A stretch of DNA of 64,000 nt. Source: Gammaproteobacteria bacterium. GTDB taxonomy: Bacteria > Pseudomonadota > Gammaproteobacteria > Enterobacterales > Alteromonadaceae. Positions 1-64,000 of this stretch are shown one piece after another; the stretch's first letter is position 1; every line of letters starts with the position of its first letter. The stretch spans positions 1 to 64,000 of the forward strand of contig JAHKAA010000016.1 in the NCBI GenBank assembly GCA_018825965.1, given 5' to 3'. The position numbers and the translations under genes are program-made. Below the pieces are notes generated by a model. That model had not been told where the DNA came from, did no database searches, and worked only from the letters and a program-made list of their open reading frames with translations.

Positions 1-234
1 CCTTACGGGCCAGCCTGCGGCTGTTCAACGCTGCGCTTTTGTCTGTTCGTCAGGCCAGCATTTTGCTTTCGGCTTCCTTCAGATTTCATCTCACGATGAA
101 CACCCTTGCCGTTCAGCTAACACTTCCCCTTGCCGGGTGTGCAGAGGACTTGCACCTCCAAGTCACCAGTTTGACTACCACAGTCAATCTGGTTGCGCTT
201 ACGCGCAACGCGCCATGCCTGGCGCACACAAGAA
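1..234. repeat. Non-coding repeat-like segment at window edge
   Basis: No convincing gene is present; the short overlapping open frames here look like chance. Positions 6-28 are identical over 23 nt to positions 44850-44872, inside the palindromic insertion that breaks the integrase gene. The segment also has local inverted repeats, for example around 189-225. I read it as part of a dispersed repeat family cut by the left window edge. The family identity is not known to me. Confidence 0.45.
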
Positions 235-257
235 AAAAGGAGCACAAGGCTCCTTTT
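235..257 (-). terminator. Terminator of the fasciclin gene
   Basis: A 9-bp perfect stem (AAAAGGAGC / GCTCCTTTT) with a 5-nt loop lies about 20 bp beyond the stop of the minus-strand fasciclin gene. On the minus strand it is followed by a T run. The A/T flanks on both sides could let it work in both directions. Confidence 0.75.
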
Positions 258-278
258 CAATCAGTTTGCGAAAACGGG

Positions 279-761
279 TTATTTCGGTAAAACAACAGCA
301 TCAATCACATGGATCACACCATTACTGGTTTCAATGTCAGTGCTGACCACCTTAGCGCCGTTTACATAAACCACACCTTCTTTGACTGCAATCTTTAAAT
401 CCTGGCCTTGTACTGTTTTTGCTGAATTTAACTTCACCACATCAGCTGCCATCACTTTGCCTGCCACCACATGGTAAGTCAGTACATTACCCAGCGCTGC
501 TTTGTCTTTCAGCAGCGCTTCTAAATCTGCAGCCGGCACCCTGGCAAAAGCTGCGTCGTTTGGAGCAAACACAGTAAAAGGACCAGTACCTTTTAAGGTA
601 TCCACCAAATCAGCTGCTTTTACTGCAGTCACCAGTGTATTGAAACTGCCTGCAGCTACTGCAGTATCAACTATATCAGCCTTGGCTGAAGCGTAAGAAG
701 CCGCAGAGACAACTAAAGCTGCAGAGAGAAGGGTTAAATTCAATAATGAGCAAAACTTCAT
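279..761 (-). CDS. Secreted fasciclin (FAS1) domain protein
   Basis: The 160-residue protein has a signal peptide (about residues 1-26, ending ASA) followed by one FAS1 domain. Typical FAS1 motifs are visible: '[13 protein letters not shown]', '[10 protein letters not shown]' and the C-terminal '[14 protein letters not shown]'. Single-FAS1 proteins of this size are exported by many proteobacteria, and are linked to adhesion or surface stress functions without a defined reaction. The gene stands alone, with its own terminator downstream and an A/T-rich promoter region upstream. Family assignment is firm; the role is not. Confidence 0.9.
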
Positions 762-996
762 TTTGATTTCCTTTTAGTTGAACACAAAATCCGTACTGGA
801 AACGGTATTCATCTGTATAAAGATCAGAAGTATATTTGTTTATTTTCTATGAACCTGACTAAAAATCAGCCGTAATACGACGACGCGCCCTTCTGGTTTT
901 TTATGGCTTATGGTTCACTTTTGCGTTGCTGTTTTGTTCTGTTTACAGCTGCGAACCTGATTAATGTACCGGTCAGAACAAAATAAAGATTGCATA

Positions 997-1036
997 TCGA
1001 ACACTCACGATATATAGTTCGCAACATCGCGATATA
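997..1036. promoter_or_regulatory. Possible operator: two tandem 18-bp repeats
   Basis: Positions 997-1014 and 1019-1036 match at 13 of 18 bases, both ending in CGATATA. Their starts are 22 bp apart, about two helical turns, and they lie just upstream of the ArsR-type gene. This suggests an autoregulatory operator. It is an inference from repeat spacing only. Confidence 0.35.
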
Positions 1037-1053
1037 AGCATATGGATTAAACG

Positions 1054-1359
1054 ATGAGCTCTGCAGAACTCGACGAAATGATCAAAGCCCTGTCTCACCC
1101 TGTGCGGCGGGACATTTTAAACTGGCTGAAACAACCTGAAGTCTATTTTGCTGATCAAGAGCACCCTCTGAGTTTTGGGGTCTGCGCCGGTAAAATTGAC
1201 CAGAAAACAGGCTTGTCTCAATCCACAGTCTCAGCCCATCTGGCCACTTTGCAACGAGCTGGTTTTATCAGCAGCAAAAAAGTAGGCCAATGGAGTTTTT
1301 TCTCGCGTAATGAAGAGGTTATTCAACAATTTCTGGCGCGGTTAACTGATCAACTTTAA
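1054..1359 (+). CDS. ArsR-family winged-helix regulator
   Basis: The 101-residue protein has an ArsR/SmtB-type winged helix. The recognition helix is around residues 54-72 ('LSQSTVSAHLATLQRAGFI'), followed by a short wing. The N-terminus 'ALSHPVRRDILNWL' is the usual opening of the family. I see no cysteine pair typical of metal sensing, so it may sense an organic electrophile or redox cue. It ends 10 bp before an old yellow enzyme gene with which it surely forms an operon, implying control of that enzyme. Confidence 0.85.
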   Translation: MSSAELDEMIKALSHPVRRDILNWLKQPEVYFADQEHPLSFGVCAGKIDQKTGLSQSTVSAHLATLQRAGFISSKKVGQWSFFSRNEEVIQQFLARLTDQL

Positions 1360-1369
1360 GGAATTACAG

Positions 1370-2422
1370 ATGCCAACTTTATTTGATGCAATCACTGTAG
1401 GTGATTTAACTCTGAAAAACCGTATTGTGATGGCGCCTTTAACCCGCTGTCGCGCGGACGAAGGCCGGGTGCCCAATGCCATGATGGCTGAGTATTATGC
1501 CCAGCGCAGCGGCGCAGGTTTAATTTTATCCGAAGCCACTTCAGTCACAGCTATGGGCGTGGGTTACCCTGATACGCCGGGTATTTGGTCTGATGCACAG
1601 GTAGCAGGCTGGAAGCTGGTCACTGACGCAGTGCATCAAGCGGGCAGCCGTATTTTCCTGCAACTGTGGCATGTAGGCCGTATTTCTGATCCTTCCTACT
1701 TAAATGGCGCACAACCTGTAGCACCAAGCGCGGTGCGTCCGGCCGGTCATGTTAGCCTGGTGCGTCCGCTGAAAGATTACGACGAACCACGGGCTTTAAC
1801 TCTGGCTGAAATTAAAGAGGTGGTACAAGCCTATCGTCAGGGCGCTCTCAACGCCAAGGCAGCTGGTTTTGATGGTGTACATATACATGGCGCTAATGGT
1901 TATTTACTCGACCAGTTTTTACAGGACAGCACCAACTTACGGGACGACGAATACGGCGGCTCGCTGGAAAATCGTGCCCGTCTGATGCTCGAAGTGACAG
2001 ACGCTTGTATTGAGGTCTGGGGCAAAGACAGAGTCGCCATGCACTTAGCGCCCAGGATGGATGCTCACGATATGGGGGATTCCAACCGCACCGCCACTTT
2101 TGGTTATGTAGCCACAGAGCTGGGGAAAAGAGGTATAGCTTTTATATCTACCCGTGAACATGCAGCGGATGACAGTATCACGCCGCTGATCAAACAACTC
2201 TTTGGTGGCCCGGTGATAGCGAATGAAAAATTCAGCAAAGCAGAAGCAAATCAGTGGATTGCTGAAGGCAAAGCCGACGCTGTTGCCTTTGGTATTCCTT
2301 TTATTGCCAACCCGGATTTACCAAAACGTTTAGAGCTGGATGCGCCATTAAACGAACCTCGCAAAGAGCTGTTTTATGGCAAAGGGCCTGTAGGTTATAC
2401 CGATTATCCAACCTTAGCCTGA
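1370..2422 (+). CDS. nemA: Old yellow enzyme (NemA-type alkene reductase)
   Basis: The 350-residue protein is a full-length FMN-dependent ene-reductase TIM barrel. The substrate-binding pair H173/N176 lies in 'HIHGANGYLLDQFLQ', with Tyr178 next to it. 'MAPLTRCRA' near the N-terminus and 'GGSLENRARL' are further family hallmarks. Such enzymes use NADPH to reduce activated alkenes, N-ethylmaleimide, nitrate esters and quinones. It is co-transcribed with the upstream ArsR-type regulator, an arrangement like nemRA but with a different regulator family. Confidence 0.9.
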   Translation: MPTLFDAITVGDLTLKNRIVMAPLTRCRADEGRVPNAMMAEYYAQRSGAGLILSEATSVTAMGVGYPDTPGIWSDAQVAGWKLVTDAVHQAGSRIFLQLWHVGRISDPSYLNGAQPVAPSAVRPAGHVSLVRPLKDYDEPRALTLAEIKEVVQAYRQGALNAKAAGFDGVHIHGANGYLLDQFLQDSTNLRDDEYGGSLENRARLMLEVTDACIEVWGKDRVAMHLAPRMDAHDMGDSNRTATFGYVATELGKRGIAFISTREHAADDSITPLIKQLFGGPVIANEKFSKAEANQWIAEGKADAVAFGIPFIANPDLPKRLELDAPLNEPRKELFYGKGPVGYTDYPTLA

Positions 2423-2438
2423 TCCTCTTCACAGAAAC

Positions 2439-2464
2439 AAAGACCAGCTTCAATGCTGGTCTTT
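2439..2464 (+). terminator. Terminator after the nemA-like gene
   Basis: A 10-bp stem (AAAGACCAGC / GCTGGTCTTT) with a 6-nt loop is followed by TTCGTTTT. It sits between the convergent nemA-like and PepSY genes and may serve both. Confidence 0.8.
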
Positions 2465-2469
2465 TCGTT

Positions 2470-3912
2470 TTAGTGCAGCCAGGACCGATTTTGCCAGAAC
2501 CTCAGCAGAACAAAAGCAAACATCGACAACACTAGCAGTGGAAAAAGCATCACCAACAGCAGCAAACTCAGCTTTAAGCCCCAGGGCAAAGTATCAGAGC
2601 TTTGCAAAGATGGTAACCAGCGTCCTGGTTTTTTGCGTTGCCACCACAGGGTTAAACCTGCAATTAAAGCAGTCAGTACCAGTATACAAAACAGCAAATT
2701 CAGCCACTGATTCCAGGCCCCGTATTGCCGACCTAAATGGGTCATAGTGCCCCACTCCACCACTTTGGCTAAGGCCGAATAACGCTGCCAGCCAATATCA
2801 TCCAGTAATTCACCACTGTCAGGGTCTATATAGAGTGTCCGCTGGCCTTCTGCTTTGTCAGGTATATAGTTGATTTTAAATACATCTTTTTCTGTTGCCG
2901 GATAAAAAATCCGTACACCAGGACCATAAGTTTCCAGCGCCAGTCGGGTCAGATAAGGTTCAGCTTTGCTGATATCCGGCTGTTGTGGTTCAGATGTTAA
3001 TCCGTGCAACTCCGAATGTTGAACATGGGCTGGTTGTGGCGCCGGATACTGCTGTGTCACCCAGGATCCATTGCCTCCGGTAACATGCACTTGTGCTGAG
3101 TCTGTTGCAGCCTGCGCCTGATGTTCATGGTGAGGATCCACAGCTCTGCTTTTCACAGTGTCAGGCAAATGAAAGTTTGGCGATGGAGTGACCCAGTGCC
3201 ACTCTGGACTAAAGTCTCGACCTAACTTTGCAAACTGCTGACCCCAAAAGGTCGACCACGGCATACCACTCAATACCAGAAATGCCAAAGCTAATGAGCT
3301 GATAAGTGCCAGAACTGCGTGCCAGTCACGCCAGTGCACCCGGCCATCACTGCGTTTTCTTGGCACTAAAACCCCGGCAAGCCGCCAATGTTTGGGCCAC
3401 CAAAGCCAGCCACCTGTCAGCAGTAAAAATAAAGTCCAGCATGACATCCACTCGACAATATAACCCCCTGTTGTGCCAGCCATCAGCTCACCATGCAAAC
3501 GCCGCACTATGGCCATTGGCTGGGTTGAGGGATCAATATCCGCCTTTACCTGCAAGCGATAAGGATCCAGATAGATTAAGTGCACGGCATCAGGCGCTGT
3601 CATTTGCCAGCGCACCGCATGAACAGGTTGATCCGGTAACACCACCCTGTTGATGGTCCAGTCCGGATACTGCTGTCGTAAAAAATCCTGCTGCTGCGCC
3701 AAAGTGACGGCAGTGCCTTTAGGCGTAAGTTCCAGCGCATCCTGTTGCCACCATTGATCAAATTCACGATCAAACAGATAAGCACTGCCTGTTAATAACA
3801 GCACCAGCAGAACTGGCGCAATCATCAGAGCAGACCAGCCATGCCAGAAAAACACAGCGCGCATAGCACCAGCGGCCTTTTTATCTGCATTTAAGTTACT
3901 AAGTTCAGTCAT
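2470..3912 (-). CDS. PepSY-domain inner-membrane protein (siderophore/iron uptake partner)
   Basis: The 480-residue protein has the PepSY-associated transmembrane layout: an N-terminal membrane anchor (about 28-48), a first periplasmic PepSY region, paired central membrane helices, a long periplasmic segment rich in His/Gln around 260-310, and two C-terminal helices. Relatives (FegC/FiuB type) are thought to act as ferric-siderophore reductases or accessory proteins at the inner membrane. It starts 3 bp after the stop of a TonB-dependent siderophore receptor, so the two form an operon and support an iron role. The exact reaction is inferred. Confidence 0.85.
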   Translation of the reverse strand: MTELSNLNADKKAAGAMRAVFFWHGWSALMIAPVLLVLLLTGSAYLFDREFDQWWQQDALELTPKGTAVTLAQQQDFLRQQYPDWTINRVVLPDQPVHAVRWQMTAPDAVHLIYLDPYRLQVKADIDPSTQPMAIVRRLHGELMAGTTGGYIVEWMSCWTLFLLLTGGWLWWPKHWRLAGVLVPRKRSDGRVHWRDWHAVLALISSLALAFLVLSGMPWSTFWGQQFAKLGRDFSPEWHWVTPSPNFHLPDTVKSRAVDPHHEHQAQAATDSAQVHVTGGNGSWVTQQYPAPQPAHVQHSELHGLTSEPQQPDISKAEPYLTRLALETYGPGVRIFYPATEKDVFKINYIPDKAEGQRTLYIDPDSGELLDDIGWQRYSALAKVVEWGTMTHLGRQYGAWNQWLNLLFCILVLTALIAGLTLWWQRKKPGRWLPSLQSSDTLPWGLKLSLLLLVMLFPLLVLSMFAFVLLRFWQNRSWLH

Positions 3913-3915
3913 CAG

Positions 3916-6030
3916 TTACCACTGCCACATCAGTTGCAAACTAGCCTGTTGCGGCTCCCCCGGATAAACCACAAAACCATTGCCAGAAGCTGTGTAATAC
4001 AGCTCATCCAGCAGGTTGTTCACCGCCAGTTGAGCGGACCAGTTGCTTTGCTGATAGCGCAGACCTGTGCCTATCAGAGTGTAGGCATCCAGCTCCCAGG
4101 CTGAGCCTGTGATTAAAGGCCTGCCACTGCTGTAATTTGCCCGCACAAAAGCCGACCATTCATTGTCATATTGCCAGTTGGCGCTGAAGTTCAACCGATG
4201 ACGCGCCAAATCGCCCAGCGTATTGCCGACATCCGTATCATTACTTTCCGTGATTTCGCCATCCATGTAGGCATAACCAGCTTGTAATAGCAGAGCAGCA
4301 TTTAACTGCCAACTGCCCTCTAACTCCACACCGTCCACGCGTTGTTCGCCACTATTGACACTAAAATCTGAGTCAACAGGGTCTGTGGTCAGTGCATTTA
4401 AGCGTTCTATCCGGAATAGCGCGAGGCTGCCACTGAACTCATCCGCACTGTAACGAACACCTAACTCTGTCTGAGCGGATTCTTCCGGTTCCAGCGCATC
4501 CCCTGTTCTGCTGCGTGCAGCAGCACTGCTTTCAACATCAAAACCTGTGTTATGACCAATAAATACAGTCAGTTGCTCCTTGAGCTGCCAGGTCAAGCCC
4601 AATTGCCAGATAGTGGATGATACAGGCACCCAGTTTGCGGCAGTGCCCCATGCTCCACTGCCCGCTTTACTGTCGGTGTAGCGCACTGCACCTATCAATT
4701 GCAGCTGTGGGGTTAATTTGATTTGGTCCTGCAAATACCAGGCGTCTGAGTCCAGGTTGTAGAAATTATCAAAACCAAAATCCAGTACAGGATCTTGTGT
4801 GTCATATTGGTACTGCGGGTTATTTATATCGACAGGGGTTAAAGTACCGGCCCTGATATTGGACTGAGTAAAACGGCCACGCTCCCGACCCGCTTCATAA
4901 CCCAGCAAGACTTTGTGCTCTAAAACACCAGTAGTCACACGACTATTTAAATCCAGCTGTGCTATCTGGTAGTCGTCATTTTCGCGCCCCTGACGTCCGG
5001 TGCGGCTGATCAAGTCTGGCTGACCTGCGACTGGAGCACGTAAATTCACCTGACCAAAGACGGTATTAAATTCCTGATATTGTAGACGTGGCGTCAAAGT
5101 CCACTGCTGACTGAGTTGGATATCCAGCCAATATTGATACAAAGGCGCGAAGGAGCGCAGACTGGTAAAGCCCGGCTCACCCAATTGGCTGCTGATATCA
5201 AGCGCCTCCTCATCCTGATCAGGCAATACTACGGACACAGGTAAACCGACATAACGGTCGGTTTCACGTTTGATATATTCAGCGACAAAATGGCCCGTTG
5301 CTTTATCTCCGATCTGATGCTGTAGCATCAGACTGATATTGTTTCTGTCCATCGGCTGACGATCAACAAAAGTGTCTGAGCGCTCCATTTCACCCATTAA
5401 ACGTAACGACACAGTATCAAACAGATTTTTGCTGATATCCCCATTCGCGACTTTTTTATGGTCAGTGCCTAACCTGAAGCCTGCGCTGCCGCTGTTATCT
5501 GCGCCTGGTGTTTTGCTGACCAGATTAATCACCCCACCCACAGCAGACTGGCCATAAAGCACACCGGAAGGGCCTTTTAATACTTCCATCCGCTCTATGC
5601 TACCCAGCGCAGACGCATCCACATCCTCAAAATAACGCTGGCGCATGCCGTTACGCATCTGGTCGGCACCAAAACCGCGGATCTTCAGACTAAAAGACTG
5701 ATAAGGCCCTACCCGCGAATAACCGGGATTTGCACTGGGAATATCGCGTAATAAATCCCCAACAGACACCAACCCTTGCTCCCGCATCTGATCCACATCC
5801 AGCAGTTGAATACTCTGTGGTAACTCTTTTAATAAAATGCCTGACTTGCTGCCAAAGGTATCGCTTTGACGCTGTCCAAATACACTGAAACGCTCCAGAC
5901 TGACTTCAGTCACAGCGTCAGCTTTGCTTTGTTCGCCAGCTATGGCAGAAAAAGAAAGCACAGAAAATGAGAGCACAGAAAAAGCCTGTATACAGGCCAG
6001 ATTCAGCAGTGTTATGCGGGGGGATTGCAT
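3916..6030 (-). CDS. TonB-dependent siderophore receptor
   Basis: The 704-residue protein has a signal peptide (about 1-31), a plug domain with 'GVLYGQSAVGGVINLVSK', and a beta-barrel ending in aromatic 'LMWQW', as outer-membrane receptors do. The early segment 'SGILLKELPQSIQLLDVDQM' resembles the TonB-box/plug start of the FpvA/FhuE siderophore receptor group. It would import a ferric siderophore with TonB energy. It is first in an operon with a PepSY membrane protein. A Fur-like site lies 139-157 bp upstream. The particular siderophore cannot be told from sequence. Confidence 0.92.
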   Translation of the reverse strand: MQSPRITLLNLACIQAFSVLSFSVLSFSAIAGEQSKADAVTEVSLERFSVFGQRQSDTFGSKSGILLKELPQSIQLLDVDQMREQGLVSVGDLLRDIPSANPGYSRVGPYQSFSLKIRGFGADQMRNGMRQRYFEDVDASALGSIERMEVLKGPSGVLYGQSAVGGVINLVSKTPGADNSGSAGFRLGTDHKKVANGDISKNLFDTVSLRLMGEMERSDTFVDRQPMDRNNISLMLQHQIGDKATGHFVAEYIKRETDRYVGLPVSVVLPDQDEEALDISSQLGEPGFTSLRSFAPLYQYWLDIQLSQQWTLTPRLQYQEFNTVFGQVNLRAPVAGQPDLISRTGRQGRENDDYQIAQLDLNSRVTTGVLEHKVLLGYEAGRERGRFTQSNIRAGTLTPVDINNPQYQYDTQDPVLDFGFDNFYNLDSDAWYLQDQIKLTPQLQLIGAVRYTDSKAGSGAWGTAANWVPVSSTIWQLGLTWQLKEQLTVFIGHNTGFDVESSAAARSRTGDALEPEESAQTELGVRYSADEFSGSLALFRIERLNALTTDPVDSDFSVNSGEQRVDGVELEGSWQLNAALLLQAGYAYMDGEITESNDTDVGNTLGDLARHRLNFSANWQYDNEWSAFVRANYSSGRPLITGSAWELDAYTLIGTGLRYQQSNWSAQLAVNNLLDELYYTASGNGFVVYPGEPQQASLQLMWQW

Positions 6031-6168
6031 AAAATAGCGCCTTAAAATCAGAAAGTTACCTTGGTGATATTTTTACATAAGGGACAGTATCAGCCGATGT
6101 GGCATATTGTCGCAGTTAGGGGAACTCAGCGCCGTCACCTGTGAAATACAACAGAGGTTATTCGAATA

Positions 6169-6187
6169 GATGTCGATGATCATTAAC
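6169..6187. promoter_or_regulatory. Candidate Fur box upstream of siderophore receptor
   Basis: GATGTCGATGATCATTAAC matches 14 of 19 positions of the classical Fur box, with the right half best conserved. It lies upstream of a siderophore receptor, which makes iron repression plausible. It is further from the start codon (139-157 bp) than many Fur sites. Confidence 0.4.
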
Positions 6188-6367
6188 AGATGTGACAATA
6201 CACCGCCTTGCCCATCGCCATTTTGATCAGTATGCTACCGCGCTTTTTAACTGTGCAGTTTTACGCTTAGCTGGCAAAAGCTGAAAACCGCAAGGCTAAT
6301 GCCGCCGTATACTAAGTAGTGAACTAAAGCTTGTCCTGAGACAGCTTAAATAGTAGTGGAGTGATAA

Positions 6368-6553
6368 GTGCTGACTGATATGTTGTTATTTACAGCCCGA
6401 CTGGGTTTGTTACTGCTGTTGTTGATCAATCTGATTTACCTGTTTTTCCCGGGTACAGAGCTCACAAAAGAGAAAAGAACAGAGCAATTGATTGAGCATT
6501 GCATTTTGGCGATGACTGGCCTTGTCGGCTTAGCCGTGTTGCAATTTGTCTGA
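6368..6553 (+). CDS. Small hydrophobic membrane protein
   Basis: A 61-residue open frame starts at GTG (an ATG lies four codons in). It shows two hydrophobic stretches (about 5-27 and 44-61) separated by a charged 'TKEKRTEQLIEH' segment, so it is probably a two-helix inner-membrane peptide. I do not recognise a family. It stands alone between the divergent receptor operon and the EF-G gene, and whether it is real depends on conservation in relatives. Confidence 0.45.
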   Translation: MLTDMLLFTARLGLLLLLLINLIYLFFPGTELTKEKRTEQLIEHCILAMTGLVGLAVLQFV

Positions 6554-6940
6554 TTTGTTGGCGCAGCGCAAAACTCTGGTTCAAATGCCTGCTGTGCAGG
6601 CATTCGCTCTCGTGCTCTTTATCAGCCTGTAGCTTGACTCATTCTTATCGCAGCAGTTATCCATCTGGCAGGCTACACTGCTGAAATATCAGATTTCTGC
6701 GCGCCTCTCCGTTTTGTTTGCTGAAAAATATCACCGCAGAAACACTGCTGTAACCTGCGTCATTTAAGCTTCTGAGCCTTAGAGTGACTGCATGCGACAC
6801 AGGGGCGGATTCACGTTCAGCCAGCCCTGCAAAACGCGGACATAAAATTCATAGATACGGGTGATTTTTTTTCGGGCAAATCGGAATAATTTCCTGTATA
6901 TTGTCGCACTATTTTCAAACCCTAGTTTATAGAGATTACT
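6554..6940. other. Intergenic region upstream of the EF-G gene
   Basis: I see no gene in these 387 bp. A TATATT at 6897-6902, 39 bp before the EF-G start, fits a -10 box. No strong -35 stands out. The leader contains 'TAGTTTATAGAGATTACT' just before the ATG, with only a modest ribosome-binding site. Confidence 0.4.
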
Positions 6941-9040
6941 ATGTCAGCAGATTTATCCTTATATAGAAACATTGGTATCTTCGCCCACGTTGATGCCGGC
7001 AAAACCACTACTACCGAGCGTATCCTGAAACTGACCGGTAAAATCCACAAGCTGGGCGAAGTTCACGAAGGTGAATCGACCACTGACTTCATGGAACAGG
7101 AAGCTGAGCGTGGTATTACTATCCAGTCAGCAGCTGTAAGCTGTTTCTGGAAAGGCCACCGCTTCAACGTTATCGATACACCAGGCCACGTTGACTTCAC
7201 AGTTGAAGTATACCGTTCTCTGAAAGTATTAGATGGTGGTATAGGTGTATTCTGTGGTTCTGGTGGTGTTGAACCTCAGTCAGAAACTAACTGGCGTTAT
7301 GCGAACGACGCGAAAGTATCTCGTCTGATTTTCGTAAACAAATTGGACCGTATCGGTGCTGACTTCATCCGTGTCACTGAACAGGTGAAAAAAGTATTAG
7401 GCGCGCACCCATTAATCATGACTTTACCTATTGGTCGTGAAGATACTTTTGTTGGTGTTGTTGACCTGTTAACTGAAAAAGCGTACGTGTGGGACGATTC
7501 TGGCCAGCCAGAAAACTACACTATCACTGACATCCCGGCTGACATGCTGGACGACGTCGCTATGTACCGCGAGCAGTTGATTGAAACTGCTGTTGAACAA
7601 GACGACGATCTGTTAATGGCGTACATGGAAGGCGAACAACCTTCTCTGGAACAGATCAAAGCCTGTATCCGTAAAGGTACACGTGACTTGGCGTTCTTCC
7701 CGACTTACTGTGGTTCAGCCTTCAAAAACAAAGGTATGCAGTTAGTGCTGGATGCTGTTGTTGACTATTTACCGTCACCAACTGAAGTAAACCCACAGCC
7801 ATTGACGGACGAAGAAGGCGTTGAAACTGGCGAATTCGCTATCGTTTCTGCTGACGAGCCGTTCCGTGCTTTAGCATTCAAAATCATGGATGACCGTTTC
7901 GGTGCTCTGACCTTTATCCGTATTTACTCTGGTGTACTGAACAAGGGTGATACCATCCTGAACTCATTCACAGGTAAAACTGAGCGTATAGGCCGTATGG
8001 TTGAGATGCAGGCAAACGACCGTACTGACCTGACCACAGCTCAGGCTGGTGACATCATAGCTCTGGTTGGTATGAAAAATAACACCCAGACTGGTCACAC
8101 TTTATGTGATCCTAAGCATGTATGTACTCTTGAACCAATGGTATTCCCAGAGCCGGTAATCTCTATCTCTGTAACGCCAAAAGACAAAGGTTCAGTTGAA
8201 AAAATGGGTATCGCTATCGGTAAGATGGTAGCTGAAGATCCAACTTTCCGTGTTGAAACTGATGTTGATTCAGGCGAAACCATCCTCAAAGGTATGGGTG
8301 AACTGCACTTAGATATCAAAGTAGACATCTTAAAACGTACCTACGGTGTTGAATTAGTTGTAGGCCAGCCTCAGGTTGCTTACCGCGAAACTATCACTCG
8401 TGAAGTGGAAGACAGCTACACCCACAAGAAACAATCTGGTGGTTCAGGCCAATACGGTAAAATCGACTACCGCATTCGTCCGGGCGAGCAAGCTTCAGGC
8501 TTCAAGTTCATCTCTTCTACTGTTGGTGGTAGCGTTCCAAAAGAATTCATGCCAGCCATCGAAAAAGGCTTCGCCTCAATGATGAGCACTGGTACTTTAG
8601 CAGGCTTCCCGGTATTAGACGTTGAAGTTGAAGTATTCGACGGTGGTTTCCACGCAGTTGACTCCTCAGCTATCGCGTTCGAAATCGCAGCTAAAGGCGC
8701 TTTCCGTCAGTCCATTCCAAAAGCTGGCGCACAACTGCTTGAGCCAATCATGAAAGTTGACGTCTTCACTCCTGAAGATCACGTAGGTGATGTGATCGGT
8801 GACTTAAACCGTCGTCGTGGCATGATCTCTGGTCAGGAAGCTGGCGTAACTGGCGTACGTATCAAAGCTGACGTTCCACTGTCTGAGATGTTTGGTTACA
8901 TCTCTACACTGCGTACTATGACCTCTGGTCGTGGTCAGTTCTCTATGGAATTCTCTCACTATTCACCATGTCCACAAAACGTGGCTGACACAGTGATTGC
9001 CAAAGAGAAAGAAAAGAAAGCTGCCGCTGCTAAGAACTAA
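6941..9040 (+). CDS. fusA2: Elongation factor G, stand-alone paralogue (EF-G 2)
   Basis: The 699-residue protein has the complete EF-G architecture. The G1 motif '[10 protein letters not shown]' is at 15-24, the switch II 'DTPGH' near 84 and 'NKLD' near 135. Domains II-V follow, including the tail domain. The gene is monocistronic and has its own terminator, whereas the main fusA normally lies in the str operon. This suggests the second EF-G found in Shewanella, Vibrio and related genera. Whether it performs translocation, ribosome recycling or a stress role cannot be read from the sequence. Confidence 0.9.
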
Positions 9041-9063
9041 TTAGCCGCTAAAGCGCAAAAACA

Positions 9064-9098
9064 AAAAAGCCCCGCTGGTGAAAACCGCGGGGCTTTTT
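9064..9098 (+). terminator. Strong terminator after EF-G 2
   Basis: A 12-bp stem, AAAAAGCCCCGC / GCGGGGCTTTTT, ends in five T residues 24 bp after the stop codon. The A run on the other arm makes it potentially bidirectional. Confidence 0.9.
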
Positions 9099-9340
9099 AT
9101 GGGCATGACTTACCTTATTGCTATCTTTTCCTTGCAGTATTGCTTTGACTCCGGACTGAGCTTTTTTTAGAAGTGTAAAACCTATGCTGTAGCGTTGCCC
9201 GTCAATATGCTTGCCCTTTATCCAGCCAAAACATCAAGCTTAGTCCAAAGACCCAGACCAACTCATATCAGCATTACTAAAAACAGATATCGCCAATACA
9301 ATGCCCACATTTATTTATCTCTCCGATAACCTCTGAGCAG

Positions 9341-9667
9341 TTAAACCAAAGCCGCATACACACTATTTAAACCAGCTGCAGCGCCACAAAATACAGCTGA
9401 AAGCAAAGCCACAACACGAACCCGCTGATGATACTTTTGCTGATCAATAGCCAAAGACTGCACTCGTTGTCTGCCTGTCATAAAAAGCACAACAGACAAG
9501 AGCAATAAGCCTGGCATCAGAAAAGGGCCTGGACTGAACACAACAGCTATCGCAGCTGCAGCAACCAACAGGGACAAGCCAAACCAAAGGCTGGCAAGCG
9601 CTATATTCTGAGGTGGTTTTTCTGTATACAAAGGACAATCTCCTCTTTCGATCTGCTCCAACACCAC
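9341..9667 (-). CDS. Small membrane protein of unknown function
   Basis: A 108-residue protein begins at GTG. A hydrophilic N-terminus with 'CPLYTEKPPQN' is followed by two close hydrophobic helices (about 25-62) and a third near the C-terminus (about 84-107). No family is recognised. It is the last of a minus-strand series, separated by 70 bp from the next gene upstream. Confidence 0.6.
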   Translation of the reverse strand: MVLEQIERGDCPLYTEKPPQNIALASLWFGLSLLVAAAAIAVVFSPGPFLMPGLLLLSVVLFMTGRQRVQSLAIDQQKYHQRVRVVALLSAVFCGAAAGLNSVYAALV

Positions 9668-9737
9668 AGAAAACAGCGGATCTCAGGCTGTTTTCTGTGA
9701 TGAAGTAGTTATGCTTGCAAAGTGACCAGAGCACATC

Positions 9738-10199
9738 CTATTTACTGTAGCGACGCATCACTGCGACTTTGCCTGCTTCAAGCTCCAGCACATCCAATGC
9801 AGTTTTAGCGTAACTAAATTCTGAGCCATCGGCACGTTTTCCCCTGGCTGAAAACTTATGTTTAATCACCACAGCATTGTAGCCAACTTCATAACTCATC
9901 AGTTCAGCCTTGTATTCAGTATGGCCGCCTAAATAATGGGTCATGCCCTTACGCATCTGCGCTTTGCCGTCAGGCTGACGCGAATCGTCAGGTGCATTTG
10001 GAAAATGCTGGTTGCCCACGTCTTCGGTTAAAAAAGACAGGTAATGTTCCAAATCATCTTTGGTTGCGTCTGGCTGCTGAGTCGCCACCTGAGCCTGATA
10101 ATAAGCTTTTACAAAAGCATCATAATCAAAATCGTCAGCGGCCAGATTGGCGTGATAAACAACACTAAGTCCACAGAGTACAAGCCATAATTTCTTCAT
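9738..10199 (-). CDS. Secreted NTF2/SnoaL-like protein
   Basis: The 153-residue protein has a signal peptide (about 1-20, ending 'NLAAD'). Its fold pattern fits the SnoaL-like/NTF2 superfamily: N-terminal helices, then 'LSFLTEDV', 'GKAQMRKGMTHYLGGHTEY' and a terminal strand 'VAVMRRYSK'. Secreted members are usually annotated 'nuclear transport factor 2 family protein' and have no fixed activity. It lies 13 bp downstream of an alpha/beta hydrolase gene, so the two are probably co-transcribed. Confidence 0.7.
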   Translation of the reverse strand: MKKLWLVLCGLSVVYHANLAADDFDYDAFVKAYYQAQVATQQPDATKDDLEHYLSFLTEDVGNQHFPNAPDDSRQPDGKAQMRKGMTHYLGGHTEYKAELMSYEVGYNAVVIKHKFSARGKRADGSEFSYAKTALDVLELEAGKVAVMRRYSK

Positions 10200-10212
10200 T
10201 TAAGTTCCTTTT

Positions 10213-11034
10213 TTATTTATTCGATTTATCTATCAATAACTGCAGTTCACTCAGCACCAATTGTGGTTCATCAAACTGCACGTAGTGACCGCTTTTTTTG
10301 GTTAAAACAGCCCTGCCCTGTGGAAAGGCTGTTGCCCATTGCTGCCACATCTCGCCCCACATCTGGCGGGCCTGATCGGTGAAAAACAAGTTGCCTGGCT
10401 TTTCATGAGTTTTAACCGAAGCAATCACTGTGACTGGCATATCTTTGATGTGCGGGTAATCCGGCAGCGGTCTTTTACTCCAGAAATCCAGATACTGATT
10501 CGACATGCCATTGGCCATATCATCCAGCTTAATTTGCGCTATTTCACGGTTTCCCTGCTCTAAATTGATAGCCCGCATAATGTCCACATCATGTTCAGAG
10601 GAAGGGTCAAGCAGCAAGAGTGCTTTCACTTGTGTAGGGTAAGTTGCGGCGAAATCCCGGGCTATACTGCCACCATAGGAATGCGCCACCAGTATCACAG
10701 GTGATGTGATATTCAGTTTGATCAGCAGCTCGCTGGCATAACCGGCGTAATCACGTGACGTAAAATGGCGTTTTATAGCGGTGGAGTTGCCGTTGCCAGC
10801 CCTGGAGTACCGGATCACAGTGGCCTGCTTTGCCATAGGCTGAAATACCGGTTCCCAGTCTGACAGTGCAGCACCACCACCAGCTTCCAGCAAAATAACG
10901 GTTTTACCGCTCCCCGCCATTTCATATTCAAGTTCAGCATCTTTCACCTGTACTAATGTGCTGCCTGCGGCAGAAAGGGAAAAAGACATAACAGCTATAA
11001 TGAAACTCAGTGATATAAATGCGTTGTAAAACAT
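10213..11034 (-). CDS. Secreted alpha/beta hydrolase
   Basis: A 273-residue alpha/beta hydrolase with a signal peptide (about 1-22). The nucleophile elbow is 'VAHSYGGS', the acid likely Asp in 'LLLLDPSSEHD', and the catalytic His lies in 'KSGHYVQFDEP', the usual C-terminal position. An oxyanion-type 'LEAGGGAALSDWEPV' replaces the common HGxP stretch. The substrate is unknown; the export signal places it in the periplasm. It probably heads a two-gene unit with the NTF2-like gene. Confidence 0.85.
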   Translation of the reverse strand: MFYNAFISLSFIIAVMSFSLSAAGSTLVQVKDAELEYEMAGSGKTVILLEAGGGAALSDWEPVFQPMAKQATVIRYSRAGNGNSTAIKRHFTSRDYAGYASELLIKLNITSPVILVAHSYGGSIARDFAATYPTQVKALLLLDPSSEHDVDIMRAINLEQGNREIAQIKLDDMANGMSNQYLDFWSKRPLPDYPHIKDMPVTVIASVKTHEKPGNLFFTDQARQMWGEMWQQWATAFPQGRAVLTKKSGHYVQFDEPQLVLSELQLLIDKSNK

Positions 11035-11091
11035 AGTCTTCCTTGTTTAAACCACTTTCGCAGACCGCAACATTCTATAGTTGAAAAGCGT

Positions 11092-11643
11092 TCAGCTGAG
11101 CGTTTTTTTCTGCTGTTTAGCCAGATAATGTTCAATTTCGAGTGCCGACTGCTGAATAGTTAATCCGCTGCTGTTGAGATGGAAAGTTTCAACTTCGGCT
11201 ATATCCACAGAAAAATCGAATCTGTTCAGATAGTCTTCAAGATAAAGTTTCGATTGAATTTTATTGGTGTTTTTCCGCTGTTCAGACGTCACCCGACTAA
11301 TGTGTTCTTCCAGATCACAGGATAATCTGACGAAGTCGGCCTTGATCTGATGTTCATTGAGCAGCTCAAAAAGGCCTTCGATAAAGTAATTACTGGCCGG
11401 ATAAACGTAACAGAAGGTAAAAACGATTCCTGCGACTTTCTTGTCCATCAGCGTTCTGAATGCGTCTAAGCAAATCTTGCGCTGGTACTTCTCAAAACCC
11501 GTATGACCAAAGCCCACAACAGCACAAGCAATGTCAAAAGCCAGATGCTGAGGAAATAGATGCCAGCCATTCTTTTTTGCCAGCTCACGTCCAACGCTTT
11601 CTTTACCAACGCCTGAGGCACCATAAATCATCACAAATTTCAT
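11092..11643 (-). CDS. P-loop nucleoside/shikimate kinase-like protein
   Basis: The 183-residue protein opens with a Walker A motif 'GASGVGKESVG' at residues 9-19, followed by a kinase-like alpha/beta layout. 'DLEEHISRVTSEQRKN' resembles the lid/arginine region of shikimate-kinase-like or AAA_33 proteins. The substrate cannot be assigned. A second P-loop protein (13092-13643) lies nearby, so the neighbourhood has two small kinases with no pathway context. Confidence 0.7.
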   Translation of the reverse strand: MKFVMIYGASGVGKESVGRELAKKNGWHLFPQHLAFDIACAVVGFGHTGFEKYQRKICLDAFRTLMDKKVAGIVFTFCYVYPASNYFIEGLFELLNEHQIKADFVRLSCDLEEHISRVTSEQRKNTNKIQSKLYLEDYLNRFDFSVDIAEVETFHLNSSGLTIQQSALEIEHYLAKQQKKTLS

Positions 11644-11688
11644 GCTTATCTTCCTTGAATAATAAAACGCCGCATAAAGAACTGAAAC

Positions 11689-12099
11689 TCAGGGTTTACA
11701 GCTACGGCCTTTTGGCCGAACAACAAACCAGCTAGCCAAAACCAATAAGCCAAAAGCGCTGTACAACAGAATAAATACCCATTCAGGCGCTGTGTAAAAC
11801 AGCAACTGATGTAACCAGTGCTGAATAAAAGAGCCTGAATAAGTCACAGCCCCGGCTTCTTTTCGAAGTGCCATTTCCCAAATGGTTAAAGGGCAAATCA
11901 CACCCAACCAGGATTGCAGGACTACTATGCCAATAGCAAACAAATGCAGCAACCGAAAGGCCAGGTTTCTGACCCACAACCAGTTCAGGAAATACCCCAG
12001 ATAAATAGCCAAAAGCCCAAAGACAACAAAACAGACAAAAAGCACATGCACCAGCAAAATCGCATCAGCCACTACAATCAGCAGCAGTTCTCCGGACAT
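11689..12099 (-). CDS. DUF2784 membrane protein
   Basis: The 136-residue protein has four predicted membrane helices. It shows the pattern I associate with DUF2784: 'LLVHVLFVCFVVFG' early, 'RLLHLFAIGIVVLQSWLGVICPLTIWE' in the middle, and a C-terminal 'HWLHQLLFYTAPEWVFILLY'. No function is established for the family. It lies among unrelated minus-strand genes. Confidence 0.8.
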   Translation of the reverse strand: MSGELLLIVVADAILLVHVLFVCFVVFGLLAIYLGYFLNWLWVRNLAFRLLHLFAIGIVVLQSWLGVICPLTIWEMALRKEAGAVTYSGSFIQHWLHQLLFYTAPEWVFILLYSAFGLLVLASWFVVRPKGRSCKP

Positions 12100-12173
12100 G
12101 GCATTTCTCTCAGGCTTTGTTCATTGGCAGTGACCAGACAACAAGTAAAACCAGTTCAACATTACACGCGCTG

Positions 12174-12674
12174 TCAGTACTGCTCTGCACGACGACCTGA
12201 GCGCATTAGTCTGAACGGCAACATAATCAGCATATTTAATAACAAAGCCAACACCACGCCAAACAACAAGCCACTTGCGTTCAGTGGTATACCCACTTTG
12301 AAATTCTGGAGCACCTCTTTCACCACATGAACTCTGTCGGGGTGTAGCATAAAAATCATCTTCTCTAACAAATTGCCATGGGCAAAGATATCCATGCCGC
12401 TGGTTAATTCCTGCAATAACTCAACAGTATGCCGTTTTTGTTCTGCATCCGTTCTGACACTGGGTTCAGCGTTTTTCAGGTGGTTATCAATCATAGAGTT
12501 CACGTCAGCAAACTGATGGGCTTTTGCAGTGGCTTCGTAGCCATCCACTTGCCATTGGGTAGCGCTGTAAAGGCCAGACAAATACTGATGATAATGATCG
12601 ACCAGCAAAGGCATTTGCAGCGCTAAAATTAACGCTGCACCAAAAACCAACTTATCGAGCAGTCTTCCCATCAA
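12174..12674 (-). CDS. DUF2937-like membrane protein
   Basis: The 166-residue protein has an N-terminal membrane helix running into 'QMPLLVDHYHQYLSG', a soluble helical middle ('HQFADVNSMIDNHL') and a C-terminal hydrophobic helix followed by basic 'RLMRSGRRAEQY'. This layout is like DUF2937 proteins. Function unknown. It is separated from the next gene by about 55 bp. Confidence 0.65.
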   Translation of the reverse strand: MMGRLLDKLVFGAALILALQMPLLVDHYHQYLSGLYSATQWQVDGYEATAKAHQFADVNSMIDNHLKNAEPSVRTDAEQKRHTVELLQELTSGMDIFAHGNLLEKMIFMLHPDRVHVVKEVLQNFKVGIPLNASGLLFGVVLALLLNMLIMLPFRLMRSGRRAEQY

Positions 12675-12730
12675 AATGAAGTGTCCTGTATCCGGTTATC
12701 GAATTAAAAATAGTTATGCCGTGAACATAG

Positions 12731-13039
12731 TTATGCAGTGAAGGCAAACACCAGAGCCAGCATTAAAACAGCCAGTCCCCAGGGAAATGGCGACGCCCAC
12801 CAACTGAATGAATTTTCCCGCGCCGCAATAACATCCTGCCGCTGTTGTGCTGTTTTTTCGTTCGTGGGTTCAAACTTTGCTTTTAATTGCGGCCCGGGAA
12901 ATAGCCCAAAGGTAACCCCCAGTACTATCACATACCAGCCAGCGTTAGAGTGAGCCGGAAAATACCACAGCATAAAGAGGCCAATACTCAGTAATAAGCA
13001 ACAGCTTATCAGTTCAATTTTTGTCGGCAGTTTTTTCAT
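12731..13039 (-). CDS. Small membrane protein of unknown function
   Basis: About 102 residues, with three hydrophobic helices and a central hydrophilic loop 'LKAKFEPTNEKTAQQRQD'. I place the start at the ATG giving 'MKKLPTK', which is preceded by AGGAG some 13 nt away. An upstream ATG at 13066 would add nine residues and cannot be excluded. No family recognised. Confidence 0.55.
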   Translation of the reverse strand: MKKLPTKIELISCCLLLSIGLFMLWYFPAHSNAGWYVIVLGVTFGLFPGPQLKAKFEPTNEKTAQQRQDVIAARENSFSWWASPFPWGLAVLMLALVFAFTA

Positions 13040-13091
13040 AGATAGCACAAGCTCCTGGTGAGGCATACCTTATAGCATCAGCAATTTAATG

Positions 13092-13643
13092 TCATTTTTT
13101 CAGCCAGCTGGCAATCGCATCAGCCGTAGCTAAAGCAGGCTGAATGTCAGTGACTATCAGATCGCTGTTGCTGCGAACCTGATTGACTGTCTCGATATAA
13201 ATATCCCTCAGGTACTCTTCATAATGAGTCAGGTAGCTTTGCACTGAGTTCAAACTATCTGAGGAGTTTCTGCCAATATTCCTTCTGATCATTCTGCAAA
13301 GACATAGCTCCAAAGGCAGATCAAGCAACACCACATGGGTGATCATCGAAGCAATGCTCTGACGTCCCCTGCCAAATGGCTCTTCCACAAAAATATAACT
13401 ATGCTGCTGCGCTATTAAATCCCGCAGCGATACGGCCATAGTGGGCGTGTTAATTTCAGACACATCAGCCCCTTTTTCAAACCAGGCTTTCATGTTCATC
13501 GGGTAGGTGTTGCTGTCAACATGATCGTCAAAATACAGAGATGGGCAAGCAAAATAACCTGACAATGCCTTCACTACAGACGTTTTCCCCGCACCTGAAG
13601 CACCGCTTATTGCTATTACTTTGGTCATCTGTGGATTATCCAT
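13092..13643 (-). CDS. P-loop kinase, uridine kinase-like
   Basis: The 183-residue protein has a Walker A 'GASGAGKTSVV' near residues 14-24. 'LYFDDHVDSNTYP' resembles the substrate-binding Asp motif of uridine or adenylylsulfate-type kinases, and 'VVLLDLPLELCLCRMIRRNI' resembles the lid/Arg region. It overlaps the upstream GNAT gene by 8 bp, so the two are translationally coupled. The substrate is unknown. Confidence 0.7.
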   Translation of the reverse strand: MDNPQMTKVIAISGASGAGKTSVVKALSGYFACPSLYFDDHVDSNTYPMNMKAWFEKGADVSEINTPTMAVSLRDLIAQQHSYIFVEEPFGRGRQSIASMITHVVLLDLPLELCLCRMIRRNIGRNSSDSLNSVQSYLTHYEEYLRDIYIETVNQVRSNSDLIVTDIQPALATADAIASWLKK

Positions 13644-14199
13644 GCCGAAATTCAGTACTCAGCAAACCAAAACACCGCAGATCATGAAAGCTGTTTTTCC
13701 AGCAGCCAGCTCCCCTTCTGGGCCCTTCATCCTTAAAGCCAAGCTTACGTAGCAATGCCTCGGATGCTTCATTACCCACAACTGTATCAGCCTGAATCCG
13801 ATGCAAGGGCCCACAAGACAACTGGCCGGAAAATGCAGCAAGACTAATGGCGCGAACTGCTTCTGAAGCATAACCTTTCCCCCAGAATTCAGGTAAAAGG
13901 TCATAGCCGATAACAGCGTTACGCATTTTGCTGCTCCAGGAGTTAAAGCCACAGGTTCCGATGAGCCCACCTTCCCCCGCACCTTTTAATCGGATAGCCC
14001 AGCGAATACCAAGCTGCTCTTTGTATCTTGTCTTAAAAAGATCGATCAGAGCACTGGCCTGCTCAGGTTGATGAAAAACTTCTAAATCATAGTATTCAAC
14101 TACATCTGGATTGGAAAACAAATTAAATAGAGAGCATTCATCATCCGGCTGAAGTTCGGTGAGCCATAATCGATGCGTGTCTAATTCTGGAAATGTCAT
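13636..14199 (-). CDS. GNAT acetyltransferase, RimJ/RimL type
   Basis: The 187-residue protein matches the RimJ/RimL (Acetyltransf_3) branch. 'LETHRLWLTELQPDD'-style opening, 'IGTCGFNSWS', the acetyl-CoA loop region 'GYDLLPEFWGKGYASEAV' and the terminal 'NEASEALLRKLGFKDEG' are all present. Such enzymes acetylate N-termini or small amines using acetyl-CoA. It shares an 8-bp overlap with the following kinase gene. Confidence 0.85.
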   Translation of the reverse strand: MTFPELDTHRLWLTELQPDDECSLFNLFSNPDVVEYYDLEVFHQPEQASALIDLFKTRYKEQLGIRWAIRLKGAGEGGLIGTCGFNSWSSKMRNAVIGYDLLPEFWGKGYASEAVRAISLAAFSGQLSCGPLHRIQADTVVGNEASEALLRKLGFKDEGPRRGAGCWKNSFHDLRCFGLLSTEFRHG

Positions 14200-14386
14200 G
14201 CATTCACTCCTTGAACCTGTTTTCCCCAGTCAAGCACAGCCTAATATCAGGAGATTGATCATCAAAGTTCTGACGAATTAAAAATCAGCCTCACTGCACT
14301 GCTTTGGCTCTGTAGCTACCATTAGGTAGAGGCATGCTCCTGCATTCGCCAACACCCTGAACAACTATCACCCGTTCCCACAGAGT

Positions 14387-14417
14387 CTGATTAAAGTACT
14401 GATTAAAGTACTGATTA
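14387..14417. repeat. Short tandem repeat (12-bp unit)
   Basis: CTGATTAAAGTA occurs twice in tandem, followed by a partial third copy (CTGATTA). It lies just beyond the stop of the amidohydrolase gene. It looks like slippage DNA, with no other signal attached. Confidence 0.6.
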
Positions 14418-14438
14418 TATTCACATAAAACAACAACT

Positions 14439-15764
14439 TTAACGGACAACTTTGCCTTGATGGATCACTGCAAAAATCTTTTGGCTGTTGCGAATATCTT
14501 CAATGGGTGAACTATCCAGAATCACTACACTAGCCTCTGCACCAACCTGTAAGCCTGCTGGTTTTCTCAGAAATTGCCTTGCATCGCTGCTGGCACTGGC
14601 CAGCGCTTGCCAGGTGCTTAGTCCTGAGGCAACAAACTTTTCCATTTCCCGATGCACAGTAAAACCTTGTAAAGTGCCATAGTTGCCTGCGTCAGTACCG
14701 CTCAATAACAACACATCAGCCGCCACCAGATGTTTCATCGACAGGTAGTATTTTTCAGTTCTTTGTTTGGCTTGTTGCTTTTGTGCGGGCGTCATATCAC
14801 TGGCTGCTTTTTGATACCCCTGAATAATACGGGGGGCCGCTAATTGTTTGGCAAGAGCAGATTGCAGCACATCAGAGAACATAAATTCATATTCATCGGT
14901 ATCACAGGCAAGAGTTGGAATAACAACCACTTTATTGGCTGCCAGCCTCTGCGCTAATTCAGCTGTGATCGCTGCATCATCCGGCAAGTGAGTGATGGCA
15001 TCAGCACCTGCAGCTATAGCACTGTCGATATCAGCCAAAGTATGAATATGCACTATGGTTTTTATACCCTGCTTTTTCGCTTCATCCACTGAGGTTTTAA
15101 GTAAAACAGGAGAAAGCGATGGCAAGCTGCCGCCTATAGTACTGACCAGCTTAATCACATCGGCTTGTTTAGTTGCTAGCTCAGCAATATGCTGCCTGGC
15201 TTCATCTTCGCTGTTGATGGTCCGGGTTTTACCAAATTGCGAGCAGTGCCCTCCTGGCGCGGTTAAACAGGACAAGCTGGTATAGATATCAGCACCAGCT
15301 ATTAAGCCGTTGCGCTGTAATCGTCTGTGTTCAAACAGCTGATCTTCATTGCCAAATAAATCAACAAAACCCGTCACTCCTGCATGCAACACCACTTGAG
15401 CTGTGGTGCCTGGCCCCATAATTTCGCTTTGAGCATGTGGGCCACGATTACCAAAAGCATGGGTGTGCATATCAATCAAACCGGGGATCACAAACTTGCC
15501 ATTAATATCCAGCTGTTGCCCGGCAAAATTTGCCGGAATACTGTCCAGTCTGGCAATAATGCCGGTTTCACCCAGCAGCAGATGTTGTTTGGTGATGCTC
15601 TGATCGCTGGGATCCAATAAAGTGCCATGGGTCAGAAGTAGCTGCCCGGCAACGACGGGTAATACTGAAACACAATAAATACAGAGGAAAAGTGTGAGTT
15701 TTATCAGGCTGCCCTTCAGGGCAACCTGCGGCTGTGGAAATTGTCTATCCTGCCAATTGTTCAT
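14439..15764 (-). CDS. Secreted metal-dependent amidohydrolase
   Basis: The 441-residue protein has a membrane/signal segment (about 18-40) and an amidohydrolase-superfamily barrel. The metal motif HxH is in 'PGLIDMHTHAFG', the likely carboxylated Lys in 'DVIKLV', later His residues in 'IVHIHT' and 'AITHLPDD', and the catalytic Asp in 'LSGTDAGNYG'. This subgroup includes imidazolonepropionase-like hydrolases and prolidase-like peptidases. The substrate is not determined; the signal sequence suggests a periplasmic role. Confidence 0.85.
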   Translation of the reverse strand: MNNWQDRQFPQPQVALKGSLIKLTLFLCIYCVSVLPVVAGQLLLTHGTLLDPSDQSITKQHLLLGETGIIARLDSIPANFAGQQLDINGKFVIPGLIDMHTHAFGNRGPHAQSEIMGPGTTAQVVLHAGVTGFVDLFGNEDQLFEHRRLQRNGLIAGADIYTSLSCLTAPGGHCSQFGKTRTINSEDEARQHIAELATKQADVIKLVSTIGGSLPSLSPVLLKTSVDEAKKQGIKTIVHIHTLADIDSAIAAGADAITHLPDDAAITAELAQRLAANKVVVIPTLACDTDEYEFMFSDVLQSALAKQLAAPRIIQGYQKAASDMTPAQKQQAKQRTEKYYLSMKHLVAADVLLLSGTDAGNYGTLQGFTVHREMEKFVASGLSTWQALASASSDARQFLRKPAGLQVGAEASVVILDSSPIEDIRNSQKIFAVIHQGKVVR

Positions 15765-15985
15765 TCTTAATCCCTTAGCTCAAACGGCTTTTTGTGGAAA
15801 AAATATTACTCAGAGGCCCACACAAATGAGCCACCAAATTTTGTTTACACCACTTAGTCGTAGCAAAAAGGGAAAAGGTTTGAATGCGTTTCAACTACTT
15901 ATAAAAAATTGTCTGCCAAAGCTGTCTTTGTTTTTATCCTTAACACCTGGGCCCCAAGGTTAGTTTCGCTGTCTTTGTCAGTGGG

Positions 15986-16423
15986 CTACAACTGAATCAC
16001 AGCTAACATATCCTCGCCCTCGTCATCCATACCCACCTCAACAAAACCAAAGCTGGCATAAAAATCCCTGGCTACCGGATTTTTGGGGTTATAACAAATT
16101 TCAATTTGCTGCAGGCCCGGACTTTGTTTTATCTGCTGCACTGCAAGATCTAATGCAATCCGGCCTATACCTTGTTGTTGATGCTGTTGATCCACCATAA
16201 AACGCCAAATTGACACTTTTTCCCCGGACTCTTTTACCCACATTAAAAAGCCAACAGGCCTCTCATGCAGACAGATAGCTCTGGTTTCATAACCCTCGTT
16301 AAACATAGCTTCCACCAATGACCACATGTTACTGGCCACATAGTCCTGTTGATCCTCTGTCACATCCAGATCACAGACTGCTTCATAATTTTCTTTAGTA
16401 ACTTGTTCTAGCGATACCTGCAT
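15986..16423 (-). CDS. GNAT acetyltransferase
   Basis: The 145-residue protein shows a compact GNAT fold. The acetyl-CoA binding segment is 'RFMVDQQHQQQGIGRIALDLAV' (Q/RxxGxG/A), and the ending is 'NPVARDFYASFGFVEVG'. The N-terminus 'VSLEQVTKENYEAVCDLDV' resembles spermidine/diamine acetyltransferase-like members. The substrate remains open. It is a stand-alone gene. Confidence 0.85.
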   Translation of the reverse strand: MQVSLEQVTKENYEAVCDLDVTEDQQDYVASNMWSLVEAMFNEGYETRAICLHERPVGFLMWVKESGEKVSIWRFMVDQQHQQQGIGRIALDLAVQQIKQSPGLQQIEICYNPKNPVARDFYASFGFVEVGMDDEGEDMLAVIQL

Positions 16424-16555
16424 TGTTTGTCCTTAAACTTAGGGAAAAGGTCACGGCGCATCAGCGCCAGGGTGTAAACACCACAATTGGCTATCAATAA
16501 GGCTGCTGATAAGGCACCTGCTTGCTAACGATAAAGGTACGTAGTTAAGGCACAC

Positions 16556-16954
16556 TTACTTCGCAGAACGTTTGATCTTAACCGCTATTAAAAACGTCAG
16601 AGTGCAAGCTACAACAACCAGATCCATGCCGATAGCCAGGGCAGCTTTTTGCAAAAAGCTCTGGCCGTATAGAAAAAGCAGCGCCACAAAAATCAGTTTG
16701 CTGATGGCAGCTACTGTTGCAGCAAACACTCTGTGTTTTTCATTGAATGCACCATAAATCAACATCAGACCTATAAGGCCAACCAAAGCAGACCAGCTAC
16801 GGATAATCAATGATTCAAGTTCACCATTAAATGAGCTGCCAAACATGGACTGCAGCGCAGCCTGAGGTGCAAAAAGGCCATAAAGCATAGTGCAGGTCAG
16901 CACACCGGACAGCAGCATCAGCCATTTAAAATTCCGTAAAATAAAATTCATCAT
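16556..16954 (-). CDS. Four-helix membrane protein of unknown function
   Basis: The 132-residue protein has four hydrophobic helices (about 10-30, 52-70, 75-95 and 105-125) and a short basic tail 'KIKRSAK'. The layout resembles DUF4345-like small membrane proteins, but no defining motif is visible. Confidence 0.6.
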   Translation of the reverse strand: MMNFILRNFKWLMLLSGVLTCTMLYGLFAPQAALQSMFGSSFNGELESLIIRSWSALVGLIGLMLIYGAFNEKHRVFAATVAAISKLIFVALLFLYGQSFLQKAALAIGMDLVVVACTLTFLIAVKIKRSAK

Positions 16955-17034
16955 TCCCTTCTATGCCTTTTGTTAGGGTTGCGATTTCAGTCATCATCCA
17001 CTCACCTTTCCTTTTTATGTACTGGCGAAGCAAA

Positions 17035-18333
17035 TCACTCTGCGCTCTTCGCTGAAAAATCAGCAGCATCTTCAACCACTTTAAGATCTTCTGCTATGTT
17101 AAGCGCAAGACGAGCCCGCTTCAGTGCCAGACGGCTGTGGTACTCTGCAGCTTGCCGTATATCGGCATCCTGACTTGATGCCAGAGACTCAAGCGCTTTT
17201 TGCAGTCTTACTGCCACCTCAATGACTCCAGCGCCGTCCCGGGCTATTGCGGTGAAGGCGTCATCAAACATATCCAGTACCGACAACTCAGGTACTGCTA
17301 CACGGTCATACTTCGACTTCAGTTTCTCTTCAGCAGCCAGGGGTTCACCCCAGAGGGTAAAAAGCCGGACTAGTGCTCCAATAATACATATGGCTGTACC
17401 AGGATCATTGACGGCGGGAGACAAAGCACGACCAGAAATTTCCGACAGTACCACCAGACCAAACCGCGGATCATCATCGAAAAGGCGTGAACTTCCCACC
17501 TGAAATGCCCCTGCAACAGCAGTGTAATCAACGTCAGTTGGCGCCCCCTGATCGGCAATGATGTAAGCCAATGCTTTGTTTGGTGTAGCAAAAGTACCGG
17601 GCAAAGCAGCTACAACTAACAGCGCTTTGTTTTGTTCTGCCCAGCTTTGGAGCGCCGCTATATCTATGTATTGGACATAACCCACATTCGCTGCATACAC
17701 CACCTGATCGCTCTTTTGTGAACTCACAGCTACCCCACAAAGATGTGGAGCACTCCTCCGCCGTTTCAAAGCTGCGGCAGTGGCATTTTCAACTTTTTCA
17801 ATGGTTGTTCCCATACGTCCAAGGCGCGCAATACGGTCGACCCAGCGCACAAAAGTAACCACCACCATACCGAATATAACAGTTGTCAGAACAAAAAGAA
17901 TAAACAGCCCTGCCCTCTCAAAATAGTCGTTCTTGACCGCGGTCAGCGCTACTATGCTAAAAATAAATGCGCCAACAAAAGTAGAAAGTGCATTTTGCGA
18001 TGCGTCGTCAGAGACAACCAAAGTGAATGAACGCGGCGTTGCGGTGTTGGCTGCAGAAGCATAGGCAGAGACCATAGACGAGACGGAGAAAGTGGCAATA
18101 ACCAGCATGCTGGACGCCATAATAGAAAGCAGAGCCTCTATCGAGTCCAATGAAACCTCTGGTGTAAATTTTGCCAAGCCAATGCCATCTGCAAATTTTG
18201 CGACAAAGGCTACCGCAACAGAGAGTAAACAAACAGCCAAGGGTTTTACCCAAAGCCGGTCACGACACTTGTTAAAAACAAGCCTAAAACGTTCTGCTAA
18301 CACAACAAAGCTCCTTTGGTTTTTGTCTGGCAC
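17035..18333 (-). CDS. DUF2254 membrane protein
   Basis: The 432-residue protein matches DUF2254 in its order of parts. There are two N-terminal helices, then the conserved 'LLSIMASSMLVIATFSVSSMVSAYASAANTATPR' region (described by position, about 67-100), then two further helices, then a cytoplasmic domain with 'DIAALQSWAEQ', 'GALSPAVNDPGTA'-type residues and a C-terminal helical part. The family has no established function. A potential ion-transport role is only speculation. Confidence 0.85.
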   Translation of the reverse strand: MPDKNQRSFVVLAERFRLVFNKCRDRLWVKPLAVCLLSVAVAFVAKFADGIGLAKFTPEVSLDSIEALLSIMASSMLVIATFSVSSMVSAYASAANTATPRSFTLVVSDDASQNALSTFVGAFIFSIVALTAVKNDYFERAGLFILFVLTTVIFGMVVVTFVRWVDRIARLGRMGTTIEKVENATAAALKRRRSAPHLCGVAVSSQKSDQVVYAANVGYVQYIDIAALQSWAEQNKALLVVAALPGTFATPNKALAYIIADQGAPTDVDYTAVAGAFQVGSSRLFDDDPRFGLVVLSEISGRALSPAVNDPGTAICIIGALVRLFTLWGEPLAAEEKLKSKYDRVAVPELSVLDMFDDAFTAIARDGAGVIEVAVRLQKALESLASSQDADIRQAAEYHSRLALKRARLALNIAEDLKVVEDAADFSAKSAE

Positions 18334-18432
18334 TGGTTTTCAGCTATCGCCAAAGGGTTCAGTACAGCTCTGCACTCATTATGCTGACTATCTGCTGAGA
18401 CCATTCAATTTTCCAGCATATTGTTGTATCCC

Positions 18433-18969
18433 TTACGACAGATTTTTGTTTTTACACAGCCACTCTTGTCTTTCAAGTTTGTAGTATTTGACCCCAGGTT
18501 CAGCACCAACATCATCCCTTAGATACTGAAAGCCACTTTTTGTGATCACTCTGCCAGAGGCCGGATTCCCGGCAAGGTGCCTTGCATCAATACGGGACAA
18601 AGCGTAGTGGTTAAAACCAAACTCAAGGATCCGCATAGAAGCTTCGGTGCAATAACCTTGTCCCCAATAAGGCAGTCCGATCCAATACCCCAGGTTCCCG
18701 CTCTGCCCTGAAATTTGCGTAATACTGACAGCACCTATAAGTTCACCGCTTTCCCGGATCACAATAGCAAACACGACCGCAGTTCCGCTTTTACACCAGA
18801 CATCATGCAACCCAATCCATTCCTCTGCCATACCATCCAGATAAGGATGAGGTATGTTTTCTGTCATATCGGCAATAATTTTTTCACCGGCAAGCAGTTG
18901 AACTCCTGGTGCATCTTCAGCGTTAAAAGGCCTGAGAATTAATCTCTTTGTCTCTAATGTCGGTATCAT
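18433..18969 (-). CDS. GNAT acetyltransferase, RimJ/RimL type
   Basis: The 178-residue protein opens 'IPTLETKRLILRPFNAEDA', as RimJ/RimL-type acetyltransferases do. It carries 'LGYWIGLPYWGQGYCTEASMRI' for acetyl-CoA binding and 'GNPASGRVITKSGFQYLR' near the C-terminus. It is the third GNAT in this 6-kb stretch. Substrate unknown. Confidence 0.87.
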   Translation of the reverse strand: MIPTLETKRLILRPFNAEDAPGVQLLAGEKIIADMTENIPHPYLDGMAEEWIGLHDVWCKSGTAVVFAIVIRESGELIGAVSITQISGQSGNLGYWIGLPYWGQGYCTEASMRILEFGFNHYALSRIDARHLAGNPASGRVITKSGFQYLRDDVGAEPGVKYYKLERQEWLCKNKNLS

Positions 18970-19228
18970 TGTAGTCCTCAGCTATGTCTGTCCACTAATG
19001 CCCTGATTGTCATAAAAAACAACGATACGTTCAGCATCTATACCAGGCCGCTGAGCCTCCCGCGTGAATTGCTCTGCTACAGGAAAGGCGTGAACTTGTG
19101 TAGAGGTTAAATCACACAATGATGTTTCCCGACATTTATGCGTAGATGCTGCATGAACTGGTATTCACACTACTTATAAAAGCGAAAAACTACAATAACT
19201 TAACAACTGAGTTAGATTACAGACAGAA
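18970..19228. other. Intergenic region with a possible gene remnant
   Basis: No intact gene is present. On the minus strand an open frame without a start, about 18990-19145, ends 'GIDAERIVVFYDNQGISGQT' and reads like coding sequence, so it may be the tail of a lost gene. I cannot name a family. Confidence 0.3.
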
Positions 19229-19230
19229 AA

Positions 19231-19250
19231 AAGCCCCGAAACCGGGGCCT
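19231..19250 (-). terminator. Terminator of pepD
   Basis: A GC-rich stem GCCCCG / CGGGGC lies 26 bp beyond the pepD stop and is followed on the minus strand by a T6 run (seen as A's at about 19227-19232). Confidence 0.8.
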
Positions 19251-19275
19251 TTATTCTGATGACCGATTTGCTGAG

Positions 19276-20736
19276 TTAAGCTCGCTCAGGAATACGCTCC
19301 AGCACAGCGAGCAATAATTCCCAGTACTGACCTACAGTAGTGATATTCACCATTTCATCCGGACCATGCGGGAAGCGGATAGTCGGGCCTATCGACACCA
19401 TATCCATATCCGGATAAGGCTTTTTAAACAAACCACATTCTAAACCAGCGTGGATCACCATAATGACCGGCTCTTTGTTATAAATATCCTGATAAGTGTC
19501 GCGCACTATGGCCATCACTGGTGAATCCGGGTTCGGTTTCCAGCCCGGGTATGCGCCGCTGAATTTCACCTCTGCGCCCGCTAACAACGCCAGTGAACTT
19601 AACATGCTTTCTACCTGTTCACGGCCACTGTCTATTAATGAACGGATTAAACAGAGCACCTGAATGCTGTTTGTTTTGGTGCTGATCACGCCCATATTTA
19701 ATGAGGTTTCAGTCACGCCTTCTACTTCATCACTCATCCGTATCACGCCGTTAGGGCAGACATTGAGTAAGTGGATCAGTGTAGTTTGAGTCGCAGCGGT
19801 CAGTACCTGAGCCGGAGTAACCACCTCGGCCAGACTGAGTTTTAATGCAGGTTCAACAGCAGCTAATTCAAACTGCAACAAGGCTTCAAACTTTGCCACC
19901 GCTTGTTGCAACCGGGTCAGTTTTTCCGAAGGCACAGTGAGCGTGACTGTCGCTTCACGAGGTATCGCATTACGCAACGAACCACCGCTAAAGTTGGCGA
20001 TGGTTAATTCCAGTTCTGTTGCATGGTCAGCTAAAAAACGTGCCAACTGTTTATTGGCATTGCCACGGCCCAGATGAATATTCACACCTGAGTGGCCACC
20101 TTTTAAGCCTGTCAGACTTAAATCAAAAGCGATAACGCCAGTAGCTGCAGCTTGCCACACGACTGGCACTGTAAATTCAGCGTCTACGCCGCCGGCGCAG
20201 CCCATGTAAATTTCGCCTTCCTGCTCAGAGTCAGTATTGATCAGAATTTCGGCATCCAGCATGCCAGGTTCTACACCAAAGGCCCCTGTCATACCTGCTT
20301 CTTCGTCTATGGTCAGCAGCACTTCCAAAGGACCGTGTTTAATCTCATCACTGCCTAAAATGGCCAGAGCTGAGGCCATGCCTATACCGTTGTCGGCACC
20401 TAAGGTTGTGCCTCTGGCTTTTACCCAGTCACCGTCGATATACGCATCTATAGGATCTGTTGTGAAATCATGGTTTTTATCAGCGTTTTTCTGCGGAACC
20501 ATATCCAGATGCGCCTGGATCACCACCACTTTACGGTTTTCAAAACCTGGTGTTGCAGGCTTTTTAATGATCAGGTTGCCCACTTTGTCTTCAACCACAG
20601 TTAAGCCTTTGTCGCGCGCCCAATGTTGAATATGCTGGCTTAACGCCTGCTCGTGTTTCGACGGGTGCGGAATAGCACAAATTTGATCAAACCATTGCCA
20701 TAAAGGCTGCGGATATAAGGATGATAATGCTGACAC
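19276..20736 (-). CDS. pepD: Aminoacyl-histidine dipeptidase (PepD, M20 family)
   Basis: The 486-residue protein is a full-length M20 metallopeptidase of the PepD/carnosinase type. Metal motifs seen are 'VIQAHLDMV', 'GTTLGADNGIGMA', 'TIDEEAGMTGAFG' and the C-terminal 'HAGLECGLF'. 'GGHSGVNIHLGRGNA' belongs to the lid/dimerisation domain. It hydrolyses Xaa-His and other dipeptides in the cytoplasm. It is monocistronic with its own terminator. It marks the return to core genome at the right end of the accessory stretch. Confidence 0.95.
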   Translation of the reverse strand: MSALSSLYPQPLWQWFDQICAIPHPSKHEQALSQHIQHWARDKGLTVVEDKVGNLIIKKPATPGFENRKVVVIQAHLDMVPQKNADKNHDFTTDPIDAYIDGDWVKARGTTLGADNGIGMASALAILGSDEIKHGPLEVLLTIDEEAGMTGAFGVEPGMLDAEILINTDSEQEGEIYMGCAGGVDAEFTVPVVWQAAATGVIAFDLSLTGLKGGHSGVNIHLGRGNANKQLARFLADHATELELTIANFSGGSLRNAIPREATVTLTVPSEKLTRLQQAVAKFEALLQFELAAVEPALKLSLAEVVTPAQVLTAATQTTLIHLLNVCPNGVIRMSDEVEGVTETSLNMGVISTKTNSIQVLCLIRSLIDSGREQVESMLSSLALLAGAEVKFSGAYPGWKPNPDSPVMAIVRDTYQDIYNKEPVIMVIHAGLECGLFKKPYPDMDMVSIGPTIRFPHGPDEMVNITTVGQYWELLLAVLERIPERA

Positions 20737-21178
20737 AACAACTCCTGATTAAGACGCTCAGCTAAAAACGCCGACATTTTAACATAAAGCACAGCGAACA
20801 AAGAACGCCGCCGCTCTGAGTGCCCAGTGTAACAGGCTCAGTAAAATGGCTTTAGTGTAAAGATGCAGTGTAGCTGATCGTACAAAACCTTAGCGACGAC
20901 TAGTAGCCCCGAACACAAGCTGCAGTGAGGCACACTAAGTGCCTACCTGGTTAAGACTCTCCTGCACCAGACCAGCGGCCATTCAGGTGCAGAAACACTG
21001 ATTGAGTGAGCGTCTGATGCTTAAGTTTCTGTTTACATTTACCGATGTGTCATACGCGACAACCCACGCTCCAAAAAAGCAATTTAAAATCAAAGGCCTA
21101 ACAAATAAAAAGCCTCTAAAAAAAGACCCAAAGTGAGTAGATGACTAAATTTTATTAGCCAAAAAAGGGAAATACCTA
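20737..21178. other. Intergenic region between pepD and the darobactin-like cluster
   Basis: These 442 bp separate divergent units and hold no recognisable gene. The right half becomes A/T rich, in step with the RiPP cluster that follows, suggesting the junction of acquired DNA lies near 21050. No tRNA or obvious direct repeat marks the boundary. Confidence 0.4.
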
Positions 21179-21207
21179 TTGAAAAAAAGAAAATACCTGT
21201 GTAAGTA
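21179..21207 (+). promoter_or_regulatory. Possible promoter of the RiPP cluster
   Basis: TTGAAA (21179-21184) is followed after 17 bp by TAAGTA (21202-21207), preceded by TGTG as in an extended -10. Transcription would begin near 21214, giving a leader of about 43 nt before the precursor ATG. The -10 match is weak, so this is tentative. Confidence 0.3.
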
Positions 21208-21256
21208 TGTGTATTCGGCACAGGGGCCGTTAACAGTAATTATGAAGGAAATTAAC

Positions 21257-21439
21257 ATGATTATCGAAAAAACTAAAAAGTCCAACGATTTAGCGACCAA
21301 ATTAAACGCGCTTAAAAGCAGCTTTTCTGGTCAAACCTTGAGTATTGCCAACGTGAATCAAGCTCGTGTTGACAGTATTTCGGTTGCTCCACCAATTACC
21401 GCCTGGAACTGGTCTAAGTCATTCGAAAACGCAAATTAA
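21257..21439 (+). CDS. darA: Darobactin-type RiPP precursor peptide (DarA-like)
   Basis: The 60-residue peptide ends 'ITAWNWSKSFENAN'. Residues 50-56 (W50-N51-W52-S53-K54-S55-F56) are exactly the darobactin A core. 'ITA' just before the core and the leader segment 'LNALKSSF...LSI' (17-30) match, as I recall them, the Photorhabdus DarA leader. In darobactin the mature product is this heptapeptide with a W1-O-W3 ether and a W3-K5 carbon-carbon crosslink, and it blocks BamA in Gram-negative outer membranes. The C-terminal follower ENAN differs from the known QEI tail. The start at 21257 is chosen for its AAGGAA ribosome site. Upstream TTG/ATG starts would lie in the likely promoter or the ribosome site. 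Confidence 0.95.
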   Translation: MIIEKTKKSNDLATKLNALKSSFSGQTLSIANVNQARVDSISVAPPITAWNWSKSFENAN

Positions 21440-21474
21440 TTGCCACTCCGTAGTACTAAGTAATGAAGTTAACC

Positions 21475-21509
21475 AGCAGTCAGATACTTTTTATTTGACT
21501 GCTATTTTT
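21475..21509 (+). terminator. Attenuator-type hairpin after darA
   Basis: AGCAGTCA / TGACTGCT forms an 8-bp stem, followed by ATTTTTCC, between the precursor gene and the first enzyme gene. Partial termination here would give excess precursor over enzymes, as in many RiPP operons. Confidence 0.6.
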
Positions 21510-21523
21510 CCTAGAGCAGCCCT

Positions 21524-22576
21524 GTGAATTTATTAACTAAGACTCTTCCGCAATGCCTTAAATGGCAAGATCCTGAGTTTGCTGAAATATTTAAACATCA
21601 TAAGCTCAATATTGTGGTTGATGTATTGCAAAAGACGATCACCCAGTCCCCCAATTTGCATGAGCTGTTTGACCTTTGGTTTGGGCTGCTCACGCAAGAA
21701 GAGCTAGAACATGCTTTACTATCGCCAAAAATATGGAAGTTCCTGATAGCACAACAACAAAGCGAGCAATTTTCTGACGCTTTAAAAGCCTTGATACAAT
21801 TTGAAATCAGTGTTTTACAGCAAGCAGCCGAACCAAAAAAATTTATTCACCACACTTCACCTTCGCTACAGTGGAATCTGCTTACCAATGAGGCTCGCAA
21901 CACTGCAGGAGAAATTTACAAAAACCCATATAAACACTTAGGGTTTACCGTAGATTTGTTCAGTGATCTGGTTCGTGGTGAACAGCGCGATATCCCATGG
22001 AGTGACAGTGGTTTTACTGAAGTTCAATGTGAAAGCGCAGTATCAAAAATCACTGCAGCATTAGATTTCATCGAAAGGCTATCACCGCCATGCTTTACTA
22101 TAATGCAATCGTCGATTCACACCATTGCAGTAAGGTTTGATAGCAGTCGTCCCCGATTCAATTGTGCATCCACTAACTACGTCAATGGTATGGTTTTCAT
22201 CATTAACCCAGATTTGCCAGAAGTTAGTACTGAAACCATCGTAGATGCACTAGTGCATGAAATGACACATAATCTGTTTGATATTGCAGAACTTTACGAA
22301 CCCTGCGTACCCACCAAGTTTCATCCGGGAACAATACGTTCGCCTTGGACTGGACGCTTACTCGACCCCAACACTTATGTCCAGGCTTGCTATACATGGT
22401 ACGGCCTGAAAAATTTTTGGGCCCTTGCACAACAGAGAATGCCTTCTCAGAACACAGCCTTATACCTTCAACAAGCTCAACGGGGTTTTGCCCAGATAGA
22501 GCATATACATGCAGTCAACCTGTCTGGTTTTACCTTTGACGACAAAATAATTGCAACTTTACAATCATTACAATAG
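21524..22576 (+). CDS. HExxH-type putative peptide beta-hydroxylase in the darobactin-like cluster
   Basis: The 350-residue protein starts at GTG. It carries H245-E246-M-T-H249 in 'DALVHEMTHNLFD', followed by 'YVQACYTWYGLKNFW', the arrangement of HExxH-motif putative peptide-modification proteins now grouped as alpha-ketoglutarate-dependent peptide beta-hydroxylases. No zinc-protease third ligand context is obvious, so hydroxylation is favoured over proteolysis, but a leader peptidase cannot be excluded by sequence. It sits between the precursor and the radical SAM gene (13 bp from the latter). To my knowledge the Photorhabdus darABCDE set has no such gene, so an additional modification of the WNWSKSF core is suggested. 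Confidence 0.75.
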   Translation: MNLLTKTLPQCLKWQDPEFAEIFKHHKLNIVVDVLQKTITQSPNLHELFDLWFGLLTQEELEHALLSPKIWKFLIAQQQSEQFSDALKALIQFEISVLQQAAEPKKFIHHTSPSLQWNLLTNEARNTAGEIYKNPYKHLGFTVDLFSDLVRGEQRDIPWSDSGFTEVQCESAVSKITAALDFIERLSPPCFTIMQSSIHTIAVRFDSSRPRFNCASTNYVNGMVFIINPDLPEVSTETIVDALVHEMTHNLFDIAELYEPCVPTKFHPGTIRSPWTGRLLDPNTYVQACYTWYGLKNFWALAQQRMPSQNTALYLQQAQRGFAQIEHIHAVNLSGFTFDDKIIATLQSLQ

Positions 22577-22589
22577 AGGGAATTGCTTC

Positions 22590-23900
22590 ATGATAGGTGA
22601 TATCGAAATTCAGGTAATAGACAACAATGATGTAGAGCTACAACTCGATCCCAACCTGCAGCTATCCAGTTATCAGTACGCCAGACTGGCATCACAACTC
22701 ATTGGCGAGATCCCTGCAGCTGAAATGCTTGATGATGAAGAACTCCTTGCATTCCAACAAATAAAACAACAACCATTCAATGCTCAACCCCTGCAAGCAG
22801 GCAAAGTAGTAGTCGTTTTAAAAGCAACCCGGCTCTGTAATTTGCGCTGTACCTATTGCCATTCATGGGCTGAAGGGCCAAATCAAACGGTAAAATTCAC
22901 GACCTTAGTGACCATAGTGAAAAAAGTGCTGGCTATTCCTAATGTTTCAAGGGTTGAGTTTGTTTGGCACGGCGGCGAAGTGACTTTACTTAAGCCCCAA
23001 TTTTTCAAGAAGTTGATTTGGCTACAGGAGCAATTTAAACGCCCTGACCATCACATAACTAATACGATGCAATCCAATGCAGTGAACATCTCTGATGAAT
23101 GGCTGACGTTCTTAAAAGGCATAGGTATGTCGGTAGGGATTAGTTTTGACGGCGTTCCTGAAATTAATGACAGCCGCCGTATTGACCTTAAAGGCCGCCC
23201 AACCAGCCACAAAGTCGCTGCAGGAATCCAAAAACTTAAAGAATATGATATTCCTTATGGGGCTTTAATTGTTGTTGACCGCGCAGTTTACGAAATAGAT
23301 GCAGAGTATTTATTGAGTTATCTGGCATCTATTCAGCTGAACAATATTGAGTTTTTGAATATAGTTCCTGACAACCGCGCCCAACCCGGAGATGACATCG
23401 GCGATAACTATATTAGTTACGCCGAGTACATTCAGTTTCTTATTCGTGTCTATCAAGTTTGGCATCGGGAATACCGTGATGTGATTAAAATCATCATGTT
23501 TGAGAATTTTGCCGAAGTACTGACAGATCAAACTAAAACTTTATCTGCTTGCTACTGGGCAGGAAACTGTTCCCAGGAAATCATCACCATCGAACCCAAT
23601 GGTGACGTATCACCCTGTGATAAATACGTTGGTGATCCGGGCAGCATCTATGGCTCGTTACTAAATTCTGATCTCGCTGTCTTATTAAAAGATTCACACC
23701 ACAATAAAACCGCTGTGCAAGAAGAGCTTGATTCACAAACCCAGATGCACGAATGTGAATGGTTCCAGATTTGTAATGGTGGTTGCCCCCATGACCGTGT
23801 TATTAACCGTCGTCATGTAACTGGCTATGATGATAAATGCTGCGGCACAGGTAAGCTTTTAAAAGTAATAAAAGACTCGATGTGCGAAACCATCGGATAA
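22590..23900 (+). CDS. darE: Radical SAM/SPASM crosslinking enzyme, DarE-like
   Basis: The 436-residue protein has the radical SAM motif C83-x3-C87-x2-C90 in 'CNLRCTYCHSWAEGPNQ' and a GGE-type 'VWHGGEVTLL'. Its C-terminal SPASM region carries the cysteines of 'CYWAGNC', 'SPCDKY' and 'CEWFQICNGGCPHDR'...'CC' for two auxiliary iron-sulfur clusters. It belongs to the cyclophane-forming SPASM group. With the WNWSKSF precursor next door it should be the DarE that installs both the Trp-O-Trp ether and the Trp-Lys carbon bond. The start at 22590 is chosen for the GAGGG ribosome site; the longer TTG frame overlaps the preceding gene. Confidence 0.92.
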   Translation: MIGDIEIQVIDNNDVELQLDPNLQLSSYQYARLASQLIGEIPAAEMLDDEELLAFQQIKQQPFNAQPLQAGKVVVVLKATRLCNLRCTYCHSWAEGPNQTVKFTTLVTIVKKVLAIPNVSRVEFVWHGGEVTLLKPQFFKKLIWLQEQFKRPDHHITNTMQSNAVNISDEWLTFLKGIGMSVGISFDGVPEINDSRRIDLKGRPTSHKVAAGIQKLKEYDIPYGALIVVDRAVYEIDAEYLLSYLASIQLNNIEFLNIVPDNRAQPGDDIGDNYISYAEYIQFLIRVYQVWHREYRDVIKIIMFENFAEVLTDQTKTLSACYWAGNCSQEIITIEPNGDVSPCDKYVGDPGSIYGSLLNSDLAVLLKDSHHNKTAVQEELDSQTQMHECEWFQICNGGCPHDRVINRRHVTGYDDKCCGTGKLLKVIKDSMCETIG

Positions 23901-23910
23901 CGGAGTCGTT

Positions 23911-25614
23911 GTGGTAGTAAATACGATCCAAGATGTCATTAAACAGACGTGCCTGAAAAGCCGTCTTACGATACTTATGGTCTTTCTTCTTAATTTATTA
24001 ATTTTAGCAAGTTCCTTTGCGATCACACTAACTGTGGAACAGCTATTTAATACAGAAATAAACCAAGTCACTTTAAACAATTTTACTGCCATTATTATCG
24101 GGTTGCTGATTGCTTTTTCAGCAGCCACTGGTATACGGCAGAAACTCACTAATGATTTTAAAGAAAGAGCCGCGCTGGCTATCTTTAATTTTACTATCAA
24201 CAAGGTACTTCGGCGGGAGCAGGAGTTTTTTGATGAAATCAGTGCTGCTCATATTCACTCGCAGATCAACTACGACCTCCATGCTATTAAAGTATGCATT
24301 CATTTTGTATTAAATATTTTAATGCAAAGTCTCGGTGTTCTGAGTGTAGGATTTATTTTCCTGTTCTATACCAACGCCAGCATGACTTTGGTTTCACTGG
24401 CTATTGTGCCTGTCGTTATCATTATGATTTTTAAGATAGGAAGTTATGCAGCGACTGCGAATCAATTCAGGAAACAGGCTAACAGCGAATTCGACAGTGC
24501 CTTTATTGAAGGATTCGGCGGGATCCAGTCCGTAAAAGTGCATCGCATTGAATCATTATTAAGCGATACACTCAAATCCAAATGCGAGCACGCCTTTGCA
24601 TGTGCCAGAAAACTCCATCTCCTTGAATCACTGACCTCAACCCTTGTCATTTTCGGCAGTTTTTCCAGTCTGGTGTTGGTACTTTGGTTAGGTGGCGGCT
24701 ATGTCGTGGCTGGAACTATACAAGTTGGTGAGCTTGTTGCGTTTGTTATGGTATTGCTATTGATATCCTACTCCCTGGCATCGATTAGTGATGTCAGCTC
24801 TGTCTATATCCGCTCTAAGGCAGCACTACACAGCCTTAATATTTTTGTTGAATTACCACCTAAAACAAGCTCCCGGCAGCTTGTTGTCACTCAGCCGGTT
24901 GAGCAAATCAGGTTGGAAAACCTGAGTTTTAGCTACAAAAACTCAAATTTGAGTTCACTACAGGCTCTGAATTTTCGCTTTGAAAAAAATAATGTTTATA
25001 CCTTAATTGGCAAGTCAGGCTCAGGCAAAACAACCCTGGCAAAACTTATTAGCGGCCTCTATCAAAGCTATGAAGGGCAACTGATATTTGACGAAATTAA
25101 TCTTGCAGCAATTGACAGTGAAAGTTCGTGCACACAAGTAGCTATCGTAGAACAACAACCATTCTTTTTTAAAGGCACTATCCAGCAAAACATAACGTTG
25201 CATCATGACTGTATTAATGAGGACAGGCTCAAATTAGCTGTTGAATTATCTTGCTTCGATCAAGTATTGGAAAAAAACCAGCTCTCTTTAGATAGTGACC
25301 TGAATACAAACAGCACAAATTTATCTGGTGGCGAACGGCAACGCCTGGCTATCGCAAGGGCACTTTACTCAAATACAAATGTGCTGATCCTGGACGAAGC
25401 GACCAATGCCTTAGACTGCGCGACAGAAAATCGTTTTTACCGTTATTTGAATGACATTAAACAGAACAAAATTGTGATTTGGATAACCCATAACTTACAG
25501 GCCATAGAATATTCTGACGTGGTGTTAGTCATGGACAATGGGCAGTTAGCCGCATCAGGTTCGCCTGAACAAATAACAGCTAATCATTACTTCAAAAAAA
25601 TCAGCGCACAATGA
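23911..25614 (+). CDS. ABC exporter (fused permease-ATPase) of the darobactin-like cluster
   Basis: The 567-residue protein starts at GTG behind CGGAG. An ABC-type I exporter membrane domain of six helices (about 15-300) is followed by the ATPase. Walker A 'GKSGSGKTT' is near 367, signature 'LSGGERQRLAIARAL', Walker B 'VLILDEATNALD' and an H-loop 'WITHNLQ'. There is no N-terminal C39 peptidase domain, so it exports without cutting the leader. Known darobactin clusters use a three-gene MacAB-like transporter instead, so this is a replacement. It probably moves the modified peptide across the inner membrane and may provide self-protection. Confidence 0.9.
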   Translation: MVVNTIQDVIKQTCLKSRLTILMVFLLNLLILASSFAITLTVEQLFNTEINQVTLNNFTAIIIGLLIAFSAATGIRQKLTNDFKERAALAIFNFTINKVLRREQEFFDEISAAHIHSQINYDLHAIKVCIHFVLNILMQSLGVLSVGFIFLFYTNASMTLVSLAIVPVVIIMIFKIGSYAATANQFRKQANSEFDSAFIEGFGGIQSVKVHRIESLLSDTLKSKCEHAFACARKLHLLESLTSTLVIFGSFSSLVLVLWLGGGYVVAGTIQVGELVAFVMVLLLISYSLASISDVSSVYIRSKAALHSLNIFVELPPKTSSRQLVVTQPVEQIRLENLSFSYKNSNLSSLQALNFRFEKNNVYTLIGKSGSGKTTLAKLISGLYQSYEGQLIFDEINLAAIDSESSCTQVAIVEQQPFFFKGTIQQNITLHHDCINEDRLKLAVELSCFDQVLEKNQLSLDSDLNTNSTNLSGGERQRLAIARALYSNTNVLILDEATNALDCATENRFYRYLNDIKQNKIVIWITHNLQAIEYSDVVLVMDNGQLAASGSPEQITANHYFKKISAQ

Positions 25615-27125
25615 AATTATATAAGGATTATGCAGTGAATACGTTTGAAATAATTATTATTGGCGCAGGTCCTGCTGGCTTGCAGCTCAGTTATTTTCTT
25701 AAACAAGCCAATATCTCCCATATCGTTTTGGAAAGGGCGGACTGTGCCGGGAGTTTTTTCACAACCTACCCGCCTCACAAAAAACTGATATCCATCAACA
25801 AAGTTAATACCGGGTTTGACGATGATGATAAAAATCTCCGTTGGGACTGGAATTCACTTTTAAGCAAAGGGCATAACCTCTTACTCAAGCAGTTTGATCA
25901 AAGTTACTATCCAAACAGCGATAATTTAGTGGCCTACCTCAACCAATTTGCACAGCAACATCAGTTGCCGGTTTTGTATCAGTGTGCAGTATCTATGGTC
26001 GAAAGACACCAGGAACAATTTCTGGTCACAACGGCGCAGCAAGAGCAATACTGTGCCCGCTTGGTGGTTGATGCTACAGGTACAGGAAAAGCTAACGTAC
26101 CAGATATCGAAGGCATTGAGCATGCCCATGCTTACGCAGAGATGAGTAATGATGTCAGTGCATTTAAAAACAAAAGAGTCCTCATTTTAGGTAAGGGAAA
26201 TTCAGCTTTTGAAACAGCAGACAGCCTGCTGCAGAGTGCCGCCAACATTCACTTAATAAGTCCTAATGATTTCAATTTTGCCTGGGTTACGCACTATCCA
26301 GGTCATTTACGTTCAGTGAATCAGGGATTTTTAGACACTTTTTTCTTGAAACAGCAAAACGCGATTCTGAATGGAAAAGTGAAGTGGATCCGGGTTAATG
26401 ATAAAGGAACATTAGATGTTGAAATGATGTTCTCTGAAGACAATGATATCGAAGTTAACCAGTATGACGCTGTCGTCAATTGCACCGGATTTAGCTGTGA
26501 ACTTAGCTACTACGATAAGGCGATTACGCCTAATCGGTGTTTACATGGCAAATTCCCTGAGCTAACAGAAAACTGGGAAAGCACTAATGTCCCTGGGCTC
26601 TATTTTGCGGGCACAAATATGCAATACAATGACTATAAAAAATCTTCAACACCTTTTATTCATGGTATCCGGCATAATGTTGAAGCTCTCAGCCAAATAC
26701 TGATCAGCAAATTACGCAATACACCACTACCGTCAAGTAAAATATCTGCACAACAATTATATTCCTCTGTTTGCGAACGGATCAGAAAATCTGCATCTGT
26801 CTGGTTTTTATTTGGCAATATGTACGATGTATATCAAAACACAGATGATGGCGCTTATCAGTGTTTTAAAGACATTCCACGGCTGGTTTTTGAACGTGGT
26901 GAACAATTTAATCAGTTCAGTGGTTATATTTTAATGTTTAGCTATGCCATTCCTCAGGATGAAAATGAACGTAAAAAGTTCTCACAACATGGATTTTTAC
27001 ATCCAGTCGTGCGGCAATATGCTCAAGGAGAGATAGTGGCTGAGCGACATATGCTTGAAGATATATATAGTGAGTGGGAAAACCTTGAGCGCCTGGATAA
27101 TGGGATTAGAGCGATGTTGAGTTAG
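25611..27125 (+). CDS. FAD-dependent oxidoreductase/monooxygenase of the darobactin-like cluster
   Basis: The 504-residue protein has an FAD-binding GxGxxG 'GAGPAG' at 18-23 and a second nucleotide motif 'GKGNSAFE' near 194 for NAD(P)H. 'FAGTNMQYNDYKKSSTPFIHGIRHNVEAL' late in the protein (described in part) fits flavoprotein monooxygenases of the FOXRED2/class B kind. The last 140 residues are family-specific. It overlaps the ABC gene by 4 bp (ATGA) and must be co-transcribed. A start at GTG 25635, behind AAGG, is an alternative. Its likely job is an oxidative tailoring step on the peptide; the target residue is unknown. Confidence 0.8.
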   Translation: MKLYKDYAVNTFEIIIIGAGPAGLQLSYFLKQANISHIVLERADCAGSFFTTYPPHKKLISINKVNTGFDDDDKNLRWDWNSLLSKGHNLLLKQFDQSYYPNSDNLVAYLNQFAQQHQLPVLYQCAVSMVERHQEQFLVTTAQQEQYCARLVVDATGTGKANVPDIEGIEHAHAYAEMSNDVSAFKNKRVLILGKGNSAFETADSLLQSAANIHLISPNDFNFAWVTHYPGHLRSVNQGFLDTFFLKQQNAILNGKVKWIRVNDKGTLDVEMMFSEDNDIEVNQYDAVVNCTGFSCELSYYDKAITPNRCLHGKFPELTENWESTNVPGLYFAGTNMQYNDYKKSSTPFIHGIRHNVEALSQILISKLRNTPLPSSKISAQQLYSSVCERIRKSASVWFLFGNMYDVYQNTDDGAYQCFKDIPRLVFERGEQFNQFSGYILMFSYAIPQDENERKKFSQHGFLHPVVRQYAQGEIVAERHMLEDIYSEWENLERLDNGIRAMLS

Positions 27126-27129
27126 AATA

Positions 27130-27168
27130 AAAGGACCTGGTTTTCTAGTGACGCAAACCAGGTCCTTT
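27130..27168 (+). terminator. Strong terminator ending the darobactin-like operon
   Basis: A perfect 14-bp stem (AAAGGACCTGGTTT / AAACCAGGTCCTTT) begins 5-7 bp after the last cluster gene. It marks the operon end and separates the TonB-like gene downstream. Confidence 0.88.
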
Positions 27169-27379
27169 GAACTTACTGCGTTTTCGAGAAATTGAACATT
27201 CCATCATTTTCACTGTCAGCCAAGTGAGCTAAGTCGGGACTCTGAAACCTACACCTTAAATTTGATCTAAAATCAGGAATTTTTATTTCACTCATGAAGC
27301 TGCTAATTCAACACCGAAGATCATATATCAGCATCCTAACATTAATAAACATTATTTAATCAAGTAACGGAGCTTTGCT

Positions 27380-28081
27380 TTGAAAGCATGGGGTATTTCT
27401 ATTCTATTTCATATTCTTCTACTCTTAATTGCATTGAACACTCATGTGCCCAATAAAATAGAAGAACCAGGTTCTGTTATTATTACCTCCTACACTTACA
27501 GTCAGGCAAAATCATCGCTCGCTCCAATAACTGAACCAGCCCCCTCCAGGCCAATTGAAAAGATAAGCACTCCGCCCAAGGTTGCGTCACCGGAAAAATC
27601 GAATTCAATTCATAAAGAAAAGGAAAAATCCCAATTAAATAAAACAGTCACTCACACTGCGGCTACAATTCAGCCTCAATCTGCAAATAATTCAATAAAC
27701 ACAAAAACAGAAACAAAAGAAACTCATCAGGGGATAAGCACGGGTTCTGCTGGGTTATCTCTTGCTGAACGAGCACTGGCTGCAGCATCAGGAGCATCTG
27801 CTGCACCACTTCCGGTCTTTAACAGTGATACAACAGAACCATCAGAAAAACCTTTTGTAGCGGACAATACTGGTATAACTCCCGCCATAATTAAAGAGAT
27901 AAAGAGTTATGCCGATGGTTCTGCTTTAGTAAAAGGAGCTAATGGTTGTTGGAAAGTTCCTCCGACAGAGGCTCGCAAAAATGCAATTTGGCTATCAACA
28001 TCAACTAAATGTGAACCAGACACTACAGTTGATGATATTAATAATATATTAGATAAACGAAGAGGCTATACCAGAGAATGA
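27380..28081 (+). CDS. TonB/TolA-like membrane-anchored periplasmic protein
   Basis: The 233-residue protein begins at TTG behind CGGAG. It has one N-terminal membrane helix with the SxxxH pattern (S7-I-L-F-H11) that TonB uses to contact ExbB/ExbD, then a long Pro/Lys/Glu/Ser/Thr-rich linker (about 45-140). It lacks a TonB C-terminal domain; instead the end is a compact segment with two cysteines ('GANGCWKVPP' and 'STKCEPD'). This looks like a relative using the same energised anchor for another periplasmic task. It is on the same strand as the darobactin-like cluster but after a strong terminator, so a link is unproven. Confidence 0.6.
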   Translation: MKAWGISILFHILLLLIALNTHVPNKIEEPGSVIITSYTYSQAKSSLAPITEPAPSRPIEKISTPPKVASPEKSNSIHKEKEKSQLNKTVTHTAATIQPQSANNSINTKTETKETHQGISTGSAGLSLAERALAAASGASAAPLPVFNSDTTEPSEKPFVADNTGITPAIIKEIKSYADGSALVKGANGCWKVPPTEARKNAIWLSTSTKCEPDTTVDDINNILDKRRGYTRE

Positions 28082-28196
28082 CTTCACTGTAACCAGCTAA
28101 GTACTTGCTCTGACGGTGACTGGTTTTGTACTGGTGTCTGCCAGCGAGACATCTCCTTCAATGCCTGATGCATTGATGGCTGACGCCACAGAGCTG

Positions 28197-28553
28197 TCAG
28201 CCGATAACAGCGCTGCCCAGTGTTAATGCACTGATAAGAAAAAAAACCAACCAGGACAAATGTTTACCTTTTGTATAGAAGCCAGACAAAATCCCACTCA
28301 GCGCAAAAACAACACTGACGGTTAATAAAACAGCAGTCGAGTCAGGCTGTACTATAAGCAGTGCGGCAAAACCCAACCAGGCCAAAGTTGTGATATGCCA
28401 GGCAAATCGAAGTGTTCCTTTGGTAAATTGATCACTGCCAAAAAGATGGGGCAGGTTATCCCGCTTAAACAAGCGGCTCAGAATATAGCGCTCTCCAAGA
28501 ATGGAATGCACCAATCCACACAACACGAGTAATAACGACGCAATAATCAGCAC
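28197..28553 (-). CDS. Small multi-helix membrane protein of unknown function
   Basis: The 118-residue protein has four predicted membrane helices. After the first is 'VHSILGERYILSRLF', then a loop 'DNLPHLFGSDQFTKGTLRFAWHI'. Similar uncharacterised proteins of about 120 residues are common in proteobacteria. Function unknown. Convergent with the TonB-like gene. Confidence 0.7.
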   Translation of the reverse strand: MLIIASLLLVLCGLVHSILGERYILSRLFKRDNLPHLFGSDQFTKGTLRFAWHITTLAWLGFAALLIVQPDSTAVLLTVSVVFALSGILSGFYTKGKHLSWLVFFLISALTLGSAVIG

Positions 28554-28612
28554 TATATTTCCTTAAAGGCTTAAGTCTGAATTAAACACGACAACAGACA
28601 GGCGCTGCCTGA

Positions 28613-28873
28613 CTAAAGCCCCGCTTCAACCATAGATTTAATTTTATTCGCTTTCTCAAAATGATTAAGCTTGTGGGTTTTTATCCACCAGGTTGCGGCT
28701 TCCATCAGAAGATCCGGGTCATCATTTTTGTTGGCAAAAAACGCATAAAACGAGACGCCAACTGCCTCCCCCTTGCTCAGTATTTTACCGGCGCACACCC
28801 TGGCAATTTTCTCTCTCAGCTCATCTCTCATCTGCTTGCTCCATTGCCTCAGAACCTCTGGCAGATCTGACAT
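28613..28873 (-). CDS. Small soluble hypothetical protein
   Basis: The 86-residue protein is highly charged and probably all-helical, with 'QMRDELREKIARVCAGKI' and 'TWWIKTHKLNHFEKANKIKSMV'. It has no signal peptide or membrane helix. No family is recognised. It lies 24 bp upstream (on the genome map, left) of a small lipoprotein gene in the same orientation. Confidence 0.6.
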   Translation of the reverse strand: MSDLPEVLRQWSKQMRDELREKIARVCAGKILSKGEAVGVSFYAFFANKNDDPDLLMEAATWWIKTHKLNHFEKANKIKSMVEAGL

Positions 28874-28896
28874 TTGTATAAAACAAAAAAGGTTGT

Positions 28897-29091
28897 CTAG
28901 TCTTCGTCATCCTGGATCTCTTTCACAATTTCTTTTGTCTCTTTACCAATAGCCTTGACGGTATCCCTTGAAGCATGTCCAATTTTTTTGGTGACATCCC
29001 TCGTGGTATGGCCAATAGTTTTGCCCGTCTCTTTGATAGCGGCACATGATGCCAGCAAAGATACAGCCACAGAACAGAGGATAATTTTCAT
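28897..29091 (-). CDS. Small lipoprotein with repeated charged motifs
   Basis: About 64 residues, with lipobox 'LLASC' placing the lipidated Cys at 16. The mature part contains two imperfect copies of an 11-residue unit ('GKTIGHTTRDV' and 'KKIGHASRDTV') and an acidic end 'EIQDDED'. I chose the start at the ATG giving 'MKIILCSV'. A TTG four codons earlier (LNNL) has a better-placed GGAG, and the much longer open frame upstream is unlikely. Small entericidin-like outer-membrane lipoproteins look similar. Confidence 0.65.
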   Translation of the reverse strand: MKIILCSVAVSLLASCAAIKETGKTIGHTTRDVTKKIGHASRDTVKAIGKETKEIVKEIQDDED

Positions 29092-29303
29092 TAGATTATT
29101 CAATTTATAACTCCTGATCCCAAATGCGATAAATCTGACCCAAGCCTGAGTCGACGAGCCAACCTTTAAACTCACTTCGCGGTTTTCCAGTTCCCAGTGC
29201 ACTGGACACGCCTGCTCAATACAGCATTTACCAGTCAAAGCTATTTGTGACTTTTTAACGTCCCACGCCGGCCTGAACTTATACCGCACTCTATGGGTCA
29301 GCT

Positions 29304-30449
29304 TCAGTTGTCAGACAACTTATCTGGTGAATCCTCACCTTGCACTATTGGCAAAATATGATTCCGGCTCAGGCGGTGGTGTGTTGCATTTGCATACTTA
29401 GTGTTGTGTGCGTTCAGCAACAACACGACCAATAAGTCGCGATCCGGAACAAATTGAATGAGTGCAGTGTAACCAAAGTCTGTACTGCCCCCCATTTGAA
29501 TGATGGGCTCCCCCTGGATATCAAGCGTGGAGAAGCTACCCAACAGCCATTTTTCATTGGCCTGAGTAAAGGTTAAATTAGCTGTGTTGTCGGGAAACAG
29601 ACTCCCATCTTTTAGCGCTGCAAACCAGGAGGCTAAATCATCCACTGACGTTAGCATACCCCCAGCGCCTATAAGCGCCCAGGTTAGGCCTTTCTGATAA
29701 GTTGTTTTTCCCTCATCATCACCGCCATATCCACGAGCCAGCTTACTGACCGGAATAGTTGAGTCCTGATAAAAGCCAGTGTCAGCCAGTTTTAACGGAT
29801 TCAGCAGATGCTGCCGAACATACTCCTGAAAGCTTTGATGTGTTGTTTTCTCCACTATGGCGGCCAAAAGCGTATAGGCTGCATTTGAATACGCAATCTT
29901 TTCGCCAGGCGCAGCAATCAATGGCATGGATAAAATTCTGCGTTCTGCCTCTGTTTTATCCATCAATTCAAAGTCTGAATCGTTATGAAAGTTATCCAGA
30001 CCACCAGAGTGACCCAATAACTGCTCAATGGTGACAGGTTTTATAGCATCGGCAGCTTCAGGATATAAATCTCCGACCTTGGTGGACAACTGCAATTTTT
30101 GATTGGCAACAAGCTGAAGTACTGCAGCGGCAGTAAATGTTTTAGCAATAGATCCCATATCCGAGACAGTAGTGATACTGTTTTTTACCCTGTGTTGCCT
30201 GTCTGCACAGCCGTAAGCTGTCTTAAATACAACACTGTTGTTTTGAGCAATAAGCACCTGCCCGGCAAAAGTACCAGCTTTGTGTTCACGCTGAAGTTCA
30301 TCAGCCAAAGCAGTAACCGCTTTGTTATTTGTCTGACTGAGTGGTGCTGTGTCCGTCGTGCAATCAGGTGTTCCACTGCAGCCAGAAACTGCCAATAACA
30401 ACGAAAAAACTGTCCATCGATATAGAAGTTGCAGTGTATTCGTTGCCAT
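29304..30449 (-). CDS. Serine hydrolase of the class C beta-lactamase/DD-peptidase family (lipoprotein)
   Basis: The 381-residue protein has a lipobox-like 'LAVSGCSG' near residue 23, then the serine beta-lactamase-like fold. The SxxK motif is in 'DMGSIAKTFTAAAVLQL' and Tyr-x-Asn in 'IAYSNAAYTLLA'. The third box is degenerate ('QMGGSTDFGYTAL' in place of HTG/KTG). Such proteins are usually esterases or D-aminopeptidases rather than true beta-lactamases. It starts 2 bp after the TonB-domain gene stop and is probably co-transcribed with it. Confidence 0.85.
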   Translation of the reverse strand: MATNTLQLLYRWTVFSLLLAVSGCSGTPDCTTDTAPLSQTNNKAVTALADELQREHKAGTFAGQVLIAQNNSVVFKTAYGCADRQHRVKNSITTVSDMGSIAKTFTAAAVLQLVANQKLQLSTKVGDLYPEAADAIKPVTIEQLLGHSGGLDNFHNDSDFELMDKTEAERRILSMPLIAAPGEKIAYSNAAYTLLAAIVEKTTHQSFQEYVRQHLLNPLKLADTGFYQDSTIPVSKLARGYGGDDEGKTTYQKGLTWALIGAGGMLTSVDDLASWFAALKDGSLFPDNTANLTFTQANEKWLLGSFSTLDIQGEPIIQMGGSTDFGYTALIQFVPDRDLLVVLLLNAHNTKYANATHHRLSRNHILPIVQGEDSPDKLSDN

Positions 30450-30451
30450 CG

Positions 30452-30763
30452 CTATTCAAGATCCCAGTCTAATTGCACTTTCACTCCGGTTTCTGTCACT
30501 GCAACACCATTGACTATTTTTGGCTTGTATTGCCATTTTGATAATGCACAGATAGCCTGTGCATCAAAAACACCTTCTGGTTCAGATTTTATCACCTTGA
30601 TATTCACTGGCTTGCCTTCAGGACTTATATCAAATCCTAATTGCACAAAACCTTCTATACCTTGCCTCGCAGCTGAAATAGGGTAACCACTATCACATGC
30701 TGCTGAATCAGTGGCAAAGGCGCCACCACTAAGAAGGACAAGGGTAAGCAAACATATTTTCAT
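30452..30763 (-). CDS. Periplasmic TonB C-terminal-domain protein
   Basis: The 103-residue protein is a signal peptide (about 1-17) followed directly by a TonB C-terminal domain: 'YPISAARQGIEGFVQLGFDISPEGKPVNIKVIKSEP', a 'FDAQAICALSKWQYKP' helix and strand, and terminal 'TGVKVQLDWDLE'. It lacks the membrane anchor and Pro-rich linker of real TonB. Stand-alone domains like this are common in gammaproteobacteria and of uncertain role. It is coupled to the serine hydrolase gene that follows. Confidence 0.8.
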   Translation of the reverse strand: MKICLLTLVLLSGGAFATDSAACDSGYPISAARQGIEGFVQLGFDISPEGKPVNIKVIKSEPEGVFDAQAICALSKWQYKPKIVNGVAVTETGVKVQLDWDLE

Positions 30764-30829
30764 TATTCAAAATCCTTTTGGGAAAAGAATACCGCCTGCA
30801 AAGGCGAGCAATTGGTTCTAAGTGCAGCG

Positions 30830-31475
30830 CACTTCGTAAGCTATTTTTTGCACAAATCACGACAGATTTTTGCCCCATAGTTTGTCCGTTATGCCATGCA
30901 AAATCACCGGGCACCTCATGACTGGAAAGCATCCAGGCCAGTCCAATATCATCACATTTAGGGTCGTTAAAAGCGGCTGATTTACCGCATCTTCGTAGCT
31001 GCTCCCCATATGATCAGCCAGAAGATCACCCAGCAGTGCAATCCCGATAGTTGAGTAGTTAAACTTACCGCTCTTTAACGGCTTATTGAGCCCATTGAAG
31101 AAATGAGTGTAATCGGCATGGCTGAAATTCCTTAGCGCTTTATCGCCGCTCAGGATAAATCCTTTGAAAGGATCTCGTGGCAAACCTGAGGTATGTGTCG
31201 CCAGCTGCAATAAGGTGGTGTCTTTGGCAAAAGGCAGATCCGGCCTATAGCTGGCTACCTTATTATTGAAATGAACCAAATTATGTTCAGCTAAAACTGC
31301 GAGTAAGGTCGCTGTAAAAGTGTTGCCAACTGCGCCAATTTCAAAAACATCAACCTCAGGTTGCGCTTCAAAGCCATCAGATGAGTGATAAATCATACCC
31401 AATTCCCACGTCCAATTGAGGGATAGAGGATTGAGTCACCCAAGCTTTAATTTTATCTTCAAGCCCTTTATTCAT
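30830..31475 (-). pseudogene. Decayed serine beta-lactamase-family cassette gene
   Basis: Three frames together rebuild a class C-type serine hydrolase: a start at 31475 ('MNKGLEDKIKAWV...IPQLDVGI'), then after a frameshift near 31405 'EVDVFEIGAVGNTFTATLLAVL', then after another near 30935 'VPGDFAWHNGQTMGQ'. The SxxK motif has become A-V-G-N, losing both the nucleophile and the lysine, and YxN reads YST. The reading starts directly beside an attC-like site, so it was a cassette gene. Frameshifts plus lost catalytic residues mean a dead gene. Confidence 0.8.
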
Positions 31476-31588
31476 TCTGATAGTCCCAGGCTAAGCCAAC
31501 AGTCGGTAACCTGGGGCGAACATGGCCAAAGCCCCCCAGCGTTGCAGCTTCAGTGACCGAAGGGACTGAGTTTAGCGTCTTGTTATGC
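31476..31588 (-). repeat. attC site, long form
   Basis: Minus-strand reading starts GCATAAC and folds through AGTCCC / GGGACT pairing over about 110 bp, a VCR-like size. The far core site is degenerate (CTATCAG in place of GTTRRRY). It follows the VOC gene, whose stop lies inside it. Confidence 0.65.
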
Positions 31589-31963
31589 ACCTTTGCCCAC
31601 TTTCCACGGTGGATTCAAACGATTTTCACCAGCACGGTAAAGCTTAATTTTATTCCCTGACGGATCTTTAAGGATCGCTTCTTTCCATAAATACCTTTGC
31701 TCAGAAGGTTGTTGCTCAAACCTGATACCTTTTTGAGAAAGCTGTTGGCAAAGCTCTTCAAGGTTTTCATGTTCAAAATAGATAACAGAATGATTTTCGA
31801 AATCATCCTGTTCTAATGATAGAGAAAATGTGGAGTCGCCGTCCGGGCACGCGAACCGCGCATAATGCGGTGTATCAACAATTTGAGTAAAACCAGGAAT
31901 AAGATAAAACTGCACTGCTTTATCCATGTCTTTTACTGGCAAAGTAACCTGATTAAGATCCAT
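31583..31963 (-). CDS. VOC (glyoxalase/bleomycin-resistance) family protein, cassette gene
   Basis: The 126-residue protein shows the two beta-alpha-beta-beta-beta halves of a VOC domain: 'LNQVTLPVKDMDKAVQFY' and 'EAILKDPSGNKIKLYRAGENR'. Putative metal ligands include the early residue near 'NQVTL' and the late Glu/Leu-Tyr strand. Members range from isomerases to drug-binding proteins, so no substrate is claimed. attC-like sites flank it on both sides. Confidence 0.85.
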   Translation of the reverse strand: MDLNQVTLPVKDMDKAVQFYLIPGFTQIVDTPHYARFACPDGDSTFSLSLEQDDFENHSVIYFEHENLEELCQQLSQKGIRFEQQPSEQRYLWKEAILKDPSGNKIKLYRAGENRLNPPWKVGKGA

Positions 31964-31977
31964 TCAACCTCCTGGTG

Positions 31978-32048
31978 AATAACGACCGCCACACAGACGG
32001 GCAACGTGTTGCGAGTTGAGCTGCAAAGCGGCGTTTTGATGGTTCGGC
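31978..32048 (-). repeat. attC site
   Basis: On the minus strand it runs from GCCGAAC to GTTATTC with internal pairing around GCCGCTTTGC / GCAAC regions, about 71 bp. It lies between the coiled-coil cassette and the VOC cassette. Confidence 0.65.
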
Positions 32049-32091
32049 ACAGATCAAATTTTCGAGGCTTTGCAAAAAAATTACTCAGCCT

Positions 32092-32283
32092 TTATTCCGA
32101 CAGCCGATCGACTTTGCGTTCAAGCTCCTGAACCTGCAATTGAAGTGCTTCAACCTTAAGCTCAAGATTTTTACGGGTTTTGCCATTTTTTACATGAGCT
32201 CTTATCCAATCAGGTAGATCAAATAACTCAATTAAAAACATCATCACTATCATGGCTGCAAGAACACTCACCATCTCCCACAT
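32092..32283 (-). CDS. Small membrane protein with coiled coil, cassette gene
   Basis: About 63 residues: one N-terminal membrane helix (MWEMVSVLAAMIVMMFLIEL), then a basic stretch and a C-terminal coiled coil ('LELKVEALQLQVQELERKVD'). The start at 32283 is preceded by GGAGG at proper spacing. The ATG 12 bp upstream overlaps that ribosome site and is therefore rejected. The layout resembles PspB-like or phage-shock-type small proteins. Flanked by attC-like sites. Confidence 0.7.
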   Translation of the reverse strand: MWEMVSVLAAMIVMMFLIELFDLPDWIRAHVKNGKTRKNLELKVEALQLQVQELERKVDRLSE

Positions 32284-32325
32284 TTGCACCTCCATTTATT
32301 TATGTATCTACACTATAAACCACAG

Positions 32326-32383
32326 CGGTTAACGCATTACGAATGAGCAGCATAAGCCGTCCCGTGCAGGCCAGCTGTCAGCC
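32326..32383 (-). repeat. attC site, partly degenerate
   Basis: The right core GTTAACC (minus strand) is good. The left core is GTCAGCC on the plus strand, one base off GTTAGCC. The stop of the following membrane gene lies in it. Length about 58 bp. Confidence 0.6.
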
Positions 32384-32788
32384 TTGCTTACGTACACTTT
32401 TTAAAGCTGAATAGACGATAAACCAAATTATTAGTGCAGCTAAATTTACGGACAATGAAAAGCTATCAAAGGACAATGAAAAAGTGAATTGAAAACCGAA
32501 ACTCAGAGAAAATAGAAGGTATTCGGTTTCAACTCCAACAACTTGCACACCATAAAGCCACAAACACAGAATCAAGGCTTTTTCGCTTAGCTTATATAGT
32601 CTGTATGTGAAATAGGTATTTAAAACAAGCATAGCCAAAAGAGCAGAAACCAATATATGCATAAAAGTTGCTGATTGGTTTGTTATTAACTGAGTCGTCA
32701 TAAGGCTTATAGTTACGACACCTACGAGGCTGCTTACAGCTAGGGTCCAATACGCCAATTTTGTATTAAAGTTATGATGTAAAAACAT
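32378..32788 (-). CDS. Four-helix membrane protein, cassette gene
   Basis: The 136-residue protein has four hydrophobic helices (about 12-35, 42-62, 70-90 and 110-130) and no soluble domain. No family recognised. It starts 14 bp from one attC-like site and its stop lies in the next, as expected for a single-gene cassette. Confidence 0.65.
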   Translation of the reverse strand: MFLHHNFNTKLAYWTLAVSSLVGVVTISLMTTQLITNQSATFMHILVSALLAMLVLNTYFTYRLYKLSEKALILCLWLYGVQVVGVETEYLLFSLSFGFQFTFSLSFDSFSLSVNLAALIIWFIVYSALKSVRKQG

Positions 32789-32801
32789 ACTTTCCTTGTA
32801 A

Positions 32802-32849
32802 GGCTAACCTATTACTCACCGGTAAATGACAAGCGCCAGTGAGTTATCT
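32802..32849 (-). repeat. attC site, short form
   Basis: Minus-strand AGATAAC ... GTTAGCC, 48 bp. The inner arms TCACTGG / CCGGTGA and flanking TAAC / GTTA pair well, giving the expected near-palindrome with a short terminal structure. Confidence 0.75.
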
Positions 32850-32893
32850 TTCCGATACAGCAACGTGTGAGCCGCTCTGCGGAATTACTTCAT

Positions 32894-33157
32894 TTAATAG
32901 TGATAACGGCACGAAATGATAGTAATAGCCTGATCATCAACTGCATAAACTAAACGGTTTGTATCATCAATGCGGCGTGACCAGAAGCCAGCCAGGTTTT
33001 CTTTTAATGGCTCAGCTTTACCCAGACCTTCAAAAGGTGAGCGCTTTACGTCACTTATAAGTTTGTTTACCCGTTTGAGCGTTTTTTTGTCCTGCCTTTG
33101 CCAATACAAGTAATCGCTCCATGCTTCGTCAGTCCATGAAAGCAAACGACTAGTCAT
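32894..33157 (-). CDS. yoeB: YoeB-family mRNA interferase toxin, cassette gene
   Basis: The 87-residue protein matches YoeB: opening 'LLSWTDEAWSDYLYWQRQDKK', 'KRVNKLISDVKRSPFEGLGKAEPLK', 'GFWSRRIDDTNRLVYAV' and the catalytic C-terminus 'CRYHY'. YoeB cleaves mRNA at the ribosome A site. It overlaps the antitoxin gene by 8 bp, the usual coupled arrangement. In cassette arrays such pairs are known to reduce loss of cassettes. Confidence 0.92.
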   Translation of the reverse strand: MTSRLLSWTDEAWSDYLYWQRQDKKTLKRVNKLISDVKRSPFEGLGKAEPLKENLAGFWSRRIDDTNRLVYAVDDQAITIISCRYHY

Positions 33158-33404
33158 CCATCAGGTCTCTTTGAGTTGCCTGACCAGCTTTGAATTGTTC
33201 AATTGAGCGATTCAAATGTGCAGCATTTGCTGGTGAACGCAGTAAATGCACAGTTTCCATTAAGCTGTTGTAGTAGTCCAGTGACATAACAACAGCATCT
33301 TCTGAATCACGACGAGTAATCACAGCAGTATCAGCATTATTTACCACTGAATCGAGCACTGCTTTTAAGCTATTTCTTGCTTCTGTAAAAGACACAATTC
33401 TCAT
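33150..33404 (-). CDS. yefM: YefM/Phd-family antitoxin, cassette gene
   Basis: The 84-residue protein carries the YefM opening 'MRIVSFTEARNSLKAVLDSV' and 'AVVMSLDYYNSLMETVHLLRSP', followed by a toxin-binding helical tail. It binds the toxin and represses its own promoter. It precedes yoeB with an 8-bp overlap. Confidence 0.92.
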   Translation of the reverse strand: MRIVSFTEARNSLKAVLDSVVNNADTAVITRRDSEDAVVMSLDYYNSLMETVHLLRSPANAAHLNRSIEQFKAGQATQRDLMDD

Positions 33405-33429
33405 AGAACCTCCAGATGTACAACTTAGA

Positions 33430-33736
33430 GGACAAGTATAGAGTTAAAGCCCCGAGTTGTACAGGTAACAAGACATGTCTGTTTGGGTGGCAAACTATAA
33501 GCACAGGCGCGCGAACTTGTGAGCGTCCCGCGACTGCGTATTCCCACGCATGGCGATCGCTCAATAACATTCATGCCGATCGCACAATAAGATCGCAAGC
33601 CGATCACTTTTGCCACTTGATGGGAAACCCTGATCGGCCTCTATGTTATTACGTGACATTTTCTCCCCGCTTCGTTAAACCCGCACTTTTACTCAACAAT
33701 CCCTGAGGAAAGTGCATGTCTGCGAGGCCTATTACT
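33430..33736. mobile_element. Left end of a decayed IS21-type element
   Basis: No gene lies in this 300-bp stretch. GATCG-containing units recur at short distance (GCGATCGC, GCCGATCGC, AGATCGC, GCCGATCAC and TGATCGG between about 33550 and 33640), the sort of repeated terminal sites found at IS21-family ends. An IstA-like pseudogene follows immediately. Exact ends and target duplication cannot be fixed. Confidence 0.5.
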
Positions 33737-34027
33737 ATGAGAAAACTCAAAGAAGTTCTTCGTCTGAAATACCAGGCGTAACTGACACAACAGCAAATTG
33801 CACTGGGCCTGACTATCTCCGCCAGCACTGTGTCCTATTACGTCAATCGCTCTGCTCAGCCTGGGATCCACACCTGGCCGCTCAATGACCTCTGGACTGA
33901 CGTCACGCTGGAGCTGCTATGGCAGGAATATGCTGAACGCAACAGTGCTGATCATTACAGCTACAACCACTTCTGCCGTTTGTACAATGAGTGGGCCAGT
34001 GTGTTGCCCCCCATACGGCAAACCTGA
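33737..34027 (+). pseudogene. IstA-like transposase remnant (IS21 family)
   Basis: From the ATG, the frame reads 'MRKLKEVLRLKYQA', a TAA stop at codon 15, then 'LTQQQIALGLTISASTVSYY', the typical IstA N-terminal helix-turn-helix. It continues into 'LELLWQEYAERNSADHYSYNHFCRLYNEW', also IstA-like. The stretch joining these two parts in intact IstA is missing, and the protein ends at about 95 codons instead of roughly 350-500. No istB follows. The element is a relic lying in the cassette array against its direction. Confidence 0.8.
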
Positions 34028-34033
34028 TATGTT

Positions 34034-34321
34034 TTAATTTAACCGTTTAATAAGTGCTGTCACCCATTTAACTAAATGTTTCTCCTGGACAAAAGCCATA
34101 AACAGCCCAATCAAAGGAAAAAGTGCACAAAATACAACGGCGAACGTTTTTGCATATTTGTCCGTTGTCGGTATGCCATTTATTGTAATCACAGCATGAG
34201 GATCAAAAGCAGCTTGCAAGAAGAAGAAAAGCATCAAGCCACCAATAATTGCCAGTGTGCCGCCTCCAAGCCGACAAAGCCCGATAAGCGTATCTACCTT
34301 TTTCTTTAAAGCTTCGTCCAT
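34034..34321 (-). CDS. Two-helix membrane protein, cassette gene
   Basis: About 95 residues from the ATG at 34321 ('MDEALKKKVDTLIGLCRLGG'), behind AAGG. The longer frame would start inside the attC site. Two membrane helices (about 20-40 and 62-84) flank a short extracytoplasmic loop. No family recognised. No attC is visible on its left, where the IS21 relic begins 7 bp away, so the insertion probably removed it. Confidence 0.65.
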   Translation of the reverse strand: MDEALKKKVDTLIGLCRLGGGTLAIIGGLMLFFFLQAAFDPHAVITINGIPTTDKYAKTFAVVFCALFPLIGLFMAFVQEKHLVKWVTALIKRLN

Positions 34322-34334
34322 ACTCACCTTAATA

Positions 34335-34427
34335 CGTGACGCCCACCACACATGCGGGCAACTTGTTACCAGCCGAACGCTTTAGACGCATTGTCCCGGC
34401 CTTTATTACCTGCTGTGTGGGTTAACC
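34335..34427 (-). repeat. attC site
   Basis: Minus-strand GGTTAAC at one end and GGGCGTCACG at the other, with complementary CCACACAGCAGG / GCATGTGTGGTGG-type arms; about 93 bp. The distal core GTCACGT is a degenerate GTTRRRY. The stop of the GNAT gene lies within it. Confidence 0.7.
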
Positions 34428-34930
34428 AACGCTGTAAGCACATGATCTTCCCACTTATCGTTAATTTTTAAATAATTTTTGGCGAGCCCTTCCTTAACAA
34501 AACCTAAACGCCTAAGCAGTGCTTCTGACCTTTTGTTGCAAGGCATATAATTCGCCATAATTCTATTAAGCTGGAGCTCTGAAAAAGCATAATCAATGGC
34601 ATGGTCGCATAATTTTTTCATCAGCCCAGCACCTTGATATCTCTTTGAAACGGCATAACCCATGTGACACGCCATAAAGGGGCCCCGAACAATATTTGTC
34701 AGAGAACATAAGGCTACAATCTCCATTTCTATTGGATTAAAGCTAATAAAATGCGCTGATTTACCTTCGGCAAGCTCTCTCTCACGCTCTTGTAGTCGCT
34801 GTGTCCATGCATCAGTCGAATGATAGCCTTCTTCTCTGCACGGTTCCCATATATGCAAGTGTTCTTCATTCCTGAGATAAAAGTCAGAAATAAAGGCTGC
34901 ATCATCTGTTGATACAAATCTGATTTCCAT
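34406..34930 (-). CDS. GNAT acetyltransferase, RimJ type, cassette gene
   Basis: About 174 residues with 'MGYAVSKRYQGAGLMKKLCDHAI' for acetyl-CoA binding and 'CNKRSEALLRRLGFVKEGLAKNYLKIN', hallmarks of RimJ-like N-terminal acetyltransferases. The start at 34930 is preferred because the next upstream ATG at 34951 lies in the attC site. It is a typical adaptive cassette enzyme; substrate unknown. Confidence 0.87.
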   Translation of the reverse strand: MEIRFVSTDDAAFISDFYLRNEEHLHIWEPCREEGYHSTDAWTQRLQERERELAEGKSAHFISFNPIEMEIVALCSLTNIVRGPFMACHMGYAVSKRYQGAGLMKKLCDHAIDYAFSELQLNRIMANYMPCNKRSEALLRRLGFVKEGLAKNYLKINDKWEDHVLTALVNPHSR

Positions 34931-34948
34931 GCTTGTCACACTTAATGC

Positions 34949-35009
34949 CATAAACAGCGGCGAGCTTTATCGAGTCTGGCACCGAAGGTGCGATGCTGGC
35001 TTGTTTTAT
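34949..35009 (-). repeat. attC-like site, divergent cores
   Basis: ATAAAAC ... GTTTATG on the minus strand with internal GCCAGCATCGCACC / GGTGCCAGAC pairing, 61 bp. Core sites deviate from consensus but position and fold fit. Confidence 0.55.
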
Positions 35010-35416
35010 CAGAAGTCATAACCTCGCTCTTTTAATATAGTCAGAACTTCACCATGGCCCAGCACGTATGAGGATAAACGTACCTTTTTACCGGATCTGA
35101 ATTTAAGCCTATACCAATACATAGATGCATTAAATTTTGCTGAAACCAGATCATCCCAATTTTCCTTTTTTGTCCCCGTCCAAAGGGTATGAAACGCAAT
35201 ATCGTCCGAATCAAAGCGACCTTTGACTTTGAAATACTCCGCGAAACAGGCGAGTGCAAGAGTAAGAATAAGTAAGCCGTGTTTAAGCTCTCCGCTGGTC
35301 GCCGTCTTTCTGACGGCGTTGGTGAAGATAACCCCAATAACAACTGCAACACATCCACCAATTAATCCTGACGAAATCCATGATTCCAATCTGTACTCCT
35401 TAACTTCAACGCCCAC
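35009..35416 (-). CDS. Membrane protein with PH-like tail, cassette gene
   Basis: A 135-residue frame starts at GTG in the edge of an attC half-site; a later TTG is possible. Two membrane helices (about 15-35 and 45-62) are followed by a soluble part with a beta-rich 'WDDLVSAKFNASMYWYRLKF' and 'KKVRLSSYVLGHGEVLTILKERG', resembling bacterial PH-like domains. Function unknown. Confidence 0.6.
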   Translation of the reverse strand: MGVEVKEYRLESWISSGLIGGCVAVVIGVIFTNAVRKTATSGELKHGLLILTLALACFAEYFKVKGRFDSDDIAFHTLWTGTKKENWDDLVSAKFNASMYWYRLKFRSGKKVRLSSYVLGHGEVLTILKERGYDF

Positions 35417-35450
35417 ATTTAGGATGCAAAATGCAGCGTAGCGGAACTAA
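35405..35450 (-). repeat. Truncated attC half-site at island border
   Basis: TTCAACGCCCACATTTAGG and the following ATGCAGCGTAGCGG look like the 1R side of an attC (minus strand ...GGGCGTTGAA). No matching 1L half with GTTAG follows to the right, where the two-component island begins. I read it as an attC cut by an insertion. Confidence 0.45.
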
Positions 35451-35531
35451 GGTTCCAAGCCAGGCAGCACGAGAGAATGAAATGCTAAAAGTGAATTTTT
35501 AGGAATGGGTTTCCTTGGTTTATCCGGTTCA

Positions 35532-36137
35532 TCAAGCCTCCACCAGATTAAGTTGATAGGCGATTTGCACTAGTTGCACCACATTTTTCGCGTCCATCTT
35601 TTTCATGATGTTTTCCCGATGTTTGTCAACGGTGCGCGCCGACACACCCAATGCTTCTGCAATCGAGCTGGATGGCTTGCCGAGCACCAGCAGGGTCAGT
35701 ATTTGAAATTCACGCTGGGTCAGGGAAAAATCAACGGACGCGATTCTGTCACTAACCGATTGGTGAATAACCCGCTTGCCCGCCATGACCTGATCCAGGG
35801 TGGATATCATCGCTTTGCCGGAGCCTTCCTTGAGCAGTACCGCATCGGCCCTGGATTCGGCAAGTTGCCGCAGTGAAGCACCGGACTGGGTACCGGTAAG
35901 CAACACCACCTTAAGCTTCGGATAGCGCTTTTTGATATAGTCCAGCACCGCCAGGGAATTGTCCCCGGGCATATGGTAATCCATGATCACCAGGTCAGGT
36001 TGCAATCGTTGCACCTGTTCCTTAAGATCCATAGCATTTTCTGCTTCACTGACAATATCATAGTCAGGGCGGCTGCCCAGCAACAGCTTCAGACCGTCCC
36101 GGAAAATCTCATGATCATCAGCAATGATTATTTGCAT
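35532..36137 (-). CDS. NarL/FixJ-family response regulator
   Basis: The 201-residue protein has a receiver domain with phospho-acceptor D53 in 'LVIMDYHMPG', acidic pair 'ADDHE' at 6-10 and Lys near 103. The C-terminal LuxR-type helix-turn-helix is 'LTQREFQILTLLVLGKPSSSIAEALGVSARTVDKH' (described in part). The start is taken at 36137. It is divergent from a 7TMR-DISM histidine kinase 70 bp away, its evident partner. Confidence 0.92.
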   Translation of the reverse strand: MQIIIADDHEIFRDGLKLLLGSRPDYDIVSEAENAMDLKEQVQRLQPDLVIMDYHMPGDNSLAVLDYIKKRYPKLKVVLLTGTQSGASLRQLAESRADAVLLKEGSGKAMISTLDQVMAGKRVIHQSVSDRIASVDFSLTQREFQILTLLVLGKPSSSIAEALGVSARTVDKHRENIMKKMDAKNVVQLVQIAYQLNLVEA

Positions 36138-36206
36138 GGTGTATGCTCCAATGTGGAACAACGGATACTACGGCGTTTGTCAACATAGTTAGCGGAACCT
36201 TTATAA

Positions 36207-38117
36207 TTGATCCTTTTCTTCTTGTTCATTCTGTTCTATCCGTCGGCTATCAACGCCGATGAGCGAATAGTTGTTACCCCGCCTCTGGATGCCAACCATT
36301 TTAGTGTAAAACAGGTCACCACCTATTACACGGAAACCACTGGCCCCTTGTCAGTTGACGAGGTGAGAAGAAAATTCGGCGAATTCAAACCATTATCGAC
36401 CAAAAGACCAGATCAGATCCACTTGCACCGAATTTACTGGCTTAGAATAAAGTTACATAACCCTGCTTCGCATGACCATAGCTGGTACTTGAATCTTGGA
36501 TTGCCGTCGATGTTGCAACTGGAGGCTTACCTCATTTCCGGGCATAGGCAGACACATCTGCTGAGCCTGGATGATACTTCGGGGTATGCGGCCAGGCCAG
36601 TGGACGATCCCCAGTTGGTTTTACCGCTTTCTCTGTTAGCCGGGGAATCCGCCGATGTCTTGCTACGCTACCGGTCGTTTGCAGATACGCCACTGTTACT
36701 GGAGTTATTCAGCCCCTCCCACTTTGAACAATACAGCAAGGAAAGCTTTCTCAGCAACGGCCTGGTAATGGGCATTCTGCTGGCGTTCCTTTGTGTGGTG
36801 CTACTCCAGGCTTTTGTCAGTCCCAATCGCATCTATGTGTTCTATGCCGGATTCATCATTTGTGTGCTGCTTGTCATCAGCGACATGTCTGGCTATACCC
36901 TGAAATATTTATGGCCTGACCAACCCAGCTGGGATAATTCCGCCCCACAAAAACTGTTCTCACTACAGGGCTTATTTTATGCTTTGTTTATTGTTCATCT
37001 ATTGCAGCTTAAACGTTATTCAACAGGGTTATATCGTTGCTACCTGGCCTTTATTGCCTTCACCCTCATGGCTTTTGGGCTGTCCTTCTTTATCGAAATA
37101 GCTGCGGCGCTCAGAATAACGGCCCTTGCCATTATGCCGTTAATGCTTGTGACTATTGTTATCTCGGTAAAAAAGAAATTGCCTGCAGCGAGAATTCTGG
37201 CAGCCGGTTTGGTTGTCCATATTATCTTTATCAACCTGTTGTTTTTTCTGGGCATCCTGGGGGTAGAGGTGTTTGGCCATGTCCATCTGTTTACCTATCC
37301 GAAAGTGGGCTATGTCATCGAAACCCTGCTGTTTGCCGTCGCGATTTCACTACAAAATCGTCAACTGCGTATTGAGCATTCGGAGAATTTACGCCACCGT
37401 TTAGCCGAAGCGGAAGAGCTGGCGCACAGCGAAATGGACAAGCGTCGAATACTGGAGCGAACGCAAGATAAGATTTTGCAATTTGCCACCACTACACATG
37501 ACCTGTCGCAACCCTTGTCCTCCATCCGCATGGCGCTGGAGGCTGTCGATGATAAACAGAGTCGTGCCGCCAAAGCGCATATCGACCGAACGCTGGAGTA
37601 CGCAGAAGGCTTGTTGCGTACCATTATTCGAGAAGCCCAGAGCGATCTGTCGGAAGTGCAGGAAATTTGTGAATTACAACAGGTGTTTGAATCAATCTTA
37701 CTGCGCCATAAAGGGCATGCACAAAAGAAAAAACTGAGTTTACGTATTTACGATACCGCACTACGCGCACAGGTCTCCCCTATTTTGTTGGAGCGGATCC
37801 TGGATAACCTGGTGGCGAATGCGATTCGCTACACAGACAAAGGAGGTGTACTGCTGGGGGTTCGCCATATTGATGCTCGTATCGCGCTGTCAATTTACGA
37901 TACCGGACACGGCATGGAGCAAGGGCTCATCAAACGGTTGCTGAATCCGTTTGAGCAAAGCGGAGAGCTGGCGGCTGAACAAACCGGCTATGGCCTGGGG
38001 TTGTACATCGTAAAGTCGCTGTGCGAAAAAGCAAGCTTTGAACTCAGGATCCTGTCCAGGCCGGGGAAAGGCAGTTGTTTCACGATCCTGATATCCCGGC
38101 AATGTTTGTTAGACTAA
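36207..38117 (+). CDS. 7TMR-DISM sensor histidine kinase
   Basis: The 636-residue protein starts at TTG with a signal peptide (to about 18). Domains in order: an extracytoplasmic 7TMR-DISMED2 sensing domain (about 25-180), seven membrane helices (about 190-390), a coiled-coil HisKA region with phospho-His H431 in 'TTHDLSQPLSS', and an HATPase domain with 'LDNLVANAIRYTDKGG', 'DTGHGM' and 'GYGLGLYIV'. It should phosphorylate the divergent NarL-type regulator. The DISMED2 domain suggests a carbohydrate or other small ligand. Confidence 0.9.
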   Translation: MILFFLFILFYPSAINADERIVVTPPLDANHFSVKQVTTYYTETTGPLSVDEVRRKFGEFKPLSTKRPDQIHLHRIYWLRIKLHNPASHDHSWYLNLGLPSMLQLEAYLISGHRQTHLLSLDDTSGYAARPVDDPQLVLPLSLLAGESADVLLRYRSFADTPLLLELFSPSHFEQYSKESFLSNGLVMGILLAFLCVVLLQAFVSPNRIYVFYAGFIICVLLVISDMSGYTLKYLWPDQPSWDNSAPQKLFSLQGLFYALFIVHLLQLKRYSTGLYRCYLAFIAFTLMAFGLSFFIEIAAALRITALAIMPLMLVTIVISVKKKLPAARILAAGLVVHIIFINLLFFLGILGVEVFGHVHLFTYPKVGYVIETLLFAVAISLQNRQLRIEHSENLRHRLAEAEELAHSEMDKRRILERTQDKILQFATTTHDLSQPLSSIRMALEAVDDKQSRAAKAHIDRTLEYAEGLLRTIIREAQSDLSEVQEICELQQVFESILLRHKGHAQKKKLSLRIYDTALRAQVSPILLERILDNLVANAIRYTDKGGVLLGVRHIDARIALSIYDTGHGMEQGLIKRLLNPFEQSGELAAEQTGYGLGLYIVKSLCEKASFELRILSRPGKGSCFTILISRQCLLD

Positions 38118-38148
38118 TGGCCTGGTTTATCATCCAGGCCATTAGTCT
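38111..38148. terminator. Bidirectional terminator between convergent genes
   Basis: A perfect 15-bp stem (AGACTAATGGCCTGG / CCAGGCCATTAGTCT) with an 8-nt loop lies between the kinase stop and the stop of the next, convergent gene. The kinase stop codon is inside it. Confidence 0.88.
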
Positions 38149-38838
38149 TTAGAGTCCATCCTTCAGCACCCGCTTCGCTTTCTCTCTGTTCCAACTGCTG
38201 GTTGCATAAAGGGCCATATGCCCGATAATCGGGCCTGTTGTATCGTTAAGACCGATATCGAGTACCCGCATAAAGGCCTCTTCCTGAATCTCTTCATCAC
38301 TGAAATACAGCAGATCGGTCAAGGCGTGAATATGCTCCACCGATACCGCTTTTTCCAGTAATAACAGTGCCTCCCCCATTTCATCCTCATTCATCAGAGA
38401 AAGGTTTTCGATCAGTTTATTGGCGATGTCATGATCCAGCGGCTCTTCGGTAAGTTGCTTCAGTTCAGTGGACAAGGCAATCAACTGTTGAGGGGGCAAG
38501 GCTGCCTGTAGTTTCTCACGGAGAAGGGATTCCGTGGCAAGGGCCCCGGTAGATCCAATGCTGTTGTTCTCCGCCATGGAATGAACAGCCGTCTGCACAT
38601 GATCCGGATAATCGTCTTGTGCGTTCTGAAGGTCGTTATGGTCGGTCGTCAATTGATGCGCCAGAACGACCTCTGTGCAAGCTGTCGTCGCCTGCGGCTT
38701 AACCTGGGCGCTGGCCGATTGCGCGCTCCTCACATCTGAACTGGCGGATTGGTTCAGGTTGAATGTGTAGAACGGGAAAAAGTGATTAACAGCGATGCCG
38801 ATTGCGAAGATAGTGGTGTGAGTAAATAACGCTTTCAT
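38149..38838 (-). CDS. Exported helical-repeat protein of unknown function
   Basis: About 229 residues from the ATG giving 'MKALFTHTTIFAIGIAVNHF', which acts as a signal anchor. A low-complexity Ser/Ala/Gln segment (30-60) leads to an all-helical C-terminal half with HEAT-like pairs ('EEALLLLEKAVSVEHIHALTDLLYFSDEEIQEEAFMRVLDIG' by position about 160-205). The longer open frame reaches into the neighbour and is rejected. It may be an accessory to the adjacent two-component system. Confidence 0.6.
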   Translation of the reverse strand: MKALFTHTTIFAIGIAVNHFFPFYTFNLNQSASSDVRSAQSASAQVKPQATTACTEVVLAHQLTTDHNDLQNAQDDYPDHVQTAVHSMAENNSIGSTGALATESLLREKLQAALPPQQLIALSTELKQLTEEPLDHDIANKLIENLSLMNEDEMGEALLLLEKAVSVEHIHALTDLLYFSDEEIQEEAFMRVLDIGLNDTTGPIIGHMALYATSSWNREKAKRVLKDGL

Positions 38839-38929
38839 TAATCGTATCCTACAAGTGGCGAACAAGACCCTGGCATGAAGAGCAAGCGGCAAGCCGTTAG
38901 CCGGCTTGCCTTGGGTATGACCTGGTATC

Positions 38930-39511
38930 TTACCTGGCGTCATAGACCTTGTTACATTCGGCTGCGATGGTGCCGAAGTGACCGTCATAGGTTTTGGTCT
39001 GATTCAGCTTGACTCTAAGCACAGCTTGATCATTTTGCATTTCCCACAAGCCAATGCGCTGATAGCACAAGCTTACATCGTTGACTTCTCCTGCCATCAA
39101 ATTACCGCCGATTTGACCGGAAACGCCGTTTTTATCCAGGTAACTATTCTTGCCGTCGAAGGATTTTGCGGTGACCGACTGATCCTTGCCCGCTGTCTTT
39201 TTCGCAGTGACAGAGGCTATGTAGTCAGTGGAGCCACAACTTCCTGTCACTGATATAAGGATCGCGGAGTTCTTATGATTGGTGTGGCGGATCTCATCGT
39301 TGCCGCTGCAATTCATGGCACCGCCATAAATTGAGCTATCAGTGACAGTGCAGGTCACTTTACCTTTATCACCGTCATAATATTTGTAAGTCACTTTACA
39401 GGCATTCATTTTTCCGTCGGAGTAGGATGCTGATAGAGAGTCGGCTGCTGCCATTCCTGGTAACAACAAGCCAGCTGTCAAAAGGGCGAAAGTAAGTTTG
39501 AAATTTTTCAT
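38930..39511 (-). CDS. Secreted protein of unknown function
   Basis: The 193-residue protein has a clear signal peptide (about 1-23, 'LLLPGMAAADS'). The mature part is beta-rich with six cysteines, visible in 'MNACKVTYKYYDG', 'KVTCTVTD', 'AMNCSGND', 'TGSCGSTD', 'VSLCYQR' and 'AAECNKVY', pointing to a disulfide-stabilised periplasmic or extracellular domain. No family recognised. It is likely co-transcribed with the helical-repeat gene and belongs to the same island. Confidence 0.7.
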   Translation of the reverse strand: MKNFKLTFALLTAGLLLPGMAAADSLSASYSDGKMNACKVTYKYYDGDKGKVTCTVTDSSIYGGAMNCSGNDEIRHTNHKNSAILISVTGSCGSTDYIASVTAKKTAGKDQSVTAKSFDGKNSYLDKNGVSGQIGGNLMAGEVNDVSLCYQRIGLWEMQNDQAVLRVKLNQTKTYDGHFGTIAAECNKVYDAR

Positions 39512-39714
39512 GTGTATTTACCTGGTCCTGGTTTTCATTAAATAGGGGTTGGTCGTGACCAGATAAAGTCTAAGGCGTTGGGGAGTGGGACAACATACGC
39601 AATACAACGTATTTTTCTGGCTGCCAGCCAACTATATTGAGGATTGAGGTCACTTGGGTATAAACCACCTTACCCACTTACTGCGGCCGATGTTGAACCT
39701 ACATCTTTTTAAAG

Positions 39715-39771
39715 CACTAGCACCGGGCGCACTCGAGCCGCAAAGCGGCGCTTTGATGACGTTTGTTAGCC
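39715..39771 (-). repeat. attC site with damaged core
   Basis: Minus strand starts GGCTAAC after the protease stop, folds through GCGCCGCTTTGCGGC, and ends in GTGCTAGTG where GTTRRRY is expected. The proper 1R core is lost exactly where the two-component island begins. Confidence 0.6.
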
Positions 39772-39775
39772 GCCA

Positions 39776-40582
39776 TTATGGTTGCCCCGACATAACACCT
39801 TGAACCCATTGCTTATAATGATTCAGTCGAACATTACAAGTGACTTGGCCGTATCGCCCTGGTGTTCTGTTCGTACTTTGCAGATCAGTCCAGGAAGTCA
39901 AACCGGCTAACAGCCATCCTGTTTTATCCTCAATCAAAACTGGTCCACCGCTATCGCCATTTCCTGATCCGCCTTCAAGAGGTAAAGCATCCACTGAGTT
40001 GTCAAACAGATAGCAGATCCATCGGCCATCCGCACTCGTGACCTTATTGTACGCACGACGAAGTTCAGTTCGATGTGGGTCGCTGAATTCATAACCACTC
40101 AAACCATTCCCTGTAGCGCCTTTTCCGATAACCTTAACGATTTGTCCGAACTCACTATTACCACTAAAAATAGACGCAGGTACAACATCGGTGATGGGCT
40201 TTGCTAATTTCAGCAGAGCGATGTCATCCGACGAAGCGAGCAAAACCCTGAAAAGCGTCCAATCCCAGGTCGCTAGTGCTTGCTCAAGGAGTTGCTTCGC
40301 CGGCGCTTTATAACCGGGATGTATCTCAATACGCTCAACAGCTCTGGGTATACCGCCCACCATGACTTGTTTGATTTCAGCTTGCCATGTGATCGCATGA
40401 GCGGCGGTAATAATCCATTGTGGTGCAATTAATACACCATGCCCCTCAACGGGCATGTCCGCCAGAGCTGGAAACTCAGTGGCCTGAATTCGATACTTTG
40501 AATCGTCAACGTCGGGTCGAATCACGATAGCGTTTACGCTAAAAGACAAAGCAAGCAGTGTGAAAAGCAAAACTTGAGGCAT
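39776..40582 (-). CDS. Secreted trypsin-like serine protease, cassette gene
   Basis: The 268-residue protein has a signal peptide (about 1-18) and a chymotrypsin-fold S1 protease. The triad is His62 in 'TAAHAI', Asp120 in 'DDIALLKL' and Ser211 in 'GNGDSGGPV'. An Asp near the S1 pocket cannot be assigned with certainty, so trypsin specificity is open. It starts 29 bp from one attC-like site and stops next to another. S1 proteases are unusual cassette cargo. Confidence 0.88.
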   Translation of the reverse strand: MPQVLLFTLLALSFSVNAIVIRPDVDDSKYRIQATEFPALADMPVEGHGVLIAPQWIITAAHAITWQAEIKQVMVGGIPRAVERIEIHPGYKAPAKQLLEQALATWDWTLFRVLLASSDDIALLKLAKPITDVVPASIFSGNSEFGQIVKVIGKGATGNGLSGYEFSDPHRTELRRAYNKVTSADGRWICYLFDNSVDALPLEGGSGNGDSGGPVLIEDKTGWLLAGLTSWTDLQSTNRTPGRYGQVTCNVRLNHYKQWVQGVMSGQP

Positions 40583-40610
40583 TTATATTTCCTTTGAAGT
40601 TCCCTTCGAC

Positions 40611-40666
40611 GGCTAACTTCTCAATCAGCCGATACGTCAGCGGTCGGCTGCATTAATTTGTTAGCA
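40611..40666 (-). repeat. attC site overlapping the metallo-beta-lactamase-like gene end
   Basis: Minus strand ATGCTAAC ... GTTAGCC, 56 bp, with GCAGCCGACCGC / GCGG..GGCTGATT-type arms. The last codons of the upstream cassette gene ('NKLMQPTADVSAD') are encoded by this site. Confidence 0.8.
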
Positions 40667-41520
40667 TTAGTTGAACCACTCGATTTAAGCTCTTCTTTGG
40701 TCTCTTCAGTGGCCGACTCTTCTTGTTGCTCAATAAATTGGGAGAAGTTCTCCTGACTAATGAATGGATTGATGGTTTTGTATTTGGCACTGATCCCGCG
40801 ATTAGAAAACAAATTGTTCTTATGCGGATGGTTGGACAGGTTAACTGTTACTGCGGGGCTTTGCGTTGCTATCTTCTTGATGCGAGCCATGCTAGCCATA
40901 AACTGCCTGGCAAGACCAGGTTTTTGGAAATTTGCTCCATGCCCACCAACTACAAACGCGCGATATTGCTTACCTTTATCTTCCACGAAGAAGTCGATGG
41001 ACAGGTCGCCCTCTGTATGTCCTGGTGTAATATAGAATTTAAACTCTGTATCGCCGACAACAATAGTTGAGCTATCCCCGGCGTACGATTCTACAACTGG
41101 TGGTAAAAAAACCGCTTTGCCTTTGCTTTTCAGAGCTTGTTCTTTAGCTAATTCAAGCGCTTTTTCCGACATGATGACTTTGGAACCATACAGAGACTGA
41201 AGAAACTCTGCGCCACCAACATGGTCGGAATGCCCATGGGTTATAAAAATGTGAGTAACTTTCTTATCATTCAGACCTAGTTTTTTTAAATTGGCAGGTA
41301 TCCACTTGCTAAATGGAAAATCAAGAGTATCTATGATGACCAAACCGGATGATGTTTCGACAGCATACGAGGAGACCCACTGATCTCCGACGTAGTACAG
41401 GTTGTCAAACATCCTGAAGGGCTCAACATACCCATTCTCCCCCTTCATTTCTGGAACACCTGCGTTTGCCACAGCGTTCATTGAAATACATAAGACGAGA
41501 AAAACAATATTTTTACGCAT
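40621..41520 (-). CDS. Metallo-beta-lactamase-fold protein, subclass B3-like, cassette gene
   Basis: The 299-residue protein, from the ATG after the attC site, has a signal peptide (about 1-20). Metal ligands in B3 order are H95, H97, D99 and H100 ('HGHSDH'), H168 ('TPGHTEGD') and H231 ('NLSNHPHKN'). Spacing and the HP at the last ligand fit subclass B3 or close B3-like hydrolases. It would be periplasmic. Whether it hydrolyses carbapenems is not knowable from this. The C-terminal 'STNANKLMQPTADVSAD' is translated attC sequence, not part of the fold. Confidence 0.85.
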   Translation of the reverse strand: MRKNIVFLVLCISMNAVANAGVPEMKGENGYVEPFRMFDNLYYVGDQWVSSYAVETSSGLVIIDTLDFPFSKWIPANLKKLGLNDKKVTHIFITHGHSDHVGGAEFLQSLYGSKVIMSEKALELAKEQALKSKGKAVFLPPVVESYAGDSSTIVVGDTEFKFYITPGHTEGDLSIDFFVEDKGKQYRAFVVGGHGANFQKPGLARQFMASMARIKKIATQSPAVTVNLSNHPHKNNLFSNRGISAKYKTINPFISQENFSQFIEQQEESATEETKEELKSSGSTNANKLMQPTADVSAD

Positions 41521-41535
41521 ATTGACTTCCAAAAT

Positions 41536-41625
41536 GCTAACGCCCGCAGCACATGCCGAAACCCGCGCAGCGGTTGAGGTCGCAGCCAGCACTTTTTGCC
41601 GACGATAAGATTTGATTGTTAGCAT
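41536..41625 (-). repeat. attC site
   Basis: Minus strand ATGCTAAC ... GCGTTAGC, 90 bp. Arms include GCTGGCTGCGACC and the GCGCGGGTTTCGG segment also seen in the 42830-42922 site. Both cores are good. Confidence 0.85.
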
Positions 41626-41630
41626 TTAAC

Positions 41631-41981
41631 TCAATCAATGTTTAACATGGGAAGTAACATGGTTTGTTGTAATTCCATAAATTTACTTTTTGTATATGGC
41701 CCAAAAACAAATTCTGCTGCCTCAGCATATTGATGATCTTTGCTCTTATCAATGTAATAAAAACCGCAAGAATCTTCAGGGCACGCGTACAAAGAGATGT
41801 ACTTTTCATTGACTTGGATTTCTTTAGGGTTTTCTATCCGCCGGATGTATGCGCCATCTCCCAAGCTGTAGCCAAGGTTTTTTTTCCCATCAATCCAATA
41901 AACCTCGTACGGTCCATCACTCCATGAAGGCCAAAGACTGAAAATGATTATGCAAGATACTAAAATGACAAAATATTTCAC
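41631..41981 (-). CDS. Small membrane-anchored hypothetical protein, cassette gene
   Basis: 116 residues from GTG 41981, with AAGG 6 nt upstream. The long open frame further upstream crosses an attC site and is rejected. An N-terminal membrane helix (about 4-22) is followed by an extracytoplasmic part with a CPEDSC pair ('LYACPEDSCGFYYIDKS'). The residues 'DGPYEVYWIDGKKNLGY' look like a small beta domain. No family recognised. Confidence 0.65.
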   Translation of the reverse strand: MKYFVILVSCIIIFSLWPSWSDGPYEVYWIDGKKNLGYSLGDGAYIRRIENPKEIQVNEKYISLYACPEDSCGFYYIDKSKDHQYAEAAEFVFGPYTKSKFMELQQTMLLPMLNID

Positions 41982-41988
41982 GAAGCAC

Positions 41989-42024
41989 CTTAACCGGCTG
42001 TCGCTCTGCCGCTGCTTGTTAGTG
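41989..42024 (-). repeat. attC-like site, minimal
   Basis: Minus strand CACTAAC ... GGTTAAGG, only about 36 bp, with GCAGCGGC / GCCGG arms. It separates two cassettes but is shorter than usual attC sites and may be a deletion product. Confidence 0.5.
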
Positions 42025-42408
42025 TGTACGGAGTTCGGGGCACATTTCACGAAGTTGCATACTTGCCAATCGCACCATAGTCTTGTTGAAATTTTGAGCA
42101 TAGCTTTTGGCCTGCGCTCTAAGAGCTTCATGGTTAACGCAGTACTGCGAATCAGCTCCAACCCAAAGCATCTCCCATTTAGTATTTTTAAAAATACATG
42201 AAGTAAATGAGATATCGAAGCCTGGGCGAGAAGATGCAATTCCATCCGCTACTGCGATGAAGTAAACACTATTCTCTTTAAACGCCTTCTCAGCCAGACT
42301 AGCTGCAACTTCTAGTTTGTAATTATCCTTTTGCGATTCAAAAGAGCAATCAGCAAGAGCCTTTCCAGAAACTAAACATAGTAGTGTCAATATCAGTATT
42401 TTTTTCAT
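42019..42408 (-). CDS. Small secreted hypothetical protein, cassette gene
   Basis: 129 residues from the ATG at 42408, with a clear signal peptide (MKKILILTLLCLVSGKALA). Three to four cysteines in the mature part ('DCSFESQ', 'FTSCIFKN', 'QYCVNHE', 'REMCPELRT') suggest disulfides. The upstream extension passes through the attC site and is rejected. No family recognised. Confidence 0.7.
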   Translation of the reverse strand: MKKILILTLLCLVSGKALADCSFESQKDNYKLEVAASLAEKAFKENSVYFIAVADGIASSRPGFDISFTSCIFKNTKWEMLWVGADSQYCVNHEALRAQAKSYAQNFNKTMVRLASMQLREMCPELRTH

Positions 42409-42414
42409 GCTTAC

Positions 42415-42470
42415 ACTAACGTTTGCAGCGGCGGAGAGCAAAGCGAATCCGCGGCCTGCACTTGTTAGGT
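42415..42470 (-). repeat. attC site
   Basis: Minus strand ACCTAAC ... CGTTAGT, 56 bp, with GCAGGCCGCGGATTCGC / GCGAATCC-type self-complementarity. Good cores on both sides. Confidence 0.8.
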
Positions 42471-42472
42471 TT

Positions 42473-42823
42473 TTATTTACGTTCAAATTTAACAATTTTA
42501 TCTTTCTTAATATCGTAGTAAATAACACCATTTTTATATGACTCATCAATTTCGTTTTTACTCCTTCGGTATGTTGAGGAGTGCTTTATATAAAAACGGT
42601 ATAAGCCAGTTGTCACGTCCAAAGAATTTTCAGCTAGGTAGTACTTGTTTAGAACTTCATTCTGATTTTTCAAATACGCTTTTGCAGCTTCAAATGCCTT
42701 AATTTCCAGCTCGGTCTCAGCATTGAATGACCAAAAAGCAGTCATTCCATCTGGAATTGGAACAACTCTGTCTGACCTTACTGGACTAGCCAACAAAATT
42801 AGCAGGATTACGAGGTATTTCAT
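42473..42823 (-). CDS. Small secreted hypothetical protein, cassette gene
   Basis: 116 residues from the second Met of the open frame (42823); the first lies in the attC core. Signal peptide about 1-18 ('LLILLASPVRS'). The mature part is charged with 'FWSFNAETELEIKAFEAAKAYL' and a strand-rich end 'NGVIYYDIKKDKIVKFERK'. No family recognised. Confidence 0.7.
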   Translation of the reverse strand: MKYLVILLILLASPVRSDRVVPIPDGMTAFWSFNAETELEIKAFEAAKAYLKNQNEVLNKYYLAENSLDVTTGLYRFYIKHSSTYRRSKNEIDESYKNGVIYYDIKKDKIVKFERK

Positions 42824-42829
42824 TTTTAA

Positions 42830-42922
42830 CCTAACGCCCAAATTTAGCGCGGAAAGCCGCGCAGCGGGTTGACGTCGCAGCCAGCGCTTTTGCTGGCGAT
42901 AATATTTGTTTGTTTGTTAGCT
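42830..42922 (-). repeat. attC site, canonical
   Basis: Minus strand CAGCTAAC ... GCGTTAGG, 93 bp, arms GCCAGCAAAAGCGCTGGCTGC and GCGCGGCTTTCCGCGC visible by position. The stop TAA of the zinc-ribbon gene is part of the core AAC. The best example in the array. Confidence 0.9.
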
Positions 42923-43438
42923 GCCATTTTTTTGATAATACCTATCAAAAAGCTCTTTACCACGTCTGCTTTTAAACAATATGTAATAAGTTATGACCAG
43001 CAGTAAAACAATGCCGAAGGCAATCCAACCAACTAAGCTACTGTCATCTGAAATGAAATCGATACGAGCGAATATAAGCAGAGTCAGTAAGGCTGACATA
43101 GTTAAGAACGTTCGACGAAACCACATGTTAGAAAAGTTGAATTTAATTAGTTCTATGTTAGCCCTGATTGAGATGACAGCCGAAATGATTAAAAGTCCCA
43201 GCATTTCCAGTCGACCAGTTAGTGCAAAAAGCACAAGAAAAAATGGCAAAAATAGGAAACGTGCAAGGCTGGCTTCATATATTTTTTCCGCTTCTTTTTT
43301 CTTATATCCTTTAGGATCAATATGCTTCGCAATATCGTCACTGCTAGCGGTTGCAAGGCAACCACATTGAGCGCAAATATCTGTATTGGCTTCATTGGAA
43401 GCTGAGCAGGCATTACATGTCCATCTATAACCAACCAT
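42917..43438 (-). CDS. Zinc-ribbon membrane protein, cassette gene
   Basis: The 173-residue protein begins with a RanBP2-type zinc ribbon, 'WTCNACSASNEANTDICAQC' (W-x-C-x2-C ... C-x2-C), then a helical linker and four membrane helices (about 60-155). Such ribbon-plus-membrane proteins are common and uncharacterised. It ends inside its attC site, typical of a cassette. Confidence 0.75.
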   Translation of the reverse strand: MVGYRWTCNACSASNEANTDICAQCGCLATASSDDIAKHIDPKGYKKKEAEKIYEASLARFLFLPFFLVLFALTGRLEMLGLLIISAVISIRANIELIKFNFSNMWFRRTFLTMSALLTLLIFARIDFISDDSSLVGWIAFGIVLLLVITYYILFKSRRGKELFDRYYQKNGS

Positions 43439-43461
43439 TCTCTGACACTTTCCTTTTTAGC

Positions 43462-43517
43462 AGCTAACGATATAGCTCAATGGCGCGTTTAGCGTCCATT
43501 GCAGCGTCTTGTTCTGT
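43462..43517 (-). repeat. attC-like site nearest the integrase
   Basis: Minus strand AGAAC ... CGTTAGC with CAATGG / CCATTG pairing, 56 bp. If real, one more cassette lies between it and the attachment site attI, which should be within about 43850-43965 but cannot be pinned down. Confidence 0.6.
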
Positions 43518-43848
43518 CTTTGGTTTGCGGTGGAGCACCATTCCCTTGGATCCTTATGACTCTAGCAGTAAAACAATTCCCGACGAGAAAACTCGCCGGT
43601 GTCGGGGTTTGTGGCCTTACTCGAGGCTTGTGCGCGCCATCCGTCTGTATGCTCGCATCGGCGGTGACGCGAACGCTTCGAGCGTTGCAGAAAAACACAA
43701 ACTTTTCAAGATTAGTTTGTTCTTTAAATCTGGACATTCTGCTCCGCCGATCTAAAGCCCTAAATCCAGCGAGACAGAACAATTTAATAGAAGGCTTTCT
43801 GCCCGCAAGTCGAACATTTTTTTGCCTTCTTTCAAGATTTTTACTCAT
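43489..43848 (-). CDS. Possible first-cassette protein, doubtful
   Basis: A 119-residue open frame, very rich in Arg and Lys, ends in the attC-like site. 'VRPQTPTPASFLVG' and 'ARVIRIQGNGAPPQTKD' are reminiscent of small proteins predicted in other cassette arrays. An open frame of equal length lies on the other strand, so coding is unsure. The cassette may instead be non-coding or carry a promoter. Confidence 0.35.
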   Translation of the reverse strand: MSKNLERRQKNVRLAGRKPSIKLFCLAGFRALDRRSRMSRFKEQTNLEKFVFFCNARSVRVTADASIQTDGAHKPRVRPQTPTPASFLVGNCFTARVIRIQGNGAPPQTKDRTRRCNGR

Positions 43849-43969
43849 ACCAAAGTAGCGTCAATGTAACTCTATTTCAACAGGTTTTTCTGAAATCAGT
43901 AAATGTATGGCCGACAAAATCTATACAAGCAGTACCCTAGTTGGTGGATTTTTTACTAAAGCCGAACCA

Positions 43970-43985
43970 CTGTTTATTTAGACAG
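43970..43985 (+). promoter_or_regulatory. LexA (SOS) box of the integron integrase
   Basis: CTGTTTATTTAGACAG is a perfect CTGT-N8-ACAG site, ending 17 bp before the integrase ATG. SOS control of integron integrases through LexA is established in Vibrio and mobile integrons, so this is the expected control site. Confidence 0.88.
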
Positions 43986-44002
43986 TTATTCGGAGATCAA
44001 AA

Positions 44003-45046
44003 ATGGCCTCTCCTCTTTTGGATTATGTCAGAGAGTTCATGGTGCCGCGGCGTTATGCCAAGCGTACCGTCGAAACCTATTTGTATTGGATCCGGTTCTA
44101 CATTTTGTTTCATCACAAACAGCATCCGAATCAATTGTCCGACACCGATGTGGAGAGTTTTTTATCTTACCTTTCCAATCAGCGTACTGTGGCGATTAAA
44201 ACTCAGGCTACTGCTTTGAATGCGCTGAGTTTTTTATATAGACATATTATTTTGCGGCCACTGTCGCTCAACCTTAATTTTAATAAAGCTCGGGTAGCGC
44301 AAAAACTGCCCGTGGTGCTTACTCGTGTTGAGGTTCAGCAATTATTGGCCTTGATTGAACCTAAATACAAATTGCTGGCGCAACTGATGTATGGCAGTGG
44401 CTTGCGTTTAATGGAGGCCGTCAGGCTGCGGGGGCAGGATATTGATTTTGATTATTTGTCGGTATTGGTGTGGCAAGGCAAAGGTAATAAAAACCGCCGG
44501 GGGACGCTGGCGCCTGAGCTTGTTCCAGCTCTTAAATTACAAATTGAGTATGTAAAACAGCATTTTCAAACGGATCTGCACAACCCCTCGTATGCAGGAG
44601 TCTGGTTACTTTTTGCCTTGGCCCGAAAATATCCGGCAGCGCCAAAAGAGATTGGCTGGCATTATTTATTTCCGTCTAACCTGCTTAGCCTTGATCAGGA
44701 ATCAAAGTTAATACGTCGGCATCATTTGGATGAAACTACGGTTAGACGTGCTATAAAAGTAGCTGCTCGATTAGCGAAAATATCAAAAAACGTTACCTGC
44801 CATACACTCAGGCACTCTTTTAGAAACTACATCCCTGTAGTTTCCTCTGCGGGCCAGCCTGCGGCTGTTCAAATTCATTCCCGATGAATTTGTGCAACTC
44901 ACTTATTAGAAGCTGGAATCGATATAAGAACAGTACAGGAACAACCAGGCCATAGCGATGTAAAAACCACACAAATTTATACCCATGTCTTAAACAGGGG
45001 TGGCAATGCAGTGAAAAGTCCGTTGTCTTTGTTGTTGAATGGGTGA
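44003..45046 (+). pseudogene. intI: Integron integrase IntI, broken by an insertion
   Basis: Starting at ATG 44003 behind GGAG, the frame gives a tyrosine recombinase with R135 ('GSGLRLMEAVRL'), the integron-specific extra patch (about 206-225, 'LARKYPAAPKEIGWHYLFPS') and H267-x-x-R270. After F273 a 72-nt insertion brings a TGA; the original frame resumes at 44894 with '[17 protein letters not shown]', '[14 protein letters not shown]' and the catalytic Tyr, ending at 45046. The 'LGH' expected before SD reads 'PGH', a second lesion. Restored length is about 323 residues, normal for IntI. The truncated protein lacks the Tyr nucleophile. Confidence 0.92.
44822..44893. repeat. 72-nt palindromic insertion inside intI
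   Basis: Two hairpins, GAAACTACA / TGTAGTTTC and AAATTCAT / ATGAATTT, flank a GC-rich middle that is shared over 23 nt with window positions 6-28. The insertion is exactly 24 codons and keeps frame, but its second hairpin contributes TGA at 44885-44887. It looks like a REP/BIME- or MITE-like mobile unit without coding capacity. No clear target duplication is seen. Confidence 0.75.
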
Positions 45047-45085
45047 AGGTTTAGAACGTTTCTAACTGAACGATAGGCGGGAAGG

Positions 45086-45168
45086 TTGTAGGGGTCGAGG
45101 CCTGTCCCGCCCCGCCAACGGGCAGCGCGTTATCCTTAGACGGGCGGGTGCAAGACCCGCCCCTACAA
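45086..45168. repeat. Palindromic MITE/REP-like element
   Basis: TTGTAGGGG at the left end and CCCCTACAA at the right end are inverted. The interior has further GTCCCGCCC / GGGCGGG pairing; 83 bp in all. It lies between the integrase remnant and the S46 peptidase gene stop, and could also work as a terminator for the latter. Confidence 0.6.
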
Positions 45169-45190
45169 TAAATGTGAATGGCCCCGAAAA

Positions 45191-47422
45191 TTAGCGGACA
45201 ATTTCCATCTCTGCCAATAAATTATCGGCGTTATCAACGTATTGCATCATCCACAATACATAGCGGATATCAACGTGAATGGCGCGGGTGATCTCCGGGT
45301 TAAAGTACCAGTCTTTGGTAATCGACTCATACGTCGAGTCGAAGTTTAAGCCCACCAGTTCGCCTTTGCCGTTCATCACAGCAGAACCTGAATTACCACC
45401 AGTGGTGTCGGCGCTGGATAAAAAGTTGACCGGTACAGAGTTAAAAGCTTTTACGTCGCTTTTTGGGCAGCTGAAAATACCGCAGAACCACGGCTCTTTA
45501 GTTTGGGCTGCTAAGTCGGCGTAAAAATAGCCTTCAGTTTTGCCAGCCTGGTAGGCATCCACCAGGTGTTGTGGGGCGTTAAAAGGGTAATCTGCCTGAC
45601 GTTTGGCAATTAAGCCTTTCACCGACGTAAATGGCGTTTTATACACACCGTCTTTGGCCGGGTAACCGTCCACTGAGCCATAGGTAATACGCAAAGTGCT
45701 GTTAGCATCCGGGTACACTGGTTTTCCCTGCGCTTTGTTGTAGGCAATAATGGCCTGCATATAAGCCGGACGCACTGTTGATAATTGGCCTTTTAACTCT
45801 TTATCCTGCGCTTCTAAAACCAGGTTTTTCTCAGAAATTGCTACAGCGATACGAATAAACGGATCTGAACTTTGCGCAAAATCAGCTGGCGTTTTACCCA
45901 GCCAGGCTTTACGGCCTTCAGTGCTTGTCAGGCCACTTTGTGGGTAAAGCGCCGTTAGTTTTTCTGCAATTTGAGCTTGGGTCATGCCTGCTGTTAAACC
46001 TAAAGCGGCGTCTAATTCGGCAACACGCACCGCATCAGGCTGCGCCATATAATCGGCCAACTGTTCTGACCAAATGGCAATATCCATAGTAGGGTGAAAG
46101 CTTTTTTCCATCCGGGCTAAGCGGCCTTCAATCATTTTTAAGTCACGTTGCTGAAAACCCATGTCGCGATCTGCGTCCGGCTTTTGGCTTTCCTGTGCTA
46201 AGCGATACAACAGCATAGCGGCTTGCAATAAATCGCTGCGTTTGGCGGCTTCAAAGTAATAAGTTTGCTGAGTAAAAGCCTGCTCGGTTTTTATCAGTTG
46301 TTTGAGCGCATCCATACTTTGCAGGTAGGGTTTGCGTGTTTCATCGGCTTTGATCCAGTTCAGCAATTCCTGCTCACGTTGCACTTTAATAGCGTGAATA
46401 TCTGTTACTTTAAAACCGTCCAATAAGCCCTGCAGTTTTTTCATGCGGTTATTGTGACTTTTTACGGTAGAGGAGTATTTCACTTTTAAATCGCCGTCAG
46501 CTGCACCTAAACGGTCTATGGTATTGATCATTTGCTGATAGGTTTTCACCATAGCCGGATATTGCCAGTCGGCCGCAAAAGAGATTTCATCGGCTAAACG
46601 ATAACGGCTGGTTTGGCCCGGGTATCCTGCCAATAAAATACCATCGCCCTGCCGTACACCACTGGCATTCACTTTTAAAAAGTTTTTGCTTTGGTAGGGT
46701 ACGTTATCCACTGAATAAGGCGCTGGTTTGCCATCTTTGCCGACATAACCACGAATAAAGGTGTAATCGCCTGTATGGCGTGGGTATTCGAAGTTGTCGA
46801 TATCACCACCGTAGTTTCCGACCGCCTCTGACGGTGCATAAACTAAACGCACGTCCTGTAACATCAGCTGTTTGATCTGGAAATACTCCATACCGTGGTG
46901 AAAACTCACCACAGAGCAGCGGTAGTTCGCATCACTTTCGCAGTCTTTAATTAATGCCTTACGGTTCGCTTCTATCGCCTCATAACGCTCTTTCCCCGAT
47001 AAATCAGCCGCCAGTGAACCGGTAATTTGTGCTGTTACATCAGTCACGGCTTCAGTGATATACAAGCGTTCCTGCGGCCCCGCTGGCAGCTCTTCAGCCA
47101 TAGTTTTGGCTAAAAATCCTTTATCAATCAGATTATTGTCTTTGCTTGAGTTGTTCTGAATGGCGTTGTAAGCACAGTGATGGTTGGTCACAACCAGGCC
47201 TTGAGGCGAAACAAAAGACGCCGAGCAATACCCCAAGCTGACAATAGCGTTCATTGGGTACTGGCTTAAATCTGCCAGTTGTTTACCCGGTATATCAATG
47301 CCTTTGGCGGTTAATTCTTTTTGTAATTCAGCCAGTTGATGAGGTTGCCACTGGCCTTCGTCGGCCAGAGTGGCAAAGCTGAGGCTAAGCGCCACAGTGC
47401 TAAGCAGGCATACAGATTTCAT
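45191..47422 (-). CDS. S46-family dipeptidyl-peptidase (DPP7/DPP11 type)
   Basis: The 743-residue protein has a signal peptide (about 1-20) and the S46 hallmarks: catalytic His in 'VVTNHHCAY' (79-85), Asp in 'GNYGGDIDNFEYPRH', and Ser in 'DTTGGNSGSAVMN' near the C-terminus. S46 enzymes release dipeptides from peptide N-termini in the periplasm. DPP7 prefers hydrophobic and DPP11 acidic P1 residues; the deciding residue near the C-terminus (Gly or Arg) I cannot assign with confidence. Full-length and intact. Confidence 0.93.
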   Translation of the reverse strand: MKSVCLLSTVALSLSFATLADEGQWQPHQLAELQKELTAKGIDIPGKQLADLSQYPMNAIVSLGYCSASFVSPQGLVVTNHHCAYNAIQNNSSKDNNLIDKGFLAKTMAEELPAGPQERLYITEAVTDVTAQITGSLAADLSGKERYEAIEANRKALIKDCESDANYRCSVVSFHHGMEYFQIKQLMLQDVRLVYAPSEAVGNYGGDIDNFEYPRHTGDYTFIRGYVGKDGKPAPYSVDNVPYQSKNFLKVNASGVRQGDGILLAGYPGQTSRYRLADEISFAADWQYPAMVKTYQQMINTIDRLGAADGDLKVKYSSTVKSHNNRMKKLQGLLDGFKVTDIHAIKVQREQELLNWIKADETRKPYLQSMDALKQLIKTEQAFTQQTYYFEAAKRSDLLQAAMLLYRLAQESQKPDADRDMGFQQRDLKMIEGRLARMEKSFHPTMDIAIWSEQLADYMAQPDAVRVAELDAALGLTAGMTQAQIAEKLTALYPQSGLTSTEGRKAWLGKTPADFAQSSDPFIRIAVAISEKNLVLEAQDKELKGQLSTVRPAYMQAIIAYNKAQGKPVYPDANSTLRITYGSVDGYPAKDGVYKTPFTSVKGLIAKRQADYPFNAPQHLVDAYQAGKTEGYFYADLAAQTKEPWFCGIFSCPKSDVKAFNSVPVNFLSSADTTGGNSGSAVMNGKGELVGLNFDSTYESITKDWYFNPEITRAIHVDIRYVLWMMQYVDNADNLLAEMEIVR

Positions 47423-47845
47423 ACAATTCCTTGGTATTTTTTAGTTGTAGTTTTAGCTTGTGAAAGCGAAGGGCAAATTATCCATGTTAAAAGCCCCGGC
47501 GCAACCTTGTTAAGGCAATACTCAGGATTTAAGCGTCATTTAACTAGAGCGAGTTAACGTTTCGAGATTAAATTTTGTTCGTTCTGGCGCCGCTTTGAGC
47601 GCGAAACTAACCTGTCGACAACTTAAAACCTCAAGCTGTAAACGGACACCAGTTGAACATCTGCTGTAGTTCAACAGCGATGAAATGCTACGGATCAGTA
47701 GTCAAATCAGAGGTGAAATTCACTATTTAGTGGTGTTTTTCACAGTTCAGCTTTCGCCGCTTTCAATTATCTTATTGATTTATATAAAAATAAAAACTGG
47801 CCTTAATCTTGTAACCTTTTTGGCAGAAGCTAAAAAAGGAGAGCT
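47423..47845. other. Intergenic region, no gene seen
   Basis: The 423 bp between the divergent S46 and YccF genes show no convincing coding sequence. The last 70 bp are A/T rich, with an AAAAAGGAGAGC ribosome site before the YccF start. No repeat or RNA structure stood out. Confidence 0.5.
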
Positions 47846-48259
47846 ATGATGAGTGTTTTAAGGCTGATATTTAATATTTTATGGTTTGTGATGGGTGGCT
47901 TTTTAATGGGACTGGCCTGGTGGTTTATCGGCTTACTCTGTTTTGTAAGCATTGTATTTATTCCTTTTGGCCGCGCCTGTTTTGTTATTGGTGAAATGGC
48001 GTTTTGGCCTTTTGGCAACGAACATGTCAACCGTGAGCGCTTAAACCGGATTTCTGATATTGGTACTGGCCCGCTGGGTTTTATCGGTAATGTGATTTGG
48101 TTTGTATTTGCAGGTTTCTGGCTGGCGTTGGGCCATTTGATTCATGCAGTGGCCTGTTTTATTACCATCATAGGTATTCCGTTTGGCTTAGCCCACTTAA
48201 AACTGGCCACTTTAAGCCTGGCACCTATAGGCCGCACAGTGGTCAATAAAGCTTATTAA
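47846..48259 (+). CDS. yccF: YccF-family inner-membrane protein
   Basis: The 137-residue protein matches YccF: two similar halves, each with 'WFVMGGFLMGLAWWFIG' / 'WFVFAGFWLALGHLIH' and then 'IPFGRACF' / 'IPFGLAHLKLA'. It has four membrane helices. The function in E. coli is not established. It begins at ATG 47846 or the adjacent one, behind AAGGAG. Confidence 0.9.
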   Translation: MMSVLRLIFNILWFVMGGFLMGLAWWFIGLLCFVSIVFIPFGRACFVIGEMAFWPFGNEHVNRERLNRISDIGTGPLGFIGNVIWFVFAGFWLALGHLIHAVACFITIIGIPFGLAHLKLATLSLAPIGRTVVNKAY

Positions 48260-48335
48260 AATGTTTTGGGAAGCAGATGAAATAATTTAACCGGGGCACA
48301 GGTCTTCTTGGCGTTCATTCCTACGAAAGCCTATT

Positions 48336-49205
48336 GTGAAGAAGAAAGTGGAGAAGCCTGTGCCTTTTTTATCTGTTGCCGTTATTGCTTGTATCAGCCT
48401 GAGTTTTATACTGCTGGCGTTATCCAGTTTTGCCGGAGTCGATGCCGGGCTGGTCAAAATTCTTGGTTTTTACCAGTTCAATAAAGAGGCGGACTTGCCG
48501 CTGATACGGCAATTAAGTTCTATTTTGTTTGGTCTGCTCGCGCTGCTTCCCTGGCTGACATTACGTTATGGTTCGCTGAAAAAGCCGCTGGCTGTATTAT
48601 TACTACTTTGTGCTGTTCCGCCTTTAGTATCGCTGACAGGTTCAATCCACTGGATTGAAAGTTTGGGTGGTTTCCCTGCTATTGGTTCAGGTCAGGGCAT
48701 TATCAAATATGCAGCTTTATTGGCTTTAGCCTGGTACTTCTGGCAACCAGAGAGCAAGTTTCAGCATTGGGTGCAGTACGCTCCTGTAGCTTTGGTGTTG
48801 CTCTGGATTGGCGGTATGAAGTTCACTCAGATAGAAGCTGAAGGTATAGCGGATCTGGTACAAAGCTCTCCATTGATGAGCTGGTTGTATCTGCTGTTTG
48901 ATCTACAAACTACTTCTGATCTGATAGGCATTTATGATCTACTGGCGTTGTTGCTGTTAGGCGCAGGTTTACAGTACCGCCCGTTATTTTTACCAGGCTG
49001 GCTGATGTGCATGGCAGTGTTTCTGACCACTCAGAGCTTCCTGCTGAGCTTTTCAGGTGCTTTTTCAGCCAATGGACTATTAACAGCTTCAGGTCAGTTT
49101 TTAATCAAAGATTTATGGTTTATTGCCTCTATGCTGTTGTTACTGCGCTGGTATTTCACTGTACATTTCACGGCAAAGCAGCAACAGCAAATCAGCCAGA
49201 ACTAG
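48336..49205 (+). CDS. DUF417 (YkgB-like) membrane protein
   Basis: The 289-residue protein starts at GTG. It shows eight or so hydrophobic helices, with 'LVLLWIGGMKFTQIEAEGIADLVQSSPLMSW' (by position about 160-190), the signature of the DUF417/RclC family. In E. coli RclC belongs to the reactive-chlorine response, but such a role here is only by analogy. It overlaps the convergent small gene by 14 bp at its end. Confidence 0.85.
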   Translation: MKKKVEKPVPFLSVAVIACISLSFILLALSSFAGVDAGLVKILGFYQFNKEADLPLIRQLSSILFGLLALLPWLTLRYGSLKKPLAVLLLLCAVPPLVSLTGSIHWIESLGGFPAIGSGQGIIKYAALLALAWYFWQPESKFQHWVQYAPVALVLLWIGGMKFTQIEAEGIADLVQSSPLMSWLYLLFDLQTTSDLIGIYDLLALLLLGAGLQYRPLFLPGWLMCMAVFLTTQSFLLSFSGAFSANGLLTASGQFLIKDLWFIASMLLLLRWYFTVHFTAKQQQQISQN

Positions 49206-49374
49206 CTTCATTATCAGTATCAGAACCCCGGGCCAACCAGGCTTTTTGCTGAGCCCGGTAATAATCCCAGACACAAGGGCAACAGCTGCCGCTGCCACAA
49301 CAATCGCTGCTTTCTGGTGCTACAGGCTCTTCGGTGGGGATACGCAGCCGAATACCGTCGATAGTGGTAAACAT
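49192..49374 (-). CDS. Small Cys-rich oxidoreductase-like domain protein
   Basis: About 60 residues from 'MFTTIDGIRLRI'. The core 'DCCGSGSCCPCVWDYYRA' matches the oxidoreductase-like N-terminal domain (CCxxxCxxCVWDxY), a small Cys motif of unknown use found alone in gammaproteobacteria. It overlaps the convergent DUF417 gene by 14 bp. The start at 49374 is favoured over the upstream Met. Confidence 0.8.
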   Translation of the reverse strand: MFTTIDGIRLRIPTEEPVAPESSDCCGSGSCCPCVWDYYRAQQKAWLARGSDTDNEASSG

Positions 49375-49445
49375 AAAAAACTCCGGCAAAAAAAACGGTG
49401 GTATTGTAGCATTGCTGGCAGAAAAACAACCACCGATGTGCTTTG

Positions 49446-49793
49446 ATGCAGCAACCCATCCCGTCTAAACAACAAAAAATCTGGCAAACGGTATTACAGA
49501 TTCCGGCCGGAAAAATTGCCAGTTATGGCCAGATTGCTGATTTGGCAGGTTTACCAGGCCGCGCCCGTCTGGTAGGGAAAACTTTGGGGTTAGCACCGGA
49601 TGAACTACAACTGCCCTGGTACAGAGTGATGCGCTCTGGCGGTCAACTGGCTTTTGCAGCAGGCAGCCCTGCGGCTTTAGCGCAACAACAACTGCTGCTG
49701 GCCGAAGGTGTGATAGTACGTAATGGCCGGGTTGCTAAAGACTTCTGGTGGCACCCTGATTTGGCTGAGCTGCTGTTTAAGTTGCAGTACTAA
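49446..49793 (+). CDS. Alkyltransferase-like protein (ATL), DNA repair
   Basis: 115 residues of the O6-alkylguanine transferase C-terminal domain: 'GKIASYGQIADLAGLPGRARLVGKTLG' (described by position about 22-48) and the active-site region 'LPWYRVMRSGG'. The usual PCHR reads PWYR, so the alkyl-accepting Cys is a Trp. This is the ATL/YbaZ hallmark: it binds O6-alkylguanine and recruits nucleotide excision repair. The start is the ATG at 49446. Confidence 0.9.
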   Translation: MQQPIPSKQQKIWQTVLQIPAGKIASYGQIADLAGLPGRARLVGKTLGLAPDELQLPWYRVMRSGGQLAFAAGSPAALAQQQLLLAEGVIVRNGRVAKDFWWHPDLAELLFKLQY

Positions 49794-49811
49794 CACTACT
49801 GGCCCCCCAGC

Positions 49812-50705
49812 TTAAGTAAAAGCTTTGGAGCGCAACAACCAGCGCAGTGGCAATTGGGACACCAGCATCCCCAGTAACATCAGGCCACAGCCTGTCAGCG
49901 CCCTGCTACTTAGCTCTTCTCCCAACAGCCATACACCACCTACAGCAGCAAAGACGGTTTCTAAACTTAAGATAATGGCAGCATGAGCAGGATGGGCATG
50001 TTTTTGTGCCATCACCTGCAAGGTGTAAGCAATACCCACAGAGACTACACCGGCATAGAGTACAGATTTCCAAGCCAATAACGCATTAGTGACTGTGGGT
50101 GTTTCAATGCTAAAAGCCACCACCATGCTCAAGGCACCACAGACCACAAATTGCAGGCAAGCCAATAAAATTGGCGGTACTTTTTTGCTGTAATGATCAA
50201 TAGTGAGTAAATGCGCTGCCCAGAAAAATGCGCCTATCAGCTGCAATAGATCACCAAAATTCACTGAAAAGTTGTCACCTACACTCAATATATACAAACC
50301 AGAGACAGCAATAGCGCAGCCTAGCCAGATATTGCCACTGATTTTATGCTTCAGAAAAATCCCCAACAGCGGCACCAGCACTATATAAAGGCCGGTAATA
50401 AAACCCGCATTGGCGGCCGTAGTGTACAAAAGCCCAACTTGCTGAAGTGATGCGGCGATAAAGAGCAAAACACCAACAGGTAAACCAGCCCACAGCAGCG
50501 GCTTCCAGTCCACATCTTGCAATTTTCCCTGATACTGATACCACCAAATCAAGGGCAATAAACTGAAAGCCCCGATAAAAAAACGTAGGCCGTTAAAGGA
50601 ATAAGGCCCTAAATGCTCCATACCCAAACGCTGGGCGACAAAACCTAAACCCCAGATCGCAGCGGCCAGCAATAACATCAGATTGGCTTGCATGATGGAC
50701 TCCAT
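49812..50705 (-). CDS. EamA-family (DMT) transporter
   Basis: The 297-residue protein has ten predicted membrane helices in two EamA repeats, beginning 'LMLLLAAAIWGLGFVAQRLGME' and later 'HPAHAAIILSLETVFAAVGGVWLLGE', both typical. Substrates of this family are varied metabolites or amino acids. It starts 8 bp after the MFS transporter gene and is likely co-transcribed with it. Confidence 0.88.
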   Translation of the reverse strand: MESIMQANLMLLLAAAIWGLGFVAQRLGMEHLGPYSFNGLRFFIGAFSLLPLIWWYQYQGKLQDVDWKPLLWAGLPVGVLLFIAASLQQVGLLYTTAANAGFITGLYIVLVPLLGIFLKHKISGNIWLGCAIAVSGLYILSVGDNFSVNFGDLLQLIGAFFWAAHLLTIDHYSKKVPPILLACLQFVVCGALSMVVAFSIETPTVTNALLAWKSVLYAGVVSVGIAYTLQVMAQKHAHPAHAAIILSLETVFAAVGGVWLLGEELSSRALTGCGLMLLGMLVSQLPLRWLLRSKAFT

Positions 50706-50713
50706 AAAAAAGC

Positions 50714-51901
50714 CTATTGAAATTTTGTGTTGTAAAACGCCGGATTAAAACGTGTCGCCATCACCATCAAAAGCACAGCTATAGCAGCTAACAATAACCA
50801 ACTGAGACTAAAGCTCTGGCTGAAATCCCGGATAAAACCAGCAATCAAAGGCGAAAAAGCCGCCAGCGTATAGCCTATGCCCTGAACAAAAGCTGTCAGA
50901 CTGGCCGCAGCAGAAGGCTGATGTCGATGATCCATAGACACAATCAAAGACAATGGAAACAAACCACCAATACCTAAACCCAATAACGAAGCCCAAAGCA
51001 ACCCCAACTGTGGGGCGAAAACTAAACCAGCAAAACCTGTTGCCATCAGTACCAGTAAAACCAGCATCACAGGCCGGCGATCCGGCTTACGACTGGCCAA
51101 CCAGGGGCTGACAAAACCTGATACCACTTCCATACAGAGCAACAAACCCAGCAGTAAACCACTTTTTTGTTCACTCCAGCCTTGTTCAACATAATAAGCC
51201 GGCAACCAGGCCAACACACAGGTAAAGGCACAAGTCACCAGACCAAAAAATAGGGCCAAAGTCCAGGAGCGGCCATATTTACTAAAGCTCAATGGTTTTT
51301 GTTGCGACTGAGCTACAGGCAGGTTTTGAATGGCGTTTTTTTGTGAAAACCACAAGACTAAAGCTACTATAGATAAAAGCACCCAACCGGATAAAGCCAC
51401 ACGCCAGCTTTGGGCCCAGTCAGCCCAAAAGGCCGCCAGGGATGCAGTTAAAGCAGCTCCGGCAATAATGGCAGATATATACCAGCCCATGACTAAAGGT
51501 GCTTTAGTGCCAAATTTTTGTTTAATCACACCAGGTACCACGGCTTGCACCATGGCAATACCTAAACCAGCCACTATGGCACTTAAGGTGAGATCCAAAG
51601 CACCGACAGCCCAATAACGCTGCGCTGTAGCTGCAGCTATAGCGATGGATGCCCAGAACACAACCTGATAAGAGCCAAACCACAACGCCAGTTGATGTGC
51701 AAAAAAGATACCCAGGCCCATGGCTAATACAGGCAACATGGTCAGTAAAGACGCCTGAGTAAAAGACAAATGTAATTCAGGTTGCATAAAGGGCAATAAA
51801 GGCCCGATAGAGGCCATTGAAGGCCTTAAGGTGAAAGCAATCAGCACTAAACTCAGGATCAGGATCCAGGTTTTTGTAGTAAAACTAGTGGTTTCAGTCA
51901 T
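50714..51901 (-). CDS. MFS transporter, CynX/NimT type
   Basis: The 395-residue protein has 12 membrane helices, opening 'LILSLVLIAFTLRPSMASIGPLL', the hallmark of the CynX/NimT branch (cyanate/nitroimidazole). The substrate is not predictable. It is the first gene of an operon with the EamA transporter. Confidence 0.87.
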   Translation of the reverse strand: MTETTSFTTKTWILILSLVLIAFTLRPSMASIGPLLPFMQPELHLSFTQASLLTMLPVLAMGLGIFFAHQLALWFGSYQVVFWASIAIAAATAQRYWAVGALDLTLSAIVAGLGIAMVQAVVPGVIKQKFGTKAPLVMGWYISAIIAGAALTASLAAFWADWAQSWRVALSGWVLLSIVALVLWFSQKNAIQNLPVAQSQQKPLSFSKYGRSWTLALFFGLVTCAFTCVLAWLPAYYVEQGWSEQKSGLLLGLLLCMEVVSGFVSPWLASRKPDRRPVMLVLLVLMATGFAGLVFAPQLGLLWASLLGLGIGGLFPLSLIVSMDHRHQPSAAASLTAFVQGIGYTLAAFSPLIAGFIRDFSQSFSLSWLLLAAIAVLLMVMATRFNPAFYNTKFQ

Positions 51902-52067
51902 ATCAGTACCCTAAGTCAAATCAGCTGCCTGAGGGCAAAGCAGATCAGATAAACAGGAGGCGGAAAAGCCGCGCACATTAACATAATTATTACCTCCTTA
52001 GCCATCAGATACAGCTGAATACAAAAACTCTGACTTTGCCCTTGCGATCCAAAACAGATCTCTTATA

Positions 52068-52083
52068 CTGTTTTTATATACAG
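52068..52083 (+). promoter_or_regulatory. LexA (SOS) box of the imuA-imuB-dnaE2 operon
   Basis: CTGTTTTTATATACAG is a perfect CTGT-N8-ACAG with the A/T-rich centre of strong sites. It ends 18 bp before imuA. The longer open frame beginning at 52036 would include the box and is rejected. Confidence 0.92.
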
Positions 52084-52101
52084 CATTTTGAGATAAAAAG
52101 C

Positions 52102-52785
52102 ATGAATGCTCTGCTGCAACAGCTACAGAACAGGCAACTGATCTGGCAGGCCAGTCAAACTGAAGCCCCTTATGAACATTGCCAAAGCACAGGTTTTACC
52201 GCTTTGGACAAGCTTCTGGGTGGCGGTTGGCCAGCGCATAATGTCGTTGAATTACAAAGCCATGGCGCTTGTGCTGAACTGCAATTGATCCAAAAAGCAC
52301 TGGCAGGATCCGGATCTGAGCTGTTGCAAGTCTGGATCAACCCACCAGCCAGCCTTTGTGCTGAGTATTTGTTGCAGCAAAAACGACCTTTGCATCAGAT
52401 ACTGCAACTGAATGCTCCCCACTCTGCGGATGCCCTCTGGGCGGCTGAACTTTGCTTAAAAAGTGGCAGTTGTATGGATGTCCTGCTGTGGCAAAACAGC
52501 TTAAATTTAACCCAGCTCAAACGTTTGCAGTTAGCGGCGGCACAAGGCCAAAGCCAGTTGTATTTTTTCCGCAAGGCACAATCTGAACAACAGCTGCTGC
52601 CCTGGGCTTTAAGTTTACAACTGACTCCGGCTACAACTGGCTTGCAGATCCGTATTCTGAAACGTAAAGGCGGCTGGCAACAACAAGAATTAGTGCTGCC
52701 ATGGGCAGAATTATATCCGCAGTTTATAAAGCCAGAGCTACAACACGAACAGCATGGCCGTCCCCCTTTATCACGAGTCAGCTGA
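52102..52785 (+). CDS. imuA: ImuA, SOS mutasome RecA-like protein
   Basis: 227 residues from the ATG after the LexA box. A RecA/SulA-like fold with 'GFTALDKLLGGGWPAHNVVELQS' near residues 32-54 marks the ImuA group, with a degenerate Walker A. ImuA partners ImuB and DnaE2 in translesion synthesis. It is first in a three-gene operon. Confidence 0.9.
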   Translation: MNALLQQLQNRQLIWQASQTEAPYEHCQSTGFTALDKLLGGGWPAHNVVELQSHGACAELQLIQKALAGSGSELLQVWINPPASLCAEYLLQQKRPLHQILQLNAPHSADALWAAELCLKSGSCMDVLLWQNSLNLTQLKRLQLAAAQGQSQLYFFRKAQSEQQLLPWALSLQLTPATTGLQIRILKRKGGWQQQELVLPWAELYPQFIKPELQHEQHGRPPLSRVS

Positions 52786-52796
52786 GGCTAAGTGTT

Positions 52797-54293
52797 ATGT
52801 CTGAGCGGATGGAGTTTTGGTTGTATTTATATTTCCCGCAGTTGCAGCTGGATAAGTTGTTAGTGCTGCAAAACACAACTACAGCCTTGTCAGGTCAGAA
52901 TAAAAGTAATAACTACCTCAATTTAACTGCACCTCTGGCGATAGTAGGCGCTGACCATCAGTTGCTGCAATTAAACTCAGCTGCGCGCCAGGCTGGCTTA
53001 ACTTTGGGCATGGGATTAGCTTCGGCCGCGTCTTTATGCCATCAACTGCAACTGGTGCCACATCAGGCTGAACAAGAACAGCAGCAACTGCAGCAGTTAG
53101 CCCAGTTGTTGTATCAATACTGTGGTGATATAGCGCTGCAAACTGATACAGCTTTAGTACTGAAGTTAAGCCCTATGCTGGCTTTGTATGGTGGCGCTAT
53201 GCAGTTCTGGCAACAGATACAACAAGTCTTGCAGCAAGCTGGTTATCAATACCATTTTGCGACAGCACAACAGCCTCTGGTCGCGCGTTTATTGGCACAA
53301 CAAGGCTGGGATCAGTTTTTACTGCAAAAGGATAAAATTCAGCAGCAACTCAAAGCCTTGCCACTGCAACAGGCTCAACTACCAGAAAAACTACTGGAAC
53401 AATTACAGCGGCTAGGGCTTGCCCGGCTTGATGATCTATTAAAGATCCCACAGGCTGAGCTGGTTCGGCGTTTTGGTGTTGAAATGCTGCAGTATTTGCA
53501 GCAACTGACAGGAGCCAAACCCGCTTTGCTGCAGTTTATTCAGCCAGTTGAGCAGTTTGAGCAACAACTGGAACTGCTGTATGAAATGGAGCGCAGCGAC
53601 CAGTTACTGGGGCCGCTGAAGCATTTATTTGGCTTATTGCAGCTGTATTTACAACAACGGGATCAACTGGCCTATCAGTTAGAACTTAGTTTATTACAGC
53701 GCCAGGATCAGCAACAACAGCTGCAATTGCATTCAGCTCAGGGCGAATATCAAAGCAAAGACTGGCTGAAGATCTGCGAATTGCAGCTGGAACGCTTAAA
53801 ACTGAAAAGGCCCGTGATCCAGCTGAAACTGATTTTAAGGCGCTGTGGGCCGCGTTACGCTCAGTACAACCCCCTTTTTGCCGGCAATTTGGGCGCCGGT
53901 AAAGAGCAGTTGTACTCAGCCTTGCAACTTTTGTCATTACTACAGGCCCGTTTGGGTAAGGAGCAGGTAAAAAGCCCTTGTTTACACAACGATTTATTGC
54001 CCGAGCAAGCCAGTAGCTATGCTGCTGCTTTAGAGCCACAAACTGCCATTGCCGGCTCTTTAGCTGCGGTGCGACCGGCATTTTTAGTGGAACCGCCTTT
54101 GACGCTTGATGCAGAGCAGCAACAGCAGTTGCAGCTACACTATGGCCCTGAACGCTTAAGCAGTGGCTGGTGGCAACAGCAAAGCCAACACCGCGATTAT
54201 TATGTAGCTCAGAATGCACAAGGCCAGTGGTTGTGGTTATATCGTGACTTGCAGCAGCCAGAGCAACTGTACCTGCAGGGGTATTTCAGCTGA
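52797..54293 (+). CDS. imuB: ImuB, Y-family polymerase-like mutasome protein
   Basis: 498 residues from 'MSERMEFWLYLYFPQLQLDK', 11 bp after imuA. It is a DinB/UmuC-like fold without the expected catalytic acidic cluster, so it acts as a scaffold that ties DnaE2 to the beta clamp. The sequence is unusually Gln-rich ('EQEQQQLQQLAQL', 'QRQDQQQQLQLH'). The stop overlaps the dnaE2 ATG (TGATG). An alternative start lies four codons later. Confidence 0.9.
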   Translation: MSERMEFWLYLYFPQLQLDKLLVLQNTTTALSGQNKSNNYLNLTAPLAIVGADHQLLQLNSAARQAGLTLGMGLASAASLCHQLQLVPHQAEQEQQQLQQLAQLLYQYCGDIALQTDTALVLKLSPMLALYGGAMQFWQQIQQVLQQAGYQYHFATAQQPLVARLLAQQGWDQFLLQKDKIQQQLKALPLQQAQLPEKLLEQLQRLGLARLDDLLKIPQAELVRRFGVEMLQYLQQLTGAKPALLQFIQPVEQFEQQLELLYEMERSDQLLGPLKHLFGLLQLYLQQRDQLAYQLELSLLQRQDQQQQLQLHSAQGEYQSKDWLKICELQLERLKLKRPVIQLKLILRRCGPRYAQYNPLFAGNLGAGKEQLYSALQLLSLLQARLGKEQVKSPCLHNDLLPEQASSYAAALEPQTAIAGSLAAVRPAFLVEPPLTLDAEQQQQLQLHYGPERLSSGWWQQQSQHRDYYVAQNAQGQWLWLYRDLQQPEQLYLQGYFS

Positions 54294-57200
54294 TGAAAAG
54301 CCCTGCCGCCATTAAAACTACTGGCTATGCCGAATTAGTCTGCCAGAGCCATTTTTCATTTCTGCAAGGCGCTTCCAGCCCGGCAGAATTAGTGCAGCAG
54401 GCCGCAGTTTTAGGCTACACAGCTTTGGCCATCACTGATGAGTGCTCGCTGGCAGGCGTAGTACGCGCTCACCATCAGATCAAAGAAAACCAGTTGCCGC
54501 TGAAACTGCTCATTGGCTCTTTACTGGTACTGAACCCACAGTTACGGCTGGTGTTACTCTGCCCGAACAAAACCGCCTACAGCGAGTTATGCCGTATTAT
54601 CACTCAGGCCAGACGTCGCGCTGAAAAAGGCTCTTACCAGTTAGCCGAATGGGATATTCAGCGTATTCAGCATTGTCAGATCCTCTGGCTGCCCAGTGGA
54701 GATCGTCAGACCGATCAGTACTGGGGCAACTGGTTACAGCAGCATCATGCAGCACGTTTATGGTTAGGTGCCAGCCGCAAATTACAAAGCCAGGATCAGT
54801 TTTATTTGCCCTACTGCCAGCAACTGGCGCAGCAGTTGCAACTGCCCTGCTGCGCTACAGGTGAAGTGTTAATGCATCAGGCCAGTCGCTTGCCTTTGCA
54901 ACATGCATTAAGCGCTATTAAAGCAGGCAAAGCTGTGCCTGATATGGCGAGGCAGCTGTTAAGCAACGCCGAACAAAGTTTAAGGCCTATCAAAAAACTC
55001 CAGCAGTTGTTTCCGGCAGAACTTTTAGACAACAGCCAGAAACTGGCTGATTTATGCAGCTTTTCATTGGATGAACTGAGTTACCAGTATCCGGCAGAAC
55101 TGGTACCTGAAGGCCTGACGGCCATGCAGCATTTACGAGCGCTGGTTAAAAAGGGTGAACAGCAACGTTTCCCTGAAGGCGTACCTGATGAAATACAGCA
55201 CACCATCAACAAAGAGCTGAATTTAATAGAACAGCTGAACTACCCCTACTATTTTTTAACTATTCACGATTTGGTGGTATTTGCACAGAAACAACAGATT
55301 TTGTATCAGGGCCGGGGTTCAGCGGCTAACTCAGTGGTGTGTTATTGCCTGGCGATTACGGCTGTGGATCCGCGCCAAATTCAGGTCTTAATTGAACGTT
55401 TTATTTCCATAGAGCGGGCCGAACCTCCTGATATAGATGTCGATTTTGAACATGAACGCCGTGAAGAGGTTATTCAGTATATTTACCGGAAATATGGCCG
55501 CGAACGCGCAGCGCTGGCTGCCACTGTAATTTGCTATCGCTTTAAAAGCGCCTTTCGGGATATCAGCAAAGCTTTGGGCTTTGAGTTGCATCAGGTGGAG
55601 TTTTTTTTAAAAAATCTGCACAGGCGCGATAAAAGCCAGCACTGGAGCAGCCAATTGACTCAGTTGGGGCTGGATCCACAAGCGAAAAAAGCTCAGCTTC
55701 TGGTGCAACTGGTGCAACAACTGGTCGGCATGCCACGGCATTTGTCGCAACATGTTGGGGGTTTTGTTATATCCCAGGGGCCTTTGTACGAGCTGGTGCC
55801 GGTGGAAAATGCAGCCATGGCCGATCGTACTGTGATCCAATGGGATAAAGATGATCTGGAATCATTAAAGCTACTAAAAGTAGATGTGCTGGCTTTAGGT
55901 ATGTTAAGCGCCATTCGTAAGACCTTTGATTTGGTCAGGCGTTACCAGAACACCGATTTAAGCATAGTGACTATCACCAAAGCAGGTGACGACCCCAAGG
56001 TGTATCAAGCTATTCAGAAGGCTGATACGGTAGGTTTATTTCAGATTGAATCACGGGCCCAGATGTCGATGCTGCCACGGCTTCGCCCGCACTGTTATTA
56101 CGACTTAGTGATCCAGATTGCCATAGTACGGCCTGGCCCTATTCAGGGCGATATGGTGCATCCTTATTTAAAACGCCGCCATGGCGAAGAAGCTGTGTCT
56201 TACCCTTCACCTGCTGTGCAAAGCGTGCTGGAACGCACTTTAGGTGTGCCTATTTTTCAGGAGCAAGTGATTAAACTGGCGATGGTCGCAGCTGGTTTTA
56301 GTGGCGGTGAAGCCGATCAGCTACGCCGTGCTATGGCCAGCTGGAAAAAAACCGGCGAATTGATTCAGTTTAAGCAAAAATTGATCGATGGCATGTTAAA
56401 CAGAGGCTATCAGCAAGACTTTGCCGAACGTATTTACCAGCAAATTTGTGGTTTTGGTGAATATGGTTTTCCCGAATCGCATTCAGCCAGTTTTGCTGTG
56501 CTGGCTTATGTATCGGCTTACTTAAAACACTATTACCCTGTGGCTTTTTATGTGGCTTTGCTTAATAGCCAGCCTATGGGGTTTTACGCACCCAGCCAGT
56601 TGATCCAGGATGCCCGTATGCATGATGTAGAGGTGCTGCCGGTTTGTGTGAATCAATCCGACTGGGATCATTTAATGGTTCCTGCCTCTTCTGCAGCTAA
56701 ATCGGCTTTTGCAATTCGTTTAGGCTTGCGACTGGTGAAAGGTTTAAGCCGGCAAGGTGCACAGCTGCTGCTGGAACACAGACCCACAGCAGGTTATCAG
56801 CAACTGGCTGAAGTAGCACAACCGGGTTTGTCCGATAGTGATTTAACAGCCCTTGCCAGTGCCAATGCTTTGCAACAACTGTCGGGACAACGGTATCAGG
56901 CACGCTGGCAACTGTTGGATCAGCAACATAAATTGCCATTATTAGCCGCCGAACCTTACCAAACCCAGTACCAGTTGCCTATACCCACAGAGCTCTCTGA
57001 AGTAGTCGAAGATTATCAAAGCACAGGCCTGAGTTTACGCACTCACCCTGTTCAATTATTAAAGCAACAAGGGGTGTTGGGGAAATTTGCACAGGCAGCC
57101 GAGCTGGACAGACTGAACCATAAGTCGGTGGTGACTGTAATAGGTTTAGTCACAGCACGACAAAGCCCTGGGACAGCGTCGGGCGTGACTTTTATGACGC

Positions 57201-57406
57201 TGGAAGATGGCACAGGTTTTAGCAATGTAGTGGTCTGGTCGGCTACAGCTTCGGCGCAGCGCCAGCCGTATTTAAAATCTAAACTATTGAAGGTTAATGG
57301 CATTCTGGAGAAAAAAGACGGGGTGATTCATATTATCGCCGGGCGTTTAACCGACCTGACGCCTTTGTTAGGATCACTGAAATCCTACTCCAGAGAGTTT
57401 CACTAA
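54293..57406 (+). CDS. dnaE2: DnaE2 error-prone DNA polymerase III alpha subunit
   Basis: The 1037-residue protein starts 1 bp overlapping imuB. The PHP domain opens 'AELVCQSHFSFLQGASSPAELV'. The polymerase core carries 'RGSAANSVVCYCL' and 'PPDIDVDFEHERREEVIQYI' with catalytic Asp residues, then 'GLFQIESRAQM' and 'GFGEYGFPESHSASFA'. An OB-fold segment closes the protein. The length and missing C-terminal tau-binding region fit DnaE2, the SOS mutagenic polymerase, rather than DnaE1. Confidence 0.95.
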   Translation: MKSPAAIKTTGYAELVCQSHFSFLQGASSPAELVQQAAVLGYTALAITDECSLAGVVRAHHQIKENQLPLKLLIGSLLVLNPQLRLVLLCPNKTAYSELCRIITQARRRAEKGSYQLAEWDIQRIQHCQILWLPSGDRQTDQYWGNWLQQHHAARLWLGASRKLQSQDQFYLPYCQQLAQQLQLPCCATGEVLMHQASRLPLQHALSAIKAGKAVPDMARQLLSNAEQSLRPIKKLQQLFPAELLDNSQKLADLCSFSLDELSYQYPAELVPEGLTAMQHLRALVKKGEQQRFPEGVPDEIQHTINKELNLIEQLNYPYYFLTIHDLVVFAQKQQILYQGRGSAANSVVCYCLAITAVDPRQIQVLIERFISIERAEPPDIDVDFEHERREEVIQYIYRKYGRERAALAATVICYRFKSAFRDISKALGFELHQVEFFLKNLHRRDKSQHWSSQLTQLGLDPQAKKAQLLVQLVQQLVGMPRHLSQHVGGFVISQGPLYELVPVENAAMADRTVIQWDKDDLESLKLLKVDVLALGMLSAIRKTFDLVRRYQNTDLSIVTITKAGDDPKVYQAIQKADTVGLFQIESRAQMSMLPRLRPHCYYDLVIQIAIVRPGPIQGDMVHPYLKRRHGEEAVSYPSPAVQSVLERTLGVPIFQEQVIKLAMVAAGFSGGEADQLRRAMASWKKTGELIQFKQKLIDGMLNRGYQQDFAERIYQQICGFGEYGFPESHSASFAVLAYVSAYLKHYYPVAFYVALLNSQPMGFYAPSQLIQDARMHDVEVLPVCVNQSDWDHLMVPASSAAKSAFAIRLGLRLVKGLSRQGAQLLLEHRPTAGYQQLAEVAQPGLSDSDLTALASANALQQLSGQRYQARWQLLDQQHKLPLLAAEPYQTQYQLPIPTELSEVVEDYQSTGLSLRTHPVQLLKQQGVLGKFAQAAELDRLNHKSVVTVIGLVTARQSPGTASGVTFMTLEDGTGFSNVVVWSATASAQRQPYLKSKLLKVNGILEKKDGVIHIIAGRLTDLTPLLGSLKSYSREFH

Positions 57407-57430
57407 TATTAATCAGAACGAATAAAAACC

Positions 57431-57829
57431 ATGTGGGCACCTAAAAGCAATAAACAACACAGACCTTACCGGGTGAAAAAAACCGGTATTAAAGATGAAA
57501 ACATCGACCGGCAAATTTTGGTCTTGCATCAGGCTATAGCTGCCAAATTACTGACAGAGCCTGATTTGCTCGAACAGGTGAAAGCCAAACTGGAAGAGCG
57601 ACGCGACAACGGCTAGTTGGGCTATGGGGCTTATTTACACTGGGTTTCTGTGCTGGAGTTGTATCAGCAACCAGCACAATTTTGTGCAGGTATCATTGAA
57701 GACAGCCCTTATTTACGTAAATTACGTCGCCGCACTCCTTTTGTCGGTATTTTAACTGAGCAAGAGCGGCAACAGGCTTTACAGCAAGACGCTATGGGAG
57801 ATCTGGAGCAGGTTCTGGTTGATTTTTAA
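57431..57829 (+). pseudogene. Conserved small protein split by an amber codon
   Basis: Two adjacent frames are in register. The first reads 'MWAPKSNKQHRPYRVKKTG' ... 'KLEERRDNG', then TAG (57614-57616), then 'LGYGAYLHWVSVLELYQQP' ... 'FVGILTEQERQQAL'. Together they give a 132-residue protein resembling uncharacterised single proteins that I recall from Shewanella and relatives. A single C-to-T change (CAG to TAG) would explain the stop. It could be a recent pseudogene, a sequencing error or, less likely, read-through; a restart at TTG 57617 could also give a separate C-terminal piece. Confidence 0.65.
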
Positions 57830-57907
57830 CAACAAGTCCTGAAGAACACCTTGCCAAATCAGCAGCTTGCTCAGACAATCAACCATAGCTTTTTCTATTG
57901 GTATCTT

Positions 57908-58708
57908 ATGCACGATCACAGTTTTTTACATAAACTCCGCTCCAGTCTGGCTCATCAGCTCGACCCTGTATTGTATTCAGGCCGCGGCATGTCTCCGCTG
58001 AATATAGCCATAGCCTTGGTGATTTTGGCTGGTATTCTGCTGGCTATTATTCAAACCGAACCTCATATCCGCCAGGGCCATGAACACTGGTTTCGTTACA
58101 CTGAATTGGCTTTAGGTTCGCTGTTTTTGCTGGAGTATCTGGCGAGGCTCTGGACCTGTATTGAAAATGATTCGATAAAAAGCCGCTGGCAACATTTCTT
58201 TTCATTTTTTGCTATGGCTGATTTATTGGCCATAGTAGTGGCCTTTTCACTTTATATGGGCAATGGCGGCGTCATTTTACGTCTGGTATTACTGATCCGG
58301 GTGGTGCGACTGGCACGGTTAGGCCGTTTTTCTACAGCGTTGGAATGTATAGCTGTCGCTATCCGTAGCCGCACTTATGAGCTGCTGGTCAGTGGTATTT
58401 TTGGTGTCATTGTTTTACTTTTTGCCGCCACTTGCCTCTATCTGGTGGAAGGCGATATTCAACCTGAAGCTTTTGGCTCTATACCCCGCGCAACCTGGTG
58501 GGCTGTCGCAACTTTAACTACTGTAGGTTATGGCGATGTCTACCCTATTACCCTGCTTGGCCGTATTCTGGCTGGTATTACTGCGGTCACAGGGATATGT
58601 ATGATTGCCGTGCCCACAGGTATTCTGGCATCGGCTTTTAGTGATGCCATTAAAGAAGCCAAAGAAAAACACCGCCGCCTGCCAAAAGTGCTGGATCGTG
58701 AAATTTGA
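57908..58708 (+). CDS. Voltage-gated potassium channel-like protein
   Basis: About 266 residues from ATG 57908 (a TTG at 57851 would add 19). Six membrane helices are seen. S4 is Arg-rich ('LRLVLLIRVVRLARLGRF'), and the pore loop ends in the potassium filter 'TVGYGD'. 'AVPTGILASAF' follows in S6. It is a Kv-type bacterial channel with a short cytoplasmic tail. It lies downstream of the amber-split gene in its own unit. Confidence 0.9.
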   Translation: MHDHSFLHKLRSSLAHQLDPVLYSGRGMSPLNIAIALVILAGILLAIIQTEPHIRQGHEHWFRYTELALGSLFLLEYLARLWTCIENDSIKSRWQHFFSFFAMADLLAIVVAFSLYMGNGGVILRLVLLIRVVRLARLGRFSTALECIAVAIRSRTYELLVSGIFGVIVLLFAATCLYLVEGDIQPEAFGSIPRATWWAVATLTTVGYGDVYPITLLGRILAGITAVTGICMIAVPTGILASAFSDAIKEAKEKHRRLPKVLDREI

Positions 58709-58769
58709 TGAAACCACCACAGTTTTTTTGCTAAATTAAACAGGCCTTGTTTTGCCAAAGTGAGTGTAA

Positions 58770-59510
58770 ATGCGCCCCTGGTTGCTGATCATTAGTATTT
58801 TTTGTAGTGCGGGTTTTGCAACTTCCGCTGAAAAAACGACCTACAGTCTGGGGACGCACAATATCAGCTATAAACCCCACTACGACTTTAATACCCCTGA
58901 AACCGACAGCTTTGCTGAAGCTTTATTGCAACTTTTTGCAACTCATCAGCACATTCAGTTTAAGGTCGTAAATTTACCCGGCAAAAGATTAAATTTTGAA
59001 GACGAAGTGGATTTTATCTATCCGGACAATCCACTGTGGCGACAGGCAAGGCAGCACCAGCCTGAGCTATTTTTTAGCCAAAGTGCAGTCCATATACTCG
59101 GAACCACCATGGTGCCGGTGTTGCGCCAGCATCTGCCGCTGAATAAAGTGAAAAGCATTGCAGTACCACGAGGTTTTACTCCGGATCATTTACTTAAAGT
59201 ACAACCTGCTTATGGTTTTAAATTAGTAGAAACTCCGGATGCTGAGTCGGCCCTGAAGATGGTACTGATGGGCCGGGTGGACGCCGCCGATGTTGAACTT
59301 AATGTGGCTAACTTCTTATTAGGGCAAATGCAGCAAGCCGGCACTTTAGTACCAGGCACTGCATTGCCATTTTCCCCGGTCAGTTTTCACTTATCCAGCG
59401 CCAGACATCCGGAACTGATCCAGGCTTTTGACCAATTTTTACACAGTCACAGCCAACAAATAAAACAACTTAAACAGCACTACAAACTGCAGGAAAGTTT
59501 AACTGATTAA
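58770..59510 (+). CDS. Periplasmic substrate-binding protein (SBP3-like)
   Basis: The 246-residue protein has a signal peptide (about 1-20). Its fold pattern is that of family 3 periplasmic binding proteins: 'FAEALLQLFATHQHIQFKVVNLPGKR' and 'IAVPRGFTPDHLLK' ... 'ESALKMVLMGRVDAADVEL'. No transporter genes adjoin, so it may be an orphan or a signalling protein. Ligand unknown. Confidence 0.8.
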   Translation: MRPWLLIISIFCSAGFATSAEKTTYSLGTHNISYKPHYDFNTPETDSFAEALLQLFATHQHIQFKVVNLPGKRLNFEDEVDFIYPDNPLWRQARQHQPELFFSQSAVHILGTTMVPVLRQHLPLNKVKSIAVPRGFTPDHLLKVQPAYGFKLVETPDAESALKMVLMGRVDAADVELNVANFLLGQMQQAGTLVPGTALPFSPVSFHLSSARHPELIQAFDQFLHSHSQQIKQLKQHYKLQESLTD

Positions 59511-59546
59511 GGTCCTGTAGCTTCTGCCACCACAAACAAAAAACCA

Positions 59547-60281
59547 TTACAAGTTCTGCAGGCTCTTGCGGCCAAAACTTAACACTGTACTGAATACCAT
59601 CAGAAATAACCCCAGCAATTGCAGCACTGTGTTGCCAACACGCTCAACCTTATGACCGCCCTTGTACATAAAGGTACGGCTGCCTCCTTCCGCTGGACGA
59701 ACATAATACTCGCCTTTATGTTCAAAACTCAGCTCGGAGATTTGCGCCAACCTTTTATACATCAGCTGTTCCTGCTCTGCCTTCGCGTTTATCGATTGGC
59801 GTATTGCCTCGTCCGACCCCCTGCTGATAGGAAAATAACGATCCCAGTCTGTAAATACAAAAGCCGATTCGCCTGGCAGCACCACACCTTGAGATTGATA
59901 CTGATAGAGTTTTTCCGGAAAGCATAAGGCCTGAAAACCGGCATAAAAACAGGCGGCCCCTAAGGCAAAAATAAAACTTAAACTCAGCACTAACACTGCA
60001 GAGTGACGCTGCTGCTTTTGATTTTTCTGTTTCACAAAATGCTCAATATCCGCTATGGCCGTCAGTTGCTGCAGTTCTTCAACTGAAAAAGCCGCGACAA
60101 AATGTGGCAACGGCGTCTCAACGGCATTTAGCAAACGACGAAAAACATCGTTAGAAGGTAAAGATTTATCATTTTCAAGTTTGGACAAATAAGACTGTTC
60201 AATGCCAATTTGTTCAGCAAGTTGCGGCTGGCTTAATGCCATAGCTGCACGCTTTTCTCTGATATATTCACCTAAGGTCAT
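59547..60281 (-). CDS. XRE helix-turn-helix protein with membrane segments
   Basis: The 244-residue protein has an N-terminal XRE DNA-binding domain ('LSQPQLAEQIGIEQSYLSKLENDKSLPS', residues about 17-44), a first membrane helix (about 93-115), a periplasmic region, and a C-terminal membrane helix. A membrane-bound regulator is implied, sensing the envelope. Target genes are not visible here. Confidence 0.85.
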   Translation of the reverse strand: MTLGEYIREKRAAMALSQPQLAEQIGIEQSYLSKLENDKSLPSNDVFRRLLNAVETPLPHFVAAFSVEELQQLTAIADIEHFVKQKNQKQQRHSAVLVLSLSFIFALGAACFYAGFQALCFPEKLYQYQSQGVVLPGESAFVFTDWDRYFPISRGSDEAIRQSINAKAEQEQLMYKRLAQISELSFEHKGEYYVRPAEGGSRTFMYKGGHKVERVGNTVLQLLGLFLMVFSTVLSFGRKSLQNL

Positions 60282-60426
60282 GACAGTTCCTTGTTGATTG
60301 AAGTCCTGAGTATGCTTATGAATTCCTTCAGAAATAGGAAGCAGAATAGCGGGGAATAATAATGAATCTTCAGAATAGTGTCACATTCAGCCGGCTTTTT
60401 TCCAATTGATGCTCATTAACCCGCTC

Positions 60427-61011
60427 TCACAGGTGCAACCAATGCGCTAACTCCAGCAGATCATCCACGACGACATCAGCCAGCTCTGCATACATATGGT
60501 TATCACCATAACGGTATAAACAACAATAAGCACCTGCGTTGCGGGCTGTTTGGATATCAAACAAATAGTCGCCTACATAAAGTATTTGATCAGGAGCGAC
60601 GCCCAACTGTTCAGCTATCAGCCACAAGCCTTCAGGCTGAGGTTTAGCCGGAGCGTCGTCGCGGGTCAGCACCAAATCAATAGGAATATTCAGCGCCTGC
60701 ATACATAAATCTGTGGCCTGGCGCATATTGCGGGTTAAGATGGCCATCGGCATATTCTGCTGCTTCAGTTGCTGTAGCAACACCTCAGCATTCGGCATCC
60801 AGCTGGCGTTACGCGCCCCCTCAAGTTCAAAGTCGATAATAATCCGCTCTGCCTGTTGTTTCTTCAAAGCACAATCTAAGCTGGCTAAATGCTCCAGGAT
60901 CAGTGTGTGCTCAGGCCAGCCTAAACGGCGACGCAGCTCGGAAAAATCCAGTCTGGAGTCCACCAAAGTGCCATCCAGATCAAAAACTACAGCTTTAATG
61001 TTTTTATTCAA
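60427..61011 (-). CDS. HAD-family phosphatase
   Basis: The 194-residue protein shows the HAD motif I 'VVFDLDGTLVDS' (residues 8-19), motif II 'AILTRN', a Lys in 'PAKPQPEGL', and motif IV 'YVGDYLFDI'. The small cap fits phosphoglycolate-phosphatase-like members. Substrate unknown. Confidence 0.88.
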   Translation of the reverse strand: MNKNIKAVVFDLDGTLVDSRLDFSELRRRLGWPEHTLILEHLASLDCALKKQQAERIIIDFELEGARNASWMPNAEVLLQQLKQQNMPMAILTRNMRQATDLCMQALNIPIDLVLTRDDAPAKPQPEGLWLIAEQLGVAPDQILYVGDYLFDIQTARNAGAYCCLYRYGDNHMYAELADVVVDDLLELAHWLHL

Positions 61012-61075
61012 GGTTCATCTCTTACACTCTTTATGGCCGACATCTGAGTACGTACAAAACCACCACATAGCCCAG

Positions 61076-61990
61076 TTAAACAGCTGACCAGACTTTTAAC
61101 CAGGGATAGTGACTAAAAGCTTCACTAAACCATTGCAGTGCTTTGCCCTGACTTTGTTTTTGCCAGGCCAGATACAACATGGCTTTTTCGCGTGGAATGC
61201 TGGTTTTTTTGGCGATTAATAAACCTCTGGCTAATTCATCCTGAATTAAATGTTTTGGTAAAAAACCAACCCCTAACCCCTGCACCTGAGCAGCAATTTT
61301 GGCCTGCATTGAACTGACTCTGAGTACGCGGCGGGTGGTAAATAAGCCGGAACTACGTTTAGGTGCATCCAAAGCCGAATCCGACACCACTATAGCTGTT
61401 TCCTGCTCTACATCCGCTAAATCAATTTGTCTGTTGATATTGGCCAGTTCATGTTGCGGCGACAACGCAAACACAAACTCTACTTCGCCAATTGGCACCA
61501 GTTCGTATTTTCCTTTGGGCATATCGGCCGATACCCCCAAAGCAATGTGAGCCCGACCAGTTTCCAAAGCCTCCCAGCCACCACCTAAGACTTCTTCACG
61601 CATACTGACTTCCGTCATTTTGCCAAGCGCCATAAATTCATGAATAAGGCTCAACACAGGCGGATAGGGCACTATGCTGTCTTTGGCTATTACAAACTGT
61701 GTTTCCCAGCCGGTATCCACTTGCTTAATTGCATCCTGTAACCGGCTGGCGGCTTGCACTAATTCACGACCCTGTTGCAGCAGTAACAGACCAGCTGGTG
61801 TCAGCTGTGCTTTTTGTTTGGAACGGTCAAACAGCTGCACTTCCAGATCTGCCTCAAGTTTGGCTATGGTATAGCTAAGGGCTGAAGGCACTTTGTATAA
61901 GTGTTCAGCCGCAGCGGCAAAGCTGCCCTTGCGGTCGATAGCATCCAGCGCACGCAAAGCGTCCAGCGTCAGAATAGGATGATTGGCCAT
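61076..61990 (-). CDS. LysR-family transcriptional regulator
   Basis: About 304 residues from 'MANHPILTLDALRALDAIDRKG', behind GAAGG. The longer frame is rejected. An N-terminal LysR helix-turn-helix ('GSFAAAAEHLYKVPSALSYTIAKLE') and a ligand-binding C-terminal half follow. It is divergent from doxX (164 bp apart), so it probably controls the doxX-pirin pair, as related DoxX/pirin regulators are arranged. Confidence 0.9.
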   Translation of the reverse strand: MANHPILTLDALRALDAIDRKGSFAAAAEHLYKVPSALSYTIAKLEADLEVQLFDRSKQKAQLTPAGLLLLQQGRELVQAASRLQDAIKQVDTGWETQFVIAKDSIVPYPPVLSLIHEFMALGKMTEVSMREEVLGGGWEALETGRAHIALGVSADMPKGKYELVPIGEVEFVFALSPQHELANINRQIDLADVEQETAIVVSDSALDAPKRSSGLFTTRRVLRVSSMQAKIAAQVQGLGVGFLPKHLIQDELARGLLIAKKTSIPREKAMLYLAWQKQSQGKALQWFSEAFSHYPWLKVWSAV

Positions 61991-62153
61991 AATACCTTCA
62001 TTTTCATGTTCAAATATTTTGAATGATGAACTCAGTTTATTCCGCTTTTTTATAAATGCAAGCCGTTCTAAAGTACAGACATCGGAACTGACAAGCGGTT
62101 TAAAGCAGTCTGACAACCCTAACTTAAGGTCAATTTATTTAAAGGTGAATATT

Positions 62154-62603
62154 ATGAACAAAGCAACTTTACAACAAACTTTCAGTACTAACGCAGGTTT
62201 TGGCGCTTTAGCATTACGAGTTCCAGTCGGTATTATTTTTGCCGCACACGGTGCACAAAAATTATTTGGCTGGTTTGGTGGCTACGGTTTAGAAGGCACT
62301 GGTGGCTGGATGGAAAGCATAGGCCTGGCTCCTGGTGTTTTGATGGCCTTTTTAGCTGGTGCGGCTGAGTTTTTTGGTGGTTTGGCTCTGGTGTTTGGTG
62401 TGTTAACCCGCCCTGCAGCAGTGACCTTAATTATCGCCATGTTAGTGGCCATCTTTAAAGTGCACTTTGCCAACGGATTTTTTATGAGCACCAACGGCTA
62501 CGAATTTGCCTTAGCCTTGTTAGCAGCCAGTGTTTCTCTGTTATTCAGCGGTGCAGGTAAAGCCTCGGTCGATGCCATTATCGCGAAAAAACTAAGCCAA
62601 TAA
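62154..62603 (+). CDS. DoxX-family membrane protein
   Basis: 149 residues. Four membrane helices with the DoxX pattern 'LALRVPVGIIFAAHGAQKLFGWFGG' and 'AAEFFGGLALVFGVLTRPAA' are visible. DoxX proteins are linked to sulfur or thiol redox and respond to oxidative stress. It is followed by a pirin gene 54 bp downstream, a frequent pairing. Confidence 0.9.
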   Translation: MNKATLQQTFSTNAGFGALALRVPVGIIFAAHGAQKLFGWFGGYGLEGTGGWMESIGLAPGVLMAFLAGAAEFFGGLALVFGVLTRPAAVTLIIAMLVAIFKVHFANGFFMSTNGYEFALALLAASVSLLFSGAGKASVDAIIAKKLSQ

Positions 62604-62616
62604 TCCAATCAAAGGA

Positions 62617-62638
62617 ACACTCTCTGCAAAGAGAGTGT
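62617..62638. other. Hairpin between doxX and pirin genes
   Basis: ACACTCTC / GAGAGTGT forms an 8-bp stem with a 6-nt loop just upstream of the pirin ribosome site. There is no T run, so it may be a processing or translational element rather than a terminator. Confidence 0.4.
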
Positions 62639-62656
62639 CAACCGGAGTACCAAGAA

Positions 62657-63349
62657 ATGATTGAACTAAGATATGCGGCCGACCGCGGCACCGCCAATTT
62701 TGGCTGGTTAAACAGCAAACATACCTTTTCTTTTGGCCGTTATTACGACCCGGCCCATATGGGGTTTTCAGCGCTTCGGGTGATTAACGATGACGAAGTA
62801 GACGCAGCTGCAGGCTTTGACACCCATGGCCATCAGGATATGGAAATCATCAGTTATGTGCTGCAAGGTCAAATTGCCCACAAAGATTCAGCAGGCAATG
62901 TAAAAACTTTACCTGCGGGTGAATTTCAGCTGATGAGTGCAGGCAAAGGCATTTATCACAGCGAATTTAACGCCAGTGATACAGACAACTTAAAATTTTT
63001 GCAGATTTGGATCCAGCCCAATCAATTTGGTGGCGAGCCTGGTTATCAGCAAAAAGACTTTAAGGCCGAAGCCGGCTTAACTTTGGTGATTACTCCGGAT
63101 GGCCGTGATGGCACTTTGCAGATCAAACAGGATGCTTGTTTATCCCAGCTGTTGTTAAGCGAGCATGATGTGATTGAATTGCCAGTGACTGCCAAACGCA
63201 ACTTCTACCTGCATTTAATTGAAGGGGAACTGGAGTTAAACGGCACAACAATGCAACCTGGTGATGGCGCAAAAATCAGTCGGGAAACTGAGCTGAAAGC
63301 TTTAGCCACTCAAGGGCCAGTTCAAGCCCTGTGGTTTGATTTGCCTTAA
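62657..63349 (+). CDS. Pirin-family protein (YhhW-like)
   Basis: The 230-residue protein has two cupin domains. The metal-binding N-terminal cupin shows 'DTHGHQDMEIISYVLQG' and 'GKGIYHSEFN', the His ligands of pirins with quercetinase-like activity. 'LQIWIQPN' follows. The second cupin is without metal ligands. It is co-transcribed with doxX. Redox sensing or quercetin oxidation is known for relatives. Confidence 0.9.
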   Translation: MIELRYAADRGTANFGWLNSKHTFSFGRYYDPAHMGFSALRVINDDEVDAAAGFDTHGHQDMEIISYVLQGQIAHKDSAGNVKTLPAGEFQLMSAGKGIYHSEFNASDTDNLKFLQIWIQPNQFGGEPGYQQKDFKAEAGLTLVITPDGRDGTLQIKQDACLSQLLLSEHDVIELPVTAKRNFYLHLIEGELELNGTTMQPGDGAKISRETELKALATQGPVQALWFDLP

Positions 63350-63356
63350 TATCTGC

Positions 63357-63385
63357 AGGGAGCAGCTTTGCCGCTCCCTTTATTG
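63357..63385 (+). terminator. Terminator after the pirin gene
   Basis: GGGAGC / GCTCCC with an inner AGC/TTTGCC loop is followed by TTTATTGT, 8 bp after the stop. It lies between convergent genes. Confidence 0.7.
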
Positions 63386-63398
63386 TCTGTCTAAACCC

Positions 63399-64000
63399 TT
63401 AAGCTCTTTTATTCAATTTGTTTAAAGTTTCCGACAAGCTATTCAATAGCGATTGATTGCGCCCTACCACCGAATTAATCTCACTGGCCGAAGCACTAGC
63501 TTTGGATGCCAGATGGCGAACTTCATCTGCAACCACAGAAAAGCCGCGTCCAGCCTCCCCCGCTCTTGCCGCTTCTATTGCTGCATTAAGCGCCAGCAAG
63601 TTAGTTTGATCTGCAATGGAATTTATAGAAGACACCATATTATTAATGCTTTGCCCTGAGCTTACCAGTTCAGACATGACAGAATCGCTGGTTTGAACCA
63701 CTAATAAACGTTCTGAAATATCTGACCCAAACATAATAATTTTCTGCAGTTCACCATAGGTATCTTTGACCACGCAGAAAGTGGCCGCTATGCCCAAAGC
63801 TTTGCCTTCAAGCTTGAGCTGAATATCAACGGAGATACTTTGCCCGTCAAGAACTTTGGCCGCCTGGTCCTGATTTAAAAAACTACGCCAGTCAGCCACA
63901 GCCCTGCTGAATTGTTCGTTGTTCAGTTTAAATTGTTGCTGTGGGTAATCATTCATCTCAATCAGCTGTCCGGCTTTGTCCCATTCCAGCATCAGATTCG
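63399..64000 (-). CDS. Methyl-accepting chemotaxis-type protein, partial (C-terminal part)
   Basis: The frame remains open at the right window edge; the true start lies beyond it. What is seen is the end of a PAS domain ('[21 protein letters not shown]') followed by a short MCP signalling region with the hairpin '[37 protein letters not shown]'. The signalling part is brief and there is no membrane segment, so it resembles the compact soluble PAS-MCP proteins. No methylation or localisation features can be judged. Confidence 0.85.

Follow-up and report, generated by a model that had tools for sequence, protein, structure and literature searches.

Darobactins are inhibitors of BamA and belong to the few new leads against Gram-negative bacteria. 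The locus described here lies in a stretch of 64,000 nucleotides from a gammaproteobacterial contig (the window, i.e., the whole stretch of DNA that was analyzed), and it raises the question of how a producer copes without the DarBCD exporter, with a BamA resembling that of its cluster-free congeners. Based on model searches, trees and comparison with related loci, this is probably an extended marine-type darobactin cluster devoid of darBCD, and the cell probably makes a decorated darobactin A. The core of the cluster is ordinary, and its interest lies in the extras. The features were as follows:

21257..21439, + strand: darA, a 60-aa precursor with leader, core WNWSKSF and follower ENAN
21475..21503, + strand: terminator- or attenuator-like hairpin in the spacer that separates darA from the HExxH gene, with a stem of 12 pairs followed by a T-rich stretch
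21524..22576, + strand: HExxH protein, a predicted Fe/alpha-ketoglutarate peptide oxygenase, motif HEMTH
22590..23900, + strand: darE, radical SAM/SPASM darobactin synthase, cluster motif CNLRCTYC, assigned by the DarE model and trees
23911..25614, + strand: half-size ABC exporter with a membrane and an ATPase domain
25635..27125, + strand: FAD/NAD(P)-binding flavoenzyme, candidate DarH orthologue, frame open from 25611
20872..28611, no strand: segment missing at the equivalent site of congener G005, comprising the darobactin cluster and flanking ORFs (blastn against congener loci)

The five genes on the + strand were separated by spacers of 84, 13, 10, and 20 bp, the last measured from the likely start of the flavin gene at 25635, and all of their frames were intact, with zero stops or frameshifts. 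The darA start at 21257 was preceded by a Shine-Dalgarno-like AAGGA stretch, and its open frame reached upstream to 21179. Hairpins 3' of darA also occurred in two of the related loci surveyed below (L002 and L004). The region contained 6 terminator-like sites against 6.1 expected from shuffles, and the folding z-score of the hairpin was weak (-1.63), so that its role is only putative. A promoter scan of the region revealed 14 sites against 16.0 expected from shuffles, hence no excess.

The C-terminus of DarA was SVAPPITA-WNWSKSF-ENAN. The bicycle-forming core WNWx(K/R)xF required of darobactin precursors was read directly as WNWSKSF, and DarA scored 70.4 bits against NF038004 (darobactin_RiPP; curated cut-off 45, E 9.9e-20), with 75% identity to DarA of Pseudoalteromonas luteoviolacea across 57 residues. 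The original prediction of a darobactin A core in a darobactin-type precursor ending ITA-WNWSKSF-ENAN was thus borne out, in letters, coordinates and precursor type. It had also placed a DarE-like radical SAM gene two genes after the precursor, and this gene was found at 22590-23900, its product scoring 746.5 bits against NF038005 (DarE), 96 bits over the cut-off of 650. The same protein was far under the cut-offs of the DynA-type (192.8 of 450 bits) and XyeB-type (69.9 of 450 bits) models; these enzymes were compared by model score alone, the DarE trees having been built without them.

A protein search with DarE had 810 hits at E ≤ 0.001, including the window enzyme, and the closest named homologues were from Pseudoalteromonas (72–76% identity, with P. 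luteoviolacea at the top at 76%). In a tree of 39 rows, the window enzyme joined eight rows, four being Pseudoalteromonas, with a support of 100/100, while DarW, Leptolyngbya, Microbulbifer and other distant rows fell outside the DarE core. A larger tree that included the Vibrio crassostreae plasmid enzyme and others resolved a marine clade of 13 rows (100/99), in which the place of the window enzyme was not fixed. All three cysteines in CNLRCTYC were invariant across 35 rows, as were several in the C-terminal part. A position outside the DarE clade had been named as the outcome that would overturn the prediction; the enzyme fell inside that clade, with Pseudoalteromonas and Vibrio, and the prediction holds because the precursor model, the DarE model and the DarE phylogeny all agree. 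By these three lines, this is a genuine darobactin-family cluster.

A scan of named genomes revealed 32 DarE-like loci. When the cluster proteins of P. luteoviolacea were used as tblastn queries against them, HExxH and flavin genes were found in the three Pseudoalteromonas loci, and the remaining 29, five of them truncated at contig ends, yielded neither. With two further Pseudoalteromonas loci and the V. crassostreae plasmid, 35 loci were compared with the window; the window itself and L034–L038, which lie wholly inside L002–L004, L039 and L040, were dropped before the count. Six of the 35 had no WNW-type precursor (L025, L026, L028, and L031, with another or no such core, and L030 and L032, at contig ends). 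DarB, DarC, and DarD homologues were found in all 29 others, which leaves the window alone among 30 WNW-type loci in having no darBCD. Among the seven marine-type loci, the window counted, the ABC half-exporter was present in all; the HExxH gene was present in six (V. crassostreae being without it), DarBCD in six (all except the window) and the flavin gene in five, being absent from V. crassostreae (25 kb seen) and G417 (18 kb seen). All five Pseudoalteromonas loci encoded the HExxH protein and the half-size ABC protein, and four the flavin enzyme, alongside darBCD.

DarBCD, a usual member of darobactin clusters, was therefore the missing element. No DarB or DarC homologue was found in the window, and the sole DarD match was the ATPase of the ABC gene, at 27%. 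P. luteoviolacea DarB as query had 0 matches elsewhere in the host genome, and when the search was repeated with controls, 3/3 Pseudoalteromonas were positive, and the host and two further members of its genus (3/3) were negative; the absence is genome-wide for DarB and covers the window for DarC and DarD. These results agree with the earlier expectation of a layout without a MacAB-like transporter. The further expectation, that gene content and order differ from known clusters, stands for the absence of darBCD and fails for the extra genes, which are common to Pseudoalteromonas.

The HExxH protein scored 43.9 bits against TIGR04267, a margin of only 4 bits over the cut-off of 40, and its P. 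luteoviolacea relative was under that cut-off at 33 bits. Residues H245, E246, and H249 were invariant in 13 of 13 aligned HExxH proteins, and the predicted model had the ChlH/SjiH fold, with ChlH, a hydroxylase, among the closest folds. Fold, HExxH motif and SPW region were thus in common with the ChlH/SjiH-type alpha-ketoglutarate HExxH peptide oxygenases, whereas the window protein is stand-alone in a daropeptide cluster and showed 13% identity in structural alignments. By its predicted structure and by analogy with this type, it is a predicted peptide oxygenase that would act on the crosslinked peptide.

The follower offers another role for this protein. It may cleave the backbone oxidatively there, leaving a C-terminal amide in the manner of PflC and PosC (PMC12636437), with no hydroxylation of the core, and the follower would therefore be its substrate. 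A follower was present in six of the seven marine-type loci, and all six precursors accompanied by an HExxH gene had one starting with Glu (ENAN or EK), while in V. crassostreae, the sole marine-type locus without the gene, the precursor ended at the core Phe. PMC8694152 lists precursors from P. luteoviolacea and V. vulnificus, of which the latter also stops at the core Phe. This 6-to-1 pattern may, however, reflect a single lineage event, and Photorhabdus and Yersinia precursors have followers with no HExxH gene in the loci examined. Moreover, darobactin was freed from modified DarA by E. coli lysate (PMC9055067), and the closeness to the hydroxylase ChlH speaks for another chemistry. Oxidative cleavage at the follower is consequently regarded as unlikely, and core oxidation is the preferred reading.

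The flavoenzyme scored 168 bits against PF13738, and both PF13738 and PF07992 were over cut-off. As in Bmp5 and AetF (PMC12615548), a single chain contains both the FAD and the NAD(P)H site, and the motifs GAGPAG and GKGNSAFET were conserved among the key motifs in an alignment of 32 rows. Identity was 58–60% with the Pseudoalteromonas gene at the same position and 58% with the sole flavoprotein among the scanned long ORFs of one P. luteoviolacea locus. The predicted model was nearest FMO/YpdA folds; its fold neighbors among the matches listed were monooxygenases and disulfide reductases, with no halogenase among them, and a sequence search with the flavoenzyme found no solved structure named DarH. 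The flavin family is broad, with 4116 homologues at E ≤ 0.001 among 7995 candidates scored, and function within it may therefore vary. DarH itself reportedly combines an FAD and an NAD(P)H site in a single polypeptide. It is the darobactin halogenase of P. luteoviolacea (PMC12079272), so that a tailored marine darobactin type is already known; that paper describes natural tailoring of darobactins, other than variation of the core sequence, as limited to this one tested enzyme. A word search of PMC10726357 found no mention of halogenation. Judged by sequence, the flavin gene is the best candidate for a DarH orthologue.

Plain darobactin A could nevertheless be the product, if the HExxH and flavin genes were inactive or acted elsewhere and generic host pumps provided export. 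According to two reports, darA and darE were sufficient for darobactin A in E. coli (PMC9055067, PMC8694152), and in the stretches examined one Pseudoalteromonas was without the flavin gene and V. crassostreae without both. Yet the five genes of the window are open and tightly packed, and the key motifs of the two proteins are conserved in the alignments of 13 and 32 rows; an undecorated product appears decidedly unlikely, and a decorated darobactin A is retained.

The half-size ABC exporter was the sole transporter gene of the window cluster. PF00664 and PF00005 were its only Pfam domains over their cut-offs and a C39 peptidase domain was not found; by models it was a generic MsbA/type-I-like exporter, all 25 models listed being under their cut-offs. 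Homologues with 42–47% identity were located directly 3' of darE in six of six other marine-type loci. DarBCD is dispensable for darobactin production in E. coli and absent from cluster IV (PMC9055067). BamA occurred as one copy in the host. BamA-based self-resistance as a producer-specific trait was considered and rejected, as at no position did the host residue differ from all 19 full-length congeners aligned (of the 22 genus genomes, G010 had no BamA match and the split G011 was excluded); a BamA insensitive across the genus would likewise show no private change. With no darBCD in the cluster and a host BamA that shows nothing private to the producer, the ABC protein is the candidate for export and self-protection, and by analogy it may provide both export and immunity.

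By comparison with characterized relatives, DarE would install two crosslinks in DarA, an ether between Trp1 and Trp3 and a C-C bond between Trp3 and Lys5. The HExxH protein would oxidize the crosslinked peptide in an Fe/alpha-ketoglutarate reaction, most likely by beta-hydroxylation of a core residue, for which Asn2 is a guess, and the flavoenzyme may brominate Trp1, as DarH does. Leader and follower would be trimmed by host proteases, and the half-size ABC exporter would move the product out of the cytoplasm, taking over the export and self-protection role of the cluster. The predicted product is a brominated and/or oxygenase-modified darobactin A, exported by the half-size ABC protein. A decorated darobactin is likely given the exact core, the crosslinking enzyme and two predicted decorating enzymes, and a different export route is suggested by a single-gene transporter without the DarBCD exporter. 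A bolder version, to which only a low probability is given, is a rewired pathway in which one half-size ABC protein exports and protects, and bromination by the flavoenzyme is joined by an HExxH reaction that severs the follower oxidatively and leaves a C-terminal amide. If true, this would be a doubly tailored BamA inhibitor with a C-terminal amide, a form not found in the literature searched.

The host and Pseudoalteromonas are members of the same family but of different genera (same-family genomes hold stretches identical to Pseudoalteromonas records). Within the host genus, the host itself was the only one of 22 genomes with DarE; the other counts were 2 of 395 genomes drawn from the family (host counted), 3 of 394 drawn from the order (the host and two of one other genus) and 5 of 108 Pseudoalteromonas genomes. 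Viral contigs, searched with P. luteoviolacea DarE, gave no confirmed match, and plasmids yielded two records at E 1e-60, V. crassostreae and a distant Cupriavidus. The GC content of the cluster was 41.1%, compared to 46.2% for the rest of the window, and was below that of all 202 overlapping stretches of the same length. Congener G005 has other genes between the two flanks (19214-20871 and from 28612 in the window), namely an S41 peptidase, a GNAT acetyltransferase and an ORF without assignment; congener G017 had similar genes at the site and one more, and the far flank aligned in 3 of 6 congener loci compared. The simple reading of these sequence comparisons would be horizontal gain of the cluster. 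That it has since become silent or begun to decay, darBCD being lost first, would fit its presence in the host alone among the 22 genomes and the absence of darBCD, but is very improbable in view of five genes with zero stops or frameshifts and a clean HExxH-darE junction of 13 bp.

Comparison with known systems places the window closest to the P. luteoviolacea cluster, which had the same DarA leader subfamily (...APPITA-WNWSKSF-E) and the same order, with the HExxH gene after darA, then darE, the half-size ABC gene and a terminal flavoenzyme. In Pseudoalteromonas, however, darBCD sits between the HExxH gene and darE, the follower is EK instead of ENAN, and the ABC proteins are only 44–47% identical to that of the window. 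In mostly open-access literature, no HExxH gene in a darobactin cluster was found described, although the DarH paper, outside that scope, may well describe one, and no WNW-type cluster without darBCD was found. Photorhabdus khanii darABCDE shares the core WNWSKSF and DarE (59% in L027), but its 21-kb locus has darBCD, and no HExxH, ABC half-exporter or flavin gene was found there. V. crassostreae plasmid p1 (NZ_AP025478.1) shares darA, darE (71%) and the half-size ABC gene (42%), but has darBCD and no follower, and its 25-kb stretch contained neither an HExxH nor a flavin gene; the plasmid is typed as conjugative, so such clusters can ride mobile DNA. The Photorhabdus cluster IV daropeptides (WTFRF), with a DarE homologue in loci without darBCD (L025 and L026), resemble the window in this respect, but have a monocyclic core and an acetyltransferase in place of its extras (PMC9055067). 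The extended marine type is therefore already known in part, and what is new is the variant without darBCD, in a genus other than those found reported. Together these loci form a graded natural series, from ABC only, through ABC and HExxH, to ABC, HExxH and flavin, and this last set once more without darBCD, so that the series allows direct tests of what the HExxH oxygenase and the ABC half-exporter do.

The segment of the window that is absent at the same site in a congener contains a further open reading frame:
27380-28081, ORF of 233 aa, within the inserted segment
Searches of NCBIfam and Pfam with its product returned no matches at E 0.01, and relatives were found in 12 of the 21 congeners, with one further relative in the host genome.

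A darobactin cluster was also located at 7381-15024 of NZ_AP025478.1, a 237-kb plasmid of Vibrio crassostreae LMG 22240 that was typed as conjugative. The cluster contained a half-size ABC gene; neither the HExxH gene nor the flavin gene was found in the stretch examined.

Among the other surveyed loci, seven (L006, L013, L014, L015, L017, L018, and L033) encoded DarA precursors near 5180-5530 with a core of WNWSKGF (an Enterobacterales bin, Symbiopectobacterium, Cedecea, Klebsiella sp. BIGb0407, and a S. marcescens record) or WNWSKAF (a Martelella alba record). In the passages of PMC8694152 examined, the cores given for darobactins A-F include neither of these position-6 variants. DarE was split into two open frames in the Symbiopectobacterium record (L015, 10001-11383) and in a Yersinia aldovae record (L029, 9929-11238), suggesting a broken gene or an assembly error.

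Homologue searches recovered both a DarE-like radical SAM protein (42%) and a relative of the flavoenzyme (42%) from Microbulbifer sp. A4B17 (P0071 and P0130), so this strain may harbor a related tailored system. Lastly, at DarE-like loci of Leptolyngbya (L028) and Rhizobium (L031), a short ORF with a C-terminal WTYRF (11247-11459 and 11164-11352, respectively) lay just 3' of the radical SAM gene, and both products were similar to the monocyclic WTFRF type of Photorhabdus cluster IV.
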